Shown piece after piece: positions 1-64,000 of a stretch of DNA of 64,000 nt (positions are counted from its first letter, which is position 1; the number at the start of each line of letters is the position of its first letter). The translations under genes were made by a program, and so were the position numbers. The stretch is taken from assembly GCF_028330985.1 (NCBI RefSeq), contig NZ_JAQMUE010000105.1:1-64000 (forward strand), written 5' to 3'. This stretch comes from Roseofilum reptotaenium CS-1145 (GTDB lineage Bacteria; Cyanobacteriota; Cyanobacteriia; Cyanobacteriales; Desertifilaceae). A model generated the notes under the pieces. That model did no database searches and was not told the DNA's origin. It worked only from the letters and a program-made list of their open reading frames with translations.

Positions 1-170
1 GTTCCGATGATCCTGGAAGTAATTTTGGTGAACCCGGTTCCGATGGTCCTGGAGGTAATTTTGGTGAACCCGGTTCCGATGATCCTGGAAGTAATTTTGG
101 TGAACCCGGTTCCGATGGTCCTGGAGGTAATTTTGGTGAACCCGGTTTCGATGGTCCTGGAGGAGATCGC
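1..170 (+). repeat. 36-bp in-frame tandem repeat, 72-bp higher-order unit
   Basis: Units begin at about 1 (partial), 36, 72, 108 and 144; the last is degenerate. Each encodes 12 residues of the form S-D-(D/G)-P-G-(S/G)-N-F-G-E-P-G. The D and G versions alternate A-B-A-B, so the 72-bp pair has been duplicated as a block. The array lies in the coding frame of the CHAT gene and continues past the window edge. Confidence 0.9.
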
Positions 171-1610
171 GCTCCTGCTCCAGACCCAGATCCGCAAGAG
201 AGATCGCAACCCCAAGCTGGCCCTGAACCCGCAGAAGACCAACCTGGCCCCCGACAACCTAGTGCTCAGGGAGAAGAAGGCCAGGACGCTGGCCAACCCA
301 GCCCAAATGCTCCTGCCGCTGACCGAGTTGCTCGTGTAGAAGGGTTGAGAGAGGCACGAGCCAATGTGCATACGGAGATAGATGCTGGCTATTTCAATGA
401 TGCGGTGTTATCCATTGATGGATTATTTAGTGATGAATTATCCGTTTATACTGGAGAAGAATATGAAGTTGATGAGAATCTTCAATCTGTCGAAAAATTC
501 CAAGAGCGTCTAGCTGAAATTGAGGAACTGACTGGCAAAACAACTGTGATTTCTTATGTGATCGCTCGACCCGATCAACTGGATTTAATCTTAGTCACTC
601 CGAGAGGAGATTCAATCTACACCAGTGTTCCAGAGGCAAAACGAGAGGAGTTACTCGAAGCGATCCAAAACTTCAGAGGCGAATTGACCAATCCTCGTAA
701 ACGCAATAGCACCAGTTATTTGCCCTATGCACAAAAACTCTATCAATGGTTAATTGCACCCATAGAAGATCAGTTAGAAGAGGTTGGAGCAGATGTTTTA
801 GTCTTCAGTATGGATGTGGGATTGCGATCGCTCCCTGTGGCAGCTCTGCATGATGGCGAACAATTTCTAGTAGAGAAATATAATTTGGGATTAATTCCTT
901 CGCTATTGCTCACCGATACCCGATACCAATCCTTAGAAAATGCCGAAGTCCTAGCCTTTGGAGCCTCTCAGTTTAGTCAACAAGCACCTTTACCCGCAGT
1001 TCCTATCGAGCTGGATACGATCACGAAGGATTTATGGAGAGGCAAATCCTTTTTAAATAACGACTTTACCCTCAATAACTTGATGTCTCAACGCCAGTTT
1101 TCCCCTTCGGCGATCGTGCATTTAGCAACCCATGCTGAATTCAAGCCTGGATCTCCTCAAAATTCTTATATTCAACTGTGGAATGAACAACTGACCTTAG
1201 ATAATTTAAGAACATTAGGATGGGATAATCCCCAAGTTGAACTTTTGGTGTTAAGTGCCTGTCGTACCGCAGTTGGCGATCCATCCGCAGAGTTAGGATT
1301 TGCAGGATTGGCCGTACAAGCGGGGGTGAAAACGGCTGTAGCGAGTCTTTGGTATGTGTCTGATGAGGGAACATTAGCCCTGATGACCCAATTCTATGAT
1401 TACTTGAGGAATGCCCAGCTTAAATCCGATGCTCTCCGAGAGGCACAGCTTGCTATGCTTAGGGGTCAAGTGAGTATTGAAGGAGGACAATTACGGGCCA
1501 CTCGAGGTGGAAATGTTTCTCTACCTTCGGTATTAGCCGATGTGCCAGAGCGACATTTAGCCCATCCCTATTATTGGTCGGGGTTTACGATGATTGGTTC
1601 GCCTTGGTAA
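1..1610 (+). CDS. CHAT domain protein (C-terminal part, 5' end outside window)
   Basis: The reading frame is open from the window edge (codons in phase with base 3), so the gene is cut on the left; about 535 residues are visible. The first 55 or so residues are a Gly/Asp/Pro/Asn-rich repeat, followed by a Pro/Gln/Glu/Asp-rich linker. From about base 345 a folded region leads into a CHAT domain (caspase-like, clan CD). The presumed catalytic His lies in LATHAEF (codon 1131-1133) and the Cys in SACRTA (codon 1260-1262). The GFAGLAVQAG and SLWYVSDE stretches and the terminal PYYWSGF are typical of cyanobacterial CHAT proteins, which often carry N-terminal TPRs or low-complexity arms. Role is unknown: proteolysis in signalling or cell death is only a family inference. 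A repeat-only frame over 7-339 is a shadow of this one. Confidence 0.85.
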   Translation, partial: SDDPGSNFGEPGSDGPGGNFGEPGSDDPGSNFGEPGSDGPGGNFGEPGFDGPGGDRAPAPDPDPQERSQPQAGPEPAEDQPGPRQPSAQGEEGQDAGQPSPNAPAADRVARVEGLREARANVHTEIDAGYFNDAVLSIDGLFSDELSVYTGEEYEVDENLQSVEKFQERLAEIEELTGKTTVISYVIARPDQLDLILVTPRGDSIYTSVPEAKREELLEAIQNFRGELTNPRKRNSTSYLPYAQKLYQWLIAPIEDQLEEVGADVLVFSMDVGLRSLPVAALHDGEQFLVEKYNLGLIPSLLLTDTRYQSLENAEVLAFGASQFSQQAPLPAVPIELDTITKDLWRGKSFLNNDFTLNNLMSQRQFSPSAIVHLATHAEFKPGSPQNSYIQLWNEQLTLDNLRTLGWDNPQVELLVLSACRTAVGDPSAELGFAGLAVQAGVKTAVASLWYVSDEGTLALMTQFYDYLRNAQLKSDALREAQLAMLRGQVSIEGGQLRATRGGNVSLPSVLADVPERHLAHPYYWSGFTMIGSPW

Positions 1611-1681
1611 TTGGAGTATTATATTTGATGGCTGAGGGAATGACACAGAGGTGTTAAAAGTTAGCTTAATCTCGAAAAAAA

Positions 1682-1708
1682 GAGGATAGAATGTGGCATT
1701 CTATCCTC
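1682..1708 (-). terminator. Perfect 12-bp hairpin, terminator-like on the minus strand
   Basis: GAGGATAGAATG (1682-1693) pairs perfectly with CATTCTATCCTC (1697-1708) around a TGG loop. The A-run is on the left side (about 1674-1681), so the hairpin plus T-tract reads as an intrinsic terminator only for leftward transcripts, although both flanking genes run rightward. It may still stop CHAT transcripts without a U-tract, or end an antisense RNA. A related hairpin lies at 13309-13338. Confidence 0.55.
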
Positions 1709-1809
1709 AAAGACAGGAATCTATGTGGGTCATCCATCCCTTTTCCGGTAAAATGGGGTCTCTATTCGTATCTTTCCAGAAGATGACCGTTAGCTGACTG
1801 AGTAAACAG

Positions 1810-2994
1810 ATGTCTGAAGTCTCTAAACCGGCTGGATCGCTAGTGATTATTGGGGGGGCACTCCGGTATAATAACCATGAAGTTTGGCAGCGAATTGTGG
1901 AATTATCCGGGGGAAAAGGGGCTAAAATTGCAGTTTTTCCCACAGCAAGTCGTAATCCTCAAAAGACCAATTATACAGTTAATGCTTTAAATGAACAGGG
2001 TGCAGAGGCGATCGCCATTCCGGTGGCGGTAAAAAATCGTGATGTAGATTACCGAAAAGCCGTTTATGACCCCCAACTGTTAGCTCAAGTTCGTGAATGT
2101 AATGGAGTTTTTTTCACGGGTGGAGATCAGTCCTATATTACCCAAGCTTTGTATGCAGAATCGGGTGGACATACCCCTATGCTCGATGTCATTTGGGAGA
2201 TTTATCGTCAAGGAGGAGTGGTTGCAGGAACCAGTGCGGGAGCAGCGATCATGAGTACTACCATGTTTCGCCATCCTCCTGATATTTTAGATGTGATGAA
2301 ATTTGGGGTTCACTGGGGAAGAGAAATTAATCGAGGGTTAGGCTTTATTGGCCCAGATTTTTTTGTCGATCAGCATTTTTTAGTCCGAGGACGGTTAGGG
2401 CGATCGCTCGTCATTATGCAAACTATTGGTTATAAACTGGGATTTGGTATTGATGAAAATACGGCTCTCGTAGTGCAAAATGATGAAGCCGAAGTCATTG
2501 GCGATCAAGGGGTGCTAGTAATGGATTTATCAGAGGCCTATGATGACCCCAAAATCCCCGAATTCAATCTTGATGGCATTCGACTCAGTTATTTAGGAAA
2601 AGGCGATCGCTACCACTTGCAAACCCAAAAAATAAGCTTAAGCCAAATTAAGTTAAATGGTGATAAAATTGACCCGAACGATCCCTATTTTCAGCCTTAT
2701 ATGAGCGGCGATCGCTTCTACCCCGATTTATTAGCTCATAGCGTCCTTGATGATCTCCTTGCTCACCTTATTGATAGTCAACAACAGGAAGCGATTGCTC
2801 TAGCGTTTAACCCCTTATCCTCAGATCGCAAAGCCTGTCTAGGTTTTAAGTTTACATTTTGGAAAGGACAAGATAGTCTAGGATATTACACGGGTGCATT
2901 GGGCGTAACGAGCTACACAGTTTTAAACATCTATGCTGCGGTAAAACCCATACAGATGAAACCCGTTTTATATGACGAACTGAAGTCACCTTAG
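1810..2994 (+). CDS. cphB: Cyanophycinase (peptidase family S51), C-terminally extended
   Basis: Cyanophycinase cuts cyanophycin (multi-L-arginyl-poly-L-aspartate), the cyanobacterial nitrogen reserve, into beta-Asp-Arg dipeptides. The N-terminal half matches the S51 fold: the glycine-rich IIGGALRYNN start, PTASRNPQ, FFTGGDQ, and the nucleophile elbow GTSAGA with Ser142 (codon 2233-2235). At 394 residues it is longer than typical CphB of about 270-300; the last 110-120 residues form an extra region of unknown role. The stop TAG touches the ATG of urtC with no spacer, so the gene appears to lead a cphB-urtCDE operon. No clear NtcA site (GTA-N8-TAC) was seen upstream. A different S51 peptidase specificity remains possible, but context and the N-terminal sequence favour cyanophycinase. 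Confidence 0.85.
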   Translation: MSEVSKPAGSLVIIGGALRYNNHEVWQRIVELSGGKGAKIAVFPTASRNPQKTNYTVNALNEQGAEAIAIPVAVKNRDVDYRKAVYDPQLLAQVRECNGVFFTGGDQSYITQALYAESGGHTPMLDVIWEIYRQGGVVAGTSAGAAIMSTTMFRHPPDILDVMKFGVHWGREINRGLGFIGPDFFVDQHFLVRGRLGRSLVIMQTIGYKLGFGIDENTALVVQNDEAEVIGDQGVLVMDLSEAYDDPKIPEFNLDGIRLSYLGKGDRYHLQTQKISLSQIKLNGDKIDPNDPYFQPYMSGDRFYPDLLAHSVLDDLLAHLIDSQQQEAIALAFNPLSSDRKACLGFKFTFWKGQDSLGYYTGALGVTSYTVLNIYAAVKPIQMKPVLYDELKSP

Positions 2995-4176
2995 ATGTTA
3001 AAAAGCCCTTTAGAAGTTGGTCGAATTGCTCAACAAAAAAAACGTCGCCAAAACCTGTGGATCGAATTAGGATTGGTCATTGCTATTGCCCTAATCTTAA
3101 TGATCCTCATGCCGTTTATCCTGCCTCCCTTTCGGTTAAACCTATTGGGGCGATTTCTAGCTTTAGCTATTGTTGCTCTCGGTATCGATGTCATTTGGGG
3201 CTTCACGGGACTGTTGAGTTTGGGGCATGGTGTATTTTTTGCCCTGGGAGGTTATGCGATTGCCATGCATATGAAACTACAAATTCCTCCCGACTCCAGT
3301 ATTCAACTGCCCGAATTTATGACTCTCTATGGAGTCACAGAACTTCCCTGGTTTTGGGAACCCTTTGGCCCCTTTCCAATCGCTGCTTTAGCCGTTATCT
3401 TGGTTCCGGCATTATTAGGAGGATTTTTAGGTTATTTAGTCTTCCGAAATCGCATTCGCGGAGTTTACTTTTCTATCCTCACCCAAGCCTCAACCATTGT
3501 ATTCTTCAACTTTTTCAATGGTCAACAAAAACTGATTAATGGAACTAATGGCCTCACCGACTTTAAAACTCTCCTGGGCTTTACTGTCAACGACCCGAAA
3601 ACTCAAGTCGGATTTTATCTGATTACTATTCTCTTTTTAGCCCTAACTTATGCCCTGTGCCGTTGGCTGACAAGCGGTCGCTTCGGTCGTCTCTTAATTG
3701 CTATTCGCGATGATGAAAGTCGAGTGCGTTTTTCTGGTTATAACCCGACCGGTTACAAAGTTCTCGTGTTTGCTATTTCTGCTGGATTAGCTGGATTAGC
3801 TGGGGCCTTATTTACCCTACAAACCGGTATCATTTCTCCCAAAGCGATGGATATTGCTTTCTCAATTGAAATGGTGATCTGGGTTGCTGTGGGAGGAAGA
3901 GCGAGTTTAGTCGGTGCAATTTTAGGGGCGCTTTTGGTTAACTTTGCCCGCAGTGGATTAAGCGAACAATTTCCAGAAATTTGGCTTTTTTTCCAAGGAG
4001 CATTATTCTTAATTGTGGTGATGGTATTGCCTAGTGGGGTTGTGGGGTGGTTGAGAACCGATGGCTGGAATTGGATACAAGCACGTTTGGGCAACACAAC
4101 CGTCGTGACTTATCCCAGTTTAGACCAAGACCCGGAAGTGCAAAGAGAGCGGGAACAGTTTGAAGAAAAATCATGA
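2995..4176 (+). CDS. urtC: Urea ABC transporter permease UrtC
   Basis: This is one of the two membrane permeases of the high-affinity urea importer UrtABCDE (branched-chain amino acid transporter type, LivM-like). The 393-residue protein is strongly hydrophobic, with about ten membrane segments, the GLLSLGHGVFFALGGYAIA stretch typical of LivM/UrtC and the EAA-like loop around SGYNPTGYK. The N-terminus starts with a short basic cytoplasmic stretch (QQKKRRQN). Its ATG follows the cyanophycinase stop directly, and its own end overlaps urtD by 4 bp (ATGA), which argues for translational coupling on both sides. The binding protein urtA and the first permease urtB are not in the window and are not upstream within 3 kb, so the urt genes are split in this genome or lie elsewhere. 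Confidence 0.93.
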   Translation: MLKSPLEVGRIAQQKKRRQNLWIELGLVIAIALILMILMPFILPPFRLNLLGRFLALAIVALGIDVIWGFTGLLSLGHGVFFALGGYAIAMHMKLQIPPDSSIQLPEFMTLYGVTELPWFWEPFGPFPIAALAVILVPALLGGFLGYLVFRNRIRGVYFSILTQASTIVFFNFFNGQQKLINGTNGLTDFKTLLGFTVNDPKTQVGFYLITILFLALTYALCRWLTSGRFGRLLIAIRDDESRVRFSGYNPTGYKVLVFAISAGLAGLAGALFTLQTGIISPKAMDIAFSIEMVIWVAVGGRASLVGAILGALLVNFARSGLSEQFPEIWLFFQGALFLIVVMVLPSGVVGWLRTDGWNWIQARLGNTTVVTYPSLDQDPEVQREREQFEEKS

Positions 4177-4946
4177 GCAACGCTATTCTAGAGATTGAAA
4201 ATTTAACTGTTGATTTTGATGGCTTTAGGGCGCTGAATCAACTTAATTTTAGTATGGAACCCGGGGAACTTCGGGTGATTATTGGTCCGAATGGAGCGGG
4301 AAAAACTACGTTTCTAGATGTGATTACAGGCAAAACTCAGCCCACAACCGGACAAGTTCATTTCAAAGGTCTGAATACTCGCCGTTTAGCTGAACATCAA
4401 ATCGCCCGTTTAGGCATTGGTCGCAAGTTTCAAACCCCACGAGTTTATCTGAATCTCACCCCAAGGGAAAACCTGGAACTAAGCTGTAATCCTAATAAGA
4501 ACGTATTTTCGACGCTCTTGAGTCGTCCTCCAGGGAGCGATCGCCAGCGCCTGAATCACCTGCTCGATATTACCGGACTTTCCCTGAAGGGCGATATTCA
4601 AGCGGCTCTCTTATCCCATGGGGAAAAACAACGCTTAGAAATTGGCATGTTAGTCGCCCAATCCCCCGATCTTTTATTAGTCGATGAACCGGTTGCGGGG
4701 TTAACTGATGAAGAAACGGAACAAACCGGAGATTTATTACTGAGTTTAGCTGAAAGTCACTCTATTATTGTCATTGAGCATGACATGGAATTCGTCCGCC
4801 AAATTGCCCGTAAAGTCACCGTCTTACACCAAGGTTCTGTACTTTGTGAAGGCTCCATAGAAGAGGTGCAAAACGATCCACGGGTGATTGAAGTCTACCT
4901 CGGACAATCAGAATCAGACGATCCGAAGTCAATAGATTCGCTATAA
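4173..4946 (+). CDS. urtD: Urea ABC transporter ATP-binding protein UrtD
   Basis: Cytoplasmic ATPase of the urea importer. It has Walker A GPNGAGKTT (residues 38-46), the unusual signature LLSHGEKQRLEIGM seen in the UrtD/LivG group in place of LSGGQ, Walker B LLLVDEP and the switch His in VIEHDMEFV. Its 257 residues are normal for the family. The start overlaps the last 4 bp of urtC. The short C-terminal tail (about residues 245-257, Asp/Ser-rich) has no recognised role. UrtD pairs with UrtE as a heterodimer that drives urea uptake in nitrogen limitation. Confidence 0.93.
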   Translation: MSNAILEIENLTVDFDGFRALNQLNFSMEPGELRVIIGPNGAGKTTFLDVITGKTQPTTGQVHFKGLNTRRLAEHQIARLGIGRKFQTPRVYLNLTPRENLELSCNPNKNVFSTLLSRPPGSDRQRLNHLLDITGLSLKGDIQAALLSHGEKQRLEIGMLVAQSPDLLLVDEPVAGLTDEETEQTGDLLLSLAESHSIIVIEHDMEFVRQIARKVTVLHQGSVLCEGSIEEVQNDPRVIEVYLGQSESDDPKSIDSL

Positions 4947-5024
4947 AGCAGGACATCACAGATCATAGGCGATCAATCTAGACAGTTTCCCCATTACCCC
5001 TTACCAGCTTGAAGCACTATAATC

Positions 5025-5747
5025 ATGAACCAAGACCTATCCTCCCAACCCATTTTAAAGGTATCTGGCTTGAATGTTTATTATGGAGAAAGTCATATTC
5101 TACGGAATGTGGACTTAGGAGTGAAACCGGGCCAAATGGTCTGTTTAATTGGTCGTAATGGGGTGGGGAAAACGACCCTGCTCAAGACCATTATGGGAGT
5201 GTTAAAACCTCGCAGTGGCGATATTTATCTAGAAAAGCAAAGTATTGTCGGTCTGTCCCGCGATCGCCGCGCTAAACTCGGTATTGGGTATGTGCCCCAA
5301 GGTCGGGAGATTATCCCCAGAGTCACCGTCAAAGAAAACCTGCTCCTAGGTTTGGAGTCTGGACGTGCAGGGAAAAAGAAGGAGATCCCCCCCTATATTT
5401 ACGAGCTATTTCCCGTCCTAGAGAGCATGTTATGGCGCATGGGAGGGGATTTGAGTGGAGGACAACAACAGCAATTGGCGATCGCCCGCGCTCTCATGGG
5501 CCGTCCGCAACTCCTGGTTCTTGATGAACCAACTGAAGGCATTCAACCCTCGATTATCCTCGAAATTGAAGCAGCCGTGCGTAAAATTATTGAAACGACA
5601 GGGATCTCTGTACTCCTGGTTGAACAGCATCTGCACTTTGTCCGTCAAGCTGACTGGTATTACGCCATGCAGAAAGGGGGGATCGTTGCCTCCGGGCCAA
5701 CTGAAGAACTCAGTCAAGATGTGATTCAGGAATTTCTAGCCGTTTAG
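5025..5747 (+). CDS. urtE: Urea ABC transporter ATP-binding protein UrtE
   Basis: Second ATPase of the urea importer (LivF-like). It has Walker A GRNGVGKTT (residues 43-51), YVPQGREI as the Q-loop area, signature LSGGQQQQLAIARAL, Walker B LLVLDEP and LLVEQHLHFV at the switch His. Its 240 residues are typical. It sits 78 bp after urtD in the same direction, so it is very probably the last operon gene. Its TAG stop overlaps by 3 bp the TAA of a tiny convergent reading frame at 5744-5830. Confidence 0.93.
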   Translation: MNQDLSSQPILKVSGLNVYYGESHILRNVDLGVKPGQMVCLIGRNGVGKTTLLKTIMGVLKPRSGDIYLEKQSIVGLSRDRRAKLGIGYVPQGREIIPRVTVKENLLLGLESGRAGKKKEIPPYIYELFPVLESMLWRMGGDLSGGQQQQLAIARALMGRPQLLVLDEPTEGIQPSIILEIEAAVRKIIETTGISVLLVEQHLHFVRQADWYYAMQKGGIVASGPTEELSQDVIQEFLAV

Positions 5748-5830
5748 AGAAACGACCAGACTAAAATGGCGATCGTCACTATAAACGCAATATGATTAAT
5801 CCAATCATCAGAAGTCCAGTCTTTAAACAT
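5744..5830 (-). CDS. Candidate 28-residue single-span membrane peptide
   Basis: On the minus strand an ATG at 5830 opens a 28-codon frame with a polar, acidic N-terminus (MFKDWTSDDW) and one hydrophobic span (IAFIVTIAILVWSFL) at the end, closing with TAA at 5744-5746 against the urtE stop. A perfect TATAAT box lies at 5869-5874 on the same strand, about 38 bp before the ATG. The layout resembles the tiny membrane subunits of cyanobacterial thylakoid complexes, but I do not recognise the sequence. A frame this short can arise by chance; no strong Shine-Dalgarno is seen. Confidence 0.35.
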   Translation of the reverse strand: MFKDWTSDDWINHIAFIVTIAILVWSFL

Positions 5831-5868
5831 AATCAGTCTTCATTTAAGGTCTAGAGTCTACAGCGTAG

Positions 5869-5874
5869 ATTATA
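5869..5874 (-). promoter_or_regulatory. Consensus -10 box (TATAAT) on the minus strand
   Basis: The + strand reads ATTATA at 5869-5874, i.e. a perfect TATAAT on the minus strand. A weak -35-like sequence (CTTATC) is only loosely placed upstream. The only leftward frame it could serve is the 28-codon frame at 5744-5830. Confidence 0.35.
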
Positions 5875-5921
5875 GCGCTCTGTGATAAGTTAGGGAGGAG
5901 ATCCTCTAGCAATAGGCAATA

Positions 5922-5948
5922 GGGAAAATCTGATTTTCCCCTTTTCTT
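5922..5948 (+). terminator. Probable intrinsic terminator after the urt operon
   Basis: GGGAAAA (5922-5928) pairs with TTTTCCC (5934-5940) around TCTGA, followed by CTTTTCTT. It lies about 175 bp after urtE and just before the CYTH gene, so it would insulate the two. Confidence 0.4.
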
Positions 5949-5963
5949 AAACTCCTTAATATT

Positions 5964-6443
5964 ATGGCGATTGAAATTGAACGCAAATTTCTAGTAAATG
6001 GGGAAAGTTGGCGTGGATTAGGTACAGCCACCCACTATCACCAAGGTTATATTCGCACTCAAAATCATCAGACCGTTCGTGTGCGGATTGCTGGCGATCG
6101 CGGCTACTTAACCCTGAAATCCTTAGCCTCTGGGTCTTCTGGCATTCATCGCTTAGAATATGAATATCCAATTCCCTTAGAAGATGCTCAGGAAATGCTA
6201 GAGTATTTGTGCGATCGCCCCCAAATCGACAAAATTCGCTATACCCTAAATTGGGGTGGCATGGTTTGGGAAATTGATGAATTCGCTGGAGAAAATCAAG
6301 GATTAATTCTGGCAGAAGTTGAACTCGCCGATGCCAATCAAGACATTGAATTACCCGAATGGGTCGGTCAAGAAGTTTCCGAAGATCACCGTTATTTTAA
6401 CTCTTATTTAGCGAACCATCCCTATAGTCAATGGAAACCTTAA
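5964..6443 (+). CDS. CYTH domain protein (triphosphate tunnel metalloenzyme)
   Basis: The 159-residue protein opens with EIERKFLV (residues 3-10), the ExExK signature that lines the metal/triphosphate tunnel of CYTH proteins. Alternating Arg/Lys and Glu follow (VRVRIAG, LTLKS, RLEYEY, EIDEFAG, LAEVEL), as expected for an eight-strand tunnel. Bacterial single-domain members are usually inorganic triphosphatases rather than adenylate cyclases, so tripolyphosphate hydrolysis is the likeliest activity, unproven here. It is a lone gene, preceded by a terminator-like hairpin and convergent with the aldo/keto reductase gene. Confidence 0.85.
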   Translation: MAIEIERKFLVNGESWRGLGTATHYHQGYIRTQNHQTVRVRIAGDRGYLTLKSLASGSSGIHRLEYEYPIPLEDAQEMLEYLCDRPQIDKIRYTLNWGGMVWEIDEFAGENQGLILAEVELADANQDIELPEWVGQEVSEDHRYFNSYLANHPYSQWKP

Positions 6444-6549
6444 GGAATACCCTAATATTCCAAGTTTTACCCGACTCGATCGATCAATAGTATGCAAGCG
6501 GAAAAGCCTGAATCTCACTTAGATGTCAAGAGGGCACGATCGCAGTGCA

Positions 6550-7512
6550 TCAAAAAGCCCAGAGAACGGGGTCATATTCTAGGTAATCTGTAACGGTGGA
6601 GCCGATCGCCTCAATCTCCTCTAGTTCTGCCTCAGAAAGCTGTATTTCTGCGGCGATCGCGTTATCTTGCACTTGTTGGACATTGCGAAAACCGGCGATC
6701 GCATGGGTGCGCGGTTGAGCCATGACCCACGCCAGAGCCAGTTGTGCTAAAGTACACGCTTTTTGAGCAGCGATAGGGCGTAATTGTTCTAGGGCCTGTT
6801 GTACTCGTTGGTAGTGATCTCGATTGACAAACAGCTTGTTTTTCGCCCGATGATCGCCAGGAGGAAATTGATGATCCGGACCGAATTTACCCGTGAGTAA
6901 TCCTTGGCAGAGGGGAGAATAGGCAAGAATTGACCAATTCTGCTCGATGCAATAGTTTTGAATTTCCCCTTCAATGGCGCGCCAAAACAGGGAATAGGGG
7001 GGTTGTAAACTGTCAATGGGGCCATATTGCCGTGCTTCTTCCATTTGCGCCACAGAAAAATTAGACACCCCGATCGCCCGAATTTTGCCCTGTTGCTTTA
7101 ACTCGACCATGGCTTGCATCGTTTCGGCGATCGGTACGATCTCACTTCCCCAACTGCCAGAGGGCCAATGCAATTGATACAAATCAATATAATCCGTTTG
7201 TAAATTCCTTAACGACTGCTCGCAGGCCGCGATCGCTGCATCATAGCGAAAATCACTCACCCATAACTTAGTCACAAAAACCATCTGATCTCGCACATCC
7301 CGCAACGCTCTGGCTACCAGACGCTCAGAATCCCCATTCCCATACTCGGATGCCGTATCGACCGTCGTTATTCCCGCCTCGAAACCCGCTCTTAGCCCTT
7401 CAATCAGCTCCTCCTCATCCGTACCGGCCCACATGCCTTTATCCGCTTGCCAAGTCCCCAGAATAATGGGTGTAATCTCAATCTCCGTATTGCCTAAAAC
7501 ATAAGTTTGCAT
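6550..7512 (-). CDS. Aldo/keto reductase
   Basis: A 320-residue NADPH-dependent aldo/keto reductase with the catalytic tetrad visible as Asp52, Tyr57 (DTASEYGNG), Lys82 (FVTKLW) and His115 (YQLHWPS). The IGVSNFS motif and the cofactor-binding C-terminal segment (AIAGFRNVQQV) are present. The substrate cannot be deduced; members of this group reduce various aldehydes. A strong ribosome binding site (AAGGAGGGAG) sits just before the ATG at 7512. It follows rlmN in the same direction with a 92-bp gap, and may be co-transcribed. Confidence 0.9.
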   Translation of the reverse strand: MQTYVLGNTEIEITPIILGTWQADKGMWAGTDEEELIEGLRAGFEAGITTVDTASEYGNGDSERLVARALRDVRDQMVFVTKLWVSDFRYDAAIAACEQSLRNLQTDYIDLYQLHWPSGSWGSEIVPIAETMQAMVELKQQGKIRAIGVSNFSVAQMEEARQYGPIDSLQPPYSLFWRAIEGEIQNYCIEQNWSILAYSPLCQGLLTGKFGPDHQFPPGDHRAKNKLFVNRDHYQRVQQALEQLRPIAAQKACTLAQLALAWVMAQPRTHAIAGFRNVQQVQDNAIAAEIQLSEAELEEIEAIGSTVTDYLEYDPVLWAF

Positions 7513-7604
7513 GATTCTCCCTCCTTCACTAATTTAGAACCGGTTGTTTTCAGCAACTATGTCCTTCATTGTTGTGCTTTAGCGCAGCAACAAACCTAGT
7601 ATTC

Positions 7605-8675
7605 TTAAGCGCGAGAAGCCCTCAATTGCCCACAAGCAGCATCCGCCTCTAAACCCCGCGAATAGCGCACACTCACCGCAATATGGTGCTTCGTCAAAAT
7701 CTCCTGAAACTGCTGAATGCGCTGGCTATTGGGACGCTGATAATCAACTTCACTAATGGGATTGTAAGGAATTAAATTAACATGATTTTGAAATCCCCGT
7801 AGGAGGTGGGCCAATTCCACAGCATGTTGGGGCAAATCGTTCACGCCTCCCAATAAAATATATTCAAACGTAATCCGCCGGCCAGTAAGCTTAACGTACT
7901 CCCGACATTCATCCATTAATTGGGGCAGCGCATATCGCAGAGCGCTGGGAATTAATTTTTCTCTCAACGCTTGATTTGAGGCGTGGAGACTGACGGCGAG
8001 GGTAATTTGCAGTTGAGCTTTGGCGAATTGGCGAATCCGTTTGGCAATACCGACCGTAGAAACAGTCATTTGTCGTTGGCCAATCCCCACATCTTTATTT
8101 AAACAGTGGAGCGATTTTAAGACAGAATCCAAGTTGAGTAGGGGTTCACCCATTCCCATAAAGACAATATGACTGACGCGCCGCCCAAAGTCATTTTGTA
8201 CCGTTAAGACTTGATCGACAATTTCGTGGGATTGGAGATGGCGGACAAATCCCCCTTTACCCGTAGCACAGAAATCGCAACCCATGGCACATCCAACTTG
8301 GGAGGAAACACAGACGGTGAGCCGTTTAGCAGTAGGAATACCGACGGTTTCAAGAATTTCTCCGTCTTGGAGTTGCAGGAGATATTTAATCGTGCCATCG
8401 GGGGCGATCGCCCGATAATGGAGCGTAGAACGACCGATATTAACCTGAGCCATTTCCTGTCGCCAAGCTTGGGGAAATACCGTAATTTCTGGCAGCGATC
8501 GCGCCCCTTTTTGATAAAGCCACTGGTGTAATTGGCGGCCTCGATAGGCAGGTTGCCCGCGATCTTGAACCCAAGTGGTGAGAGACTCTAAGGATTGACC
8601 GAGTAAGGGGGAGTCTAGAACAGGAGATGATATAACTGGAGAATTGATATTAGATGCTTTCGGGGAAAGAGACAT
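7605..8675 (-). CDS. rlmN: 23S rRNA (adenine-2503-C2) methyltransferase RlmN
   Basis: Radical SAM enzyme that methylates A2503 of 23S rRNA (and A37 of some tRNAs in studied bacteria). The 356-residue protein has the CxxxCxxC cluster motif CAMGCDFC (Cys129, 133, 136), the [10 protein letters not shown] segment, and the conserved C-terminal Cys348 in AACGQLR that forms the protein-RNA adduct. The N-terminus carries about 25 extra Ser/Pro-rich residues. It is divergent from lgt: its ATG (8673-8675 on the minus strand) lies 2 bp from the preferred lgt ATG, so the two must share a promoter area that overlaps the coding starts. Confidence 0.95.
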
Positions 8676-8677
8676 TG

Positions 8678-9556
8678 ATGATTGGTCTTGAGATTGGGTG
8701 GAATAGTTCTATTTTGCCCTTAGCCTTTGAATTTGCCTCTCCTGGCCCGATTATTTTCCAAATTGGTAATTTGGCGATCCGTTGGTATGGCTTGTTAATT
8801 GCTTCGGCAGTCTTGTTGGGAGTAACCTTGTCCCAGTATTTGGCTCAACGTCGTGGTGTGCATCCCGATGCGATCTCAGATGTAGCGATTTGGTTAGTGC
8901 TGGGGGCGATTCCTGCGGCGAGACTGTACTATGTGTTATTCCAATGGCCCAATTATGCTGACCGTCCAGGGGAGATCTTCGCTATTTGGAAAGGGGGAAT
9001 CGCCATTCATGGAGCGATTTTAGGAGGACTGTTGGCTGTATTGATTTTTGCACGACTGAACCGGATTTCGTTTTGGATGTTAACGGATTTAGTTGCTCCG
9101 TCTCTAATTCTGGGACAGGCGATCGGGCGCTGGGGTAACTTTTTTAATTCAGAAGCCTTTGGTAAACCGACAGATTTACCCTGGAAGTTATTTATTCCCG
9201 TCGATCGCCGTCCCCTAGAATATGTTGAATTTGACTATTTCCACCCCACGTTTCTTTATGAATCGCTCTGGAATCTGCTAGTTTTTGCTCTGCTTCTGGC
9301 ACTATTCTTTTATAGCTTAAACCGCAAACCGCCCCTGAAACTGGGTACGATATTTATGGTGTATATGATTGCCTATAGCCTAGGTCGGGTCTGGATTGAG
9401 GGACTGCGTACCGATAGCTTAATGTTGGCAGAGTTCAGAATTGCCCAGTTGGTGAGTTTAGGGGCAATTTCTTTGGGGGTTTTGGGCTTGGTTTGGCTTT
9501 ATGGCTTCGATCGCCCGTTGCCGGATGTAGTGTCTACGACAGATAACAATGCCTAA
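8678..9556 (+). CDS. lgt: Prolipoprotein diacylglyceryl transferase Lgt
   Basis: Integral membrane enzyme that moves diacylglycerol from phosphatidylglycerol to the lipobox Cys of prolipoproteins. Visible hallmarks are RWYGLLI in the first membrane segment, the [12 protein letters not shown] stretch with its conserved His, the Lgt signature [13 protein letters not shown] and the C-terminal [14 protein letters not shown] prefer the ATG at 8678 because GGGGAAAGAG sits just before it and it avoids overlapping rlmN; the alternative ATG at 8654 would add eight residues and overlap rlmN by 22 bp. Seven membrane spans are expected. Confidence 0.93.
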
Positions 9557-9579
9557 ATTGCAGCAAATGAGCCAAAAAA

Positions 9580-9606
9580 AGCCCCGGAGGCTAACCTCCA
9601 GGGGCT
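9580..9606 (-). terminator. GC-rich hairpin after lgt, U-tract on the minus strand
   Basis: AGCCCC-GGAGG pairs with CCTCC-A-GGGGCT around CTAA, with one bulged A. Seven A residues precede it (9574-9580) and no T-run follows, so it is a textbook intrinsic terminator for leftward transcription although lgt and the following TRAP genes run rightward. It probably also ends lgt transcripts less efficiently. Confidence 0.55.
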
Positions 9607-9685
9607 GGATCAGGGTGCATCTACCATTTCTTTATTCCCTTGAATCCCAAAACCGATCCGGAAGACTTGACCGATTTTTGTTCAT

Positions 9686-10249
9686 TTGTCTGTTCATAAC
9701 CTAGGAAAAGAGCACGTGGAATTCTTATTACGTCTATCTCGGAATATCGATCGCCTGAATGAGCGCATTGGCAGAGCGGCCTATTGGCTCACTTTGGTGA
9801 TGGTCGGAGTCGGTTCTTGGAATGTCTTTGGACGCTATGTGGGGCGGGCAGTTGGGCAAAATCTTAGCTCCAATGCCCTTTTGGAAATTCAATGGTATCT
9901 GTTCGATTTGGTGTTTCTTTTAGGCACAGCTTATACCCTGAAACACAATAATCATGTACGGGTGGATGTGATCCAAAGTCGCTTAACTCCGAAACAAAAA
10001 GCCTGGGTAGATTTAGTGGGTTCCCTACTCTTTTTAATTCCGTTTTGTACGATGATTCTCTTCTATTCTACTGGGTCAGTTGTCAACTCTTGGAAACTGC
10101 TAGAAAACTCCCCCGATCCTGGTGGTTTGGTGCGCTACCCGATTAAAACCATGATTTTGGTGAGTTTTGGTTTACTGATTCTACAAGGAATTTCCCAAGC
10201 AATTAAAAACTTAGACTTTGTTGTCAACCACTCCGACAAAACCGACTAA
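9686..10249 (+). CDS. TRAP transporter small permease (DctQ type)
   Basis: About 187 residues with four membrane segments and the DctQ-like features LEIQWYLFDLVFLLG and AYTLKHNNHVRVDV. It is the small membrane subunit that partners the large DctM permease in Na+-driven, binding-protein-dependent uptake of carboxylates. The longest frame starts with TTG at 9686; a GTG at 9716 preceded by AGGAAAAGAG is an equally good or better start. In Synechocystis the related Gtr system carries glutamate, which is a possible but unproved substrate here. The binding protein (DctP) is not beside it. Confidence 0.87.
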   Translation: MSVHNLGKEHVEFLLRLSRNIDRLNERIGRAAYWLTLVMVGVGSWNVFGRYVGRAVGQNLSSNALLEIQWYLFDLVFLLGTAYTLKHNNHVRVDVIQSRLTPKQKAWVDLVGSLLFLIPFCTMILFYSTGSVVNSWKLLENSPDPGGLVRYPIKTMILVSFGLLILQGISQAIKNLDFVVNHSDKTD

Positions 10250-10332
10250 TAACCAGTTTTCCCTATTCTCGATTACCGATTACTAGCCCATTTGATGATA
10301 GGGTATTCACATTCTGTTTCCCCTCATCTGAC

Positions 10333-11658
10333 ATGGCTTTGGATTGGCTTGGCCCTCTTATGTTTGTCGGAGCGCTGTTTCTGCTGGCGATCGGTTATCC
10401 GGTAGCTTTTTCCCTTGGCGCTACTGCTCTTCTGTTTACCCTCATCGGTATGGCAGTGGGGACGTTTGACCCTATCTTGTGGTCAGCGATGCCCGAGCAG
10501 ATTTTCGGCATCATGAAGAATTTTACCCTGCTGGCGATTCCCTATTTTATTTTCATTGGTTCGATGCTGGAAAAGTCCGGTATTGCCGAGAATTTGCTGG
10601 AAACCATGGGGATTTTGTTTGGCAGAGTGCGGGGGGGTTTAGCGATCGCCGTTATCCTAGTTGGAGCGCTTTTAGCTGCAACCACCGGAGTCGTCGCAGC
10701 AACCGTCGTGGCAATGGGTTTGATTTCTTTACCGACAATGCTGCGCTATGGGTACGATCGCTCCCTCGCTGCAGGAGTGATTACAGCATCGGGAACTCTA
10801 GGACAAATTATCCCCCCTAGCGTCGTGTTAGTGGTACTCGGAGACCAATTAGGGGTATCCGTTGGGGATCTATTTATGGGGTCATTAATTCCCGGTTTGT
10901 TGATGACCACAGCCTTTTTAATCCATGTATTGGTTATTGCTAATATCCGTCCCGATCTGGCTCCCCCCCTTCCGGCTGAAGTCCGCAAAGCGCCAGGGTT
11001 GGGAATGCGCGTCCTCAAAGTGATGATTCCGCCCATTTTACTGATCTTCATGATTTTGGGGAGTATCTTCTTTGGCATTGCCACTCCCACAGAAGCGGGT
11101 GCAGTGGGCTGTTTAGGGGCGATCGCCTTAGCCTCTGCCAATCACCAACTCACTTGGACCAGTTTGCAGGAAGTCTGCGATGTCACCTTACGCACCACTT
11201 GTATGGTGGTATTTATCTTAATCGGCTCCAAAGCCTTTAGTTTAGTCTTTCGCGGTTTAGGGGGAGAGCGTCTAGTCCGGGAATGGTTTACGAATCTACC
11301 GGGAGGAGCGATCGGATTTCTCATCATCAGTATGGCGATCGTCTTTATCCTGGGCTTTTTCATTGATTTCTTTGAAATCGTCTTTATCGTCGTTCCCATG
11401 TTTGTCCCCATCGCCCAACAATTTAACTTAGATTTGGTTTGGTTTGGCGTAATTTTGGGGGCTAATATGCAAACCTCTTTTCTCACCCCTCCCTTTGGCT
11501 TTGCCCTCTTCTATCTACGCGGTGTCGCCCCCCCAGAAGTGCGAACGGAGGAAATTTACCAAGGAGCTATTCCGTTTATTATTCTGCAATTAATTGTGAT
11601 GGTGTTACTGATTCTTTTCCCTGGTATTGTGAGCTTTTTACCTTCGTTGAAGTTGTAA
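10333..11658 (+). CDS. TRAP transporter large permease (DctM type)
   Basis: A 441-residue polytopic protein with about twelve membrane segments. The family pattern is clear: ITASGTLGQIIPPSVVLVV (re-entrant loop with the Pro pair), ATPTEAGAVGCLGA, and the second repeat ending in ANMQTSFLTPPFGFALFYLRG. It forms the transport channel with the DctQ protein 83 bp upstream; the substrate is probably a carboxylate or amino acid. It converges on the phycobilisome linker gene, and the intergenic gap contains an inverted repeat. Confidence 0.92.
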   Translation: MALDWLGPLMFVGALFLLAIGYPVAFSLGATALLFTLIGMAVGTFDPILWSAMPEQIFGIMKNFTLLAIPYFIFIGSMLEKSGIAENLLETMGILFGRVRGGLAIAVILVGALLAATTGVVAATVVAMGLISLPTMLRYGYDRSLAAGVITASGTLGQIIPPSVVLVVLGDQLGVSVGDLFMGSLIPGLLMTTAFLIHVLVIANIRPDLAPPLPAEVRKAPGLGMRVLKVMIPPILLIFMILGSIFFGIATPTEAGAVGCLGAIALASANHQLTWTSLQEVCDVTLRTTCMVVFILIGSKAFSLVFRGLGGERLVREWFTNLPGGAIGFLIISMAIVFILGFFIDFFEIVFIVVPMFVPIAQQFNLDLVWFGVILGANMQTSFLTPPFGFALFYLRGVAPPEVRTEEIYQGAIPFIILQLIVMVLLILFPGIVSFLPSLKL

Positions 11659-11754
11659 TCCCATTTCTCTTTAAGCTTGCCACTAATGTATCCTGAGGAA
11701 ACAAGGGACTTAGAGCAACCTATTAAGGGCATCTTCATAGAGAAATGGGATTAG
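11657..11754. repeat. Inverted repeat element; right arm also found at 17.9 kb
   Basis: AATCCCATTTCTCT (11657-11670) is exactly inverted as AGAGAAATGGGATT (11739-11752), about 68 bp apart. The right arm extended to 22 bases (11733-11754) recurs exactly, on the other strand, at 17869-17890. It fills the gap between the convergent TRAP and linker genes and overlaps the last base or two of the TRAP permease stop region. Confidence 0.7.
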
Positions 11755-11764
11755 GGCCAGAACA

Positions 11765-12781
11765 CTAACCGTTGAATATACGGCTGCGCCATTTATTCAA
11801 GCGAGCTTCTCCAATAGTGGCGTAGCGTCGGGTTTCAGCAAGCTGTTCTTGCAACAAGGCAATCAGAGCTGATTGTGCATCTGCCTGTTGTTGCAGGGAA
11901 GCCGATGTCTCCTCAGAAGCAGAGACCACCGAAGAGCGCCAATCACTTTTGGCTTGTGTTGCTCCGATCGCCGCAAAGGGGCGTAAATCGGCCAATTGCT
12001 TTTGCAAGCGATCGATTTCCTCCGCTTGCTCCTGCATCCTTTGCTGCAAAGCCAGGTCGTTAGCGGCTTGCTCTGCTGTAATGCGTGTTGTCGTCATGAA
12101 CTGATACTTAGGTCTGAGCACCTCTGCCAGGATTTCACTGACATCCTTGACCTTGAGCTGTCCATAGGGCGAATTTTGGATCAGGGCACGGGTCAATTGT
12201 GGTTTATTTTGAGTGGCCAAATCCTTATCGCTACTCGAAGCACTCCGCAGTAATTGCAACATATTCGTAAATTCCAGCATCGATTGCCCTGGCTGGGTGC
12301 GATAGCCCCGATAATAGGGTACAATGCTTTCCCCAAAGGTCGTCTGATACTCATCGCTATCCAAATAAGTATCAATATCGGCCTCAAACCCGCTCTGGTC
12401 CAAAACGGTGCTGTGGTAGCGCATTTCCTCGAAATTATCAGGCGCGCGTCCGAGTAGATGCTTAAAGTTCAGCTCGATTGCCCGGTATCGATAGCAATTT
12501 TCAAAGAAACGGGAACGATAGAGATCTGACTTGGCCACCTGGCGGACAAATTCGCGCACACTCAATTGTCCCCGTTTCAGTTGGGACTCAGGAACGGTAA
12601 GCCGCTCGCTTTCCATCACATGGGCATTGCCCAACACCTGGCGGTAAACTGCTCGGATCGCGATCTGGGCATCAGTATCCGAGAAACCAGAACACAGTTC
12701 AACCGGTGCGGTTTCCTTAAAAGGCTGGTATGCCTGATAGAATTGCGCCGATCGATCCTCTGATGGTGCGATAATCCCCAT
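11765..12781 (-). CDS. Phycobilisome linker polypeptide
   Basis: 338 residues. The N-terminal half is a phycobilisome linker domain (PF00427 type): FSDTDAQIAIRAVYRQVLGN, LSVREFVRQVAKSDLYRSRFFE, NCYRYRAIELNFKHLLGRAP and the YLDSDEYQTTFGESIVPYYRG segment. Such linkers organise phycobiliprotein hexamers in rods or join rods to the core on the thylakoid surface. The C-terminal part has no CpcD-type domain and no clear membrane span; instead a motif QLA-x2-R-x2-A-x-IG...WRS occurs twice (about residues 263-283 and 313-333). The ATG at 12781 is chosen because GGAGG lies 6 bp before it; a longer frame to 12862 has no support. It stands alone, so whether it is rod, rod-core or specialised cannot be settled. 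Confidence 0.88.
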   Translation of the reverse strand: MGIIAPSEDRSAQFYQAYQPFKETAPVELCSGFSDTDAQIAIRAVYRQVLGNAHVMESERLTVPESQLKRGQLSVREFVRQVAKSDLYRSRFFENCYRYRAIELNFKHLLGRAPDNFEEMRYHSTVLDQSGFEADIDTYLDSDEYQTTFGESIVPYYRGYRTQPGQSMLEFTNMLQLLRSASSSDKDLATQNKPQLTRALIQNSPYGQLKVKDVSEILAEVLRPKYQFMTTTRITAEQAANDLALQQRMQEQAEEIDRLQKQLADLRPFAAIGATQAKSDWRSSVVSASEETSASLQQQADAQSALIALLQEQLAETRRYATIGEARLNKWRSRIFNG

Positions 12782-12950
12782 GGAATTCCTCCAACTTAAT
12801 ATAAAATGTGAATAAACTTTTGTCTGCTTATTAAAAGTCGCGCAAGACAAGCTTAACAGCATGGCATGACAATATCAATGCTTAAAAGCTGTAAGGATCT
12901 GCAAAATCATTTATTCTCAAATAAAGCATTCATACCAATTCTCTATTTTG

Positions 12951-13076
12951 ATGAATATCTTGTTTTTAGGTGCGGGTGTCATTTTAGCGTTAATGACGAT
13001 CTCCATTATCCTCGATCTGGTTACCGCTCGTCGCTATGAGTCCTCCGCTTCCGTCGCCAACACCTACGACCAATAG
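12951..13076 (+). CDS. Small single-span membrane protein, 41 residues (candidate)
   Basis: ATG at 12951 opens a 41-codon frame: an N-terminal hydrophobic helix (ILFLGAGVILALMTISIIL) followed by a polar tail (DLVTARRYESS...TYDQ). It is divergent from the phycobilisome linker and is followed 60 bp later by a perfect intrinsic terminator, with no other rightward frame that this terminator could serve. That makes a dedicated transcript likely. Size and layout fit the small thylakoid or cell membrane subunits common in cyanobacteria, but I do not recognise the family, and no strong Shine-Dalgarno is visible. Confidence 0.5.
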   Translation: MNILFLGAGVILALMTISIILDLVTARRYESSASVANTYDQ

Positions 13077-13136
13077 ACAGAAGAAGGGATATTAGAATTT
13101 TACTGGGGCGAACCTCAAGGGGTTACAAGGCAGCTC

Positions 13137-13160
13137 AAAGGTCGCTATAGCGACCTTTTT
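13137..13160. terminator. Perfect palindromic intrinsic terminator
   Basis: AAAGGTCGCTA/TAGCGACCTTT (13137-13158) is a perfect 11+11 palindrome running into TTTTT. It would work in both directions; rightward it would end the 41-codon gene at 12951-13076. Confidence 0.8.
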
Positions 13161-13308
13161 CGGTGGTATTTTGCTGAAAACATCAACTGAAAGTTGGCGA
13201 TCGCTAAAAGAGGTAAAGTAGTTATGAGGAGATAATGACTTGAGAATGGGTTTGACAAGATTGGTAAAAGAATCTACCATAGGCGAGAATATTATTTAAA
13301 TATTTGAT

Positions 13309-13338
13309 GATAGAATACCATATTTTATCCTCTTTTTT
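13309..13338 (+). terminator. Hairpin with T-run, related to the 1682 hairpin
   Basis: GATAGAATA (13309-13317) pairs with TATTTTATC (13321-13329, one G-T pair) around CCA, followed by CTCTTTTTT. It resembles the minus-strand reading of the 1682-1708 hairpin base for base in most positions, including the T-run. No gene of its own lies just upstream. Confidence 0.5.
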
Positions 13339-13661
13339 CCGGCATTAAGCTAACATTCAACACTTCTGGTACATTGGCTACCAAATTAGATGAGCTTACC
13401 CTGTGTTTTATGCCCCGTTTTATCCTTAACTATCTCCCTGTGTTTTTCCGGCAACCATTCCTGAATTTATCCATAACTATTAAATCCTTTTGCTTCCTTA
13501 GAATTTGGAACAATTGAAAGACAGAAAAAACTCCAGGACAGACTGATTTTTTGACCTTTAATTAAGTTTCCCCTTACCCACCCTCACAGTCAAACGATCG
13601 ACACTTGGTTCTAACAATACACTTTACTCTGTACACGAGTGACGTTGCACAAGCATAAGAT

Positions 13662-13712
13662 GTGTAGCTGGGGAATCGAACCCCAGAGCCGCTTGTTGCT
13701 CTACCAAGGAGT
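13662..13712 (-). pseudogene. tRNA-like remnant (3' half intact, anticodon arm lost)
   Basis: On the minus strand a perfect T-arm (TGGGG-TTCGATT-CCCCA, 13669-13685) is followed by an acceptor-like GCTACAC, and preceded by a D-arm-like TTGGTAGAGC. Only about 11 bases separate D-arm and T-arm, too few for an anticodon arm, the D stem has a mismatch and the 5' acceptor strand GTGTAGC is missing. It therefore looks like a decayed tRNA rather than a working one. Confidence 0.5.
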
Positions 13713-13792
13713 CCAACTTAACCCAGTTGGAGAGGGTTGTGCCCGCTTCAGTTTGAGTGCTACCAACTTGTTCTATTTTAATTCTTTTGGGT

Positions 13793-14251
13793 TCATTCGA
13801 TCAAATCATGAGTCCAATTAGCCTGTTGGATTCTTGCATCTAAGATCCGATACTCCTTGGCTAATTTATCCGCAGATTTTTGGATATCGGCAACGGTAAC
13901 AGAACTAACAAATTTAATTTCGGTTTTACTATACCGATTAGACGTAGGGGTGGCTTCTGCGGCTAATCTAGTATACAAAGAATGTTTGAGTTTGAGATTA
14001 TCTCGTTGAGCTAATGCCTCTATCATAGAGAGACCATTGTCCAATTGGATTGCATTATTGGTTTGGGTTATTTTGACGACTAGCTTGCTGAATGCTTTTG
14101 CCGTTTTGTCATATTCCTTGAGTAGAGTATTGGGGTCTTCAGCAGGAGTATCTCCTTCTTGATGTTTGGCATTTCGTAGAATGCGATCGCGCAGTTCTTG
14201 CAACTGACGACTCAGTGCGGCTCTCTCTGTTAAGGCTTCTGCTAATTTCAT
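13793..14251 (-). CDS. DIP1984 family protein
   Basis: A 152-residue helical, coiled-coil-rich protein that begins MKLAEALTERAALSRQLQ and contains EGDTPAEDPN, TNNAIQLDNG.SMIEALAQRD and a C-terminal YRILDARIQQANWTHDL. These match the DIP1984 (septicolysin-like) family, whose function is unknown. It lies 18 bp downstream of the nuclease-like gene on the same strand and is probably co-transcribed with it. The tRNA remnant lies just past its 3' end, so this pair may have arrived as an accessory module. Confidence 0.8.
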   Translation of the reverse strand: MKLAEALTERAALSRQLQELRDRILRNAKHQEGDTPAEDPNTLLKEYDKTAKAFSKLVVKITQTNNAIQLDNGLSMIEALAQRDNLKLKHSLYTRLAAEATPTSNRYSKTEIKFVSSVTVADIQKSADKLAKEYRILDARIQQANWTHDLIE

Positions 14252-14269
14252 TTTGATATCGCTGTATAT

Positions 14270-14881
14270 TTATATATCTTCTGATTCTAGCAAACATTGA
14301 TGAAAGAGAGCGTTTATAACAGCAAAGAGTCGATCTAAATCACTGGTAATATAAGGAACTGAGTTACGGGTAAATTCATCTCCTTTGAGTTGTCCAAACT
14401 CCCAGACTCGACCATTAGAAACAATGCCAATAATTTTCTGTTCCCAATCTTCATTTATTTTCTGAATAGCTACCAATTCAGCCAGACATTGCCCCCACCC
14501 TTCCTCAAATTTATCTTGTTTGGCTTCGATAACCAGAAAATAGGGTTTATCAAAAATGAGATGACCTAAAGGATTGAGTCGAGCAACCACATAATCGGGT
14601 TGCCCGTAAAGGGCTTCATCATAAGTGAGTGTGGGGTGACTCCACAAGACTAATTTATCATAATAGGCTTTCCAAACTTCTTTTAAGATGGGGTAAATTA
14701 AGTTTTCACAAATGGCATATTCGGAATGATAAATGGCTCCATGGGTGAGGATGAAATCTAGGTCTTTGCGAAAACTTTCCTTAACCGTAAAGGGTACCTC
14801 TTGTACAAAGTTGGCGATACGATGCTTGATTTGGAATTTTTGGGCGACATCAGCGATACTTTTATATTGGCTAAAAGGCAT
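14270..14881 (-). CDS. Predicted PD-(D/E)XK nuclease-fold protein (HsdR-N like)
   Basis: 203 residues. The centre reads QPDYVVARL, then FLVIEAKQDKFEEGWGQCLAEL, which fits the D-x(n)-E-x-K active-site pattern and the following helix of PD-(D/E)XK domains related to the N-terminal part of type I restriction subunits. The protein has no helicase part, so it is not a complete HsdR. Small proteins of this type are common in cyanobacteria with no known function. Gene order with the DIP1984 gene suggests a two-gene operon. Confidence 0.65.
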   Translation of the reverse strand: MPFSQYKSIADVAQKFQIKHRIANFVQEVPFTVKESFRKDLDFILTHGAIYHSEYAICENLIYPILKEVWKAYYDKLVLWSHPTLTYDEALYGQPDYVVARLNPLGHLIFDKPYFLVIEAKQDKFEEGWGQCLAELVAIQKINEDWEQKIIGIVSNGRVWEFGQLKGDEFTRNSVPYITSDLDRLFAVINALFHQCLLESEDI

Positions 14882-14908
14882 AAATACAGCCTCCTATAGC
14901 GCGTAGCT

Positions 14909-16138
14909 TCATTCTTGTATCATACCTTGGCCGGCTAACCAGCCAGTTGTCCAAGCATTTTGGAAGTTGAAGCCGCCGGTAATGCCGTCGATATCGAGAA
15001 TTTCACCGGCAAAATGCAGGCCGGGACAACAGCGACTTTCTAGGGTTTTAAAGTTGACTTCTTTGAGGGGAATGCCGCCACAAGTGACAAATTCTTCTTT
15101 GAAAACGCCTTTGCCACTAATTTGATAGTGGTCTTGAGTAAGGGTTTGTAGGAGTTTATTCAGTTGTGTTTTGGAGAATTGCGCCCACTGTAGACGATCG
15201 CCAATTCCTCCTTTTTCCAGTAAATATTGCCACAGACGACGAGGAATCGGAACGGGACAATTCGCCCATAGGGTTTTTGCCCCTAATTGGGATTTAACCT
15301 TTAGCAGCAGTTCTCGCACATCATCCGGTCGAGATTGGGGTAACCAATTGACCCTCAAAGAGGTTTGATACTGAGTTTGTTTTAAATCTCTTGCGCCCCA
15401 AGCGGATAGCTTCAAAATTGCTGGGCCGCTGAATCCCCAATGGGTGATTAAAACCGGGCCGGTTTGGGTTAATTTTAGGTCTGGTAATTCGACTCGCGCT
15501 TCGGTGACCGAAATTCCGCTTAACTCGCGCAGTGCCGAATCATTAATTTTGAATGTAAACAGGGAAGGAACGGGAGGAATGAGGGTATGGCCGAGACGTT
15601 GAGCGAGTTGATATCCGCTCGGATGACTTCCCGTTGCGAGCAAAAGGCGATCGCCCTTCAGTTCCAGCAACTCTTGACCCGACTTCACCTGTACCCGAAA
15701 CTGACGATCTTCTATATTCACTCCCAGTACTGGGGAACGGGTATGGATCTCAACTCCCAGGGTTTTCGCTTGTTGGATTAAACAATTGGCGATCGTCTGG
15801 GAATCATCGGTGACGGGGAACATGCGGCCATCGCTTTCCGTTTTTAGAGAAACTCCGTGTGACTCAAACCAGGCGATCGTATCGCTCGGTTGAAACCGGG
15901 TAAACGCCCCCCGCAAGGCCTTTGCTCCCCTGGGATAGGACTGCACCAGAGCGGCCGGATCGAAGCAAGCATGAGTCACATTACACCGGCCTCCTCCAGA
16001 AATCAGCACCTTAGATAACAGGGTTTTGCCCGCTTCCAGGAGCATCACCTCAGTGTGGGGATGAGCAGTTTTGCAGGATATGGCTGCAAAAAAACCGGCC
16101 GCTCCCCCTCCAATAATCAAGATCCCATCATTACCCAT
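14909..16138 (-). CDS. BaiN/RdsA-like NAD(P)/FAD-dependent oxidoreductase
   Basis: A 409-residue flavoprotein of the HI0933/BaiN group. The N-terminal Rossmann motif is IIGGGAAGFFAAI; LISGGGRCNVTHA, LLLATGSHPSGYQLAQRLGH, THWGFSGPAILKLSAWGAR and the terminal FAGEILDIDGITGGFN are family landmarks. The biological substrate is not established for most members. The ATG at 16138 overlaps by one base the stop of the rubredoxin gene (TAATG), so translation is probably coupled and the rubredoxin could be its electron partner, an inference from position. Confidence 0.88.
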   Translation of the reverse strand: MGNDGILIIGGGAAGFFAAISCKTAHPHTEVMLLEAGKTLLSKVLISGGGRCNVTHACFDPAALVQSYPRGAKALRGAFTRFQPSDTIAWFESHGVSLKTESDGRMFPVTDDSQTIANCLIQQAKTLGVEIHTRSPVLGVNIEDRQFRVQVKSGQELLELKGDRLLLATGSHPSGYQLAQRLGHTLIPPVPSLFTFKINDSALRELSGISVTEARVELPDLKLTQTGPVLITHWGFSGPAILKLSAWGARDLKQTQYQTSLRVNWLPQSRPDDVRELLLKVKSQLGAKTLWANCPVPIPRRLWQYLLEKGGIGDRLQWAQFSKTQLNKLLQTLTQDHYQISGKGVFKEEFVTCGGIPLKEVNFKTLESRCCPGLHFAGEILDIDGITGGFNFQNAWTTGWLAGQGMIQE

Positions 16139-16299
16139 TAATCTTCTGGTTCAAAATCCTCTTTACCCACACCACAAACTGGACAGACCCAATCATCGGG
16201 AATATCTTCAAACGCTGTACCAGGTTTAATCCCACTATCGGGATCTCCTTCTTCGGGATCGTAGACATAGGCACAAACCGTGCAAACGTATTTTTTCAT
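16138..16299 (-). CDS. Rubredoxin, soluble 53-residue form
   Basis: Small one-iron electron carrier. The frame encodes [20 protein letters not shown] at the start and [15 protein letters not shown] at the end, giving the two CxxC iron-binding knuckles at the canonical spacing. A strong ribosome binding site (GGGGGAG) precedes the ATG at 16299. Unlike cyanobacterial RubA, which has a C-terminal membrane span and works in photosystem biogenesis, this protein stops after the rubredoxin domain. It is coupled through TAATG to the flavoprotein gene downstream. Confidence 0.93.
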
Positions 16300-16332
16300 A
16301 ACTCCCCCTTGAGTCTCTGAATAATCCCGATT

Positions 16333-17520
16333 CTAAGCCTTCACCATCTCCGTAAACCGAATCTTAAGATAATCTTCCTCCATTTTCGCCCCGGATGGAT
16401 TTAAAGCGGCCAAAGATTGGGGTAAAACCAAATTGCGCCGATGGTTACCAATGCGTACATTTAACTCATCTCCGGTTTTATTCAACTGGATTTGGTCTTT
16501 GGGAATACCGGGTAAATATAATTCCAGGCTATAGTGATCCTTATTTTGTACCACTCGAATCGTATTTTCTTCGTAGTAAACCTGAGTCGGGTCTTCCTCT
16601 TTATAGAGTGTTTCCTTCAAGCGCTCCAAGGATTCTAAGCCACACATTTCATCAGAGAATAGAGGCACTTCTTTGACGGGAAGCGGACTAAAATTTTCAT
16701 GGATTTCTTGGCGATATTCCTGTTGATGAGCTTTCCAACGTTGGAAAAAGGGGTCATTGACTTCATCGGGAATAATGCGATTAGCCACAACCATATCAGT
16801 AGAAACATTATACAAACTTAAATAGGCATGGGCGCGTAAAGATTCCTTGATTACCATTTTCTCTGGATTGGTCACCAAGCGTACCGAGGTTTGCTGATTA
16901 TCGGTTAAAACGCGCTCTAGTTCTTCGATCTGCTCGTAAAATTCATAGGGCGCATCCATCACTTCTTTATTGGGTAGGGAAAATCCGGCGATGGGCTTAA
17001 ACAGGGGTTCAACAAGGGGTCTAAGCGCTACAGACATCCCCTGCAAGGGCTTGTAAAACCGTCTCATGTACCACCCCCCAACTTCGGGAATACTCAGCAA
17101 TCTGAGGGCCGTTCCAGTAGGAGCAGAGTCGATAATGAGGACATCATATTTGCCTTCGTCATAATGGCGTTTCATGCGGACTAAGCCAAAAATCTCATCC
17201 ATTCCCGGCAAAATAGCCAGTTCTTCGGCTTGTACCCCATCTAAACCTCGCGCTTGCAGGACTTCGGTAATGTAGCGTTTCACGGCTCCCCAATTGCCTT
17301 CTAGCTCCATCAGAGCGTCGAGTTCTGCCCCCCAAAGGTTGGGTTTGACTAATCGCGCTTCGTGACCTAATTCTAGATCGAAACTATCGGCGAGGGAGTG
17401 GGCAGGATCGGTACTTAAAACTAGGGTTTTATAGCCGAGTTCTGCACAACGTAAGCCAGTTGCTGCTGCGACGGAGGTTTTCCCGACTCCGCCTTTCCCG
17501 GTCATTAAGATTACACGCAT
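16333..17520 (-). CDS. ArsA/Get3-family ATPase with C-terminal HSP20-like domain
   Basis: 395 residues from the preferred ATG at 17520. The P-loop is TGKGGVGKT (residues 7-15); the [11 protein letters not shown] switch and [14 protein letters not shown] follow, as in ArsA/TRC40. A single ATPase half is present. The last 80-90 residues (from about THVYYEEN) read as a small beta-sandwich like that of the ArsA_HSP20 family, ending [11 protein letters not shown]. Arsenite-pumping ArsA has two halves and Cys ligands and an arsB partner; none is seen, so a role in protein handling is more likely but unproved. The longer frame to 17589 adds a basic 23-residue stretch not typical of the family. Confidence 0.82.
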
Positions 17521-17638
17521 GGGTGGTTTGGCTTTTTCTGAAAATGGTTTACACTTCTTTACTTTACCGGGTTTTACCAGCGATCGCACCCCTTAGCGAT
17601 AGACAGGATTCATCCAAGATGCGCCCCAGTTCTATTTA

Positions 17639-17817
17639 ATCCCTCTTCTGTCAAACTGGGAAAACACTTGTCTTGACTGAATTCTAGAACTCTTGCCGCA
17701 TCCGCGATCGCGACGTTTTTTCCTAACAGAAACTCAAAAATCTAGTCAGATCGGCAAATATCTCTGTCTATAAGGGGATACAGCGATCGCGAGATCCGAA
17801 AGTGACAGAAGAGGGAT
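17639..17817. repeat. 179-bp element bounded by 15-bp inverted repeats
   Basis: ATCCCTCTTCTGTCA at 17639-17653 is exactly inverted as TGACAGAAGAGGGAT at 17803-17817. The span holds no gene, which is the shape of a miniature inverted-repeat element, but no clear target-site duplication is visible at the edges. Confidence 0.5.
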
Positions 17818-17868
17818 ATAGTGATTTCAAATTCTAGTGAGACATCAATTACTGAGCACTATGAGCAA

Positions 17869-17890
17869 CTAATCCCATTTCTCTATGAAG
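17869..17890 (+). repeat. Dispersed 22-base repeat, second copy
   Basis: Exact reverse-complement match to 11733-11754, containing AATCCCATTTCTCT. The copy at 11.7 kb has a partner arm; this one has no inverted partner nearby. Confidence 0.75.
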
Positions 17891-18002
17891 TTGTGATTAA
17901 TAAAGTATCAACCAAGTAGTCCCATCCAATATCGAGGCGATCATTATAAGTTAAGTCTTAGTGTCTCCCTATATCCGTATCTCCCCATCCCTGCGGGAAC
18001 TG

Positions 18003-20192
18003 CTATAAAACCTGCACTCGGGCATAGCGTAGTCCATCCACACCTTGTAGGGGAGCGACGGAACCGGATAGGATTTCTGGGGCAATCCAGCCTTCTCGCT
18101 GGAGATAATCGAGATAATGCTCGTATTCTTTCCACTCATCATCGGTAGAATAGACAAGGGTGAGCATTCCAGGGGCAGTAATGCGATCGCCAGTTTCTAA
18201 ATCGACTCCCTTATCAATCCGTTTTTTCACGATTTCATAGCGGGTATCTCGACTCCCTTGCACGTCAAAGATTTTTTCTGTATTTTCATCATGACAAATA
18301 TCGATCGTCACATCTTGCACTAACACCAGATGGGTAAGCTGTAAGGAAATTTTATCCACTTCATGCAGTTTTATCCCCGTGCGCGCCGCATCACACAGAG
18401 CGCAAAGTTGCTCGTAGCGCAAACTGTGCAAATGAAATGCCGTAAAGCTATGATGAATCGATTTCCCCACATAAATCATATGATCGATGCCATCGGTAGA
18501 TTCGAGATCGCAATAGTGGGGAATAATCGCTTGCATTCGCTTTTGCCAACGCTCCCACGTCTGTAGTAAATTCTCGTTAATCCGATCGATCGTCCGATCG
18601 TAGGCTCTACGGGCAGTATCTACTGAATGGCGATCGTTATTGGCACATTTACGATACCAATCGATCGCGTTTTGTGCAGATTCTCCACATTGATAAAAGT
18701 AATCAAAATAAATCTCAAAATGCTCTTGAAGATACTGAACTGCCGTCACCTCTGAATCAACCGTTACTTTGCCTTCAATACGCGTTTTGTACGCCTCTAA
18801 GTCAATTTTAATCTGCTCAATCAATCGATTTTTTTGACCCTCTTCCACTGCCTCTAAGATCGCCAATCCCAATTCAAATTGTTGAATTAAATCCGCTTGA
18901 ATTGCCCGATTTCGCTCATTAGAAGAACCGCGAATATCAGAAATGCCAAAGAGGGGATAAACTTTTTCACAGACAATGGGTGCGGGTTCAAAACCCCAAC
19001 TGCGTCGTTCTGCTTCCTGGGTAAAGCGCCAAGCCACCGCTGGATGGATGGGGTTTAACTGATTGTGGTTCGTTTGCCGCATGGCGCAGGCAAAAGCTGG
19101 AATAAGTTCTCTGGCATAATGGCAATCTTGAGCTGTAAAATTATGGGGGCGATCGCTAACTAACCCAATCAGTCTTAACATTTCTGGATGATTTCCCTGT
19201 TGCTCATAATCCCATCGCAGGGGAATCAGTAACAGAGAGCGTACCCCCTCCTCCCATAAAGTACGCTCACACTGCTTTTCGCTTTGAGGATTGATTTCTC
19301 CCACTCGCAATACTTGGTTTTGTTCCAGAGCCGTTATGAAATAAGGGCTATCTAGCTCCTCCCTAGGAAATACATAGCTCTCTAGCGTTCCACAGACTTT
19401 CCCTACCAAAAGGCGCACTTGATTCATATCTACATTTAAAATCATCAAATAGCTGGCACGGAATAGCTCCTGTAACTGGTAATTAATCAATTGCAGTTTA
19501 TTCCCTTCTAAAAGAGAATCTGGACTGGTTAAAAGTTTAATTAGCCGTTGTTTTCGTTCCGTTTGAGTCACTTCAATCCCTTCCAGGATCAGCTCTCCCG
19601 TGACGGTATAGTTTTCTAGCCATTGCAAATCATCAAAAAGATTGTCCCCCATCGGTTGCCGGCTAAATACAGTCCATTCGTCCAGTTTCGGATGAACTCC
19701 ACTAATTTTAAGTCCTTCAGAATTGAACCACAGTTGTAACCAACCCGGAGCTTGGGAAGGGCGGTTAAATTGAACGACGATAGGAGTATTAACGATCTGC
19801 TCCAGCTCTCGAATGTGATAGTTAAGGCGATCGAGTTCTTCCTTCTTGCTGGGGGTGCTTTGCAGTTGTGTGAGTAACTGGGACAGCAATAAAACCAGCA
19901 AATGACAAGAATAATAGTGTTGTAGGGTGGAATATCCCGAAGCTGGCAAAAAATCGAAAAAGGGGCGATCGTAATATTCTGTGGGGGGTTCTGAGGTATT
20001 GAAGCCAAAACCCTGGGAAAATCCAGAGTTAAATCCAGCTAATGTCCAATTCTCTAAATGGGCAGATTGATGCCCGCTGCATCGTAGTAAGGCTAACATT
20101 ACCCGCTTAGAGAGGGTTTCATGGGGAGATAAATGATTGTCAAAGACAACCGAAGATGGCGAATCTTGGAAAGGTTGATCCACTGAAGTCAT
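18003..20192 (-). CDS. Large GAF-like domain protein, function unknown
   Basis: 729 residues, soluble. Residues of about 250-390 (LFRASYLMILNVDMNQVRLLVG through SLLLIPLRWDYEQQGN...LIGLVSDRPHNFTAQD) read as a GAF domain of the kind used in cyanobacterial sensors. The second half is helical, with IRGSSNERNRAIQADLIQQFELGLAI followed by a long charged helical region and a C-terminal all-beta/alpha part. No kinase, cyclase, GGDEF or phosphatase motif was found, so the output is unknown. The absence of the usual chromophore Cys context argues against a bilin-binding photoreceptor. The start at 20192 gives a polar N-terminus; its promoter faces that of the TPR gene. Confidence 0.6.
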   Translation of the reverse strand: MTSVDQPFQDSPSSVVFDNHLSPHETLSKRVMLALLRCSGHQSAHLENWTLAGFNSGFSQGFGFNTSEPPTEYYDRPFFDFLPASGYSTLQHYYSCHLLVLLLSQLLTQLQSTPSKKEELDRLNYHIRELEQIVNTPIVVQFNRPSQAPGWLQLWFNSEGLKISGVHPKLDEWTVFSRQPMGDNLFDDLQWLENYTVTGELILEGIEVTQTERKQRLIKLLTSPDSLLEGNKLQLINYQLQELFRASYLMILNVDMNQVRLLVGKVCGTLESYVFPREELDSPYFITALEQNQVLRVGEINPQSEKQCERTLWEEGVRSLLLIPLRWDYEQQGNHPEMLRLIGLVSDRPHNFTAQDCHYARELIPAFACAMRQTNHNQLNPIHPAVAWRFTQEAERRSWGFEPAPIVCEKVYPLFGISDIRGSSNERNRAIQADLIQQFELGLAILEAVEEGQKNRLIEQIKIDLEAYKTRIEGKVTVDSEVTAVQYLQEHFEIYFDYFYQCGESAQNAIDWYRKCANNDRHSVDTARRAYDRTIDRINENLLQTWERWQKRMQAIIPHYCDLESTDGIDHMIYVGKSIHHSFTAFHLHSLRYEQLCALCDAARTGIKLHEVDKISLQLTHLVLVQDVTIDICHDENTEKIFDVQGSRDTRYEIVKKRIDKGVDLETGDRITAPGMLTLVYSTDDEWKEYEHYLDYLQREGWIAPEILSGSVAPLQGVDGLRYARVQVL

Positions 20193-20379
20193 ATTGGGTA
20201 AGTTCCTGCATCTGTTTATCGCACCCTCAATCCAATCCTAATCTTTACCCGGATTAACGATTTTAATCTGGTATTACGATTTAGGCGAATTTATTCTGCT
20301 ATTCCTATAGCCCTGTTATGAGTTTAACTGCTGATCGGTGAATAGTGGAGAGTTGATATTGATTTCAGGCTTAAATCTT

Positions 20380-22329
20380 ATGGGGATTCTTTCAAAATCT
20401 ATGCGTGTTACTACCCTTTCTCTATGGCTGTTAGCGACTTTAGCCTCCTTTAATTTAATGGCGGTTGCTTATGGGGCGAATCCTTCAGAAGTAAGGCTTG
20501 CCCAAACTCAAGCGCAACCGAAACCTTCGCCTGCACCAGCACCGGCACCCGCTCCTGCTGCTCCCCAGGGAAATGCTGGCTTATCGGAGCAAGATTTAAA
20601 CACCCTCAAGGAGGTGATTGAGCAAACGGTGGAGCAGACAGTAAATGAGAAGTTTGCCCAAGAACGTGCCAGACAAGAAATTGAGTGGCAAGCGCAGTTA
20701 TCGGAGGTAGATGATATTCGATCGCGCCTCAATCAGTTGATGCTGTTAATGGTAGTATTTATTGGCGGAACTGTGGTTTTATTGCGCTTTATGCGGAGCA
20801 GTATGATTGGGCAAATCGTTACTGAGGTGAATCGCCGCTTTGAAGATCTCAATCAGCCAGAAGGCCATCTTCAACAGTATACCGACATGGCTCGCCAGTT
20901 GGTTGAGGATTTGACGACTCAAATTGAAGCAGCAAAAACCGAGCGTCAACGGGGATACCAGAATGTCAATCAAGAGGTTTTGGAATTAAAAGAGTCTGCT
21001 GGAACTATCCAGGAAGTACGCCAAGATTTGGTTAAACAACTGCAAGGGTTAGGAGAGGATCTAAACCGAGAACTGGGTAAAATTCGCCAGGAAATCAGTC
21101 CTCGTCCGGTGTCTGGGGTTTCGGAAATTGCTTTTTTAGAGGATTTAGTAGAATCAGATCAGCAAGAGGGAACCGTTTTATCTTTTGATTTAGAGAAGTT
21201 GGATGAAAATCAGCTTTTTGTCACGGCTCAAGAGTGTGTAGATCAGGGGAATTTATTGGCAGATGAGGGGTTATATGAGGAAGCTGTAGCCCTTTATGAG
21301 CAGGTGCTAGAAACCCAACCGGAGTCTTTTGAAGCGTGGTATGAGCGGGGAAAGACGTTGGTAAAGTTGCATCGTTACCAAGAGGCGTTAACGTCCTATG
21401 AGCAGGCGTTATTTTTAGAGTCGGATAATGGTGAGGTTTGGTATCACAAGGGGTTAACGTTAATGCTAACCGATCGCCCCTTAGAAGCGCTAGAGGCATT
21501 CAATCGTGCTCTGGAATTGAATCCGGACGGAGCAGAAATCTGGTATTGTCTAGGAAATACGCTGCTGAAGTTAGACCGCCATCCGGAAGCTGTAGAAGCC
21601 TATGAGCGGGCGATTTCCCTGCAACCCGAAGATACGGAAGCTTGGCATAATCAGGGGGTAGCGCGGGAAAAGTTAGAGCAGTTTCAAGAGGCGATCGCCT
21701 GTTACGATCGGGTAATTGCGTTGGATGGGGATAAAATCGAACCTTGGTTTCATCGGGGTAATGCTCTAGAAAAATTGGAAGAATATGAAGGGGCAGTTGA
21801 AGCCTACGATCGCGCAATTTCACTGTATGAAGAACAAGAAGATCGCTCAGAAAAGACGCTCTTAAGCACTATTTGGTTTAATCGAGGCACAACATTAGCT
21901 CAGTTAAAACAGTATGAGCAAGGTTTAGAATCCTACGATCGCGCACTTCAAGTTAACCCCGACGATCCGCAAATTTGGACAGCGCGAGGGGAAATGTTAG
22001 AGCGCATTCAACGATATGAAGAAGCCGTGGATGCCTACGATCAGGTATTAACGTTAGAGCAACATAAACATCAAGCTTGGCGACATCGGGGCATTTTATT
22101 GGAAAAGTTACGCCGGTTTGAAGAGGCAATTTCGTCCTACGATCGCGCAATTCAGTTGGAAGAAAATGATTATGAAGCTTGGCGCGGGAAAGGGACAGCT
22201 TTAGCGGAATTGCAGCGCTACCAGGAAGCAATTTCTTGTTTTAGCCAAGCCTTACAGATTCAACAAAATTTGGGAATTACGCCCACAGAAGAGGATATTA
22301 TCCAGCCCTTTTCTCCTAGGTTAGGTTAA
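20380..22329 (+). CDS. TPR repeat protein, secreted or membrane-anchored
   Basis: About 649 residues from the ATG at 20380 (a GTG at 20338 and an ATG at 20401 are alternatives). Order of parts: signal peptide-like segment (LSLWLLATLASFNLMAVAYG), Pro/Ala-rich linker, short coiled coil, a membrane span (LMLLMVVFIGGTVVLLRFM), a longer coiled coil, then about ten tetratricopeptide repeats with the W/Y-x-x-x-G-x-x-L-x-x-L pattern up to the C-terminus. TPR arrays bind partner proteins; the partner is unknown. The two hydrophobic segments suggest that the TPR part and the linker lie on different sides of, or close to, the membrane. Confidence 0.82.
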   Translation: MGILSKSMRVTTLSLWLLATLASFNLMAVAYGANPSEVRLAQTQAQPKPSPAPAPAPAPAAPQGNAGLSEQDLNTLKEVIEQTVEQTVNEKFAQERARQEIEWQAQLSEVDDIRSRLNQLMLLMVVFIGGTVVLLRFMRSSMIGQIVTEVNRRFEDLNQPEGHLQQYTDMARQLVEDLTTQIEAAKTERQRGYQNVNQEVLELKESAGTIQEVRQDLVKQLQGLGEDLNRELGKIRQEISPRPVSGVSEIAFLEDLVESDQQEGTVLSFDLEKLDENQLFVTAQECVDQGNLLADEGLYEEAVALYEQVLETQPESFEAWYERGKTLVKLHRYQEALTSYEQALFLESDNGEVWYHKGLTLMLTDRPLEALEAFNRALELNPDGAEIWYCLGNTLLKLDRHPEAVEAYERAISLQPEDTEAWHNQGVAREKLEQFQEAIACYDRVIALDGDKIEPWFHRGNALEKLEEYEGAVEAYDRAISLYEEQEDRSEKTLLSTIWFNRGTTLAQLKQYEQGLESYDRALQVNPDDPQIWTARGEMLERIQRYEEAVDAYDQVLTLEQHKHQAWRHRGILLEKLRRFEEAISSYDRAIQLEENDYEAWRGKGTALAELQRYQEAISCFSQALQIQQNLGITPTEEDIIQPFSPRLG

Positions 22330-22334
22330 CTGTA

Positions 22335-22349
22335 CAGCGCTTTGCGCTG
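22335..22349. terminator. Small hairpin between convergent genes
   Basis: CAGCGC (22335-22340) pairs with GCGCTG (22344-22349) around TTT, just after the TPR gene. No T-run follows, and the next bases are short GGAATAG-type tandem repeats, so function as a terminator is uncertain. Confidence 0.3.
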
Positions 22350-22449
22350 GGAAATAGGGAATAGGGAATAAGGAATAGGTTGATGGTACATGGAGAGAGA
22401 GGATTCAAGCTTGTGTTTCATAACGCAAGCAAAGCACTGTATGAATTGA

Positions 22450-23457
22450 TTAATTATTAATTGGATTGGCTAACCTGTCCTCGACTAAATGACAGGCAGC
22501 CCCATGTTTGTCTGATATTTGTGTCCAAATGGGTTCAACGGTTTTACACCGAGATTCAGCTACGGGACAACGGGTATGAAAACGACAGCCAGAAGGGGGA
22601 TTTACCGGAGAAGGAATTTCTCCCAAAAGGCGAATGCGCGATCGCTCATCATCGGGATCGAGGGGCGGAATGGCTGACAGTAAGGCTTGCGTATAGGGAT
22701 GACTGGGGTTAGAAAACAGTTGGTGTGTGGGAGCGATTTCCACAATTTGCCCCAAGTACATTACCGCCACCACATCACAGAAATGGGCAATCACGGAGAG
22801 ATCGTGGCTGATAAACAAGAAGGTTAAATTCATATCCTCTTGTAGTGCTTTTAACAAATTAAGGATATTGGCTTGAATCGAAACATCGAGGGCTGCTACT
22901 GACTCGTCAGCGACCAAAAAACTGGGCCCGGAGACTAGGGCGCGGGCGATCGCAATTCGCTGTCGCTGCCCCCCTGAAAACGCATGGGGAAATCGTCGCA
23001 AATGCTCTAAATTTAGCCGACAACGCTCCGCAACCTCTCTTACCCTCTGATTCGTCTCTTGGCGAGTTTTCGTCAGTTGCATGGCTTCTAGCGGCTCGGC
23101 AATAATATCCCGTACCGTCATCCGAGGAGAGAGCGCCGCATAGGGATCTTGGAAAATCATCTGAGCCTCGCGGCGCAAGGCTTTCAATCGTTCCCCTTCC
23201 AGCTTGGCGATACTTAAAGGCAAATCTGCCACCTTAAACGTAATCTCGCCCCCCGTAATCGGAGCCGCCTTCAGAATCGCCCGTCCTACGGTTGTTTTCC
23301 CGGAACCTGACTCTCCTACTAAGCCAAAAATCTGACCGGGCATAATATCAAAACTGACCCCATCCACCGCTCGCACGATTTTGGGTTTACCATGCAAAAA
23401 TCCCCCGCCGACGGGGTAGTGAACTTGTAAATTACGAACCGATATGAGTGGAGTCAT
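22450..23457 (-). CDS. Oligopeptide-type ABC transporter ATP-binding protein (OppF/DppF-like)
   Basis: 335 residues: Walker A GESGSGKTT (48-56), signature FSGGQRQRIAIARAL, degenerate-looking Walker B FLVADESVAALD and the switch LFISHDLSVI. The C-terminal cysteine region PPSGCRFHTRCPVAESRC is the oligo_HPY extension with an iron-sulfur-like Cys set, typical of the DppD/DppF group. It belongs functionally with the second ATPase and the two permeases at 24.8-28.1 kb, from which it is separated by two genes on the opposite strand. Confidence 0.88.
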   Translation of the reverse strand: MTPLISVRNLQVHYPVGGGFLHGKPKIVRAVDGVSFDIMPGQIFGLVGESGSGKTTVGRAILKAAPITGGEITFKVADLPLSIAKLEGERLKALRREAQMIFQDPYAALSPRMTVRDIIAEPLEAMQLTKTRQETNQRVREVAERCRLNLEHLRRFPHAFSGGQRQRIAIARALVSGPSFLVADESVAALDVSIQANILNLLKALQEDMNLTFLFISHDLSVIAHFCDVVAVMYLGQIVEIAPTHQLFSNPSHPYTQALLSAIPPLDPDDERSRIRLLGEIPSPVNPPSGCRFHTRCPVAESRCKTVEPIWTQISDKHGAACHLVEDRLANPINN

Positions 23458-23569
23458 GATTCAATTAAAAATTACAATTAGAGATTTCCTTAGACATCTT
23501 CTTTTCATTTGATGTTAACATACTACTATCGCATTTTATCTAAAATGTAAAAAACATTAATTAAAAACA

Positions 23570-24217
23570 ATGAAACAAGAAATGAAGTTAGATTTTTTTG
23601 AATTTGAAAAATTGGAAATAATTGTTGAAGATTTATCTCCTTGTCATCAAATTGCTTTTTCGGCAGCTATGTGCGAAAGAATGTTTCCAATTTATGAAGT
23701 TTTTTCACAAGAAGAAGGTGTGGGTAGCCCCCAAATTTTAAGAAGATCATTAGACGAGATTTGGAAGATTTTACACGGGAAGCTAGCAGAAGTAGAACTC
23801 ATTAATACACTCATAAAGGAATGTGACGAGGAAGTTGTGGCTTCAGAATCAATAACAAAATCTCAATTTGATCTAGAGCAGATCTTAGCTATTGAGGTCA
23901 TTTGTGTTACTTTAGATTCATGTCTTGAGCCAACTACAAAAAAAATAGTTCGAGTTGCTGCTTGTGTAACAAATGCTATCTTTGCTTTTTTTCAACTTAG
24001 ACAAGAAGAAGCAGATCCAACCTGGGAACAAAAGTCCTTCATAGAACAAAAAGAATTTATAGTTAACCATCAACTTACCCAGCAAGAAATACAAAAGCAA
24101 GAAGAAGACTTGCTGAAGTTACAAGATTCCAAAACTTTGGATAATGAACTTTTAGACTGGCTTCGGAATTCTTCTAGTAATAGATGCATAGTTGATCTCT
24201 CTTGGAATTTAAATTAA
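23570..24217 (+). CDS. DUF416 (YjaG-like) family protein
   Basis: 215 residues. The region AAMCERMFPIYEVFSQEEGVG...ILRRSLDEIWKIL is the conserved core of the DUF416/YjaG family (the E. coli protein has CERMYPNYAMFCQQTG at the same place). Members are small acidic helical proteins of unknown function. The gene is clearly more AT-rich than its neighbours and sits with a Uma2 gene on the opposite strand inside an ABC transporter gene set, which suggests insertion. Confidence 0.75.
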   Translation: MKQEMKLDFFEFEKLEIIVEDLSPCHQIAFSAAMCERMFPIYEVFSQEEGVGSPQILRRSLDEIWKILHGKLAEVELINTLIKECDEEVVASESITKSQFDLEQILAIEVICVTLDSCLEPTTKKIVRVAACVTNAIFAFFQLRQEEADPTWEQKSFIEQKEFIVNHQLTQQEIQKQEEDLLKLQDSKTLDNELLDWLRNSSSNRCIVDLSWNLN

Positions 24218-24265
24218 AAATAGCATTTTAATTCAGTAAAATCTGACCGTTTTCAAGGAGTTAAG

Positions 24266-24826
24266 ATGACACAAATCCTTACCCAGACCCTTACACTGCA
24301 AGAATTCTTGCAGCAGCCAGAAACAAAACCAGCGAACGAATATATTAATGGAGAAATTATCCAGAAGCCCATGCCCAAAGGAAGATATAGCCGTTTACAA
24401 GGTAAACTTTGCGCGACGATTAATCAAGCCTGTGAAGAAGCACAAATTGCCTATGCTTTTCCAGAATTAAGGTGTAATTTTGGCACGCGATCGCTCGTTC
24501 CAGATGTCTCCATATTTCGTTGGCATCGAATCCCCTCTACCTCTGATGGTGAAGTTCCCGATAACTTTAATCTTCCTCCAGATTGGAGCATTGAAATTCT
24601 TTCCCCCGAACAGCGTCCGAATAAAGTCTTGGGTAATGTTCTGTATTGCTTAGAGCAGGGCAGTGAGCTAGGCTGGTTTATCGATCCCGGAGATCGCAGT
24701 ATCTTGTGTTTCATTCCTCAGCAACAACCGATTTTATGTCAAGGCGATCGTGTGATTTCGGTTCTACCCGATCTCAACATAACGCTCACAGTTAACGAAG
24801 TGTTTAGCTGGTTAAAAATGGTGTGA
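24266..24826 (+). CDS. Uma2 family putative endonuclease (DUF820)
   Basis: 186 residues of the Uma2 family, very numerous in cyanobacteria. The restriction-enzyme-like core is visible as YINGEIIQKPMP, LVPDVSIFRW (Asp of the active site), and WSIEILSPEQRPNKV followed by ELGWFIDP. Nuclease activity is predicted from fold only. The ribosome binding site CAAGGAG lies just before the ATG. It follows the DUF416 gene by 48 bp in the same direction. Confidence 0.85.
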   Translation: MTQILTQTLTLQEFLQQPETKPANEYINGEIIQKPMPKGRYSRLQGKLCATINQACEEAQIAYAFPELRCNFGTRSLVPDVSIFRWHRIPSTSDGEVPDNFNLPPDWSIEILSPEQRPNKVLGNVLYCLEQGSELGWFIDPGDRSILCFIPQQQPILCQGDRVISVLPDLNITLTVNEVFSWLKMV

Positions 24827-24839
24827 ATAGATCTGCCGG

Positions 24840-25853
24840 TTAGGCACTTTCTTCTAACACTTTTTCTTCCAGTAAATGACAGGCGGCGTGATGGTTAGGA
24901 TGGGCAAGAGTTGTTCTTGGGACATGGGTTTGACAATGGGTAGTAGCTTGGGGACACCGGGTGTGGAAGACGCAACCAGTGGGACGTTCGAGAGGGCTGG
25001 GGATATCTCCGGGAATTGGCATGAGGGGCGCATCGCGAGCATCTAATCGAGGAATAGCTTCAATTAGACCTTGGGTGTAGGGGTGTTTGGGTTTCCGGAT
25101 AATGGAGCGCACGGGACCAATTTCCATGGCTTTACCGAGATACATCACCATCACATCGGTGGAAATCTGGGAAATTACGGCTAAGTCATGGGAGATAAAG
25201 ATAATTGCCATGCCAAATTCTTGTTGTAGTTCTGCCAAGAGGTCTAGAATCTGAGCTTGAATGGTAACATCAAGGGCTGTGGTGGGTTCATCAGCAATGA
25301 GTAAAGCCGGACGCATGACTAGAGCAGAGGCAATCATGGCGCGTTGGCGCATTCCTCCAGAGAGTTGAAAGGCATATTGGTCAATTCGTAACTCTGGGTT
25401 CGTCATTCCTACGCGGTCTAACATGGCGATCGCCATTTCTCGCGCCTGTTTCCGATTTACCTTATGATGGAGACGAATTCCCTCGATCATTTGATTGCCA
25501 ATAGTGTACAAGGGCGAAAACGCTGCTGAGGGTTCTTGGAAAATCATGGCAATTTCACCGCCACGAATTTGATTTAAAGTCTTGCTTTTTTCCGGCAGGT
25601 TGGCAAGATCAAAGGTTTCTCCCTGTTTATTGCAGTAGAAGATATGGGAGCTGAAGTCAATTTCTGCATTTCCTGGCAGTAGGCGCATCAGGGCTTTGGT
25701 AGAAACTGATTTACCCGAACCCGACTCGCCCACAATACCCAGGGTTTGACCCGGTTTGAGGGAGAAGGACAAGTCATCAACGGCGGTTATTTTACCTTCA
25801 TCGGTGCGAAAGTGGATGGAAAGATTAGAAACAGTGAGTAGGGAGTCAGTCAT
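24840..25853 (-). CDS. Oligopeptide-type ABC transporter ATP-binding protein (OppD/DppD-like)
   Basis: 337 residues: Walker A GESGSGKS (42-49), signature [15 protein letters not shown], Walker [13 protein letters not shown], switch [10 protein letters not shown], and the oligo_HPY C-terminus [17 protein letters not shown]. It lies 72 bp downstream of the OppC-like permease gene and completes the ATPase pair with the gene at 22450-23457. The substrate is unknown: oligopeptides, or other compounds such as those of the Yej group. No binding-protein gene is present. Confidence 0.9.
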
Positions 25854-25925
25854 GGTGTTGGGGAATGGGAGAGTGAAGGATAGGGAGATAGGGGGATGCG
25901 AGAAATTACATTACCTATTACCTAA

Positions 25926-27068
25926 TTACCGTCGAATGCCAGAATAGGGGTCTGCGGCATCTCGCAAACCATCACCGAGGAGGGTGAAGGAGAGGACAGC
26001 GACGACGAAGAAGATTAGGGGAATGAAGAACCAGGGAGTAAGTTGAATGGCTTGAACAGTAGTCATTTCTTGCAGGAGAACGCCCCAGGACATGGTTGGT
26101 CGTCGCAAACCTAGGCCGACGATGGAAAGGGCAGTTTCATCGAGGATGCGGTAAGGGAAGTTAATCACCAGTTCGACAATAATGTAACTGGCAAAACCGG
26201 GAAGAAGATGACGGGTGACAATGCGCCAACCACTTGCTCCACAGAGTTGGGCAGCCAGGACGTATTCTTCTTCGCGGGAAGCAAGCAGGTAGGAACGGAT
26301 ACGCCGCGCTAGGGTGGGCCAGTTAACCAGTCCCATGACTAGAGTCATGGCAAAATAGACTTGTTGGTTTGACCAGTCGCGGGGAAACATGGCGGTGAGG
26401 GCCATATATAGAGGTATGGGAGGGATGACGCGCACTAAGTTAGTAAAGGCTTGAATGACGGTATCTACCCAACCGCCAATATAGCCAGCCACTCCCCCAA
26501 AGAAGAGGCTGAGAATAAAGGAAATCATGATGCCTAAGAAGCCGATGGTGAGGGAGGTGCGGGTGGCAAACATGACGCGACTGAAGAGGTCGAGACCGCT
26601 AGAGTCTGTACCAAAAAGATGCACTTTGCCTCGATCTGTGCCGAAAAGATGGCGATCGCCCGGTATAATGCCGAAAAGCTTATATTCGCCTGCCTTGTGA
26701 AAGAAGCGCAGGTTACGCCGCACGGGTTTTCCGTCTTCTTCAATAATCTCAACGATATAGCGCTTTTCCAGAACATTGTAGCCACTAGTCATATCATGGA
26801 CAAACGGCCAAGCTTGACAGCCTGCACTGTCGCATAATCGGATCAGTTGGGGCGGACCGGCGGTATAGTCAGAATTACGGTCATTTGCCAGTCCGGAGTA
26901 GGGCGCAATAAATTCGGCAAATAAGGCAATGAAGATAAAGAGACTCAGAACTGCTCCCCCCAAAGCTGCCAGGCGGTTGGTCTTAAATCTCGACCAAAAG
27001 AGTTGCCATTGGGACGCGGTATAGTAATCTTCTTTTTTCTGTTTAATGTTAGTTATCGGTTGATTCAT
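25926..27068 (-). CDS. Oligopeptide-type ABC transporter permease (OppC/YejE-like)
   Basis: 380 residues with six expected membrane segments. The binding-protein-dependent transport motif appears as EEEYVLAAQLCGASGWRIVTRHLLPG. Between the first span and the transport domain lies a long extracytoplasmic insert (about residues 60-170, with CDSAGC and a GTDRG...GTDSSG repeat), which is a feature of the YejE/OppC2 subtype rather than of plain DppC. The gene overlaps the upstream permease gene by 4 bp. Confidence 0.88.
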   Translation of the reverse strand: MNQPITNIKQKKEDYYTASQWQLFWSRFKTNRLAALGGAVLSLFIFIALFAEFIAPYSGLANDRNSDYTAGPPQLIRLCDSAGCQAWPFVHDMTSGYNVLEKRYIVEIIEEDGKPVRRNLRFFHKAGEYKLFGIIPGDRHLFGTDRGKVHLFGTDSSGLDLFSRVMFATRTSLTIGFLGIMISFILSLFFGGVAGYIGGWVDTVIQAFTNLVRVIPPIPLYMALTAMFPRDWSNQQVYFAMTLVMGLVNWPTLARRIRSYLLASREEEYVLAAQLCGASGWRIVTRHLLPGFASYIIVELVINFPYRILDETALSIVGLGLRRPTMSWGVLLQEMTTVQAIQLTPWFFIPLIFFVVAVLSFTLLGDGLRDAADPYSGIRR

Positions 27069-28093
27069 CGTCCTTTTAACCTCACCCTAGGGTCAATGGC
27101 AACTACCAGCAGGTCAGAGAGAAAATTAGCAGCGATAATAATGCTGGTGACACAAACTAAAATTCCGGCGGCTGTATTTTGGTCAGCATCCAGGAAGGCG
27201 AGCAGGAGTTCTTGACCAAGTTCTCCTAAAACGAGAATAGAGGCCACGATAGGAAGTTCGTTAAAGGAACGGGCAAAGTCGAAGCCAATAGTCGAGACAA
27301 TGGGCATCACCGCATGACGAGCCGGATATTTAATTAACATGGGCCAACCCGATAATCCTTTCGCTCGTGCAGCCGTAACGTAGAGTTTGCCCAATTCATC
27401 TTTCATTAACCCGCGCATGGTTTGCAGTTGGAAGGCGGTGGTAGACCAACCCAAGACCAGCAGAGGAATATAGGCATGGCCGAGGAAGTCGAGGAATTTG
27501 GCCATTGACCAAGGTTCATCGCGATAGGCTTGCGAGACTAAGCCGGTTACGTCTAGGTTAAACACAAAGGCATTAAGCATCAGGAGGACAAGGGCGATCG
27601 CAAAATTCGGCAGCGCCAGTCCCAAATAAGACAATAGAGTCACCAGGCTATCCGCAATTCCCGATTTTCGAGTCGCGACCCAAATCCCGACAGGAATAGC
27701 GACAACATAGGAAAATAACATTGCCCCTACGACCAGGACAAAAGTATAAAGAAACTTCCCTTGAATCAGCGTATTAACTGACGTTTCCACCCGAAACGCA
27801 GGGCCAAAATCGAAGCGCGTTACCACATTCCACAGCCATTCCCCATAGCGGACTAAAAACGGTCGGTCTAATCCCAAGTTCGCGCGCACTTGGTCAATTT
27901 CCGCTTGGGTAATCGTCACTCCCGTCCCCGAATATTTGCGGAATAGCTCCCGCTCGGCATAGTCTCCCGGCATTAGCTCAATCAGAGCATAAATCATAAA
28001 GGAGACCGCCAATAACGTTAAAATTGCTACAATAAGCCGTCCAACCAGAAAGCGCCAAAACGCCTCATTGTTCGCACCAGATAACAGCATCAA
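27065..28093 (-). CDS. Oligopeptide-type ABC transporter permease (OppB/YejB-like)
   Basis: 342 residues, first gene of the transporter operon. It has the N-terminal span with ELMPGDYAE, the ...RANLGLDRPFLVRYGEWLW segment conserved in OppB/DppB, and the loop VTAARAKGLSGWPMLIKYPARHAVMP. It forms the membrane channel with the OppC-like protein (4-bp overlap). The divergent promoter region to the next gene (219 bp) should contain the operon promoter. Confidence 0.9.
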   Translation of the reverse strand: MMLLSGANNEAFWRFLVGRLIVAILTLLAVSFMIYALIELMPGDYAERELFRKYSGTGVTITQAEIDQVRANLGLDRPFLVRYGEWLWNVVTRFDFGPAFRVETSVNTLIQGKFLYTFVLVVGAMLFSYVVAIPVGIWVATRKSGIADSLVTLLSYLGLALPNFAIALVLLMLNAFVFNLDVTGLVSQAYRDEPWSMAKFLDFLGHAYIPLLVLGWSTTAFQLQTMRGLMKDELGKLYVTAARAKGLSGWPMLIKYPARHAVMPIVSTIGFDFARSFNELPIVASILVLGELGQELLLAFLDADQNTAAGILVCVTSIIIAANFLSDLLVVAIDPRVRLKGR

Positions 28094-28312
28094 TTCTCAA
28101 TAACCCTGTTCGGCTTCGTCTCAGACTCCTATACATTTACCGCACGAGTTTAAACAGAGCGTAAAGAAAAGGTTAATATTAGGCTTTGGTGGGGCAATGG
28201 AAGGTATAGATAGGTTTTTGGTTTCCACTCTAATCTAAGATACACAAAGGTTTTCCAACAGTGCGCGATACTATGGAAGAGTCCTTAGCTGAAGAGCTTC
28301 ATCCTTTCATCC

Positions 28313-28795
28313 ATGGTCAACTCAACCCATTCTTCTCCCTCTCTCTCTTCTGAAACCTTTTCTGAAGTCTCCAAGTCTCTCTCTCCCCTCATTCTCGAGG
28401 AATGGCCGGTTTTAGACTCTGAGCAATTATCCGAAAGCCAAACAGATTTAGAGGCAACGATCCAATATATTGCCAGTCGTACAGAACGGACAAAAGCTTT
28501 AATTCGCCGCCATTTAGCGGAACTTTACCAGGTTTGGCAAACGGACTCGGCTAACGGACAGGATAACCCTTCCACCTCAGAACCCTCCAAATCTCCAGTT
28601 TTATCCCAGGTCGATCAAACCCTGAAACTCTTGGAAAAACGTACCGAAAAACTGGTTGCTCAATTTGAAGAGGATGTTCTCCCGAAGGTGAGTGAAAAGG
28701 CTAAAGACCATGTGGGAACCAGTTTATTAACCGCGTTGGGTGTTGGGTTTATTCTGGGATTACTGGTCGCAGGGGGTGGGCGTGGCCGTTCATGA
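28313..28795 (+). CDS. Small protein with C-terminal membrane span, function unknown
   Basis: 160 residues: a Ser-rich disordered start, a charged helical middle (ASRTERTKALIRRHLAEL; LEKRTEKLVAQFEEDVLPKV) and one C-terminal hydrophobic helix (LLTALGVGFILGLLVAGGG) ending in RGRS. The pattern resembles the ElaB/DUF883-type membrane-anchored helical proteins, but I cannot assign the family. It overlaps the following holin-like gene, an arrangement common for such pairs, and the two proteins probably act together at the membrane. Confidence 0.65.
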   Translation: MVNSTHSSPSLSSETFSEVSKSLSPLILEEWPVLDSEQLSESQTDLEATIQYIASRTERTKALIRRHLAELYQVWQTDSANGQDNPSTSEPSKSPVLSQVDQTLKLLEKRTEKLVAQFEEDVLPKVSEKAKDHVGTSLLTALGVGFILGLLVAGGGRGRS

Positions 28796-29186
28796 ACTCT
28801 TAGATGGTCTGCATGTTTACCTTACTCGTGGGGTCCGTTTGCTGCGAGTGCTGGTTGACATGCACCAAGACCTAGCTGTACGGGAAGCGACCCAAGAACA
28901 GCAACGGTTAATTCAGGGACTGTTGATCTTGCTGGTGGGAACCGGCCTATTAATGACTGGAATTGCCCTATTGCAAGTGACCGTTGTGGTGACTTTACAG
29001 CATTTAGGACTGGGTTGGTTGGGTGCTATTGCTCTGACGGCCTTGGTGGACTTGCTATTTGGCCTGATCTTAATGCAATGGGGGTCTCAAAGATTACAAG
29101 GTCCCTACATGCGTGAAACCCGCGATCGCCTCCTGAAAACGACTCAAACGTTACTGCAAGATGACCCGGATGCCGGCCATTTCTAG
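28782..29186 (+). CDS. Phage holin-like (Phage_holin_3_6 type) membrane protein
   Basis: About 134 residues from the GTG at 28782, which overlaps the upstream gene by 14 bp; a longer frame from 28740 starts inside that gene's span-coding region and is less likely. Two hydrophobic helices (LIQGLLILLVGTGLLMTGIALLQV and LGWLGAIALTALVDLLFGLILMQW) follow an amphipathic start. This matches the DUF1469/Phage_holin_3_6 group, which despite the name is usually chromosomal and of unknown function. Confidence 0.68.
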   Translation: MAVHELLDGLHVYLTRGVRLLRVLVDMHQDLAVREATQEQQRLIQGLLILLVGTGLLMTGIALLQVTVVVTLQHLGLGWLGAIALTALVDLLFGLILMQWGSQRLQGPYMRETRDRLLKTTQTLLQDDPDAGHF

Positions 29187-29238
29187 TCCTGTAATGGGCT
29201 GTCTTATCTAAAGTAAGGTATGGGGTGCGCGATTTGTT

Positions 29239-29281
29239 GTAGGGCTTTAGCGCTCTGAACACTTTAGCGCTAAAGCCCTAC
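29239..29281. terminator. 16-bp perfect stem between convergent genes
   Basis: GTAGGGCTTTAGCGCT (29239-29254) pairs exactly with 29266-29281 across an 11-base loop. It sits between the ends of the holin-like gene and the aminotransferase gene, so it can stop transcripts from both sides, though neither side has a T-run. The GGGCTTTAGCGC core is of the kind found as dispersed palindromes in cyanobacteria. Confidence 0.6.
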
Positions 29282-29299
29282 TCTCAGAAATCAGTTTAA

Positions 29300-30463
29300 T
29301 TACAGACTTTGTACAAATTTACTTAACCGCTCCATGCCTTTTTCGATCGAAGTCATATCCGTGGCATAGGAGAGGCGAATATGATCGTCTGCACCAAAGG
29401 CAACACCGGGAATGGTCGCTACATTATAGTTATCTAGGAACTGAGTGCAGAAATCGGTGGATTTAAGACCCGCTTCGCCGATGTTGACATAGACATAAAA
29501 CGCGCCTTTGGGTTCACGTACTGATAACTTGGGAATGGCTTGAATGCGCTCAATAATGACTTTTCGGCGTTCATCAAAGGCAAGGCGCATTTTTTCTACA
29601 CAGTCTTGGGAAGATTCCAAAGCGGCGATCGCCCCATATTGGGCAAAGGTACAAACGTTTGAGGTACTATGACCTTGAATGGTATTGCAGGCCTTAATCA
29701 GTTCCACAGGGGCAGCCAAATAGCCAACTCGCCAACCCGTCATGGCATAGGCTTTAGCAAACCCATTACTAATAATAGTGCGCTCAAATGCTTCTGGACT
29801 GGCAGCGCCAATACTCAGATGAACGGCTCCATCATAGAGAATTTTTTCATAAATCTCGTCGGAGACCACCCACAGATTATTTTTGACCACTACTTCCGCT
29901 AAAGCCTTGATTTCTTCTGGAGTGTAAACCATTCCTGTAGGGTTCGAGGGGGAGTTGAGAACAAATAGTTTGGTATTGGGGGTAATGGCGTTTTGAAGTT
30001 GTTCTGGCGTAATTTTGTAGCCGGTAGCTGCATCTGTCGTGACTAAAACCGATTTTCCTCCGGCTAAAGCGACCATTTCTGGATAACTCACCCAATAGGG
30101 AATGGGAATAATCACCTCATCTCCCGGTTCAATCAAGGCCATCATCAGATTATAGAGAGAATGTTTCCCCCCATTGGTGACAATGATATTTTCGGGTTGG
30201 TAGTTGAGATGGTTATCTTTCTTTAACTTTTGGGCGATCGCCTCTTTCAGCTTGGGTTCTCCTGATGCTGGGCCATATTTGGTTTTCCCTTCATCAAGAG
30301 CTTTTTGTGCAGCCGCTTTAATGTGGTCGGGGGTATCAAAGTCTGGTTCTCCAGCACTAAAGCTACACACATCTAACCCGGAAGCTTTCATTTTCTTGGC
30401 TTTAGCGCTGATCGCTAAGGTTAATGAGGGGGTTACTTGTGCTACACGAGATGCTAACTTCAT
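29300..30463 (-). CDS. Pyridoxal phosphate-dependent aspartate aminotransferase
   Basis: 387 residues from the ATG at 30463, chosen because GGAG lies 6 bp upstream and [13 protein letters not shown] is the normal family start; a longer frame to 30559 is unsupported. Class I/II (subgroup Ib) features: [36 protein letters not shown], the PLP Lys in [17 protein letters not shown] and the substrate-binding Arg in DHIRLSYAT. It transfers amino groups between aspartate and 2-oxoglutarate; several cyanobacterial members also accept prephenate. It is a single gene, convergent with the holin-like gene. Confidence 0.92.
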
Positions 30464-30764
30464 AGTTGCTCCAGATCCTTCTTTTATGTTGATTAAGGGC
30501 GATACTCCTGCCCAGTCGCTTCGCGACCGCCAACTGTCTATTCTGGCAGAGAATATCACTTTGCCTAGAGAGATTCAACTTTTTTTAGCCTTTGAGTTTG
30601 TAACGTAATTCTTACATTCGGTAATCCAAGTTACTAATACTTGTGTGAAGTTAATTTAAATAAAAACTGGAAACGCAAGGTTTTTTGAACTGATGTGTGG
30701 AAAGTCCCTGAACTGACCCAATTTGCTGCACACTATTGTTTATTTCTCGACAGGAGTTGTCGTT
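30464..30764. other. 301-bp divergent regulatory region
   Basis: It lies between the aminotransferase and J-domain genes. A short hairpin GTCGC-TTC-GCGAC (30515-30527) falls in the aminotransferase leader. The rest is AT-rich, with no convincing frame; the longer frame crossing it on the + strand is a shadow of the aminotransferase gene. Confidence 0.5.
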
Positions 30765-31139
30765 ATGCGTCACTTACATCACTGTTATGAGATTTTAGAA
30801 GTGGCTCCTAACGCTAGTTTGGAGGAAATTCACCAAAACTACAAGGATTTAGTGATGGTCTGGCATCCCGACCGTTTTGTTCATAATCCCCGCCTTTATC
30901 ACAAAGCCCAAGAAAAAATAAAACAACTCAATGAAGCCTATGAGCAGTTGAAGTCTCAAAGAAATTTAGTGATGGCATCAGTACATCAGAGCGATCGCGC
31001 CTGGGCAAGGACGAAACCCTCTGCACCAAACCCTTATGAGCCATCTGGCTTTTCCCAAGCTAGAAGAGAAGATTATAACCGGGCATTAGATGACTATATT
31101 CGTCATCATAGCCGAGATATGCAAAACTGGTTAGATTAG
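30765..31139 (+). CDS. J-domain (DnaJ-like) protein
   Basis: 124 residues. The N-terminal 65 residues are a J-domain: CYEILEVAPNASLEEIHQNYKDLVMVWHPDRF, with the Hsp70-stimulating HPD at residues 34-36, then the KAQEKIKQLNEAYEQL helix. There is no Gly/Phe region, zinc domain or client-binding domain; the short C-terminus is polar. It should recruit a DnaK to a specific task. The ATG at 30765 has CAGGAG upstream; the longer frame begins at a TTG. Confidence 0.88.
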   Translation: MRHLHHCYEILEVAPNASLEEIHQNYKDLVMVWHPDRFVHNPRLYHKAQEKIKQLNEAYEQLKSQRNLVMASVHQSDRAWARTKPSAPNPYEPSGFSQARREDYNRALDDYIRHHSRDMQNWLD

Positions 31140-31197
31140 ACTTCGTGTAAAAGTCAGGCAATAGAGAGGGAATAGGCAAGAGTCTATTCGTAGCGCA

Positions 31198-31557
31198 ATG
31201 GTGATGTCAGAACTCTGGGTAACGATCGCAACGGAGAATGTAGAAACCTTAAGGGATTTTTATCGTTGTGTGCTGAACACTCAAGCACAGCGAGAAATTC
31301 CAGGGGTGTATGCGGAGTTTATCATCGGGGGGTTGCGCTTGGGATTATTTCGACCCCGCGATCGCCAAGAATTTCACTCTTCTACCCCAGGATCCATGAG
31401 TTTATGTTTAGAAGTCGAGGATATTGAGGACGCGATCATCGGTCTGAGTCATTTAGGCTATCCTCCTCCTGGAGCCATTCAAACTGCTTCCCATGGCCGA
31501 GAAATTTATGCCTATGATCCCGATGGAAATCGACTGATTATTCATGAAAATCGGTAA
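31198..31557 (+). CDS. VOC (glyoxalase/bleomycin resistance fold) protein
   Basis: 119 residues forming one VOC module pair: MSELWVTIATENVETLRDFYRCVL, GLRLGLFRPRD, SMSLCLEVEDIEDAI and YAYDPDGNRLIIHENR. These small metal-binding proteins act on varied substrates, so no function is proposed. Its 3' end has been copied: a nearly identical 64-base piece lies at 32548-32611 and a more decayed one near 33057-33119. A second in-frame ATG three codons in (31204) is an equally possible start. Confidence 0.82.
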   Translation: MVMSELWVTIATENVETLRDFYRCVLNTQAQREIPGVYAEFIIGGLRLGLFRPRDRQEFHSSTPGSMSLCLEVEDIEDAIIGLSHLGYPPPGAIQTASHGREIYAYDPDGNRLIIHENR

Positions 31558-31974
31558 GTCAAAAGGCAACAGGTAAGAGGCTAGGTTAGGTTTTTGGAGC
31601 ATTGAGTAAACGATGTAACACTTTTGTGGGTTGGTTTGAGATCTAAGTCTAGTTCGTGAGCTTTCAATAATGAGGATGAGGATTGAGATAAGTAAATGAG
31701 GCGATCGCCCTTAGTCGATATGATTCTAATCGAGTGAAAAGACCTGGCCTGCGAGCGAGAAAATGTTTCACCGAAAGAAGTCAGAAGTTACCTCCTGAAA
31801 TCGTCTTAATTATGAAATTGAAAAATCGGGCTATTGAGAAAAGTCCAGTTTCAAGCTAGAATTGTTATATAGTCGGTGGGTAATATTCACCTGATGATTC
31901 TAGGGAAAAGTTTGAATTAGGGTAGATTACACCTTAGTTGCAAACAAACGACAAACACAACGAGGTCAACACTA
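31558..31974. other. 417-bp region without gene after the VOC gene
   Basis: The first 90 bp (the GAGTAAACGATGTAACACTTTT area at 31605-31627 in particular) resemble the sequence that follows the VOC fragment at 32612-32690. The rest is AT-rich and should contain the promoter of the 31975 gene. No coding frame or RNA gene was recognised. Confidence 0.5.
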
Positions 31975-32448
31975 ATGAGTACAACGCCTTCTATAATCAA
32001 TGGAAGTTTTTCTTGGTCATCTAAAACTATCAGCGATCCGGTCATTGAGATTTACTACCAGTACTCGAACAAGCTCTTGATTGCTGACAGTAATGGGTGT
32101 GTATACACAAGTTACTTCTGGCTAAAAAATTTACTGCCTATTCCCATTGTATTGGATTCAGTACAAATCACCACAGGAGAAACTCCAACAGAGCCTATTG
32201 TTGATACTGAACTTCTCGTTCCCTCCACTACTAATTGGGCAGACTTTATTGAGTTCACTAACTTGGGCAATATTTCTCCGGGTTCCTGGAGTCGTCGGTG
32301 TCAATTTACCATGAAAATCGTCCGTGCGATTGAAGGTCCTCCACTGCCTGATAATTACACTAATAATGTGTATTTCTTCCCCAAATACACCGTTGACTAC
32401 AAGAACCAGCCTACCTTCACGTTTGACACTCAAGTTGTCAAAGCGTAG
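31975..32448 (+). CDS. Protein of unknown function, 157 residues
   Basis: No family was recognised. The protein is rich in Thr, Ser, Tyr, Phe and Pro, has no signal peptide or membrane span and reads as mostly beta strands (IEIYYQYSNKLLIADSNGCVYTS..., WSRRCQFTMKIVRAI, NNVYFFPKYTVDY, FTFDTQ). Two Cys are present (near residues 42 and 109). It has its own strong terminator 33 bp downstream and is flanked by copies of the VOC gene end, so it appears to be an inserted or duplicated cassette. Upstream CACAACGAGGTC provides a modest ribosome binding site. Confidence 0.6.
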   Translation: MSTTPSIINGSFSWSSKTISDPVIEIYYQYSNKLLIADSNGCVYTSYFWLKNLLPIPIVLDSVQITTGETPTEPIVDTELLVPSTTNWADFIEFTNLGNISPGSWSRRCQFTMKIVRAIEGPPLPDNYTNNVYFFPKYTVDYKNQPTFTFDTQVVKA

Positions 32449-32480
32449 TTCCTAAAATGCTTGTAGAAAAGTGGTTTGAG

Positions 32481-32522
32481 AAAAAAATGCACTTTTGCAG
32501 GTAACTGCAAGTGCATTTTTTT
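32481..32522 (+). terminator. Strong intrinsic terminator
   Basis: AAAAAAATGCACTT..GCAG pairs with CTGCAAGTGCATTTTTTT around GTAA, with a 2-base bulge in the left arm, and ends in seven T residues. It would end the 31975-32448 transcript. Confidence 0.85.
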
Positions 32523-32547
32523 GTGTATTTTAACAAGAACAGACCTC

Positions 32548-32611
32548 TGGCCGAGAAATTTATGCCTATGATCCGGATGGGAATCGCTTGATTATTCATG
32601 AAAATTTGTAA
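32548..32611 (+). pseudogene. Fragment of a VOC gene (3' end copy)
   Basis: 58 of 64 bases match the last 64 bases of the VOC gene (31494-31557), still in frame and with stop; it encodes GREIYAYDPDGNRLIIHENL. The rest of the gene is absent: the sequence to the left is the terminator of the unknown 31975 gene. Confidence 0.85.
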
Positions 32612-32752
32612 ATTTCCTTAAGAGATTTGGGGGCGATCGCACCTACAGATTAGTTTTTGCACTTTAGTAAATGCTGTAACACTTTCTGACCAACCAGGCT
32701 GGGATAATCAACTCATACCTAATCCTAAAACATAGGTTCGGAGCGATATTAT

Positions 32753-32974
32753 ATGTCCACAGAAAATGTAGAAAAATTGCTCGAGGCGGGCGGACAAGAT
32801 CCTAAAATTCGGGAAGAATACGACAAAACTCAGAGTAAAGATGAATTTGTCGAGAAGGCCAACAAGGATGGATACAAATTTACAATCGAGGAACTGAATC
32901 AGGTACTCAAGGAGTACGGCAATTCCTTTGAACTTTCGGGCTTCCCGCCCCGACGATTCATTTGGTTGAAATAA
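32753..32974 (+). CDS. Nif11-like leader peptide family protein
   Basis: 73 residues. MSTENVEKLLEAGGQDPKIRE, DEFVEKANKDGYKFTIEELNQVL is the Nif11 pattern (the helical leader of many cyanobacterial ribosomal peptide precursors). The usual GG cleavage motif is not seen; after the leader comes a short tail, SFELSGFPPRRFIWLK. No lanthionine synthetase, cyclase, radical SAM or C39 peptidase/transporter gene is in the neighbourhood. It may be an orphan precursor, a stand-alone Nif11 protein or a truncated derivative. GGAG lies about 10 bp before the ATG. Confidence 0.72.
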   Translation: MSTENVEKLLEAGGQDPKIREEYDKTQSKDEFVEKANKDGYKFTIEELNQVLKEYGNSFELSGFPPRRFIWLK

Positions 32975-33056
32975 CATCGAACGATTTGTCCCCCCTAAAG
33001 ACTGGCTTCTTAAACAAACCTCAGTTTAATACCGCTTTACAGGAAGCCGCAGGGAC

Positions 33057-33119
33057 GATAGCGGTGGAAATTGGGTTAATGGTTCATCAAGATCTGTAAT
33101 TTTCCTTAAGACATTGGCG
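33057..33119 (+). pseudogene. Possible third, decayed copy of the VOC 3' end
   Basis: The stretch from GATAGCGGTGGAAATT to TTTCCTTAAGACATTGG aligns without gaps to 32571-32630 (end of the VOC fragment and the TTTCCTTAAGA-type flank) at roughly two thirds of positions. The coding sense and the stop position are lost. Confidence 0.45.
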
Positions 33120-33173
33120 ACCCAACACTCTTACAATTGAGTAAAACCGTGAATCTAGCTCCCTTTGATTAAA

Positions 33174-33755
33174 ATGCCCAATTCTCCTGTCGTCTCTTAT
33201 CAAATTCTCAGCGATCGCAGTCAGTACAAACCGTGTAAGATCAATGTCCCCGATCTTGATCGTCCCATTGCTGCCATTCGAGTCAACCAAACCTACTATA
33301 GTCTCTTTCAAGTTATTCAAGACAGTGAACGCGCCGAAACCATCGCCGAACGCCTCACTAAGCGAGGAGATGAAGTTATTATTACTCCTACTCCAAAAGG
33401 AAGTGCCCTTTGGGTCAAAGAAGCTCAAGGGTCTCCCGTTTCCCGTTCTACCCAAAAAGCACAGAACGCTCAAACCCCTGCCAAGCCTCCAGAGCCACCC
33501 TATAAAATTCTCAATTCTCCAGAAGATTATCAACTTGGGTATATTCAAGTCCCTGACTTAAACGATTCCCTAGAAGCAATTGAATGTGAGAACCAATATT
33601 ACAGTCTCTTTAAGAGCTTTCCTGATATTCATCAAGCCTCAGAAATAGCTCTGCGTCTAGCCAAGAAGGGAGATAAAATCTTGATTATCCCCAACTCTCC
33701 CCAATTTACCCTTTGGATTTTAGAGCCAGATGCCCAGTGGTTAGCTTCTCGATAG
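33174..33755 (+). CDS. Protein with two tandem copies of an about 75-residue domain
   Basis: 193 residues from ATG 33174 (a TTG start at 33165 is possible). Copy 1 (about 8-85) and copy 2 (about 108-188) share Y-x-IL-S, VPDL, I-x-AI/EAIE, N-x-x-YYSLF, A-x-x-IA-x-RL-x-K-(R/K)-GD-(E/K)-(V/I)-(I/L)-I-(T/I)-P and LW(V/I)-x-E. A Pro/Ala/Gln linker joins them. The pattern suggests a small alpha/beta domain duplicated in tandem; I know no function for it. No signal peptide or membrane span. Confidence 0.65.
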   Translation: MPNSPVVSYQILSDRSQYKPCKINVPDLDRPIAAIRVNQTYYSLFQVIQDSERAETIAERLTKRGDEVIITPTPKGSALWVKEAQGSPVSRSTQKAQNAQTPAKPPEPPYKILNSPEDYQLGYIQVPDLNDSLEAIECENQYYSLFKSFPDIHQASEIALRLAKKGDKILIIPNSPQFTLWILEPDAQWLASR

Positions 33756-33783
33756 ACCGAGTCAGCTAGAGTAGACGCAACCT

Positions 33784-36723
33784 TTAACTATCCTCTAAAA
33801 TTCCCGGTAATACTTCTCCTACTTGGGTATTTAGCACTTCCATATCCTCTTGATCTTTCGCACTAAAACTGGTCTTAAATTGCTCGGGTGCTTGGGGCCA
33901 AGTGCTAGGATCGTAGGCTGGAAATTGTCCGGATTTGCGTTTATTCACTAACTGGGTGACTCCCAAGGGTTCCCCATCTTTGGATAACACGGGCATACAA
34001 AGCAAACTAGACGTTCTATAGCCCGTTTTTTTATCCGTTTGTTGAGCAATTTCCGACCCCGGATAATCATATAAGTCAAAGGGAATATTCAAGGGTTGTC
34101 CTGTCAGGGCAACACGACCAGCAAACCCTTCTCCCATGGGAATGCGAATATCAATTAAGGAGCCATCGCTTTGAGGTAATTTAGTCCATAGCTGTTTATT
34201 GACTCGATCGATTAACCAAAGGGTAGAGCGGTCAGCATCAGTTAGGGTTTTTGCGGCTTGCATTACATTACGAATAATCTCTTCTGCGGAACTACTACTG
34301 CTTTTAATCAGATTAATTGCGTGAGTTAATGGATCAACGGTTAGACCCGATTTTCTCAAGGTGGGGATGTCAGTATAGAAGGATTGGAAGCCTTGGAGAA
34401 TGGGGGAGATTAATTGGGTATACTCTTGCAGGCGATCGGCATCGGTACGGTTAAAGCCTTTGGGATCGAGACGACCTTCGGTCTGTTTGTTAAATAAGCG
34501 AACGACTCCGACGACTTCCTTCTGATCGTTGACTAGGGGAAATAAGAATAACTGGCTATAATTAGCGATTTTACCAGCTCCTTGAATGACTAAGGGATCG
34601 GCTAAATTTCCCAGTTTATTAGTTCCTTTAAAGTCTTGGCTACTGACGATGGTTTTGGCTAACCCTTGCTCTGTCGAAACAGTAATCAATTTAGGTTTTT
34701 TCTGGGCATCTAAAATGGCAGACCAGAGGTTATTCCGGCTAGAATCCAGAATAAATAATGTGGCTTTGGCTACTCCGATCGCCTGTTCTACAGAGGTGTG
34801 CAGAGGTTGGAGAAAATGAGCTAAAGAATGGTAAGCAGCTTCCTGGTTAGATGCTCGATCCAACTCCATTTGACTCAATAAAACTAAGCTTTGCTGGGTT
34901 ACCTCAGTGGGATCAATTTGCGCTTGTTTCTTCAAGTTTTCATGGCTTCTAATAAACTGGAGTAGTACCGCTACCCGTTCATTAAATAACTGCATAGTTT
35001 GTTGATCGTTGCGGTCAAAACTGGCTTTTAAATAATCAGGAACTGCGGGCCAATCTTCTTTGTTATATTCGGGATGATTGCCTGGCTTACGCTTATTGAC
35101 TAATTGGGTAATACCGAGTAATTCACCTTCTGGACTTTCGATGGGCATACAGAGTAAACTACACGTCCGATAGCGAGTTTGAGAATCGGTGCGTTTTGCA
35201 TTTTCAGCGTTGGGGTCATTGTAGAGGTCAAAGGGAATATTCAAGGTGTGCCGGGCTTGGGCAACTTCACCAACAAATCCTACTCCGATCGCACATCGAA
35301 TTCTCCCTTTTCCGGGTAACTCTGTCCATAAATCCCCAGCTTGAGGGTCATGTAACCAGAGGGTGGAGCGGTCAGCATTCATCAGTTTTTTGGCCGTATT
35401 CATCACCCGATGTAATACGGTTTGAGTATCGAGGTTAATCTGATCGAGCGATCGCGTTGCTTCCGTAAGTGCCGCCGTTGCCCGTAACTTTTTAGTCGCT
35501 TTATAGGATGATTGACACGCTTGCAGAATCTGACGAATGGGAAGCACACATTTAACCAAGCGCTCTAAATCTTTGCGGGTAAACCCTTGCACTGGACGCG
35601 AGGGACTATTGGGAGTTTTGGGTGCAATTTTATTGAGCAGTTGAATCACCGCTACCACATTCTTTTGCTCATCTAAAATTGGAAAGGCTAAAATATTGCG
35701 AGTGCGATAATTATACTTTTGATCGTATTCTTTCACCAACTTACATCTCGGATCGTCATACACATTGTTGGGAATATTAATTACCCGCTTGAGTTGGGCA
35801 ACTCCTCCAGCAATGCCTTCGCCAACTCGGACATGAATATCGAGGAATTCACCCTGTTCATTTTGAGCTACCAAAGACCATAACTCTGTTTTCTCATCAT
35901 TAAGCAAAAAGATGGTAGTCCGCTCGGCCCGGAGCAACTGCCCCACCGTAGAAGTCACATCTCGCAGCACCTCATATAGGGCTTGGGCTGATTGATGGCC
36001 TTCTTCGGGGGTTTGTCCTTCTGAAAGGAAATCTACTTGAGAAACCAGTAATTTCCGCTCCAGTTGGGTAAAGGTTTTCAGGAATTCGGTTTCATCGACT
36101 TCTAACTCGGTTTCAATGGTTTCGATCGCCTTCTCGACCCATTGAGCATTAAAAATTCCGGCATAGATACGGTTATGGATTAATAAACGCCCTTGTTCGC
36201 GCATCGCTAATCCCATAGTCCGTAACTCGCGCTGTTCCGGACTCTCATTAGCCGGTATCCCTTCGTCTGCCAATACTTGTTCATACAATCGAAGCAAGTT
36301 CAAGGTTGCCGGTTGGGGTTGTAAGAGGCGATCGCGAATACTGCGTAAATGTTTTAATTCTTCATTGTTTTCCCAATTCTGAATTAATTCCCTTTGCACT
36401 AACTTAGAAATCCATTCTTCTTCGCGACCCACGATGGGTGCATCCTCAGAATCTGCGATCGCCTGGCAAACGGCTATTGTCAGCAGGGGGTGGGCAGCCG
36501 TCCAGAAAAATATCGTCGAAATCAGAGTACGATAATTTCGGGTTTTGGCTTTCATTCCCCTGGCCAAATCCAGGCCAGTAGCGTATTTTGAAGAAGGAGT
36601 CAGGGAGTAGCTCTCGTTGGCGATCATATCGTGCAACCCGATCTGAATGGATTTAGCTATGCAATCAATCTCAATGATACCCTGATTGTACAAGGCCTTC
36701 TTTTGGCGAGAGATTAAACCCAT
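33784..36723 (-). CDS. Four-GAF-domain protein with N-terminal AAA_35-like tail
   Basis: 979 residues. After about 60 unassigned residues, a segment with WTAAHPLLTIAVCQAI, WISKLVQRELIQNWENNEELKHLRSIRDRLL and ELRTMGLAMREQGRLLIHNRIYAGIF matches the C-terminal part of cyanobacterial AAA_35-type ATPases, without their P-loop. Four GAF domains follow (about 245-400, 420-580, 615-760 and 790-960). Domains 2 and 4 are closely similar (ADRSTLWL, IPFDLYDYPGSEIAQQTD versus IPFDLYNDPNAENAKRTD, YRT-(C/S)-SLLCMP). No output domain is seen, so it probably signals by protein contact. Its ATG overlaps that of aroE in a CATG; inner starts at 36627 or 36555 are possible. Confidence 0.75.
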   Translation of the reverse strand: MGLISRQKKALYNQGIIEIDCIAKSIQIGLHDMIANESYSLTPSSKYATGLDLARGMKAKTRNYRTLISTIFFWTAAHPLLTIAVCQAIADSEDAPIVGREEEWISKLVQRELIQNWENNEELKHLRSIRDRLLQPQPATLNLLRLYEQVLADEGIPANESPEQRELRTMGLAMREQGRLLIHNRIYAGIFNAQWVEKAIETIETELEVDETEFLKTFTQLERKLLVSQVDFLSEGQTPEEGHQSAQALYEVLRDVTSTVGQLLRAERTTIFLLNDEKTELWSLVAQNEQGEFLDIHVRVGEGIAGGVAQLKRVINIPNNVYDDPRCKLVKEYDQKYNYRTRNILAFPILDEQKNVVAVIQLLNKIAPKTPNSPSRPVQGFTRKDLERLVKCVLPIRQILQACQSSYKATKKLRATAALTEATRSLDQINLDTQTVLHRVMNTAKKLMNADRSTLWLHDPQAGDLWTELPGKGRIRCAIGVGFVGEVAQARHTLNIPFDLYNDPNAENAKRTDSQTRYRTCSLLCMPIESPEGELLGITQLVNKRKPGNHPEYNKEDWPAVPDYLKASFDRNDQQTMQLFNERVAVLLQFIRSHENLKKQAQIDPTEVTQQSLVLLSQMELDRASNQEAAYHSLAHFLQPLHTSVEQAIGVAKATLFILDSSRNNLWSAILDAQKKPKLITVSTEQGLAKTIVSSQDFKGTNKLGNLADPLVIQGAGKIANYSQLFLFPLVNDQKEVVGVVRLFNKQTEGRLDPKGFNRTDADRLQEYTQLISPILQGFQSFYTDIPTLRKSGLTVDPLTHAINLIKSSSSSAEEIIRNVMQAAKTLTDADRSTLWLIDRVNKQLWTKLPQSDGSLIDIRIPMGEGFAGRVALTGQPLNIPFDLYDYPGSEIAQQTDKKTGYRTSSLLCMPVLSKDGEPLGVTQLVNKRKSGQFPAYDPSTWPQAPEQFKTSFSAKDQEDMEVLNTQVGEVLPGILEDS

Positions 36724-37567
36724 GCAAGAGATTCAAGGAACCACCCGTTTACTGGGTATTATTGGCGATCCGATTAAGCATTCGCGATCGCCGGTGATGC
36801 AAAATGCTGCCCTTTCCCATCTAGGTGCTGATTATGTCTATGTCCCCTTTCCGGTTACCCAAGACCAATTGGAGGTTGTCCTAGAGGGATTTCAAGCGGT
36901 TGGGGTGGTTGGGTTTAATGTCACTATTCCCCACAAAAGAGCAATTATGCCCTACTTATCCCAAATTTCCCCAGTTGCCCAAGCCGTGGGTGCAGTGAAT
37001 ACAGTTTGGCGAACGGAACGGGGATGGGAAGGAACCAATACAGATGTTTTGGGATTTATTGCTCCTTTGAAAGAGGAGCATCAGAAGTGGTCCAATGCAC
37101 AAGTGGTGATTTTAGGCAATGGCGGATCGGCCCGAGCAGTGGTTGCCGGTTGTTTGGAGTTAGGGGTTGAGCGCTTGCATGTGGTGGGGCGTAATCTTGA
37201 GCGTTTGCAAGCTTTTCAACGGAGTTGGTCCAATCCTGTAATGATTCATGAATGGCATGAGTTACCGGATTTGTTACCTGAAACCACAGTATTGGTCAAT
37301 ACTACACCCATCGGTATGTCTCCCAATGTCAATGAGACTCCGGTAGATGGGGAACTCTTGGCTCGTTTGCCTCAAGGAGCCATATTATATGATTTGATTT
37401 ATAATCCTCGTCCGACTCGTTTTTTACAATTGGGACGGGAGATCGATCTGCTCACGATTGATGGTACAGAAATGCTCGTTCAGCAAGGAGCAGCCGCTCT
37501 ACAATTGTGGCTTGATGAACCCACTCCCGTTGGGGTGATGCGTCAAGCACTTTTGGATGCGCTGTAA
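36722..37567 (+). CDS. aroE: Shikimate dehydrogenase AroE
   Basis: Reduces 3-dehydroshikimate to shikimate with NADPH in the aromatic amino acid pathway. 281 residues from ATG 36722. Key features: GIIGDPIKHSRSPVMQNAA (substrate-binding Ser pair), NVTIPHKRAIMPYL (catalytic Lys), NTVWRTERGWEGTNTDVLGF (catalytic Asp), the NADP-binding ILGNGGSARAVV and VNTTPIGMSPN. The longer frame from 36686 would run further into the divergent GAF gene and does not add family sequence. It is a single gene, with the next gene 74 bp away. Confidence 0.95.
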   Translation: MQEIQGTTRLLGIIGDPIKHSRSPVMQNAALSHLGADYVYVPFPVTQDQLEVVLEGFQAVGVVGFNVTIPHKRAIMPYLSQISPVAQAVGAVNTVWRTERGWEGTNTDVLGFIAPLKEEHQKWSNAQVVILGNGGSARAVVAGCLELGVERLHVVGRNLERLQAFQRSWSNPVMIHEWHELPDLLPETTVLVNTTPIGMSPNVNETPVDGELLARLPQGAILYDLIYNPRPTRFLQLGREIDLLTIDGTEMLVQQGAAALQLWLDEPTPVGVMRQALLDAL

Positions 37568-37641
37568 TATCAATTAATAATTAACAATTTTCATGTCGGC
37601 GACAGCCGAAACAATTAACAATTATTTTAAGAGGACTGAGT

Positions 37642-38211
37642 ATGACAGTTGCTACTGTTGCTAAAGTCTGGACAGATGATGAGTTTATGGCGCTATCCAG
37701 TGATGGGCATCGTTACGAGTTGGTGGATGGGGAGTTAGTCGATATGGGAAATTCGGGAATGGAGCATGGCTATGTGGCCTGTCTTTTGGTAGCCGAATTG
37801 ATGGCTTTTGTACGCCAAAATAAATTAGGGGCAGTGTGTGATTCGAGTACAGCGTTTACCTTAAAAGAGGGTAATCGGCGATCGCCCGATATTTCTTTTA
37901 TCAGTCGTGACAGATTGAAGGGATTAAGCCGTCCGCCCCGGGGATTTTTTCAGGGATCGCCAGATTTAGTGGTGGAAATTTTGTCCCCAGGAAATACAGT
38001 AGAGGAAATGCATACCAAGATCGTAGAGTATTTCCAGAATCAGACGCGCCTGTTGTGGATGATTCATCCTGATGAACGGTATATCTTGGTTTATCACTCT
38101 CCTGAGCCTGATCGTCTCTTGCGGGTAGGAGATACACTTGATGGAGAGGATGTGATAGTGGGGTTTTCGATGGCAGTATCAGATTTATTCGAGCCATGGG
38201 ATTTTGAATAA
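37642..38211 (+). CDS. Uma2 family putative endonuclease (DUF820)
   Basis: 189 residues, typical of this multicopy cyanobacterial family: YELVDGELVDMGNSG, RSPDISFISRDRL (active-site Asp), PDLVVEILSPGNTVEEMHTKIVEYF (Glu/Lys of the PD-(D/E)XK core) and LLWMIHPDERYILVY. AAGAGGAC precedes the ATG. It is distinct from, and not obviously a recent copy of, the Uma2 gene at 24.3 kb. Confidence 0.88.
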   Translation: MTVATVAKVWTDDEFMALSSDGHRYELVDGELVDMGNSGMEHGYVACLLVAELMAFVRQNKLGAVCDSSTAFTLKEGNRRSPDISFISRDRLKGLSRPPRGFFQGSPDLVVEILSPGNTVEEMHTKIVEYFQNQTRLLWMIHPDERYILVYHSPEPDRLLRVGDTLDGEDVIVGFSMAVSDLFEPWDFE

Positions 38212-38381
38212 AGTTTTAGAAATTGTGAATGTTACGAATAGATGGAGAAACTGTGTAATGAGGTACAGTTGGAAAAGATTCTCTCATCTCCCCAAAAAGC
38301 ATGGGGAGAATCCCACAGTCCTACCTTTTTGAAGGAGGATGGAAATGTACCTCGAAAAGCAATGAATAAAGATGCCCTAAA

Positions 38382-41300
38382 TTATTCCTTAAATAGACTC
38401 AGTTGTTGGTAGCGATCGCCCTCCGACTCCTCTACCTTAGTTAGATCGGGAAGCGTCAACGGGATGCGAGGATAGGTATTTCGATCCGTGAGATCGCGCT
38501 CTAACCATTGCTGAAACACTTGTTCTCTGGGATCTTCAGGACAAACTAAGCCATAGATGCGTAGGCGTTTTTGCGAACCCTTGAGACTCGTGCAACGTTG
38601 ATATTCTAGACTATAGCCTAAGAGGTTAATGAAACGGCGCATAATCATAATTCCAGAGGAATTTTTCGCTAGTCCAATACCGAAGAGCGATCGCACTTCC
38701 TGACGGTTCGAGAGAGCAATGTCCTGTAACTGCTGCAAATCGATATCGGTATTCATAAATACGCGCTCTGCATCGGCAATTAAACCGGGAATGCCTAAAA
38801 GTTCCATCGCACCAATCTTTGACCCCAATTGAGAGCCGTTGAAATCGGGTAAAAAGAGACCACCGGATCTCCGTGATAGTAACTCCCGTGCCATAGCCGT
38901 ATCGCGATCGGCTAAATAGGGACGGCCGACGGTGAGAAAATAATGATACTGCAATTGCTCGTACCAGCCGCGATCGTCTAAGCTGACTAACTCCGGAGTC
39001 ACGGGAATTCCATACTTTTGCCACAATTCCTGATGGCGAGATCGGTGTCGTTGATCGGGGGTTTGACTACTGCGATGGCACATCTCTTGCGGGGAAATCA
39101 CGGAAGTCAGTTGAACCGTGGAATGGGCGATCGCTTCACATTCTGCCTGATAATTTTGCGCCAACACGCGATCGATCATAGTCTTTAAGCTCGGTTCGCT
39201 CTCCTCTTCTGGCGCTTGCGTCTGCTCTACTGCGGGTTGACAAACATGACCTTCAGCCATTAATCCGCCGATCGCCGCTTCGCGATACCGCGCCATTCCC
39301 CCATTAAACCGTACTGCCAATTTGGCCCAAGTCATGAGGGACTCTGCTTGAAATCCTAAGTCTAAACCATCCAACTGGGTAAAATCGGACTGTTGCAACA
39401 GGCGAATATTCATCTGAGTTAACCGATGTTCGCAACTGAGTAAACTGGCAAGAGAGGTAGATCCATTTCCCACCCGGTTAAAGCCATAGGGAGCCACCCA
39501 GAGATATCGAGGCACAGTTTCCCTGACTCGTGACAGAGCTTGGCGGACAGAGTTCTCGGCTTGGATGCCTTGGGCGATCGCCCACACCGAGGTAAAATGA
39601 CCCCGAAGATCGATACTCACGCCGGTTTCAATGGCTGGAGAAGCCAAAACGCCATCATACTGACTCAACAATTCATCTAAACTCTGGCCGCGATCCATAC
39701 AACCATAAGCGGGATGAGTTGGATCGGACAACGTTTCCGAATCAATGCGCAAAAACCGATGCTCAGGAAATCGCTGCTGTAGATAGCTCTCTAGGGTAAT
39801 GGTTCCCCACTTACTGCCCCGTTTCTGAGCCGATAAACAGACCATTGGTCGTCCCCCAGCCGCAATATGATGGGCTAAATCTTGGACTAGGCGCTCTGGG
39901 GTTTTATCCTCATAGCTATATACCCGCCAAGCCTCTTGGGCGCTCGGTTTCCAGGTATTTTCCACCACCGCTACATCCGGGTCAATTCCAGAGAGGGCAA
40001 TCAAATAATCTAGGGCAATATCACTTAAGTCTGCATCGGCTACCCAAACTTGACCGCTGCCCCCTAAAACGTTTTGGATTAAGGTTTTCAAGGTATTGAG
40101 AATAGCCACCCGGTGACGACGACAGGTGCTGGAATTTAAACCATGCCACAGTACTTGCTCGATTTCATCAATCACCACCAGGGCATTTTGCCACTCTTGG
40201 GGATTAAACTGGGCGCGGGAGTTGGGATGCAGCGAGTCAATGCACAGCACCACCCCCGGATCTGGAGAGGCTTCACCCGCAAGCGTTGGAAGGCCAAACC
40301 GAGTCGCTAAAGATTCTACCAGTTGCACCCGATGACTGATGACAAGGACGGGTTGTCCTGCGCGTTTGGCTTGATTAACGATGGTTTCGAGTAGTTGGGT
40401 TTTCCCGGTTCCTTTCGCAGATTTGATCGCTACCAGTTGGGCGCTTTCCGGTAGGGGAAGAGTGGCCGGAAAATAGCGGTCATTGAGGGTGAGGGTGCGG
40501 GGATAGGTGAGCTGTTGGGTGATGGTGGCTTTCCAGCGCTCAAAGGGGATGGCTTGGCTGTAGGCTTGGTGAAAGCGGGCTGAACTTTGGCTGGCGATCA
40601 GATCGTCTACTCCTTTTCCCCATTCTGGGTTCCAGGTGACGATCTTGACTTGACATCCGGCTTGTTGCAGGAGATACCCCATGCGGCGAATGGCGGTTTG
40701 AACGGCGCGTAGGGTTTGGGGTTTGGTGTCTTGGTCGAAGACCATATATATGGGTCGGTTGGCAGCGATAAAGGGTTGCAGTTCAGGGATAAGATGGGGA
40801 TGACCGATGCGCCGACCTTGGTTATTTTTGGGGATACGATAGCCACTATGGATACCGGGAAGGGCGATCGCTCCATAGCCTGCGGTGAGCAGAGCGCCGG
40901 CTTTTTTGGCTCCTTCGGTAATGCACAGGGGAAGGCTGGGATTATCTTTTACCCACTGCCAAAAGCCGCGATCGGAGTGTTCGGGCTGGATCTGTTCGGG
41001 GGTGAGGGGGACGTTTCCCCGGTTGGCGATCGTTTGCCAGATGGACTGGGTAACTCGCAGGGCAAAGAGTCGGGTGGGGGTTTTGGGGGGATGTTCGTAT
41101 TTGATCGGTTTGCCATCTGCATAGCGCGGTTGAGCGGGTTTGAAGCATCCCCAGTCCTCATCTTCTCCAGTAATGGGGTTAATACCGGAACACCACCATC
41201 CCCCTTGCCGAAGATGTTGATAGCGTTGCATAATGGTAGCTCGCAACCGGCCATCTTTACGGCGGGGCAGGTCGTCTGCGTACAAGAGATAGTCGTAGGG

Positions 41301-41435
41301 GGTTTGTCCTTCGAGGGGGATGACATTCAGGCGGGTAAGCTGGAGATCGACTCCACTGGCTTCCCATTCAAGTAGGTGGTTCACGGCGGTTGCGTTGGCT
41401 TGACTAGAGATAGGGGTATTTATCGTAAACCACAC
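38382..41435 (-). CDS. CyRepA1-type replication protein (primase-like/helicase)
   Basis: 1017 residues. The N-terminal half has a TOPRIM-like DUF3854 region (LCITEGAKKAGALLTAGYGAI at about 171-191, MVFDQDTK at 231-238, GVDDLI at 275-280). The second part is an SF2-like helicase: Walker A SAKGTGKTQ (339-347), Walker B VVIDEIEQ (420-427), motif-VI-like SVRQALSRVRETVPRYLW. This order matches the cyanobacterial CyRepA1 plasmid replication proteins. The start is a GTG at 41435. No partition (ParAB) genes or iterons are near, so the gene may mark an integrated plasmid, or the contig may itself be extrachromosomal, which the housekeeping genes argue against. Confidence 0.78.
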   Translation of the reverse strand: MWFTINTPISSQANATAVNHLLEWEASGVDLQLTRLNVIPLEGQTPYDYLLYADDLPRRKDGRLRATIMQRYQHLRQGGWWCSGINPITGEDEDWGCFKPAQPRYADGKPIKYEHPPKTPTRLFALRVTQSIWQTIANRGNVPLTPEQIQPEHSDRGFWQWVKDNPSLPLCITEGAKKAGALLTAGYGAIALPGIHSGYRIPKNNQGRRIGHPHLIPELQPFIAANRPIYMVFDQDTKPQTLRAVQTAIRRMGYLLQQAGCQVKIVTWNPEWGKGVDDLIASQSSARFHQAYSQAIPFERWKATITQQLTYPRTLTLNDRYFPATLPLPESAQLVAIKSAKGTGKTQLLETIVNQAKRAGQPVLVISHRVQLVESLATRFGLPTLAGEASPDPGVVLCIDSLHPNSRAQFNPQEWQNALVVIDEIEQVLWHGLNSSTCRRHRVAILNTLKTLIQNVLGGSGQVWVADADLSDIALDYLIALSGIDPDVAVVENTWKPSAQEAWRVYSYEDKTPERLVQDLAHHIAAGGRPMVCLSAQKRGSKWGTITLESYLQQRFPEHRFLRIDSETLSDPTHPAYGCMDRGQSLDELLSQYDGVLASPAIETGVSIDLRGHFTSVWAIAQGIQAENSVRQALSRVRETVPRYLWVAPYGFNRVGNGSTSLASLLSCEHRLTQMNIRLLQQSDFTQLDGLDLGFQAESLMTWAKLAVRFNGGMARYREAAIGGLMAEGHVCQPAVEQTQAPEEESEPSLKTMIDRVLAQNYQAECEAIAHSTVQLTSVISPQEMCHRSSQTPDQRHRSRHQELWQKYGIPVTPELVSLDDRGWYEQLQYHYFLTVGRPYLADRDTAMARELLSRRSGGLFLPDFNGSQLGSKIGAMELLGIPGLIADAERVFMNTDIDLQQLQDIALSNRQEVRSLFGIGLAKNSSGIMIMRRFINLLGYSLEYQRCTSLKGSQKRLRIYGLVCPEDPREQVFQQWLERDLTDRNTYPRIPLTLPDLTKVEESEGDRYQQLSLFKE

Positions 41436-41577
41436 TATCTGTAGTTGGCAAGTCAGTTAACGAAGATTTATGACTCTAGATGTAGGGGGCGTTTGGCGAT
41501 CGCCATAGAGAAAGGTAGCGAGCAAGATGCTCACACTGCTCTATGACCTCATTTTTAGCTGTGTCACGGCACTACTG

Positions 41578-41973
41578 CTATGGTGAATATGGGGGCAATG
41601 AATCGATATTTCCTAAAGCAAAATTCAGCATTTCTTCCCCCTGAGATACCAGTTGTTCCACATCAGTTTCTGAAATATCGAGTTCGGTGTTGTAATCAGC
41701 TCTTAATCGGATTCTTTCCGCATCAATGAGATAGCGATGTAGCTCAACCGGAATGCGATTAGTGCGAGCAAATATCCTACCAAAAGCGGCGATAACTGCT
41801 GAATGTTTAGAGTAGGACAACCCTTCGCCTTCTAAAAATGCTGTGGCAATGTAAAACATAGCGTAGTAAGTGCGCGATGCCGCAAAATCGGGAAAACCTG
41901 TACGGTTTAACTCTCTGGCAGCTTGTAGACTGCGATTCGCTTTTTCCAGCAATTTTTGCTGTTCTGGTGTCAT
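41578..41973 (-). CDS. HEPN domain protein (toxin-like)
   Basis: 131 residues, all-helical. FAASRTYYAMFYIATAFL (about 30-47) is the PF05168 HEPN core. An R-x5-H arrangement, RIPVELH (Arg73-His79), is compatible with the RX4-6H RNase motif of active HEPN proteins. Its ATG overlaps by 4 bp the end of the nucleotidyltransferase gene, the usual order of HEPN/MNT pairs in which the MNT partner neutralises the HEPN RNase, in some cases by AMPylation. Confidence 0.82.
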   Translation of the reverse strand: MTPEQQKLLEKANRSLQAARELNRTGFPDFAASRTYYAMFYIATAFLEGEGLSYSKHSAVIAAFGRIFARTNRIPVELHRYLIDAERIRLRADYNTELDISETDVEQLVSQGEEMLNFALGNIDSLPPYSP

Positions 41974-42293
41974 AGGGGTATTCCTTCTCGGCGGATGTTA
42001 CGAAAGAAGCTATTGTTATACTCTTGGAATTGGCGACTACTGGCTAAAGCACAGCTTATCAAGGTATTATGTTCTAAGCATAAATCGGCAATAGTTTTGC
42101 TAATTCTGTTGCTCTCTTCAGAATATTGAAAGTCTTGTTTCAGAATGATTAAAATATCGATATCTGAGTCAGATTCTGCATCCTCTCTTGCTTGAGAACC
42201 ATAGAGAATAATTTGGTCAATTTGCTGACCATATAGGGTTTTCAGTTCTTGACAGGTTTGGTTTAAGATAGTGTTAAGAGTTTCTTTGGTCAT
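41970..42293 (-). CDS. Minimal nucleotidyltransferase (MNT) domain protein, antitoxin-like
   Basis: 107 residues from ATG 42293. The GS-x10-D-x-D active site is perfect: GS at 32-33 and D44-I-D46 (SQAREDAESDSDIDIL). Such proteins transfer AMP to HEPN toxins in MntA/HepT type systems. It overlaps the HEPN gene (4 bp, downstream) and the NB-ARC gene (20 bp, upstream; 59 bp if the longer frame from 42332 is used). The double overlap makes a three-gene operon very likely. Confidence 0.85.
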   Translation of the reverse strand: MTKETLNTILNQTCQELKTLYGQQIDQIILYGSQAREDAESDSDIDILIILKQDFQYSEESNRISKTIADLCLEHNTLISCALASSRQFQEYNNSFFRNIRREGIPL

Positions 42294-43692
42294 CTTTGAT
42301 TTCAACCGGTGATCTTTCCAATTGTTTATCATTACCGTGCAAAGCGCTATAGTGTTTAATTACGGGTTCTAGAATCAACTGGAGGTGTTTAGAGTCTAGA
42401 GATTTTTGAATAAAGCCCCGTTTTCTTAAAGAGTAAATGGTGGCTAAAAGATTGAGGTCTGAGGGAAATGGTTCTGAAGGAAGGTTAGACAGATCGCTGA
42501 TGTACTCTTGATGAGCTAAGTAGGATAATAGAGATTTTTCAGAAGCAGATAAACGCTCATAATGGTCTCTGATAATAATTTCTATATCGCCTAAAAATAG
42601 CTGAGAATAAGATAGGAATTGGACGACACTACCATTAAATAGGTCTTGGATCGTAGCAGCAATAATGTTAAGCCATGAAGGATTTTGACTGTAGCGGTTG
42701 ATGAGTTCTAACCATTGCTCTGGATCGTTTAATCCTCTATTTTGTAAGATCTCTTGCGCTAGTTCGATAGAACCGGATAATAGGAGACTATGACCAGGAC
42801 GATTTTCGGCTTCTAGGGTGGCTATTTCTGGGGGTTGTTCCCAACTGAGGAGCAGTATGCAACTGTTGTGGGGCGATCGCCCAATATCTTGCAGCAGTTT
42901 ACCATAATTCTGGTATTCGGGTAAGTAGCGACCAACGAGTTCCCCAGGGGTGAGGGTTTCGTGGAAGTCGTCAAGGATAATGAAACAACGGTGCGATCGC
43001 AAGTAGTCCAGTAGTGAGCGATGTTCGCTTGTTTCTCCTTGGGAGAGGAATTGGATTAAGCCAGTTGTGAGGGCGTTAAGATTGGGAAAGGTGCGGTGAC
43101 TATACCAGATTAGGCGATCGAAATGCTCTGCGATCTCGTCTACGACTTGGGTTGCAAGGGCGGTTTTTCCCATTCCCGATAATCCATAGATGGTGATAAT
43201 GGCGCTATTTTCGTTGAGTATCCAGTGTTTGAGCGTGTTGAGTTCCTCTGTACGGTGGGGATAGAGGCGATCGTATTTGGGGATGTGGGTGCGATCGTGA
43301 ATTTTATTGGGTTGATTGACTATAGAATGTAATTCCTTTTTTCCATTTTTATCAGAATTCCCACTTTTACTACAAAGATGGATCTCACTTCCAAAAATTT
43401 TACTTTGTGCAAAATTGCCAACGCTTGAATTGGAAATATAGTATCTTTCCATTGCAGCGCGGAGATTAGATTTATTAACTTTTTCCTCCAACTCTTCCGA
43501 TAAAAACTTGTACAACTCACCCGCCACCCTCTTCACATTCGCTTCCGTACAATGATATTCCTCCGCTATTTCCCGATACTTCTGGTTATTCCACACCCCC
43601 GTTAACACTGCCTGCTCCAGATTATTAAAATGCGATCCCGTTTTCGCCAGCATTAGCTCATCAGCCCAGTCAACAATTTTTTCGACATCCAT
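42274..43692 (-). CDS. NB-ARC (STAND) ATPase with N-terminal vMAP/HTH-like domain
   Basis: 472 residues from ATG 43692, which fits the usual vMAP start (MDVEKIVDWADELMLAKTG...); a longer frame to 43722 adds ten residues. The first 80 residues (LEQAVLTGVWNNQKYREIAEEYHCTEANVKRVAGELYK) are the HTH-like vMAP N-terminal domain known in cyanobacterial STAND proteins. The NB-ARC domain has Walker A GLSGMGKT (170-177) and Walker B CFIILDDF (236-243). A winged-helix-like tail ends the protein: there are no WD40, TPR or LRR sensor repeats and no fused effector. It overlaps the MNT gene, so a HEPN/MNT pair may serve as its effector. Confidence 0.82.
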   Translation of the reverse strand: MDVEKIVDWADELMLAKTGSHFNNLEQAVLTGVWNNQKYREIAEEYHCTEANVKRVAGELYKFLSEELEEKVNKSNLRAAMERYYISNSSVGNFAQSKIFGSEIHLCSKSGNSDKNGKKELHSIVNQPNKIHDRTHIPKYDRLYPHRTEELNTLKHWILNENSAIITIYGLSGMGKTALATQVVDEIAEHFDRLIWYSHRTFPNLNALTTGLIQFLSQGETSEHRSLLDYLRSHRCFIILDDFHETLTPGELVGRYLPEYQNYGKLLQDIGRSPHNSCILLLSWEQPPEIATLEAENRPGHSLLLSGSIELAQEILQNRGLNDPEQWLELINRYSQNPSWLNIIAATIQDLFNGSVVQFLSYSQLFLGDIEIIIRDHYERLSASEKSLLSYLAHQEYISDLSNLPSEPFPSDLNLLATIYSLRKRGFIQKSLDSKHLQLILEPVIKHYSALHGNDKQLERSPVEIKDDQRNS

Positions 43693-43914
43693 TACAAACT
43701 TCACACATAAAATTTTGTACATTCTACCGCTTTTGTGATTCCTTTACAACTTTTCTTGACTAAACTAGACTTTTATATCACAAAATAAAACAACTTAGAA
43801 ACTGAAATTATATTCTATAATAGTCTTTTTTTGACTTGAAAAAAGTTGAATAAAGTTTACCATAAGATTGAAGTATTAAATACAACGATATCCTAGCTTA
43901 GGGTTCGATAGACT

Positions 43915-45429
43915 ATGCATTACATTGCAGTAGCTGAGAATGCACATGATTCTTGTATCACAATTGCCAATGATTGCAATATTATTTTACATTTAGAGAT
44001 AGAACGCTTTTTCAACCACAAGCGCTACAGATTTAATAAAAGTTCTACATTGTTTTCCATTATATCTCTGCTTATTCATGAACTTAAAATTAATGATAAT
44101 ATTACATTTATCATTAGCAGACATAATGGAGAAAAACTATATCCTGAAATCATTGAATACATTTATAGAAATTTTCCCAAATCACAGATAGAAGAAGTGC
44201 AACATCTAGATTGCCATGCATCCTTCTGCTACCTTACCAATTTTGATGATGCCTTGGTTTTAGCAATGGATGGTGGTGGAGACTATCGAATACCCCTACA
44301 TAAAGCAAACTCTTTTATCTATCACTACAAAGACAAAAAGTTAAACTTTATAGAATCTCCATTTAATCAAGGTTTTGATGGATTTGATGGCAAGCTCTGG
44401 GCAATCATTGCTTATAAACTATTTAATGATGTCAACGCTGCTGGCAAAGTAATGGGTTTAGCAGCATATGGTGAATTTAGCGAACAATATAAAGAGGTAT
44501 TTTTAAATAATAAGTTTTCTCATTTAGGATGGGTATTTGATCGGGAGTCTTTAGATAGGCTTTGTAGTTATTTAGATGTTCAAACCCCACATGATGCAGC
44601 TTCTCTAGCTTTTACACTGCAAAAAATGTATACCGAAAACCTAATTAGTACACTACAAAATTATAGACATTACTCAGATAATTTGGTTCTAACAGGAGGA
44701 TGTGCGTTAAATGTGATCGCCAATACTAAGCTAGGCGAAGCATTAGGATACAAAAATATTTATGTTCCATCTTGTCCAGGAGATGAAGGACAGTCTCTAG
44801 GGGCATTATTATACTACTTTAGTTCTCAAAATAAAAAAATGCCTATTACTAACCTTCCGTATTTGGGTCGGGGAATTGAAAATAGTCCTATTTCTGATTC
44901 AATTTATAAAAAACTAACTGAACTAATGCTAAATGGCAAAGTTGTTGCTTGGCATATGGGACGCTCTGAAACTGGCCCTAGAGCGCTAGGACATAGAAGC
45001 TTATTAGCCATTCCAACGACAATGGAATTAAAAACTATTGTTAGTGAAAAAATAAAAAAAAGAGAATGGTTTCGACCGGTTGCACCAGTTGTGTTAGAAG
45101 AGTATGCTTCGGACTGGTTTGATGTCCAATATAGTTCTCCTTATATGTCATTTACCGCCAAAGCTAAACCCAAAACCAAAGAACTTGCTCCTGCAATAGT
45201 TCATGCAGACGGTACAAGCCGTATTCAAACTTTATCTCGATCCCATAATCCTGAACTACATGAGTTGATTTCAAGAATCTATGAAATCAATGGAATCCCT
45301 ATCCTTATGAATACCTCATTAAATTGTGCTGGTTTTCCTATTTGTGATACAGAAGAACATAGTCAAAACTTCTTTGTTTCTACAGATGTTCATATCTTGA
45401 ATATTAATGGCAAGGTTTATATCAAATAA
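43915..45429 (+). CDS. Carbamoyltransferase (NodU/CmcH/TobZ family)
   Basis: 504 residues. The N-terminal ASKHA-type domain has LDCHASFCYLTNFDDALVLAMDGGGDY (metal/ATP site His and Asp) and ALVLTGGCALNVIAN-like VLTGGCALNVIANTKLGEAL; the C-terminal part has GRSETGPRALGHRSLLA, REWFRPVAPVV and NTSLNCAGFPICDT. These enzymes use carbamoyl phosphate and ATP to carbamoylate hydroxyl groups of sugars or antibiotics. Followed by glycosyltransferase genes, it probably modifies a surface or secreted glycan. This and the next three genes are strikingly AT-rich compared with flanking DNA, pointing to acquisition from elsewhere. Confidence 0.9.
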   Translation: MHYIAVAENAHDSCITIANDCNIILHLEIERFFNHKRYRFNKSSTLFSIISLLIHELKINDNITFIISRHNGEKLYPEIIEYIYRNFPKSQIEEVQHLDCHASFCYLTNFDDALVLAMDGGGDYRIPLHKANSFIYHYKDKKLNFIESPFNQGFDGFDGKLWAIIAYKLFNDVNAAGKVMGLAAYGEFSEQYKEVFLNNKFSHLGWVFDRESLDRLCSYLDVQTPHDAASLAFTLQKMYTENLISTLQNYRHYSDNLVLTGGCALNVIANTKLGEALGYKNIYVPSCPGDEGQSLGALLYYFSSQNKKMPITNLPYLGRGIENSPISDSIYKKLTELMLNGKVVAWHMGRSETGPRALGHRSLLAIPTTMELKTIVSEKIKKREWFRPVAPVVLEEYASDWFDVQYSSPYMSFTAKAKPKTKELAPAIVHADGTSRIQTLSRSHNPELHELISRIYEINGIPILMNTSLNCAGFPICDTEEHSQNFFVSTDVHILNINGKVYIK

Positions 45430-45462
45430 CTAATCTAAATTTTTGAGGGGACTAGAAACTCA

Positions 45463-45903
45463 ATGAAAAAAATACTGATCTATGCTGCTCCTTTTTCTTA
45501 CGGGCCAACCGGCAAGGCATTATCTTTAGCAAGCCACTTAAAAGATGATTACAATATTGATTTTGTTGCCTATGACACTAGCTGGGAACTAATTGCCTTA
45601 GATGGCATGAGTATTTCAAAACAAAGTCAGCTTATCCCACTAGAGAATTTAGACGATCAAACACTGTTACAATATTCTTTGATTATAAGCTGTAGTGATT
45701 TAAGTTTAGCATTAAGAGCTAAAAGCTTAGGAATCAAATCAGTTATGTTTGACTCTGTTTTTTGGTGGCGCTCCCCGAATATAGAAGACATAATTTCCAT
45801 AGATGCTTATATAGTTCAGGATTTTTTGGGTGTTGACCATGAAATTAAATTACTTGGCAAACAGCCTTGTAATCTTTATAAGGTAGGTGCAGTACATCGA
45901 TAA
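45463..45903 (+). pseudogene. Glycosyltransferase, N-terminal part (frameshifted)
   Basis: 146 residues of a GT-B type glycosyltransferase start: MKKILIYAAPFSYGPTGKALSLASHL, SLIISCSDLSLALRAKSLGIKSVMFDSVFWW. The frame stops at 45901 just after YKVGAV. If one base at about 45895 is skipped the reading continues V-I-D-K-I-E into the frame at 45887-46585, giving a complete protein of 373 residues. A GAGGGGA ribosome binding site precedes the ATG. Either the gene is inactivated, or the sequence has a base error, or it is read by frameshifting. Confidence 0.7.
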
Positions 45904-46585
45904 AATCGAGAATAGATCTAATTCCAACAAGCAAATACTTATCAATTATGGTGGTATTGAGTCACCATATATTAAAGTTCCTAAAAATTCAAAATATCCT
46001 TTCATGATTACAGACTCTTTATCACAGTTATTCACAGATAAATCAGAATTTAATTTTATTGTAACCGGCAAAAATCATATAATGCAAGCATTGGCTAATA
46101 AATACAAAGATTATAGGAACGTTCGATTTGAAACTCTAGAACATCATATTTTCCTGTCCTGTATTGCAAGTAGTGATTTAGTAATTACAACACCAGGAAT
46201 TGAAACTTTTTATGAAACTGTTTACTTTGGAAAAAGATCTGTACTACTACTGCCACATAACTCTACTCAATATTTACAACTTCTGGCATTGATAGATGCA
46301 GGAATTGAAAGTCCTGTATGTAATTATAATCATTATGGTAAAAACTATACATACAAACGACATATTAATGAATCTGAAGAAGTCAAAGCTGTTCTTAAAA
46401 ATTTTAACGATCTTTATTCTTATTCGCTACATTTAAATAAATACATAGATAACTTATACCAATTAATTGAAACTCGATTGATTGAGCCTGATATTTATGA
46501 AATCAATAAACAACAATATTTAAAAAATATTGGAACCAATGGTGGTCAATCAATTGTGAAAATTGTTGAAGAGCTAATTAACTAA
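45887..46585 (+). pseudogene. Glycosyltransferase, C-terminal part (frameshifted)
   Basis: The second half of the same glycosyltransferase, nominally starting at a GTG inside the first half (16-bp overlap). QILINYGGIESPYI is the typical start of a GT-B C-terminal domain; FETLEHHIFLSCIASSDLVITTPGIETFYETVYFGKRSVLLLPHN is its acceptor/donor-binding core, like that of MurG/MGT-like enzymes. No ribosome binding site suits an independent start, which supports a single broken gene. Confidence 0.7.
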
Positions 46586-46610
46586 GATTTTAGTTCAATC
46601 AGGAAATTTT

Positions 46611-47786
46611 ATGAAAATTTTATTGACAATGCATATGCCTTATTTGCCTCCATTAGGTGGAGCAAATAAGACTATCCGATATTTAGCTGAGGAATTAGCA
46701 TTACGAAAGCATTCAGTAGTCGTTATTGTACCTGCTTTCGGAGACCCTCCGGGTGGCGTGACAAAAGATCAATTTTTCAATGAGCAACAAAAACTTAGTA
46801 TCTGTTCTCATCTCAATCAAGGAGCATATATATTTTCTCTTAATTATGTCAAAGTTCATGCTGTAGCAGATACCATAAATCTTAGTGATTATTTAAATAA
46901 TGAAATACAGAAATTTCAGCCTGATTACATAATAGTTACGGCTGAGGATACTACACAAGAATTACTAAAAACGTCTCTAAATCTTAAAAAATATCCTGTG
47001 ATTTGTTTGGCACAGACACCATCATTATTACCCTTTGGTTCTCATTCTTTCTATCCAGATAGACAAAAAATATCTGTTTTAAAACAAGTAGATGCATTTA
47101 TAGTTAATAGCTACTTTCTGTCTAATTATGTTCGTCTGTGGGTCGATATTCAAGCAATTCCTATCTATTTACCTGCTTATGGCAAACCACCCTTTCCAAA
47201 TTTTGCTAATTTTGAAAAGGGTTTTATAACCTTGGTTAATCCATGTGACTTTAAGGGGATTTCAATATTTATAAAACTAGCCAATCAATTTCCTGATTTA
47301 AAATTTGCAGGTGTTCCAACATGGGGAATAACTGATCGTGAACTATCTCTCCTTCAAGCAAATTCAAATGTTTCTATACTTCAACCATCTTCTGATATCA
47401 ACAAAATCTTATCTAAAACTCGTATTTTATTAGTTCCTTCACTATGGCTTGAAAATATCCCACTGGTTATCATTGAAGCAATGCTTAGAGGTATTCCTGT
47501 TATTTCTAGTCAAGTTGGAGGAATTGAAGAAATTAATCTAGGAACTGGTTTTATACTACCAGTGAATCCAATTACCAAAGTTACTCATGGTTTCAAGCAA
47601 AATAAAACTATGATTCCGGTTGTACCCACTCAAAATATTAAACCTTGGTCTGACGCTATTATTCAACTTACTTCAAGTAGAGAATTATACTATAGTCAAT
47701 CTCAGTTGGTCAGAATTAGAGCTAATAATTTTATTGATTCAATTAAGATTGAAAATCTTGAAAATCTCCTAAATTCACTTGATTAA
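46611..47786 (+). CDS. Glycosyltransferase family 4 protein
   Basis: 391 residues, GT-B fold. N-terminal MHMPYLPPLGGANKTIRYLAEELALRKHSV binds the acceptor; C-terminal SKTRILLVPSLWLENIPLVIIEAMLRGIPVISSQVGGIEE contains the E-x7-E of retaining GT4 enzymes. It adds an unknown sugar, presumably to the same product as the neighbouring carbamoyltransferase. The gene follows the broken glycosyltransferase by 25 bp and ends by overlapping 4 bp with a convergent UPF0175 gene. Base composition is AT-rich like its upstream neighbours. Confidence 0.88.
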   Translation: MKILLTMHMPYLPPLGGANKTIRYLAEELALRKHSVVVIVPAFGDPPGGVTKDQFFNEQQKLSICSHLNQGAYIFSLNYVKVHAVADTINLSDYLNNEIQKFQPDYIIVTAEDTTQELLKTSLNLKKYPVICLAQTPSLLPFGSHSFYPDRQKISVLKQVDAFIVNSYFLSNYVRLWVDIQAIPIYLPAYGKPPFPNFANFEKGFITLVNPCDFKGISIFIKLANQFPDLKFAGVPTWGITDRELSLLQANSNVSILQPSSDINKILSKTRILLVPSLWLENIPLVIIEAMLRGIPVISSQVGGIEEINLGTGFILPVNPITKVTHGFKQNKTMIPVVPTQNIKPWSDAIIQLTSSRELYYSQSQLVRIRANNFIDSIKIENLENLLNSLD

Positions 47787-48034
47787 GTCCGATTTTTTTC
47801 TAACGTTTGCAAAGTTTTTATATCCTCTTCAAATTCTTCAACATCATAATCAATACAAATACCGCGACTAGCAATTTCTTTCTGAAACTCTAACAAGTGC
47901 ATTCCGGCTAAATGACGCGCTTTGCCTATACTAATTCTATCTTGTTGGAAGAGCCTAATCGCAATTTCCAGCTTCAACTGTGCTTCAGACATTTCAGAAG
48001 CTTGGAGAATATCATCTGGAATGAGAACAGCCAT
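47783..48034 (-). CDS. UPF0175 family antitoxin-like protein
   Basis: 83 residues: IPDDILQASEMSEAQLKLEIAIRLFQQDRISIGKARHLAGMHLLEFQKEIASRGI is the UPF0175 pattern, a short helix-turn-helix-like DNA-binding protein. In many cyanobacteria it precedes a PIN-type toxin (DUF3368), forming a toxin-antitoxin pair. Here the place of the toxin is taken by the convergent GT4 gene end, so the partner is missing. Confidence 0.85.
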   Translation of the reverse strand: MAVLIPDDILQASEMSEAQLKLEIAIRLFQQDRISIGKARHLAGMHLLEFQKEIASRGICIDYDVEEFEEDIKTLQTLEKNRT

Positions 48035-48301
48035 GTTTTAATTATCCCGTGAATGGTTTAGACTCGATCGTAGCTTAATCTATAGCGATCGCCGATCGCA
48101 CCGGCTCTTGGCTTAAGGGTGAATAATCGGCTACAATTCCTTCTAGGGTCAATCTGGGCGATCGCCTTTTTGCGCGATTAATCTGTATTACAGGATACTC
48201 TGGACTCCTTGGGTTCAATTGCCTTGGCTAGACGGAGCGATCGTATCGTATTCTAGTTTAATACTCATTTATTCCATACTTCTGGTTTAGGTTAACATAC
48301 A

Positions 48302-49219
48302 ATGACTCTTCCCAACTTTATCCTTCTAGGGGCAGCAAAATCCGGGACTAGCTCTGTCTGGAATTACCTCAAACAGCATCCCCAGGTGTTCATGTCTAAT
48401 CCTAAAGAACCTAACTTTTTTGTCTTTGAAGGGATGAAGTTACCCCCATTTATCGGGCCAGAACCTCCAGAAATTTTGTGTAAAAGATTATATCAAAACA
48501 CGATTACTGATTGGCAAAGCTATCAACAATTGTTTGATAGGGTCTCTGGAGAAAGTGCCATTGGCGAAGCCTCAGTCAGATATCTTTATTTTCCCCAAGC
48601 CCCGGAAAAGATTAAGAACTATCTTCCGGATGTAAAAATGATTGTTATGTTACGAAATCCGGTGGATCGGTTGTATTCTCATTATGTGATGAATCTCCGG
48701 CATTTACTAGAACCTTTATCCTTAGAAGATGCTTTAGCCCAAGAGAAAGAGAGAATCAATAATCGTTGGGGTTGGGATTGGCATTATACTCAAGTGGGGA
48801 TGTATTCAGAACAAATTAAGCGATATTTAGATTACTTTCCCCCAGAACAACTGAAAATTATTGTATATGATGATTTTCGCCAAGATCCCCTAGGGACAAT
48901 GAAGGAAGTGTATCAGTATCTAGGGGTAGATGATACTTTTGTCCCAAATGTTGAAGGACGAAAAAATCAAGGATATTGGCCGAAAAATAAATTAGTCCAT
49001 CAGTTTTTATATACCTCTAATTCCTTAAAGTCATTTCTAGAAAAATGGCTCCCACGGTCTTTATCTCAGAAGTTAATCAAAAACTTGAAGCAATGGAATA
49101 GTGCCCCTATTCCCGCCTTATCCATGGAGTTAAGACAATCTCTGAATGAAGTCTTTCGGTCTGATATTATCAACCTTAAAGAGATTTTGCATCGAGAGAT
49201 TGCTTGGTTAGACTCATGA
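48302..49219 (+). CDS. Sulfotransferase (PAPS-dependent)
   Basis: 305 residues. The 5'-phosphosulfate loop is LLGAAKSGTSSVWNYLKQHPQV (about 8-29), the 3'-phosphate motif MLRNPVDRLYSHYVMN lies near 120, and YDDFRQDPLGTMKEVYQYLGVDD is the second family block. It moves sulfate from PAPS to a hydroxyl or amine, commonly on a polysaccharide or lipid. It ends 2 bp from the end of the FG-GAP gene of the minus-strand acyl cluster, so it may act on the same product. Confidence 0.88.
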   Translation: MTLPNFILLGAAKSGTSSVWNYLKQHPQVFMSNPKEPNFFVFEGMKLPPFIGPEPPEILCKRLYQNTITDWQSYQQLFDRVSGESAIGEASVRYLYFPQAPEKIKNYLPDVKMIVMLRNPVDRLYSHYVMNLRHLLEPLSLEDALAQEKERINNRWGWDWHYTQVGMYSEQIKRYLDYFPPEQLKIIVYDDFRQDPLGTMKEVYQYLGVDDTFVPNVEGRKNQGYWPKNKLVHQFLYTSNSLKSFLEKWLPRSLSQKLIKNLKQWNSAPIPALSMELRQSLNEVFRSDIINLKEILHREIAWLDS

Positions 49220-49221
49220 GC

Positions 49222-51171
49222 TTAGACTTGCTGGATAATTAAGAGTTTATCAATTTCTGGGTTGGGAATGTCTTGAGTTTTTCCATTGGGCCAAGTGACT
49301 TGAATGGACTCAACTTTATCTTGCTGTCCTAAACCAAAGTAGAGTCGGTAGTGACCTTGAGATCGCCAAGCCCCATCTGCTTGACCAACTTGCTGGAATT
49401 GAGTCCCATTTTCGGTAATGACTTTAACTTTACCACCAATAGCGACTGTATTGCCCGCAGCCCCTTTCAATTCTATTTGTAACCAATGGTTCTCATTTCC
49501 AGGATTTCGATAGAGCAACACTTTAGACTTGCTAGATTTGCTTAATTCAGCAATATCCTCGGCTTTCTTTTGTTGTTTTTCCCACCAAGACATTTCTTCT
49601 GATTTACCGATCAGTAAGTCGCGATCGCCATCATTATCGGCATCAAACCAAGTACAATAAGCATATCCTCCAAATGTCTTAGGTGAATTAACCTGTAATA
49701 GATTAATTTTCTCAAAGGTGTGATTAGGACGTTGGCGATACATTCCATACCGCAACGTATATAAATCAGTTAACCCATCATTATCATAATCGACCCAGTT
49801 AGCAGCAAAGGCTCTAGAAGGAAGTCCAATAGATTCGGGATCGGTAGCCGTATATTCACCTTGATTATTTGTAAATAATACACTTCCTCTTCTAGAGGCG
49901 GCAAATAAATCTAAGTCTCCATCATTATCATAATCGGCGATCGCAAGTTGATTGACTGAACTCTCCTCTTGCCCTAACTCTTCTGCAACAAAGGTTCCCG
50001 CTTGGTTTCTGTAAAGCCAAAACGTGGTTTCATCAGCCCAAAACAGATCCATATCGCGATCGTTGTCAACATCTAACCATACAAACCAACCCATATCAGA
50101 CATAGCTAAATTTTTCTCTTGTGCCAGATCAATGAAACGACCTTCAGAGATTTGGCGATAGAGTTGATTCGCTTGCAAAGAATTTGGCGGCCAATGCCGT
50201 CCACACATAGTATAAAGATCCAGCAGATTATCTTGGTCAAAATCAACCCAAGCCACTTGTCGTGCTGCACAACCTTGTTTTTTTAACCCAACTTGTTCAG
50301 CAATATCTTCAAAGCCAGATCGGGTTTGCAACATTAATTCATCAGTAGCATTAGGTGCAAGTTCTGGCATCTTCCCAACCATACCACCCCGTACAATCAC
50401 CACATCTAAATTTCCGTCATTGTCATAATCATTCCAAGCCATACCATGCCGATCCATATGAGGTAAGGCATTAATCGGAGGTAGGGAAAAATCATGGGAG
50501 GGGGGAGATCCAAACTTAGAATCGATATAAACCTGGGTTAAATCCGATTCAGAATTGAGTTTGAAAAATGGTGGGAAAAAAGGATAAGATGCGGGAAAGG
50601 CGATCGATAAACGACCATTGCCTTTGATCTGGAAGTTCACCAACCTGACTTTATCGAGTCCCCCAGATAAAGCATTCGTATCATTGATTTTAATGGATAG
50701 ATCGCCCGAAGTTACGGGAGTCGCTGATAGAGGGACAATGACTAATCCACTAAAGTCTTCTGGATTGGAGAGATTTTGGGCAGCGATCGTTAATTGATAG
50801 TTATGCCAATAAATGTATAATCCAGGATCTTGTCTATTCAAAAGCAGATCAGAAACAGGTTGCTCTGTAACTTCATAATTTTGAGGAAATCCTAAATCAT
50901 AAATTTTATTTTCAAATCCTTGACCTTGCTGATTAATATCGAAAATTTGCCGGGCGTTATGATTGGCAGAATAGATATCTAAATAGGTATCTTGATTAAT
51001 ATCAGCCACCCCTAAATCAAAGAGAGAATAGACAGAGTCCAGATTTTCTTGAGTATAACCAGAATCAATATTTAATGGATACTGATCCAGATCTCGCTGT
51101 GTCCATAGGATAATAGATAAACTCACTAATCCAAGAATAAATAATATAAGAATATTGCGTTTCATGTTCAC
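49222..51171 (-). CDS. FG-GAP/VCBS repeat protein with ASPIC/UnbV-like C-terminus
   Basis: 649 residues. An N-terminal hydrophobic segment (ILILFILGLVSLSIILW) acts as signal anchor. The body contains many calcium-binding FG-GAP loops (DYDNDGNLDVVIV, DFDQDNLLDLYTM, DVDNDRDMDLFWAD, DYDNDGDLDLFAA, DADNDGDRDLLIG), which should fold as a beta-propeller outside the membrane. The end (GAWRSQGHYRLYFGLGQQDKVESIQVTWPNGKTQDI) matches the ASPIC/UnbV domain. The role is probably adhesion or organisation of an exported product. It is the last gene of the minus-strand operon, 15 bp after the TVP38 gene. Confidence 0.83.
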   Translation of the reverse strand: MNMKRNILILFILGLVSLSIILWTQRDLDQYPLNIDSGYTQENLDSVYSLFDLGVADINQDTYLDIYSANHNARQIFDINQQGQGFENKIYDLGFPQNYEVTEQPVSDLLLNRQDPGLYIYWHNYQLTIAAQNLSNPEDFSGLVIVPLSATPVTSGDLSIKINDTNALSGGLDKVRLVNFQIKGNGRLSIAFPASYPFFPPFFKLNSESDLTQVYIDSKFGSPPSHDFSLPPINALPHMDRHGMAWNDYDNDGNLDVVIVRGGMVGKMPELAPNATDELMLQTRSGFEDIAEQVGLKKQGCAARQVAWVDFDQDNLLDLYTMCGRHWPPNSLQANQLYRQISEGRFIDLAQEKNLAMSDMGWFVWLDVDNDRDMDLFWADETTFWLYRNQAGTFVAEELGQEESSVNQLAIADYDNDGDLDLFAASRRGSVLFTNNQGEYTATDPESIGLPSRAFAANWVDYDNDGLTDLYTLRYGMYRQRPNHTFEKINLLQVNSPKTFGGYAYCTWFDADNDGDRDLLIGKSEEMSWWEKQQKKAEDIAELSKSSKSKVLLYRNPGNENHWLQIELKGAAGNTVAIGGKVKVITENGTQFQQVGQADGAWRSQGHYRLYFGLGQQDKVESIQVTWPNGKTQDIPNPEIDKLLIIQQV

Positions 51172-51186
51172 ACTCTCTGTTTATGT

Positions 51187-51855
51187 TTATTTAGGATTTA
51201 TTTTCTCGATAATTTCTCTAGAAATCATCCGACGACGACGATACCATGTCGCCATACCAATTAATAGGCCAGAAAGAGCAAATGCTGCCAATAAAGGCAA
51301 AATTTCTCCAGTTTGAATTGCCTTAACACCTTCACTTCCCAATAGAATAAAAGGAAACAGACCCAATATCGTTCCGATCGCTGTGCCTAACAGATAATCT
51401 TTAAAACTGACTGATGTTAAACCCGCCGCAAAATTAACGATTCCGTAAGGAATAACCGGCAGCAGGCGAATAGCAAAAATATAGAATACACCTCCTTGAT
51501 AAATTTCCGCATCCATAGCTTTCCAATAACCTTTAAGCTTATCAGACACCATTTTTTGCCCGTTTATTCGAGTAAATCCAAAGCCAATTAAGGCAGAAAT
51601 AATGGACGCTAAACTCGTCCAAAATAATCCCAACCAAGGCCCAAATATTACTCCCCCCATCAAATTTAGAGGTGTAGTTGGTAAAATTAGCAAGGTTGAG
51701 ATGATATAAATCATCATAAAAAAGAGTGGAGTCCAAAATCCTGTAGATTCTAGCCAAAGCTCCAGTTTTGAAGAATCAACTCCCGCCAACCCGTAAACCC
51801 CTGCTAGAGTCACAATAATACTAATAACAAAAATAATCAGAAAAATACCTTTCAT
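51187..51855 (-). CDS. TVP38/TMEM64 (DedA-like) membrane protein
   Basis: 222 residues, about five to six membrane segments. The SNARE-associated/DedA domain is visible as LPTTPLNLMGGVIFGPWLGLFW (re-entrant loop) and FAIRLLPVIPYGIVNFAAGLTSV with the conserved F-x2-R...P-x2-P...N-x2-AG. Recent work links members to flipping of undecaprenyl phosphate or phospholipids. Here it could recycle or flip the lipid carrier used by the neighbouring acyltransferases. It lies 19 bp after the SGNH gene. Confidence 0.85.
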   Translation of the reverse strand: MKGIFLIIFVISIIVTLAGVYGLAGVDSSKLELWLESTGFWTPLFFMMIYIISTLLILPTTPLNLMGGVIFGPWLGLFWTSLASIISALIGFGFTRINGQKMVSDKLKGYWKAMDAEIYQGGVFYIFAIRLLPVIPYGIVNFAAGLTSVSFKDYLLGTAIGTILGLFPFILLGSEGVKAIQTGEILPLLAAFALSGLLIGMATWYRRRRMISREIIEKINPK

Positions 51856-51874
51856 TCAACCTAATAAAGATCGG

Positions 51875-53068
51875 CTATCTATTTTGGCTTTCAAGACTCG
51901 CCAGGACATCCAATTTTATTGAATTCACAAAGTCTACTTCTTGACGATTATTTTTTGCCCAAATTTCTCTATTGATACGATCTTTATCCAGAACATCATC
52001 TATATTTTTAGGAGTTAAAAGAAGCCCAAAATCATCAAACTCTTTTTTCTCTTCATTACCTAAAACACGATTCACAACCAAGTCCCCAATCGGCTTTATA
52101 TAATGAGAGTCATCAACATAATTATTCATAGTTTCAGATAGGGGTTCAGTCGTAATACTATTATAATTGAAAAAATCCCAAACAGGCGCGATCGAAACCA
52201 TTCGTCTTTTCCAATCTTCCAAAACACTCCATTTCCCACTGGCATAAATTGATTCTAGTCGAATCGCATGAGCAGGAGAAAAATAAATAATCAATTCTAC
52301 ATTATGTTTTTGACACAGATCAACAATTTTTTGAAACTCGTGAATATATTCTTCTGATAGTTTATAATCATGATGTAACTTAAAATAAAGTTTTGTAGAT
52401 CCCTCAAATCGAATGGTTGTATTACCGTCCTCTTTCTTGAAGTAAGGCAAGAACCCCTGTTGTGATAATGCTTCTTCATTCTCCGATCCTTCTACACTTG
52501 CTTCAATAGTTTCTTGGCTCGCTTCCAGGGTATCTAAAGATAACAGAGTATTGAGAAAATCTTCAAAAACAATATGTTTTTTTTCTAAACGAGACTCAGT
52601 AAAACTGGGCTGATTGTCTAAATTTTCATTAAACATAAAGAAATCCAACCCTAAAATCACTCTCTGTAAATTTGGATTATTCACGAGTGTGTGCTCAACA
52701 TATCTCCTCAGTTCATAAATATTTGCACCATTAAGACCTAGGTTATAAACAGGGGCAAAAGTTTGTAGGGATGGATGATTGGGATCTAAAGCTCTTTTCA
52801 TTCTGGATGAGCCAAGTAAAATAGTATTGGGTTTAAGATGAATAATCTCTATGGCTTTATAGAGCCTATCATTATTTTCCTTGTTGGGTTTATGATGATT
52901 TAATCCATAAACCACAAATTTTTCATCATATACTCCGTAGGGATCAATTATCATATTGAAGCTCCCCACGACAATTAACGGTAGGGCCATAAATGAAAAG
53001 AATAAAATATTAAAAAATATGTGCTTTTTGTCTTTTCTTTTAAAAGGCAGATTACTTTTATAGATCAT
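51875..53068 (-). CDS. SGNH-like partner of MBOAT acyltransferase (copy 1)
   Basis: 397 residues with one N-terminal membrane anchor (IFFNILFFSFMALPLIVVGSF). TILLGSSRMKRAL (about 82-94, Ser87/88) and DDSHYIKPIGD near residue 327 give the Ser and Asp-x-His of SGNH/GDSL-type proteins such as AlgJ, AlgX and DltD. In those systems an MBOAT protein carries the acyl chain across the membrane and the SGNH partner places it on the target outside. It lies 21 bp downstream of an MBOAT gene, which supports this pairing. Confidence 0.75.
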   Translation of the reverse strand: MIYKSNLPFKRKDKKHIFFNILFFSFMALPLIVVGSFNMIIDPYGVYDEKFVVYGLNHHKPNKENNDRLYKAIEIIHLKPNTILLGSSRMKRALDPNHPSLQTFAPVYNLGLNGANIYELRRYVEHTLVNNPNLQRVILGLDFFMFNENLDNQPSFTESRLEKKHIVFEDFLNTLLSLDTLEASQETIEASVEGSENEEALSQQGFLPYFKKEDGNTTIRFEGSTKLYFKLHHDYKLSEEYIHEFQKIVDLCQKHNVELIIYFSPAHAIRLESIYASGKWSVLEDWKRRMVSIAPVWDFFNYNSITTEPLSETMNNYVDDSHYIKPIGDLVVNRVLGNEEKKEFDDFGLLLTPKNIDDVLDKDRINREIWAKNNRQEVDFVNSIKLDVLASLESQNR

Positions 53069-53089
53069 TTTTGATTCATCGGGAATAAG

Positions 53090-54571
53090 TTAGAACTGAA
53101 AATACAAAAATTCTGATACACGATTCATAGATAATAAGCAGATTCCGGTTAATAAACCCAGGCAACAAGACCAGATAAAATCAGGTTTAAATTTGTGCAT
53201 CAATTCTTGGGTATTTGGCATATATTTGACAGCAATGGTTAAGAGGACTAGAATTACAAATGGTAAGCGATCGCTATCCCAAAACTCTGGCAAGTAATTC
53301 AACGATCGCCAGGATTGAACTTGAATTCCAAATTGAGTTAATATAGCTAATCTTCCGGTTGGCTCTCCAGGTAAAACCAATCCATTTCCAGCCATCATAA
53401 CTTGTAAAATTTTCAGCCCGTTCGATAGGGTATCGGCTCTAAATAAAACCCAGGCTCCAATAACAGACAAAAACGTAATTAACCACGATAGAAGCTTAGG
53501 TAGAGAAATATTTAACTTACGCCAACCATGATTAACACAAAGATAGAAACCGTGCAGTCCTCCCCAAATCACATAAGTCCAACCTGCACCATGCCATAAT
53601 CCCCCAAGCAACATGGTCATCATTAGATTAGTATAACGCTGAACTTCTCCTTGACGACTACCTCCTAGAGGAATATAGAGATAATCCCGCAGGAAGTTAG
53701 ATAAAGTAATGTGCCAACGTCGCCAAAAATCACTAATGGACGTGGCTTTGTAAGGGGAATTAAAGTTAATGGGTAAGTTAATATTAAACAATAATCCTAA
53801 ACCGATCGCCATATCAGAGTAGCCAGAGAAGTCAAAGTACAGTTGATAGGTATAACTGAGCACACCAACCCAGGATTCAATGAAAGTAATTTCATTGGGG
53901 TGATCGAATACGGTAGCGACCCAAGGGGAAAGATTATCCGCGATTAAAACCTTCTTACATAATCCCAGGCTAAATAATACTAGACCTCGGCTAAAATTCT
54001 CATGGGAAAAAACATACCTTCTAAGGTTCCGTAATTGCGGGATCAATTCATCATGACGAAGAATAGGACCAGCAATCAATTGAGGAAAGAAGACGACAAA
54101 TAAGCTATAGGTTAAAATATCATAGTTGAGGTCTTTCGTTTCTCCTCGATAGGCATCGACCAGATAAGCAATTTGGGTAAAGGTATAAAAAGAGATTGCT
54201 AAGGGTAAAATAATTGTAGGAATAGAGAAGTTAGCCTGAATAACTTGGTTGACAGAAGTGATGAAGAAGTTCGCATACTTGTAGTAACCAATCGTGACTA
54301 AATTGAGAGTAATCCCGATCCAGAGTAAGGTTTTAGCAGATTGACTTTTGGGTTGAGCATAGGCAATGCTCTTTCCCATTTGATAGTTAAAAATAACGGA
54401 TATGAACAGGAGGGGCAAGTAAGCAATATTCCAATAGGCATAAAATGCAAAGGAAGCCGCAGTTAACCAAACTTGAGATGCTTTGATCAATTTGAATTGA
54501 TTTAAAGTCAAAAATACCGTTAAGGTTATCGGTAAAAATACAAAAATAAAAATGTAAGAGTTGAACAGCAT
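53090..54571 (-). CDS. MBOAT family O-acyltransferase (copy 1, AlgI-like)
   Basis: 493 residues, ten or more membrane segments. MBOAT hallmarks are DFSGYSDMAIGLGLLFNINLPINFNSPY, SISDFWRRWHITLSNFLRDYLYIPLGG and the invariant His residues in LGGLWHGAGWTYVIWGGLHGFYL. AlgI/DltB-like members pass an acyl group from a carrier protein through the membrane to an extracytoplasmic acceptor. The acyl carrier protein and its loading enzymes are encoded further upstream in the same operon. Confidence 0.92.
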   Translation of the reverse strand: MLFNSYIFIFVFLPITLTVFLTLNQFKLIKASQVWLTAASFAFYAYWNIAYLPLLFISVIFNYQMGKSIAYAQPKSQSAKTLLWIGITLNLVTIGYYKYANFFITSVNQVIQANFSIPTIILPLAISFYTFTQIAYLVDAYRGETKDLNYDILTYSLFVVFFPQLIAGPILRHDELIPQLRNLRRYVFSHENFSRGLVLFSLGLCKKVLIADNLSPWVATVFDHPNEITFIESWVGVLSYTYQLYFDFSGYSDMAIGLGLLFNINLPINFNSPYKATSISDFWRRWHITLSNFLRDYLYIPLGGSRQGEVQRYTNLMMTMLLGGLWHGAGWTYVIWGGLHGFYLCVNHGWRKLNISLPKLLSWLITFLSVIGAWVLFRADTLSNGLKILQVMMAGNGLVLPGEPTGRLAILTQFGIQVQSWRSLNYLPEFWDSDRLPFVILVLLTIAVKYMPNTQELMHKFKPDFIWSCCLGLLTGICLLSMNRVSEFLYFQF

Positions 54572-54617
54572 TTTTGTTTTTGAGAAAAGAGAACTATCAA
54601 AACTGAGTTAACTTTGG

Positions 54618-56468
54618 TTACTCATTAGAACAAGATTGATCCCAATGGGTTGTTTGTTCAACAGTTTGGTCTTCCCCTGGGGGGACAGTGCGCTCATCCA
54701 TAAAATAGACTGTGATTTGATCCATTTGTTGTTCACCGGTATGATTTTGATTCCAAGTTCGGCATAAGTAGTCACCGAAATAAGGATAAAGACGTTTACC
54801 AATCGATCGATTCAGGTTGATATAATAGGTTCGCCACTGCATGTTCGGATACCAGCGATTCCGTTGTTTGAGAGTTGGTTTTTCCCAACTTACTTCCCCT
54901 GTTTTTCGGTTGAGAAGATCTACGGATGTGCCATCTTTCAGTTGGCCTTGAATGATGTGCCAGCCATCATCTTTAGGAGGAGAGGGGGCAAAAATACTCC
55001 ATCCTTGATCTAAGCGAGTTAAACCTCCAAATCCTTCTATTCTCTGAAAAGTTCTTTTGGATAGAATTCGATTGATGGTATGGTCTCGACTTAGGGTTCT
55101 GTTGGCTAATTTTTTAATGTTCCAAAAGGTGGCATAAGCAAATAGCAAGATCGCCACTACACTTAAGAAAGAAGATGGTCGAACAACTAATGGACGGAAT
55201 TTAAAGGGAGCGGTAAACTTACCGGCAAATTTACGGTTATTGGCAATAGTCTCATAGAATTTATTACCCAAATTCATTAAGGGTTGCCAACGTAAAACTC
55301 TGGCAAAAGGCTTGAAGATGGGAGATAAACTAACTACATAGGCGATCGCGTCCCACTTAAAACGGCGCTTCTCTTGCCAATCTACCACTACCCAAGAATT
55401 GTAGGCTTCCATATCAGCGTAAATTGAGGGTTCATTTTGAGCGCAGATGAGGGGAGTAGTACCGGGTAGAACTAAGAACGTTCGCAGTAGATAAACCACT
55501 TTTTTGCAAAAACCACACTCTGCGTCATAGTAAATTTTTAATCCCATGCGTTGTGGAGTGGCTACACGCTTTTCGAGATAATCCCAAAATTCACTCGGAA
55601 GAAAAACTAACCAGCTTGCACTGCTAAGAAATGGAAAAATTCCAATTTCAAATCCTAAGCCAAAGCTAATATGGAGAAGAATAAACGTTATAACTGTGAG
55701 CGTTCTAACGATAGGAGTCCGAAAGGGGACAAATAGCAATAAAGGGCCTAACCATTCAATCACTAATGTGGCATGAGTTGCCAGAGTCATGAGCGGGGGG
55801 AAATTCAAACCCCATTCAGCGACTGGAGTAGCATATTGATCAAAACTAAAAGCGTAATAAACTGCATCGCCGTCAGGGAACCAAATTGAACTACTGACTT
55901 TGAAGGCAGCAGAAAACATATAGATATAGCATTGCTGAAAATGTAAGGCTAAGGTTGCTCCAGTTAAAATTCGTTTGGGAAGTTTTTCACGTGAAGAGTT
56001 GAGCGCACTATCGATGGAATAGGTAGCTCCTAAAGGTAAAAACATTGCCCAAAACATTAGTGCCCTAATTACATCATCAGCAGCAAAAATAACAAATGGA
56101 TGGCGATTATGAAGAGAAATTAATAAGGCCCAAGATGCAATGGTGGCTAATCGAGTTCTGTACCCAACCAGCATTCCTAATGCCATGAGTAAAGCAAAGG
56201 AAAATAATAGGGCTTGAACAATGGTTTGACCGCTGAGAGCATGAATTGACCAATACCCAGGTTTGAGAAGTTCAAATAAGACAGGTGTGGGCAAAACACC
56301 TTCATTAGAGTATAGGTCTCTGATATCTCTAGAGCGGATCAATAAATCGGCGATTAAGACGAGGGATAAACCGATTCGGAATAAGGCAAAAGAGCGCAAG
56401 TCTAACCCAAATATCTGTTCTAGTTTATTGCGCCAGGGAGATAAGACTGATTTGCTTTCACTCACCAT
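54618..56468 (-). CDS. HTTM domain protein fused to a DCC (DUF393) thiol-oxidoreductase domain
   Basis: 616 residues. Residues 1 to about 300 form the HTTM domain (horizontally transferred transmembrane, related to vitamin K-dependent gamma-carboxylase): FALFRIGLSLVLIADLLIRSRDI, LHNRHPFVIFAADDVIRALMFWAMFLPLG, HFQQCYIYMFSAAFKVSSSIWF. Residues of about 310-430 carry a DCC domain with KIYYDAECGFCKKVVYLLR, whose CxxC is the presumed redox pair. A further membrane span and a polar C-terminal domain of about 170 residues follow. The reaction is unknown; carboxylation or redox chemistry at the membrane is possible. It lies 46 bp before the MBOAT copy 1 gene. Confidence 0.82.
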   Translation of the reverse strand: MVSESKSVLSPWRNKLEQIFGLDLRSFALFRIGLSLVLIADLLIRSRDIRDLYSNEGVLPTPVLFELLKPGYWSIHALSGQTIVQALLFSFALLMALGMLVGYRTRLATIASWALLISLHNRHPFVIFAADDVIRALMFWAMFLPLGATYSIDSALNSSREKLPKRILTGATLALHFQQCYIYMFSAAFKVSSSIWFPDGDAVYYAFSFDQYATPVAEWGLNFPPLMTLATHATLVIEWLGPLLLFVPFRTPIVRTLTVITFILLHISFGLGFEIGIFPFLSSASWLVFLPSEFWDYLEKRVATPQRMGLKIYYDAECGFCKKVVYLLRTFLVLPGTTPLICAQNEPSIYADMEAYNSWVVVDWQEKRRFKWDAIAYVVSLSPIFKPFARVLRWQPLMNLGNKFYETIANNRKFAGKFTAPFKFRPLVVRPSSFLSVVAILLFAYATFWNIKKLANRTLSRDHTINRILSKRTFQRIEGFGGLTRLDQGWSIFAPSPPKDDGWHIIQGQLKDGTSVDLLNRKTGEVSWEKPTLKQRNRWYPNMQWRTYYINLNRSIGKRLYPYFGDYLCRTWNQNHTGEQQMDQITVYFMDERTVPPGEDQTVEQTTHWDQSCSNE

Positions 56469-56492
56469 TGTATGACCCTCTATTTTAAAGTT

Positions 56493-57752
56493 CTATTGAA
56501 TACCTGTGGGATAGTTTTTAGCTTTACGTTTTCGAGTTTTAAAAATCCAATTTACCCATCCCATCCACCATCCTTGTAACCAACTGAGGAAAACTTGTAG
56601 GCGATGAGAGATTGTGGGCATCCTAATTAAATAAACCAGATTTCTAAATAAAAAAGCAAGCGATCCATGAAAATGTAGACCAAAGCTAGATACTGCTGCG
56701 TCATTCACTCCTACGGTTATCATTTCGCCTAAATGAAGATACCGAAACTTTTTGAGTCGTTTTTGGTGGACTCTAGACCGGAGATTTTTGGCTGCAACTG
56801 GTGCTTGTTGATATGCAGCTTGAGCTGTCCGGGGAATTTCTGAGTTACTGGGGATATCGGCAATATCGCCCAAGGCAAATACTTCTGGATATCCTTTTAA
56901 CTGAAGGGTAGGTTCGACTAATAATTGTCCATAACGATTATGTTCACAGTCTAGATCTAAAACCCACGATCGCGCTTTAGTCCCTGTTGTCCAAATCACT
57001 AAGTCAGTCGGCAATGTTATGGTTTCATTGGCTTGTTCGACGATTAACCGATTGGCTTGGACTAAGTTAACTTGGGTTAGGAAACTAATCCTTACGTTTC
57101 TTTCTTCCAGTGCTTTTTCAGCGGTGAGGCGAGTTGCTTTGGTAAAAGATCGCAGAATTCTATCTCCCCTCGTAATTAAACGGACTTCTGCTTTCTGTCC
57201 TAAATAGTCTGCAATTTTCGTGGCTAATTCGACTCCAGAAGGACCCCCTCCGACAATGGCTATTTGGACAGGAGCTTTGCTTAGACTCCGAAAATCCTGT
57301 AATTTCTTTTTTAAAAATTCAGTATCCTTTAGAGTCCGAAAACTGACAGCATGTTCTTTGACTCCAGGGACATTATCGATCAGACTCTTTACTCCTACTG
57401 CAATAATCAAATAATCATACTGAAGTTCTCCCCTGTCTTGTAGGTAAACTTGCTGTTTTTTTAAATCAGTTCCTAGGATATGATCTTGATAGAATTTGAT
57501 TTTTTTCTGGCGAATTAACTTCGAGAAGGGGGGGGCAATTTCCCAAATTTGAAGTTCATTGGTAATTAATTCATAGAGTAAAGGGGTAAATAAAATATGA
57601 TCGTTTTGATCGATGAGGGTGACTTGTAGTTCAGAAAAGCGCTGGAGATATAAGGCCGCATAGAGTCCTCCAAATCCTCCCCCAAGAATACAGACCTTGA
57701 AAGGGGATTGAATGCTTGTATGAGGGGAGGAAAGATCAATAGGAGTATGCAT
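56493..57752 (-). CDS. Type II NADH dehydrogenase-like flavoprotein
   Basis: 419 residues. FAD-binding GGGFGGLYAALYLQR near the N-terminus, the second Rossmann motif AIVGGGPSGVELATKIA for NAD(P)H, and the FALGDIADIPSN segment that contacts FAD are all present. NDH-2 enzymes move electrons from NADH to quinone at the membrane surface; the basic, amphipathic C-terminus (SWLQGWWMGWVNWIFKTRKRK) fits membrane attachment. In this operon it may serve a desaturation or redox step (for example for the DCC or dehydrogenase proteins) rather than general respiration. It is 2 bp from the SGNH gene upstream. Confidence 0.87.
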   Translation of the reverse strand: MHTPIDLSSPHTSIQSPFKVCILGGGFGGLYAALYLQRFSELQVTLIDQNDHILFTPLLYELITNELQIWEIAPPFSKLIRQKKIKFYQDHILGTDLKKQQVYLQDRGELQYDYLIIAVGVKSLIDNVPGVKEHAVSFRTLKDTEFLKKKLQDFRSLSKAPVQIAIVGGGPSGVELATKIADYLGQKAEVRLITRGDRILRSFTKATRLTAEKALEERNVRISFLTQVNLVQANRLIVEQANETITLPTDLVIWTTGTKARSWVLDLDCEHNRYGQLLVEPTLQLKGYPEVFALGDIADIPSNSEIPRTAQAAYQQAPVAAKNLRSRVHQKRLKKFRYLHLGEMITVGVNDAAVSSFGLHFHGSLAFLFRNLVYLIRMPTISHRLQVFLSWLQGWWMGWVNWIFKTRKRKAKNYPTGIQ

Positions 57753-57754
57753 GA

Positions 57755-58714
57755 TCAGTTTTGGCCAGAGGTGGGATTGGGTTCGGGTAAAGAATCTAGA
57801 ATGGGTTTCAATTCTTTGACAAGCTGCTCACCTCTAACTTTCCTCCCTTCAGGATTTAAATGGTAATGGGTATCGGCAAACCAGCTAACATTACTTTGAA
57901 CATTTAAGGTATCTGGATCGTAAATTAAGGGAGCTATTTTTTCGAGTTTTTCGATGGTGATTTGTACATTTTTGATGGTTTTGTCGTTTCTATCGCCATA
58001 AATCCAAGGCAACGATAGGATGAGTGTACCGCCTTTGGCTTCCACTTCAGTTTTAAACTGACTAATCCGCTTAATTGCATGTTTGGAAGGGGGTTTGTTA
58101 ACGACCATTTGCCACCACTTTCCAGTACGCTCTTGATAAGCAATGGGGTCTCCTTGGGCGGTGACATCTGAATAGTAACCGGTTAATTTTCCTTCTTCAA
58201 TTAAGTCCCATGTGGATTCAACGGCTCCCCGAAGGGTGAGAACGCCTAATAAGAAGCCTTCTTGAGCAAGTTCTTTGGCAGGAATATTGCCAACTGTGGG
58301 TTGTCCGGTGGCAATGGCTAGAGCAGCGGAGCGATCGCTAATTCCATCGTCATCCCACAAAACAAAATTGTATTCTGGAATCAACAATACCACATCTCCA
58401 GGCTGAACATGCTGGAGAATACTGGGTAAAATGACATTTAATCCCACTGGACCGTCTAATCCGAGATTTAAGACCGGGATACCGAGTTGCTCCTGCAAGA
58501 GGACGGAATCAATGGTGAAATGAGCGCCCGATCCTCCCATAATCAGGAGTCTGCGGGGGGCTTCTATGGGTTCAGAGGCGATCGCCATCTTCGATTCATA
58601 TAACCTCCGTAACCAACTCAAATTCCCCCCATAGCGAGCATTATGGTAATAGCCGATACCCCATGCTATTCCCGCAATTAATACCCAACTGCCTAATCTT
58701 AGTGCTGTCTGCAT
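57755..58714 (-). CDS. SGNH-like partner of MBOAT acyltransferase (copy 2)
   Basis: 319 residues with an N-terminal anchor (LGSWVLIAGIAWGIGYY). LLIMGGSGAHFTIDSVLLQ (Ser62 region) followed by PVLNLGLDGPVGLNVILPSI, and DTHYHLNPEGRKVRGEQL near the end, give the SGNH-type Ser and Asp-x-x-His. It differs strongly from copy 1 outside the motifs, so the two pairs are not a recent duplication. It sits 17 bp after the second MBOAT gene, again as an MBOAT/SGNH pair. Confidence 0.75.
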   Translation of the reverse strand: MQTALRLGSWVLIAGIAWGIGYYHNARYGGNLSWLRRLYESKMAIASEPIEAPRRLLIMGGSGAHFTIDSVLLQEQLGIPVLNLGLDGPVGLNVILPSILQHVQPGDVVLLIPEYNFVLWDDDGISDRSAALAIATGQPTVGNIPAKELAQEGFLLGVLTLRGAVESTWDLIEEGKLTGYYSDVTAQGDPIAYQERTGKWWQMVVNKPPSKHAIKRISQFKTEVEAKGGTLILSLPWIYGDRNDKTIKNVQITIEKLEKIAPLIYDPDTLNVQSNVSWFADTHYHLNPEGRKVRGEQLVKELKPILDSLPEPNPTSGQN

Positions 58715-58731
58715 AGGTTTCTCAATCTAGT

Positions 58732-60189
58732 TTAGAAATCAAAATAGATAAACTCTGAAGGAGTATTTGCCCCAAGCAAAATAGCCAATCCTAATAATCC
58801 TCTGGAAACCCAAGGGGACACCAAGATATCATATTCTGCTCGTTTTTGCCAAACGGCCAAATGTTCAAGAAAGAGAACTCCTAAAGCTAAAGCCAGGGTG
58901 ACCATTAAAGCACTCATTTGATTGGTATTATAATCGCTAAAAACGGATGTAAAATTACCAAAAGAATAAGCCAACGGATTAATTAAGGATTTTAACTTCA
59001 GGACTAATCGACCGATATTAGTATCCATGAAGAATAGACAACCCAACGTTACAGAGACAAACGTTAATCCCCAAGAGATAAACTCAGTTTTAGAAGTCCA
59101 CTGTCCTATCAGCTTTTGGAAGGGACGACCGGCGTATCGTAAAACCAGAAGGAGTCCTCCATGATACGCGCCCCAGAGGATAAAATTCCAGGCGGCTCCA
59201 TGCCAAAAACCGGACAATGTAAACGTAACAAATAAGTAAAAGGGGGCCCATTTTTTGTTTCGGCCCATCAAAGGAATAAACACATAATCTCGGAACCAGT
59301 TACTTAGGGTAATATGCCAGCGCCGCCAAAATTCCTGAATACTAACAGAGGTATAGGGGGCTAAAAAATTAAGCTCTAGCTTGACTCCAAAAAACTTTGC
59401 AATGCCCACCGCCATAAAACTATAGCCCCCAAAGTCAAAGTAAATTCTGAGGGTAAAGAGAAAGGCATGGAACCAAATAAACCAAGCATTACTGGTTTCT
59501 TGTAACTCAATATAAGGGGCAATGTTATCGGCAAGGACAAATTTCATGAACATCCCTAAGGATAACCAGCGCAACCCATATTCTAAGTTTTCCACAGTAA
59601 ACTTAAACTGAAAGCCTTGGAGCTGGGGTAAAAGTTGACTACGCCGTTCAATTGGACCCGCAACAATTTGGGGGAAAAAGGCAATAAAGTTTACATAATC
59701 GACAAAATTAATCGGCTTTTTCCGCTTAGAGACATAGGAATCAACAACGAAAGCCACCATTTGAAACGTATAGAAGGAGATGCCTGGTGGAATTTGCTGG
59801 AATACCGGTAGCGGAAACGTTTGTTTCCAGTTAGAAGGGATCGTAAACCCTAAACCGATCACATCTTCAACCAAGAAAGTTAAGTATTTGAAGTAAGCTA
59901 AAACACTGACATCAAAAATAATTAAGGTTGCCGCCACTAGATAGGCTTTCCAACCTTTATACTGCAACATAAACTTCACCATCAGGTAATTAAAGATAAC
60001 CTGAAAGATGAAGATAATGAAGCTGGAGAAGCTAGCATTTAAGAATAAAATTAGGGACAGGAACATTAAGCCCAAGGTATCCAAATACCTTGGCCACAAG
60101 TTAAAACTTTTGCCAATGAGCCTAATTGTAAAAAATGGAACTGAAAATAAAAACAGAATCCACCAGAAAGAAAAATCGGAGAAGTTCAA
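58732..60189 (-). CDS. MBOAT family O-acyltransferase (copy 2)
   Basis: About 485 residues from the TTG at 60189, which has AAGAGAGGA upstream; the longest frame begins with another TTG at 60243 and adds 18 polar residues. Hallmarks are IYFDFGGYSFMAVGIAKFFG, VSIQEFWRRWHITLSNWFRDYVFIPLMG and LSGFWHGAAWNFILWGAYHGGLLL with the two invariant His. Sequence differs clearly from MBOAT copy 1, so they probably use different acceptors or acyl groups. It lies downstream of the acyl carrier protein gene, the likely acyl source. Confidence 0.9.
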   Translation of the reverse strand: MNFSDFSFWWILFLFSVPFFTIRLIGKSFNLWPRYLDTLGLMFLSLILFLNASFSSFIIFIFQVIFNYLMVKFMLQYKGWKAYLVAATLIIFDVSVLAYFKYLTFLVEDVIGLGFTIPSNWKQTFPLPVFQQIPPGISFYTFQMVAFVVDSYVSKRKKPINFVDYVNFIAFFPQIVAGPIERRSQLLPQLQGFQFKFTVENLEYGLRWLSLGMFMKFVLADNIAPYIELQETSNAWFIWFHAFLFTLRIYFDFGGYSFMAVGIAKFFGVKLELNFLAPYTSVSIQEFWRRWHITLSNWFRDYVFIPLMGRNKKWAPFYLFVTFTLSGFWHGAAWNFILWGAYHGGLLLVLRYAGRPFQKLIGQWTSKTEFISWGLTFVSVTLGCLFFMDTNIGRLVLKLKSLINPLAYSFGNFTSVFSDYNTNQMSALMVTLALALGVLFLEHLAVWQKRAEYDILVSPWVSRGLLGLAILLGANTPSEFIYFDF

Positions 60190-60313
60190 TGAGTGGCTTC
60201 CTCTCTTAACGCTGTGATCGGTGGGGTGAGACTTGATCTTCAACAGCTAAGGAGAGAAAAACCCCTCCTTAACTTCAAAAGTATAGCTGTCAGGGGAAAA
60301 ATAAGGGTTCAGT

Positions 60314-60703
60314 TTACTTACCTTTAAAGAATCCACCCCAGCCTGATTTCTTCGTTTTTTCTGCTGGTGCCGCCTTGGCTTCTTCTCCCTCTGAACTATC
60401 CAAGTCAGAAATATCAAATTCAGATACTAAATATTGGGCTGCATTTTCAATGGTGGGGTGATCCCAAAATAGAGTAGAGGGTAATTCTACATCATCTAGA
60501 TCTAGCCAATCTTCTAAGTCTCCCACTAAGGTTACCGCATCAATGGAATCTAAACCATAGCGAGTTAGAGATTCGCTAACATCAATTTCGTCTGGTTTTT
60601 TAGACAATACTTCAGCTAACTGGTTAACCAGCCAAGTTTGCAGCACTTCAACAGGTGATTGTTCAGTTTGAGTTTGTTCGGACGTAGAATTTTGAACTTG
60701 CAT
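60314..60703 (-). CDS. Acyl carrier protein
   Basis: 129 residues. The carrier domain spans about 18-98 with the phosphopantetheine Ser53 in RYGLDSIDAVTLVGDLEDWL and the typical LPSTLFWDHPTIENAAQYL helix. A C-terminal tail of about 30 residues, acidic then Lys/Gly-rich (EKTKKSGWGGFFKGK), extends past the domain and could dock to the membrane or to a partner enzyme. Gene order (ligase, dehydrogenase, carrier) shows that it receives the acyl group from the fatty acyl-AMP ligase. It lies 19 bp after the dehydrogenase gene. Confidence 0.9.
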   Translation of the reverse strand: MQVQNSTSEQTQTEQSPVEVLQTWLVNQLAEVLSKKPDEIDVSESLTRYGLDSIDAVTLVGDLEDWLDLDDVELPSTLFWDHPTIENAAQYLVSEFDISDLDSSEGEEAKAAPAEKTKKSGWGGFFKGK

Positions 60704-60722
60704 GGGTTGGAGTCTCCTCTGT

Positions 60723-62477
60723 TTAGAGAGTTGCTAGTTGGAAAGGAACAATAGAGAACATTTGTTTCTGTTCATACAGCTTAACGAGTTGCTGGGCAAC
60801 GGTTTCCATATAGGGAGCAGGAACCGGATGCGATCGCCCGAAGGGGGCTAACAGTCGATTTAGGCTTAGAATCAGCCATTTGCCCTCAGCGAAAAACTCA
60901 TCTAGGTTTTCCCGATTATAAACCCACATCTGCACACATGAAGCTGCTGCATGTAAGGTGCAATATTTTTTCGCCAACTCAAACAGTTCTGGGGATTGAT
61001 TGTGACCATATTCAAAGGCTGAGTTAGCAATGAATTGATCGTGGGCATCAAGCTCCTCAAGAATAGCTTGAGTCAAGGCAATCACGGGTTCAATAATTTC
61101 TGGGCTGACTGCATTTTTCTCTTTCAGCATCTTAAGCTGGCCTAAAGTAATTTCTAAGCCTTGTAGAACATCATCCGCCCCACGGCCAACTAATTCTAAT
61201 TTCTCTGGTTCAAACTTAGGAAGCTCTTGATCTAAGGCAAAGATCGTATTCAGACGCTGACCAATTTGTTCCATTTTAGTGTCATTTCGTCTGGATCTAG
61301 ATTTAGAAATTTGACGAAATTGGAGCAGCAAGGCATGGAGATTCACGACACTACTGCCATCAAATACACTAATAATTAAATTGTCTCGTAAAACTTTCTG
61401 GAAAATCCCCGAATCATGTTCTTCACGCATATAGAATCGTGAACCCAACACCACGGAGATATCATTAATCATATTCTCCAGTTGAATGGTGACGAAATAC
61501 TTGACGACGGCTGCCCAAACACTGAATTGTTGGGGGACAACATGAAATCCCCTAGCTGAGGCGATCGTTTCACACTCACAGATGAGAAGATCCAAAAATG
61601 CATTGACCAAAGTATGGCGGGGTTGGGGCATCTGGAAAACAGTTGTTCCATAAACCGCCCGTGAGAGGGCAAATTTTAGGGTAGTTCTCAAAGCTGTGTC
61701 TGCGGCTCCATGGGAAAATGCAGAACACAAGGTGCGCGTAATTTGGAATCCTTTCAGGGCTAACTCTAATCCGGCACCTTCTTCTTTCAAGAGCATATCA
61801 TCAGGAACAAAGCAATCTTTGAACCCAATACCACTCATATCTGATGCCCGAATTCCATGGGTCAAAATTTTGGGCAAATTGTAATACTGATCGGGATTTA
61901 GACGGCTTTTCTCTACCATAAATAGGGACAGGCTTCTGGCTGCTGCACTGTCCTCTGTTTTGGCTAAAATGTAAGAAACACCAGAAATGGTTGCCCGGTT
62001 AATCGGCCATTTTTCTCCGTTTAAGAGGTAACCACCATCGACTTTCTTGGCACTGAGGTCTCCTCCTGTTAAATCAGCCCCATGTTCCCGTTCGGAATAA
62101 CCAAGACACATGGCACCATTTTCATTTCTCATGTAATTCGATAACCAAGCTTTTTGCTCTGGAGTACCGGCCATCCAGGTAATAAATGACCAAAACATGG
62201 TTGTAAAGGCAATACCAATGGTTTGGTCTCTGCGACATAAGACCCGAACAATAGCAACAAACTCTTCAAAGGAGGTAAACTCACCCCCATATTGCTGGGG
62301 AACATAGTAGTTCTGAAGTTTCCAGTCATAGAGCCAGTTTACTTGCTCATGGGGAAATGCTTCTGATTCATCAATATCAACGACCTGTTTATAGGACATG
62401 ATATTATCGGGAGATTCTGGATTCCCCAGAGCCTGTTCTAGCTTTTCAGCTAGGCAATATTGTTTCAGTTGCTGCAT
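60723..62477 (-). CDS. Acyl-CoA dehydrogenase-like protein (acyl-ACP desaturating)
   Basis: 584 residues from ATG 62477, with GGAAAAG upstream; a TTG at 62504 that overlaps the ligase stop is the alternative. The N-terminal helical domain, the flavin-binding LGYSEREHGADLTGGDLSAKKVDGGYLLNGEKWPINRAT and the C-terminal helix bundle with SRAVYGTTVFQMPQPRH...LRDNLIISVFDGSSVVN follow the ACAD fold. It is about 200 residues longer than ordinary members (C-terminal extension). In FAAL-ACAD-ACP sets known from lipopeptide and polyketide clusters this enzyme oxidises the ACP-bound chain at C2-C3. Confidence 0.85.
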   Translation of the reverse strand: MQQLKQYCLAEKLEQALGNPESPDNIMSYKQVVDIDESEAFPHEQVNWLYDWKLQNYYVPQQYGGEFTSFEEFVAIVRVLCRRDQTIGIAFTTMFWSFITWMAGTPEQKAWLSNYMRNENGAMCLGYSEREHGADLTGGDLSAKKVDGGYLLNGEKWPINRATISGVSYILAKTEDSAAARSLSLFMVEKSRLNPDQYYNLPKILTHGIRASDMSGIGFKDCFVPDDMLLKEEGAGLELALKGFQITRTLCSAFSHGAADTALRTTLKFALSRAVYGTTVFQMPQPRHTLVNAFLDLLICECETIASARGFHVVPQQFSVWAAVVKYFVTIQLENMINDISVVLGSRFYMREEHDSGIFQKVLRDNLIISVFDGSSVVNLHALLLQFRQISKSRSRRNDTKMEQIGQRLNTIFALDQELPKFEPEKLELVGRGADDVLQGLEITLGQLKMLKEKNAVSPEIIEPVIALTQAILEELDAHDQFIANSAFEYGHNQSPELFELAKKYCTLHAAASCVQMWVYNRENLDEFFAEGKWLILSLNRLLAPFGRSHPVPAPYMETVAQQLVKLYEQKQMFSIVPFQLATL

Positions 62478-62500
62478 GGACTTTTCCAAAGATAACAGAA

Positions 62501-64000
62501 TCAAGATTGAGATTGAGATTGAAGCTCGGAAGCAAGAGAGTCTACTTCACTTTGTAAATTGCGATAGGTAATCGAGAATTTGGGATTTTCACACCAGTCT
62601 GCAACCACGGTTAAGTTCCCTTCTAAGAAGTTGCTACGACAGGCTCGCCGTTGAATTTTGCCACTGGCTGTTTTGAGAATATTCCCCGCTTTAGCTAATA
62701 CGATCGCATAGGGTTGGATTTCATGAATTTCAGAAATGGCCTGACGAATATCGCCCATGACTTTTTCTGTATCGAAATTTTGGGCTTTCCGTTTGACTTC
62801 TTGAACAATAACCAGTTGTTCTTGTCCTTTGGCTTCAATGGAGAAGGCGGCACCATAATCGGATCGCAAGTCTGGATGAAGTCCTTGCACCGTCCATTCC
62901 AGGTCTTGGGGATAGTGGTTTGTCCCGTGAATAATAATCAGATCTTTGATTCGACCTGTAATATAAATCTCTCCTTCATGGAGGAATCCTAAGTCACCCG
63001 TGCGTAGAAAAGGCCCTTCTTGGGTATCTTTAATATAGGCTTGGAAGGTTTCTTTTGTGGCTTCTGGCCGCTGCCAATATCCCTGAGCGACGCTGGGATC
63101 TTTGACCCAAATTTCCCCAACAGTTTGCTCATTGCATCGGGTTAAGGTACTCGGCTCAACGATCGCCACTTCAGTTTCACATACTAAGCGACCACAGGAG
63201 GGATAGATTCTTACTCCTTCTTCATCTGGTGAAGCCGTCACTACCCGATTTTGTTCTAGTTCGGCTGTATCTACAGGGAGAAATACGGGATCGGTGAGTT
63301 TGGGTTTTGTTGATACTAAGAGGGTATTTTCGGCTAAACCATAGGAAGGGGCAAAGGTATTCCAGCGAAACCCACAGGATTCAAAGGTTTCATAAAAGGT
63401 GCGCATGACTTCTGGGTTAATCGGTTCTGCCGCATTCCCGGCGGCTTCCCAAGAGCTTAAATCAAGAGTTTCGAGTTGCTTGGGCTTAACCCGGCGTACA
63501 CAGAGGTGATAAGCAAAGTTAGGAGCTTGGCTATGAGTCGCCTTGTACTTGGACATGGCTTGCAACCACCGCAAGGGTTGTTTAATGAAGGAAAAGGGCG
63601 ACATGATGTAGCAGGGGGTGGCGTTAAATAAAGGAACCATCATTCCTTCTACCAAGCCATAGTCATGGAAGTAGGGCATCCAGGTAACGCTGATACTGTT
63701 GGTATCATATCCACAGGCTCTTTGCAGATAGCCGCAGTGATGCATTAAGTTGCTGTGGCTAAGCATTACCCCCTTGGGGGTTGAGGTTGAGCCGGATGTG
63801 TATTGCAGGTAGGCTAGGGTCTCTGAGGTGACTTGAGGGTCTTCCCATTGGTTCGCAAGGTCTAGGGAAATGGTTGAGGTATCAATCCATTGCAGGGTTT
63901 CAAGTTCGGGAAACTCTTCCGAGCCTTCCGCCATTAAGGACTGAATTTGTGTCGTCGTTAGTACCAGAGAAGCTTGGGCATCTTGGATAATGGCTCGTAG
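62501..64000 (-). CDS. Fatty acyl-AMP ligase (FAAL), 5' end outside window
   Basis: The frame stays open to the right window edge, beyond the first in-window ATG (63934), and the added residues (...LRAIIQDAQASLVLTT) fit the family, so the gene is cut. Seen parts: P-loop YTSGSTSTPKGVMLSH, WMPYFHDYGLVEGMMVPLF, FAPSYGLAENTLLV, RTGDLGFLHEGEIYITGRIKDLIIIHG, and the C-terminal catalytic Lys in LKTASGKIQRRACR. FAALs activate free fatty acids as acyl-adenylates and load them onto an ACP without CoA. The stop overlaps or lies 23 bp from the start of the dehydrogenase gene. Confidence 0.9.
   Translation of the reverse strand, partial: LRAIIQDAQASLVLTTTQIQSLMAEGSEEFPELETLQWIDTSTISLDLANQWEDPQVTSETLAYLQYTSGSTSTPKGVMLSHSNLMHHCGYLQRACGYDTNSISVTWMPYFHDYGLVEGMMVPLFNATPCYIMSPFSFIKQPLRWLQAMSKYKATHSQAPNFAYHLCVRRVKPKQLETLDLSSWEAAGNAAEPINPEVMRTFYETFESCGFRWNTFAPSYGLAENTLLVSTKPKLTDPVFLPVDTAELEQNRVVTASPDEEGVRIYPSCGRLVCETEVAIVEPSTLTRCNEQTVGEIWVKDPSVAQGYWQRPEATKETFQAYIKDTQEGPFLRTGDLGFLHEGEIYITGRIKDLIIIHGTNHYPQDLEWTVQGLHPDLRSDYGAAFSIEAKGQEQLVIVQEVKRKAQNFDTEKVMGDIRQAISEIHEIQPYAIVLAKAGNILKTASGKIQRRACRSNFLEGNLTVVADWCENPKFSITYRNLQSEVDSLASELQSQSQS

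Follow-up and report, generated by a model that had tools for sequence, protein, structure and literature searches.

A putative transenvelope fatty-acylation module combining a FAAL-fed carrier with an MBOAT/SGNH pair in Roseofilum reptotaenium CS-1145

Layout and genomic context of the operon

The 64,000-nucleotide stretch of Roseofilum reptotaenium DNA analyzed here (hereafter the window) ends in a run of minus-strand genes that raises a specific question: what do an acyl-activation set (FAAL, ACAD and ACP) and two MBOAT/SGNH pairs do together in a neighborhood devoid of PKS or NRPS genes? Our answer, to which we assign a probability of about 0.7, is that the core of this operon is a transenvelope fatty-acylation machine.

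An earlier note on this DNA described eleven minus-strand genes, and these are indeed present, spanning 49222-64375 in contig coordinates. Of the 2-70 bp spacing it gave, the maximum holds (70 bp, between ACP and MBOAT1), whereas the minimum is in fact a 4-bp overlap between FAAL and ACAD. Its domain calls were confirmed for the FG-GAP/UnbV, VTT (TVP38), HTTM plus DCC1-like, Pyr_redox_2, PP-binding, ACAD and AMP-binding FAAL proteins and for both MBOATs. The SGNH calls rest on conserved residues and a predicted fold for SGNH1 and on conserved residues for SGNH2, and neither protein matched any Pfam or NCBIfam model, DltD included, at E≤1e-3.

Extending the contig placed the FAAL start at position 64375, 375 bp beyond the window edge, followed upstream by 447 bp without an ORF of at least 90 aa and then by AAA ATPase and contractile-tail genes. 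The reported absence of PKS/NRPS genes persisted upstream to position 80000 of the 101078-bp contig, where the longest ORF encodes 658 aa and none is PKS/NRPS-sized. Lipo-initiation for a PKS or NRPS just past the edge is thus ruled out in this genome; the absence applies to this genome's neighborhood, the large ORFs of related loci having been family-tested in part. At its other end the operon faces a convergent plus-strand sulfotransferase gene (48302..49219; PF00685/PF13469), a homolog of which (56% identical) lies within two Okeania operons only (L050 and L051).

Acyl activation on a dedicated carrier

The FAAL gene (fatty acyl-AMP ligase, 624 aa; minus strand, 62501..64000 and on to contig position 64375, corresponding to L065:2501-4375) encodes an AMP-binding protein (Pfam, E 8e-67) whose closest PDB relatives are 7r7e (E 4e-159), aligned nearly full length over residues 25-594, and 3kxw (E 6e-128), with FadD32 and FadD23 also matched. 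No DltA-named chain occurs among its 18 PDB matches at E≤1e-30. The ACP (60314..60703, minus strand; PF00550, E 2e-15) carries its phosphopantetheine serine, Ser53, in a G-L-D-S-I motif, the D-S-I of which is found in all 45 aligned sequences, and it was not called DltC in Pfam and NCBIfam profile searches. That a fatty acid is activated and loaded onto a carrier, as previously proposed, is therefore a supported reading of these sequences, and the shuttle motif and co-occurrence described below strengthen the case for a relay.

Between these two genes lies that of the ACAD-like flavoprotein (593 aa; 60723..62504, minus strand), assigned through Pfam ACAD domains and PDB alignments. Where acyl-CoA dehydrogenases such as MCAD have their catalytic Glu, this protein has Asp382, aligned to the Y-E-G-T-S of 5ol2, and the Asp is present in 57 of 57 aligned sequences. 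Desaturation on the ACP, suggested in the earlier note, is therefore unproven.

MBOAT1 and SGNH1 as a membrane transfer pair

MBOAT1 (58732..60243, minus strand) is the proposed acyl-ACP to Tyr acyltransferase. A PDB search at E≤0.01 retrieved only the DltB structures 6bug and 8jem (E 3e-29), and the protein's His348, in a WHGA motif, aligns to DltB His336 and is conserved in 46 of 46 sequences. MBOAT1 lacks the G-G-x-R-x-G stretch, which we take to be a mark of CoA-type MBOATs, before the active-site His; MBOAT2 has it. Both proteins miss the DltB family cut-off (TIGR04091, 375 bits), scoring 179 and 153 bits, respectively. Docking of the ACP on MBOAT1 stays a proposal because nine DltB residues, in two pieces, at the DltC contact are absent from MBOAT1.

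The protein ends in F-I-Y500-F-D-F, and the FIYFxF pattern recurs in all 55 homologs longer than 420 aa, matching FXYXXF, presented in passages of PMC12148441 as the acyl-shuttle motif of MBOAT-SGNH envelope acylation. This set and the 14 MBOAT2 ends considered below omit the window itself and fragments of up to 420 aa, and include L002, a near-identical twin of the window, as well as L025 and L068 (71927 bases each), which look like the same contig.

Immediately downstream, SGNH1 (57755..58714, minus strand) is proposed to act as a membrane-anchored SGNH transferase in the role of DltD or PatB. Its Ser62, Asp281 and His285 (Ser...DxxH) are invariant in 30 of 30 sequences, and its AlphaFold model (pLDDT 92) contains one N-terminal helix of membrane length. 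A sequence search of the PDB returned nothing useful, and a fold search retrieved SGNH enzymes, esterases first, with the DltD structures 6pfx and 3bma ranking sixth and seventh (E about 1e-3). Because the modeled fold is nearer to esterases than to DltD, SGNH1 may hydrolyze instead of transferring. The proposal of membrane transfer by an MBOAT/SGNH pair nonetheless finds support in these sequences, to which the shuttle motif and co-occurrence add weight.

Conservation across loci and genomes

To follow these genes beyond the window, we compared 57 other ACP-anchored loci, obtained from 63 by setting aside five loci from gammaproteobacteria as well as L002; non-cyanobacterial MAG labels are attached to two of those retained (L013 and L030). 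Within the fetched stretches MBOAT1 is found in 46 and FAAL in 32 of the 57 loci, counts that are lower bounds given that many contigs are cut, and the gene order is not a matter of chance. Loci with at least part of the module occur in Coleofasciculus, Leptolyngbya, Okeania, Crocosphaera and Microcystis. The module is split in Microcystis- and Crocosphaera-like genomes, which weakens the case for one transcript. A PPTase gene lies near FAAL in 4 of the 57 loci. Glycosyltransferase genes appear in 11, a count that stands without a background rate and whose seeds were drawn from the same loci. It covers loci with a Pfam-positive protein (the one in L016 scoring under Pfam's own cut-off) or with a protein sharing at least 50% identity with such a protein; L027, whose protein has no Pfam match, and L018, with a 26% match upstream, are not counted.

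A survey of 194 genomes of the phylum, about half of them from classes other than that of the window, found orthologs of FAAL, ACAD, MBOAT1, SGNH1 and HTTM-DCC in exactly the same ten genomes, which represent six families, all within the window's own class. Orthologs were defined as lying above a gap in score (MBOAT1, 828 versus 264 bits; ACAD, 1042 bits versus none at 1e-80; SGNH1, 464 bits versus none at E≤1e-15; HTTM-DCC, 854 versus 584 bits; FAAL, 1012 versus 860 bits), and, in each genome, the survey scored part of the first-look candidates (6 of up to 89 in the case of FAAL). Identical ten-genome sets would arise by chance with a probability of 1/C(194,10) = 6e-17, a figure that ignores phylogeny and linkage. 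Among the ten genomes, FAAL is located apart from MBOAT1 in four, SGNH1 in three and HTTM-DCC in six; the core parts are thus kept or lost together among the surveyed genomes, even where scattered.

Accessory and passenger genes

The second pair behaves differently. MBOAT2 (53090..54571, minus strand; PF03062, E 1e-37) ends in F-L-Y490-F-Q-F, with FXYXXF in 14 of 14 homologs longer than 420 aa, and its partner SGNH2 (51875..53068, minus strand), recognized by conserved residues, retains Gly86-Ser-Ser-Arg and Asp319..His322 in 13-14 of 14. MBOAT2 scores at least 807 bits in five of the ten module genomes and goes unmatched at E≤1e-100 in the other five, and close relatives occur in two genomes without the module (G166, 810 bits; G110, 718 bits). 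An obligate role for MBOAT2/SGNH2 is ruled out, and the claim that the operon feeds two pairs is, judging by MBOAT2, unproven; the second pair is accessory.

The TVP38/VTT membrane protein (51187..51855, minus strand; PF09335) and the FG-GAP/UnbV_ASPIC protein (49222..51171, minus strand; PF13517, PF07593), listed with the other operon genes in the earlier note, are absent from all 57 related loci; they were discarded as parts of the system and are regarded as lineage-specific passengers.

A probable quinone-linked redox arm

Between the two MBOAT/SGNH pairs lie genes for an NDH-2-like NAD(P)H:quinone oxidoreductase (56493..57752, minus strand; PF07992, E 3e-53) and the HTTM-DCC fusion (54618..56468, minus strand; PF05090, PF04134), which together probably constitute a redox arm linked to quinone. 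HTTM-DCC consists of a vitamin K-carboxylase-like membrane domain, a thioredoxin-like domain with a CGFC motif (Cys318, Cys321) and a C-terminal domain. Sequence search of the PDB with the HTTM part gave nothing useful; in a fold search with the predicted model (pLDDT 80), the 16 best PDB matches were all GGCX (E 2e-6 to 2e-2, 15 of them at E≤2e-4), with TM-scores of 0.20-0.42 by query length, and the next match had E 0.33 and probability 0.06. The HTTM-DCC model thus has the same fold as GGCX. In contrast to GGCX, HTTM-DCC has a DCC domain and an NDH-2 partner, and the GGCX base Lys218 is without a clear counterpart. Compared by spacing only, the invariant Lys190, six residues before the invariant Trp196, would correspond to Lys217 in the Lys217-Trp223 pair of GGCX (residues from passages of PMC12589487), with Thr, His or Val where Lys218 would fall.

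The NDH-2-like protein has a second, lower-scoring relative in the same genome and relatives in many cyanobacteria, with a match at E≤1e-80 in 92 of 194 genomes. All ten module genomes contain a copy scoring 529-633 bits, a range that also takes in two module-less genomes (G095, 560 bits; G153, 547 bits), and its use as an exclusive marker of the module was not upheld. It is conceivable, if quite improbable, that the two proteins perform periplasmic redox chemistry resembling the vitamin K cycle, in which the NDH-2 paralog would reduce phylloquinone or plastoquinone, HTTM would spend hydroquinone and O2 to modify (for instance, carboxylate) the acyl chain or acceptor after delivery by the relay, and the CGFC-bearing DCC domain would reset the thiol or quinone. 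In either event, a bacterial vitamin K-carboxylase-like protein now has a defined genetic context for functional tests.

Proposed mechanism and alternative explanations

In the transenvelope acylation we propose, FAAL would adenylate a free fatty acid and load it onto holo-ACP, and the ACAD-like flavoprotein would act on the acyl-ACP. The ACP would then dock at the cytoplasmic face of MBOAT1, where His348 would catalyze transfer of the acyl group to Tyr500 of FIYFxF on the periplasmic side. From acyl-Tyr the group would pass to Ser62 of membrane-anchored SGNH1 and on to an extracytoplasmic acceptor, with the NDH-2-like enzyme and HTTM-DCC modifying either the acyl group or its acceptor. Sequence or structure shows the protein families and their catalytic residues, the shuttle motif, and how the genes are conserved and co-occur; on this basis we infer the substrate, the direction of each step and the role of the redox arm. 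ACP is favored as the donor to MBOAT1 because FAAL and ACP are present, and the acceptor would most likely be a glycan or glycolipid, glycan being suggested by neighbors in a minority of loci.

The FAAL-ACAD-ACP acyl chain might instead be joined by MBOAT1/SGNH1 to a diffusible or membrane-lipid acceptor, yielding a secreted small molecule rather than a modified envelope polymer, with the membrane acyltransferase serving to release the product of a natural-product pathway. According to passages of PMC11837247, a FAAL-ACP starter is a typical feature of natural products, and the module is patchily spread (10 of 194 genomes); moreover, in four of five loci the gammaproteobacterial FAAL-ACAD-ACP relatives precede a protein of ~1360 aa that weakly resembles FAAL, and one tested upstream ORF encodes an MMPL-type exporter. 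SGNH partners and the shuttle motif, however, belong to envelope-polymer acylation in the passages of PMC12148441 concerned, and glycosyltransferases are recurring neighbors, making such a product unlikely.

A different division of labor would confine MBOAT1/SGNH1 to acetylating a surface polymer with acetyl-CoA as donor, leaving FAAL-ACP to serve the HTTM/NDH-2 arm. All parts would still co-occur under this arrangement, but the nearest of the solved MBOATs is DltB, which is fed by a carrier, and MBOAT1 is without the presumed CoA-type stretch, so that we regard it as very unlikely even though PatA/PatB use acetyl-CoA (passages of PMC12148441). Hardly credible is ordinary lipo-initiation for a distant PKS or NRPS with the MBOAT/SGNH genes as unrelated neighbors: it would be the usual FAAL role (passages of PMC11837247), but MBOAT1, SGNH1, ACAD and FAAL orthologs share the same genomes even when unlinked, MBOAT1 accompanies the ACP in most loci, and the contig upstream to position 80000 contains no ORF of suitable size.

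Comparison with known systems

FAAL-initiated pathways such as those of jamaicamide, cylindrocyclophane, puwainaphycin and olefin synthase share with this module a FAAL and an ACP that activate a free fatty acid, but here no PKS/NRPS lies near the operon. The word MBOAT has no occurrence in a 2025 FAAL review, none of the open-access articles among the matches listed combines a FAAL term with MBOAT, and, judged by their titles, the open-access articles matching MBOAT, SGNH, ACP, cyanobacteria and DltB include none on such a module. The module may be relevant to cyanobacterial polymers with hydrophobic or emulsifying properties, for the acylation of which we know of no identified enzyme. Reviews naming emulcyan exist among the matches listed, and a link between emulcyan-type acylated polysaccharides and the module is an idea.

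A close parallel is Dlt (DltA-DltC-DltB-DltD-DltX), the teichoic acid D-alanylation system of Gram-positive bacteria, which likewise comprises an AMP-forming ligase, a dedicated carrier, an MBOAT, a membrane-anchored SGNH protein and a Tyr shuttle of the form FXYXXF. The carrier adjoins the MBOAT in both, the ACP here preceding MBOAT1. The Dlt ligase is of the DltA type, whereas here it is a FAAL, so that a fatty-acid cargo is expected; the Dlt shuttle resides on the DltX microprotein, whereas here it is fused to MBOAT1; and ACAD, NDH-2 and HTTM-DCC are all additions to the Dlt set. The MBOATs here also fall below the DltB cut-off and the SGNH proteins outside the DltD family, and, to our knowledge, teichoic acid is absent from cyanobacteria.

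PatA/PatB and AlgI/AlgJ share with the module an MBOAT bearing a C-terminal shuttle hexapeptide and a separate SGNH protein, but are said, in passages of PMC12148441, to use an acyl-CoA donor without a similar carrier, whereas here both ligase and carrier are part of the module. The same passages describe MBOAT/SGNH systems other than Dlt as lacking a carrier, and present supply by a carrier protein (Dlt) and MBOATs with a fused shuttle (Pat/Alg) as two distinct solutions. The present module combines a Dlt-like carrier supply with a fused shuttle like that of PatA; if our proposal is true, it replaces D-alanine or acetate with a fatty acid through FAAL, and provides a Gram-negative route to acylate exported glycans or lipids after export.

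Layout of the operon and its upstream flank

The eleven minus-strand genes at the window end are separated by spacers of -4 to 70 bp, in line with the operon proposed in the earlier note, and the FAAL gene extends past the window edge to a start at contig position 64375 (L065:2501-4375, where L065 is a stretch of the same contig that reaches past the edge). The absence of PKS or NRPS genes near the operon, likewise claimed from the window, held upstream: no ORF exceeds 658 aa between contig positions 64375 and 80000, and the objection that such modules lie just beyond the edge therefore fails for this stretch. The 447 bp directly upstream of FAAL contain no ORF of at least 90 aa. Beyond this gap, an AAA ATPase, a Pvc16_N protein and a tail-sheath protein identify a contractile-tail cluster. 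This contractile injection-type cluster (contig C105 64823-73218; L065:4823-13218), in which three proteins were tested against Pfam, also includes small tail-like proteins and is seemingly unrelated to the operon.

Genomic distribution of the proposed acylation module

The distribution of the module was surveyed in 194 genomes evenly drawn from the cyanobacterial phylum, with part of the first-look candidates scored per genome. Orthologues were delimited by gaps in score (at least 828 versus 264 bits for MBOAT1, at least 854 versus 584 for HTTM-DCC and at least 1012 versus 860 for FAAL). Orthologues of MBOAT1, ACAD, SGNH1, HTTM-DCC and FAAL are confined to the same 10 of the 194 genomes (G000, G054, G068, G089, G091, G099, G105, G125, G137 and G185), which span six families and nine genera, all belonging to the same class as the window. 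Genomes lacking all five genes were also sampled from three of the nine genera (g6, g26 and g32). ACAD and ACP are adjacent in all ten, and module parts can lie apart from MBOAT1, on another contig or tens of kb away (FAAL in 4/10 genomes, ACAD-ACP in 2/10, SGNH1 in 3/10 and HTTM-DCC in 6/10). This scattered yet complete pattern is strong evidence for a joint function of the module parts. HTTM-DCC, which the earlier note had listed as one among several oddities, emerges as a core part, because it occurs in exactly the module genomes even when scattered. Against this clean picture, lower-scoring HTTM-DCC paralogues occur in G099, G137 and G139, the last without the rest of the module. NDH-2 showed no clean score separation between module genomes and others in the survey. 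MBOAT2 reaches at least 807 bits in 5/10 module genomes and 810 bits in G166, and a relative scores 718 bits in G110; both G166 and G110 are without the module. Two genomes of 2.2–2.3 Mb from another family of the phylum (G090, G100) carry several HTTM matches each and no acylation module, and the parts of the module in G089 lie at four separate places.

Gene order across ACP-anchored loci

With ACP as the sole bait, 63 loci were collected, leaving 57 after removal of L002, a near twin of the window, and five gammaproteobacterial loci. MBOAT1 is present in 46 of the 57, FAAL in 32, SGNH1 and NDH-2 in 28 each, HTTM-DCC in 25, MBOAT2 in 14 and SGNH2 in 13, all lower bounds owing to contig ends; TVP38 and FG-GAP were found in none of the 57. 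The most complete order is FAAL-ACAD-ACP-MBOAT1-SGNH1-NDH2-HTTM-MBOAT2-SGNH2. In four loci, FAAL has a phosphopantetheinyl transferase gene nearby (L003, tested against Pfam; L017, L018 and L022, by similarity). The eleven loci lacking MBOAT1 comprise eight from Microcystis, one on a cut contig (L039) and two that look disrupted (L030, L052). L052, from Crocosphaera watsonii WH 8501, retains ACP beside unassigned ORFs, with no ACAD or MBOAT1 in the stretch, and is possibly a disrupted locus.

In the Microcystis loci and the similar-looking G089 and G091, ACAD-ACP adjoins a conserved gene trio (~207, 558 and 320 aa; loci L034-L038, L040, L042, L045, L079 and L080). L013 and L030 are MAG contigs labelled Gracilibacteria and Chloroflexaceae that carry cyanobacterial-type FAAL-ACAD-ACP genes, and these labels are possibly binning errors. 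The gammaproteobacterial FAAL-ACAD-ACP relatives (L059, L061-L064) have no MBOAT1 in the stretches searched; downstream, four of the five encode a protein of ~1360 aa that weakly resembles FAAL, and four of the five have an ORF of 773–845 aa upstream, which in L062, the one tested, is of MMPL type (Pfam).

Proposed acyl activation and transfer

FAAL matches solved FAALs by sequence (7r7e, E 4e-159 over residues 25–594; 3kxw, E 6e-128), and Ser53 of ACP is invariant in 45/45 aligned sequences. The catalytic residue of acyl-CoA dehydrogenases is a Glu, found in Y-E-G-T-S of the PDB chains aligned with ACAD, and isovaleryl-type enzymes use an alternative Glu position. ACAD has Asp at the former position in all 57 aligned sequences, including the four gammaproteobacterial ones aligned, and Thr256 preceding Arg257 suggests that the isovaleryl-type position is not used either. 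The Asp may still function as the catalyst, but desaturation on the ACP, as proposed in the earlier note, should not be assumed.

DltB entries were the only PDB sequence relatives of MBOAT1 at E≤0.01 (E 3e-29), in a profile search as well, and His348 aligns with DltB His336, described as an active-site residue (PMC11035591). SGNH1 matched no known family by sequence. Its Ser62, Asp281 and His285 are invariant (30/30), and its predicted model (pLDDT 92) has a single N-terminal helix of membrane length. A fold search with this model retrieved SGNH-fold enzymes, with esterases at the top, two designed scaffolds at ranks 3 and 4 and DltD (6pfx, 3bma) at ranks 6 and 7 (E about 1e-3); the predicted fold alone cannot tell a transferase from a hydrolase. 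MBOAT/SGNH systems are described as relaying the acyl group via the Tyr of an FXYXXF motif, which in Dlt is carried by the DltX microprotein and in PatA and others is a C-terminal fusion on the MBOAT (PMC12148441). Among homologues longer than 420 aa, the C-terminal end is FIYFxF in 55/55 for MBOAT1, which thus has a fused shuttle, and FLYFQF in 14/14 for MBOAT2.

Putative redox arm

In a fold search with the HTTM-DCC predicted model (pLDDT 80, pTM 0.80), the best 16 PDB matches were all vitamin K-dependent gamma-carboxylase (GGCX), after which E jumps to 0.33; TM-scores to GGCX are moderate (0.20–0.42 by query length). The C-G-F-C of the DCC part is invariant (26/26). The base of GGCX is given as Lys218, with Lys217, Trp223, Phe294 and Phe299 close by (PMC12589487). 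Matched by spacing only, the invariant Lys190 and Trp196 of HTTM-DCC correspond to Lys217 and Trp223, and Phe/Leu273 and Phe278 to Phe294 and Phe299; on the same basis, the suggestion is that Thr, His or Val takes the place of Lys218. The window's genome and many others encode a second relative of the linked NDH-2, with matches at E≤1e-80 in 92/194 genomes. We take the common relative to be NdbB, needed for phylloquinone synthesis, an assignment that the papers listed in a literature search did not confirm. The boldest reading, of low probability, is that the HTTM enzyme would be fed by hydroquinone in the periplasm. In one Okeania operon, an arylsulfotransferase (ASST) gene (L050:16203-17546) is flanked by a short HTTM fragment on one side and the complete HTTM-DCC gene on the other.

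Candidate acceptor

Glycosyltransferases of GT2 and multi-pass PMT type occur in 11/57 loci (a raw count, uncorrected for background); a twelfth locus (L027) has a related protein lacking a Pfam match, and further module regions (L074, L075, L078) also contain glycosyltransferases. A sulfotransferase adjoins the operon in the window, and sulfotransferases also occur in two Okeania operons, one of which has an arylsulfotransferase. These neighbours, present in a minority of loci, suggest an extracytoplasmic glycan or glycolipid as the candidate acceptor. On the 3' side of the window's operon, a convergent plus-strand sugar-decorating block (43915-49219) encodes a carbamoyltransferase, a putative split glycosyltransferase, a GT4-type glycosyltransferase and a sulfotransferase, and may share one product with the operon. 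Two overlapping ORFs in the block, without a Pfam match, resemble a single split glycosyltransferase.

Comparison with known systems

One review describes FAALs as supplying PKS/NRPS and lipid pathways and does not contain the word MBOAT (PMC11837247). Among the matches listed in a search of open-access papers, none joined a FAAL term with MBOAT. The operon would work like Dlt, yet the tests for Dlt membership did not place it there. It would also work like the Pat systems and has both testable Pat/Alg features, but it includes a carrier protein, whereas MBOAT/SGNH pathways other than Dlt are described as having no similar carrier (PMC12148441). The new feature is the combination of a fused-shuttle MBOAT1 with a carrier and a ligase.
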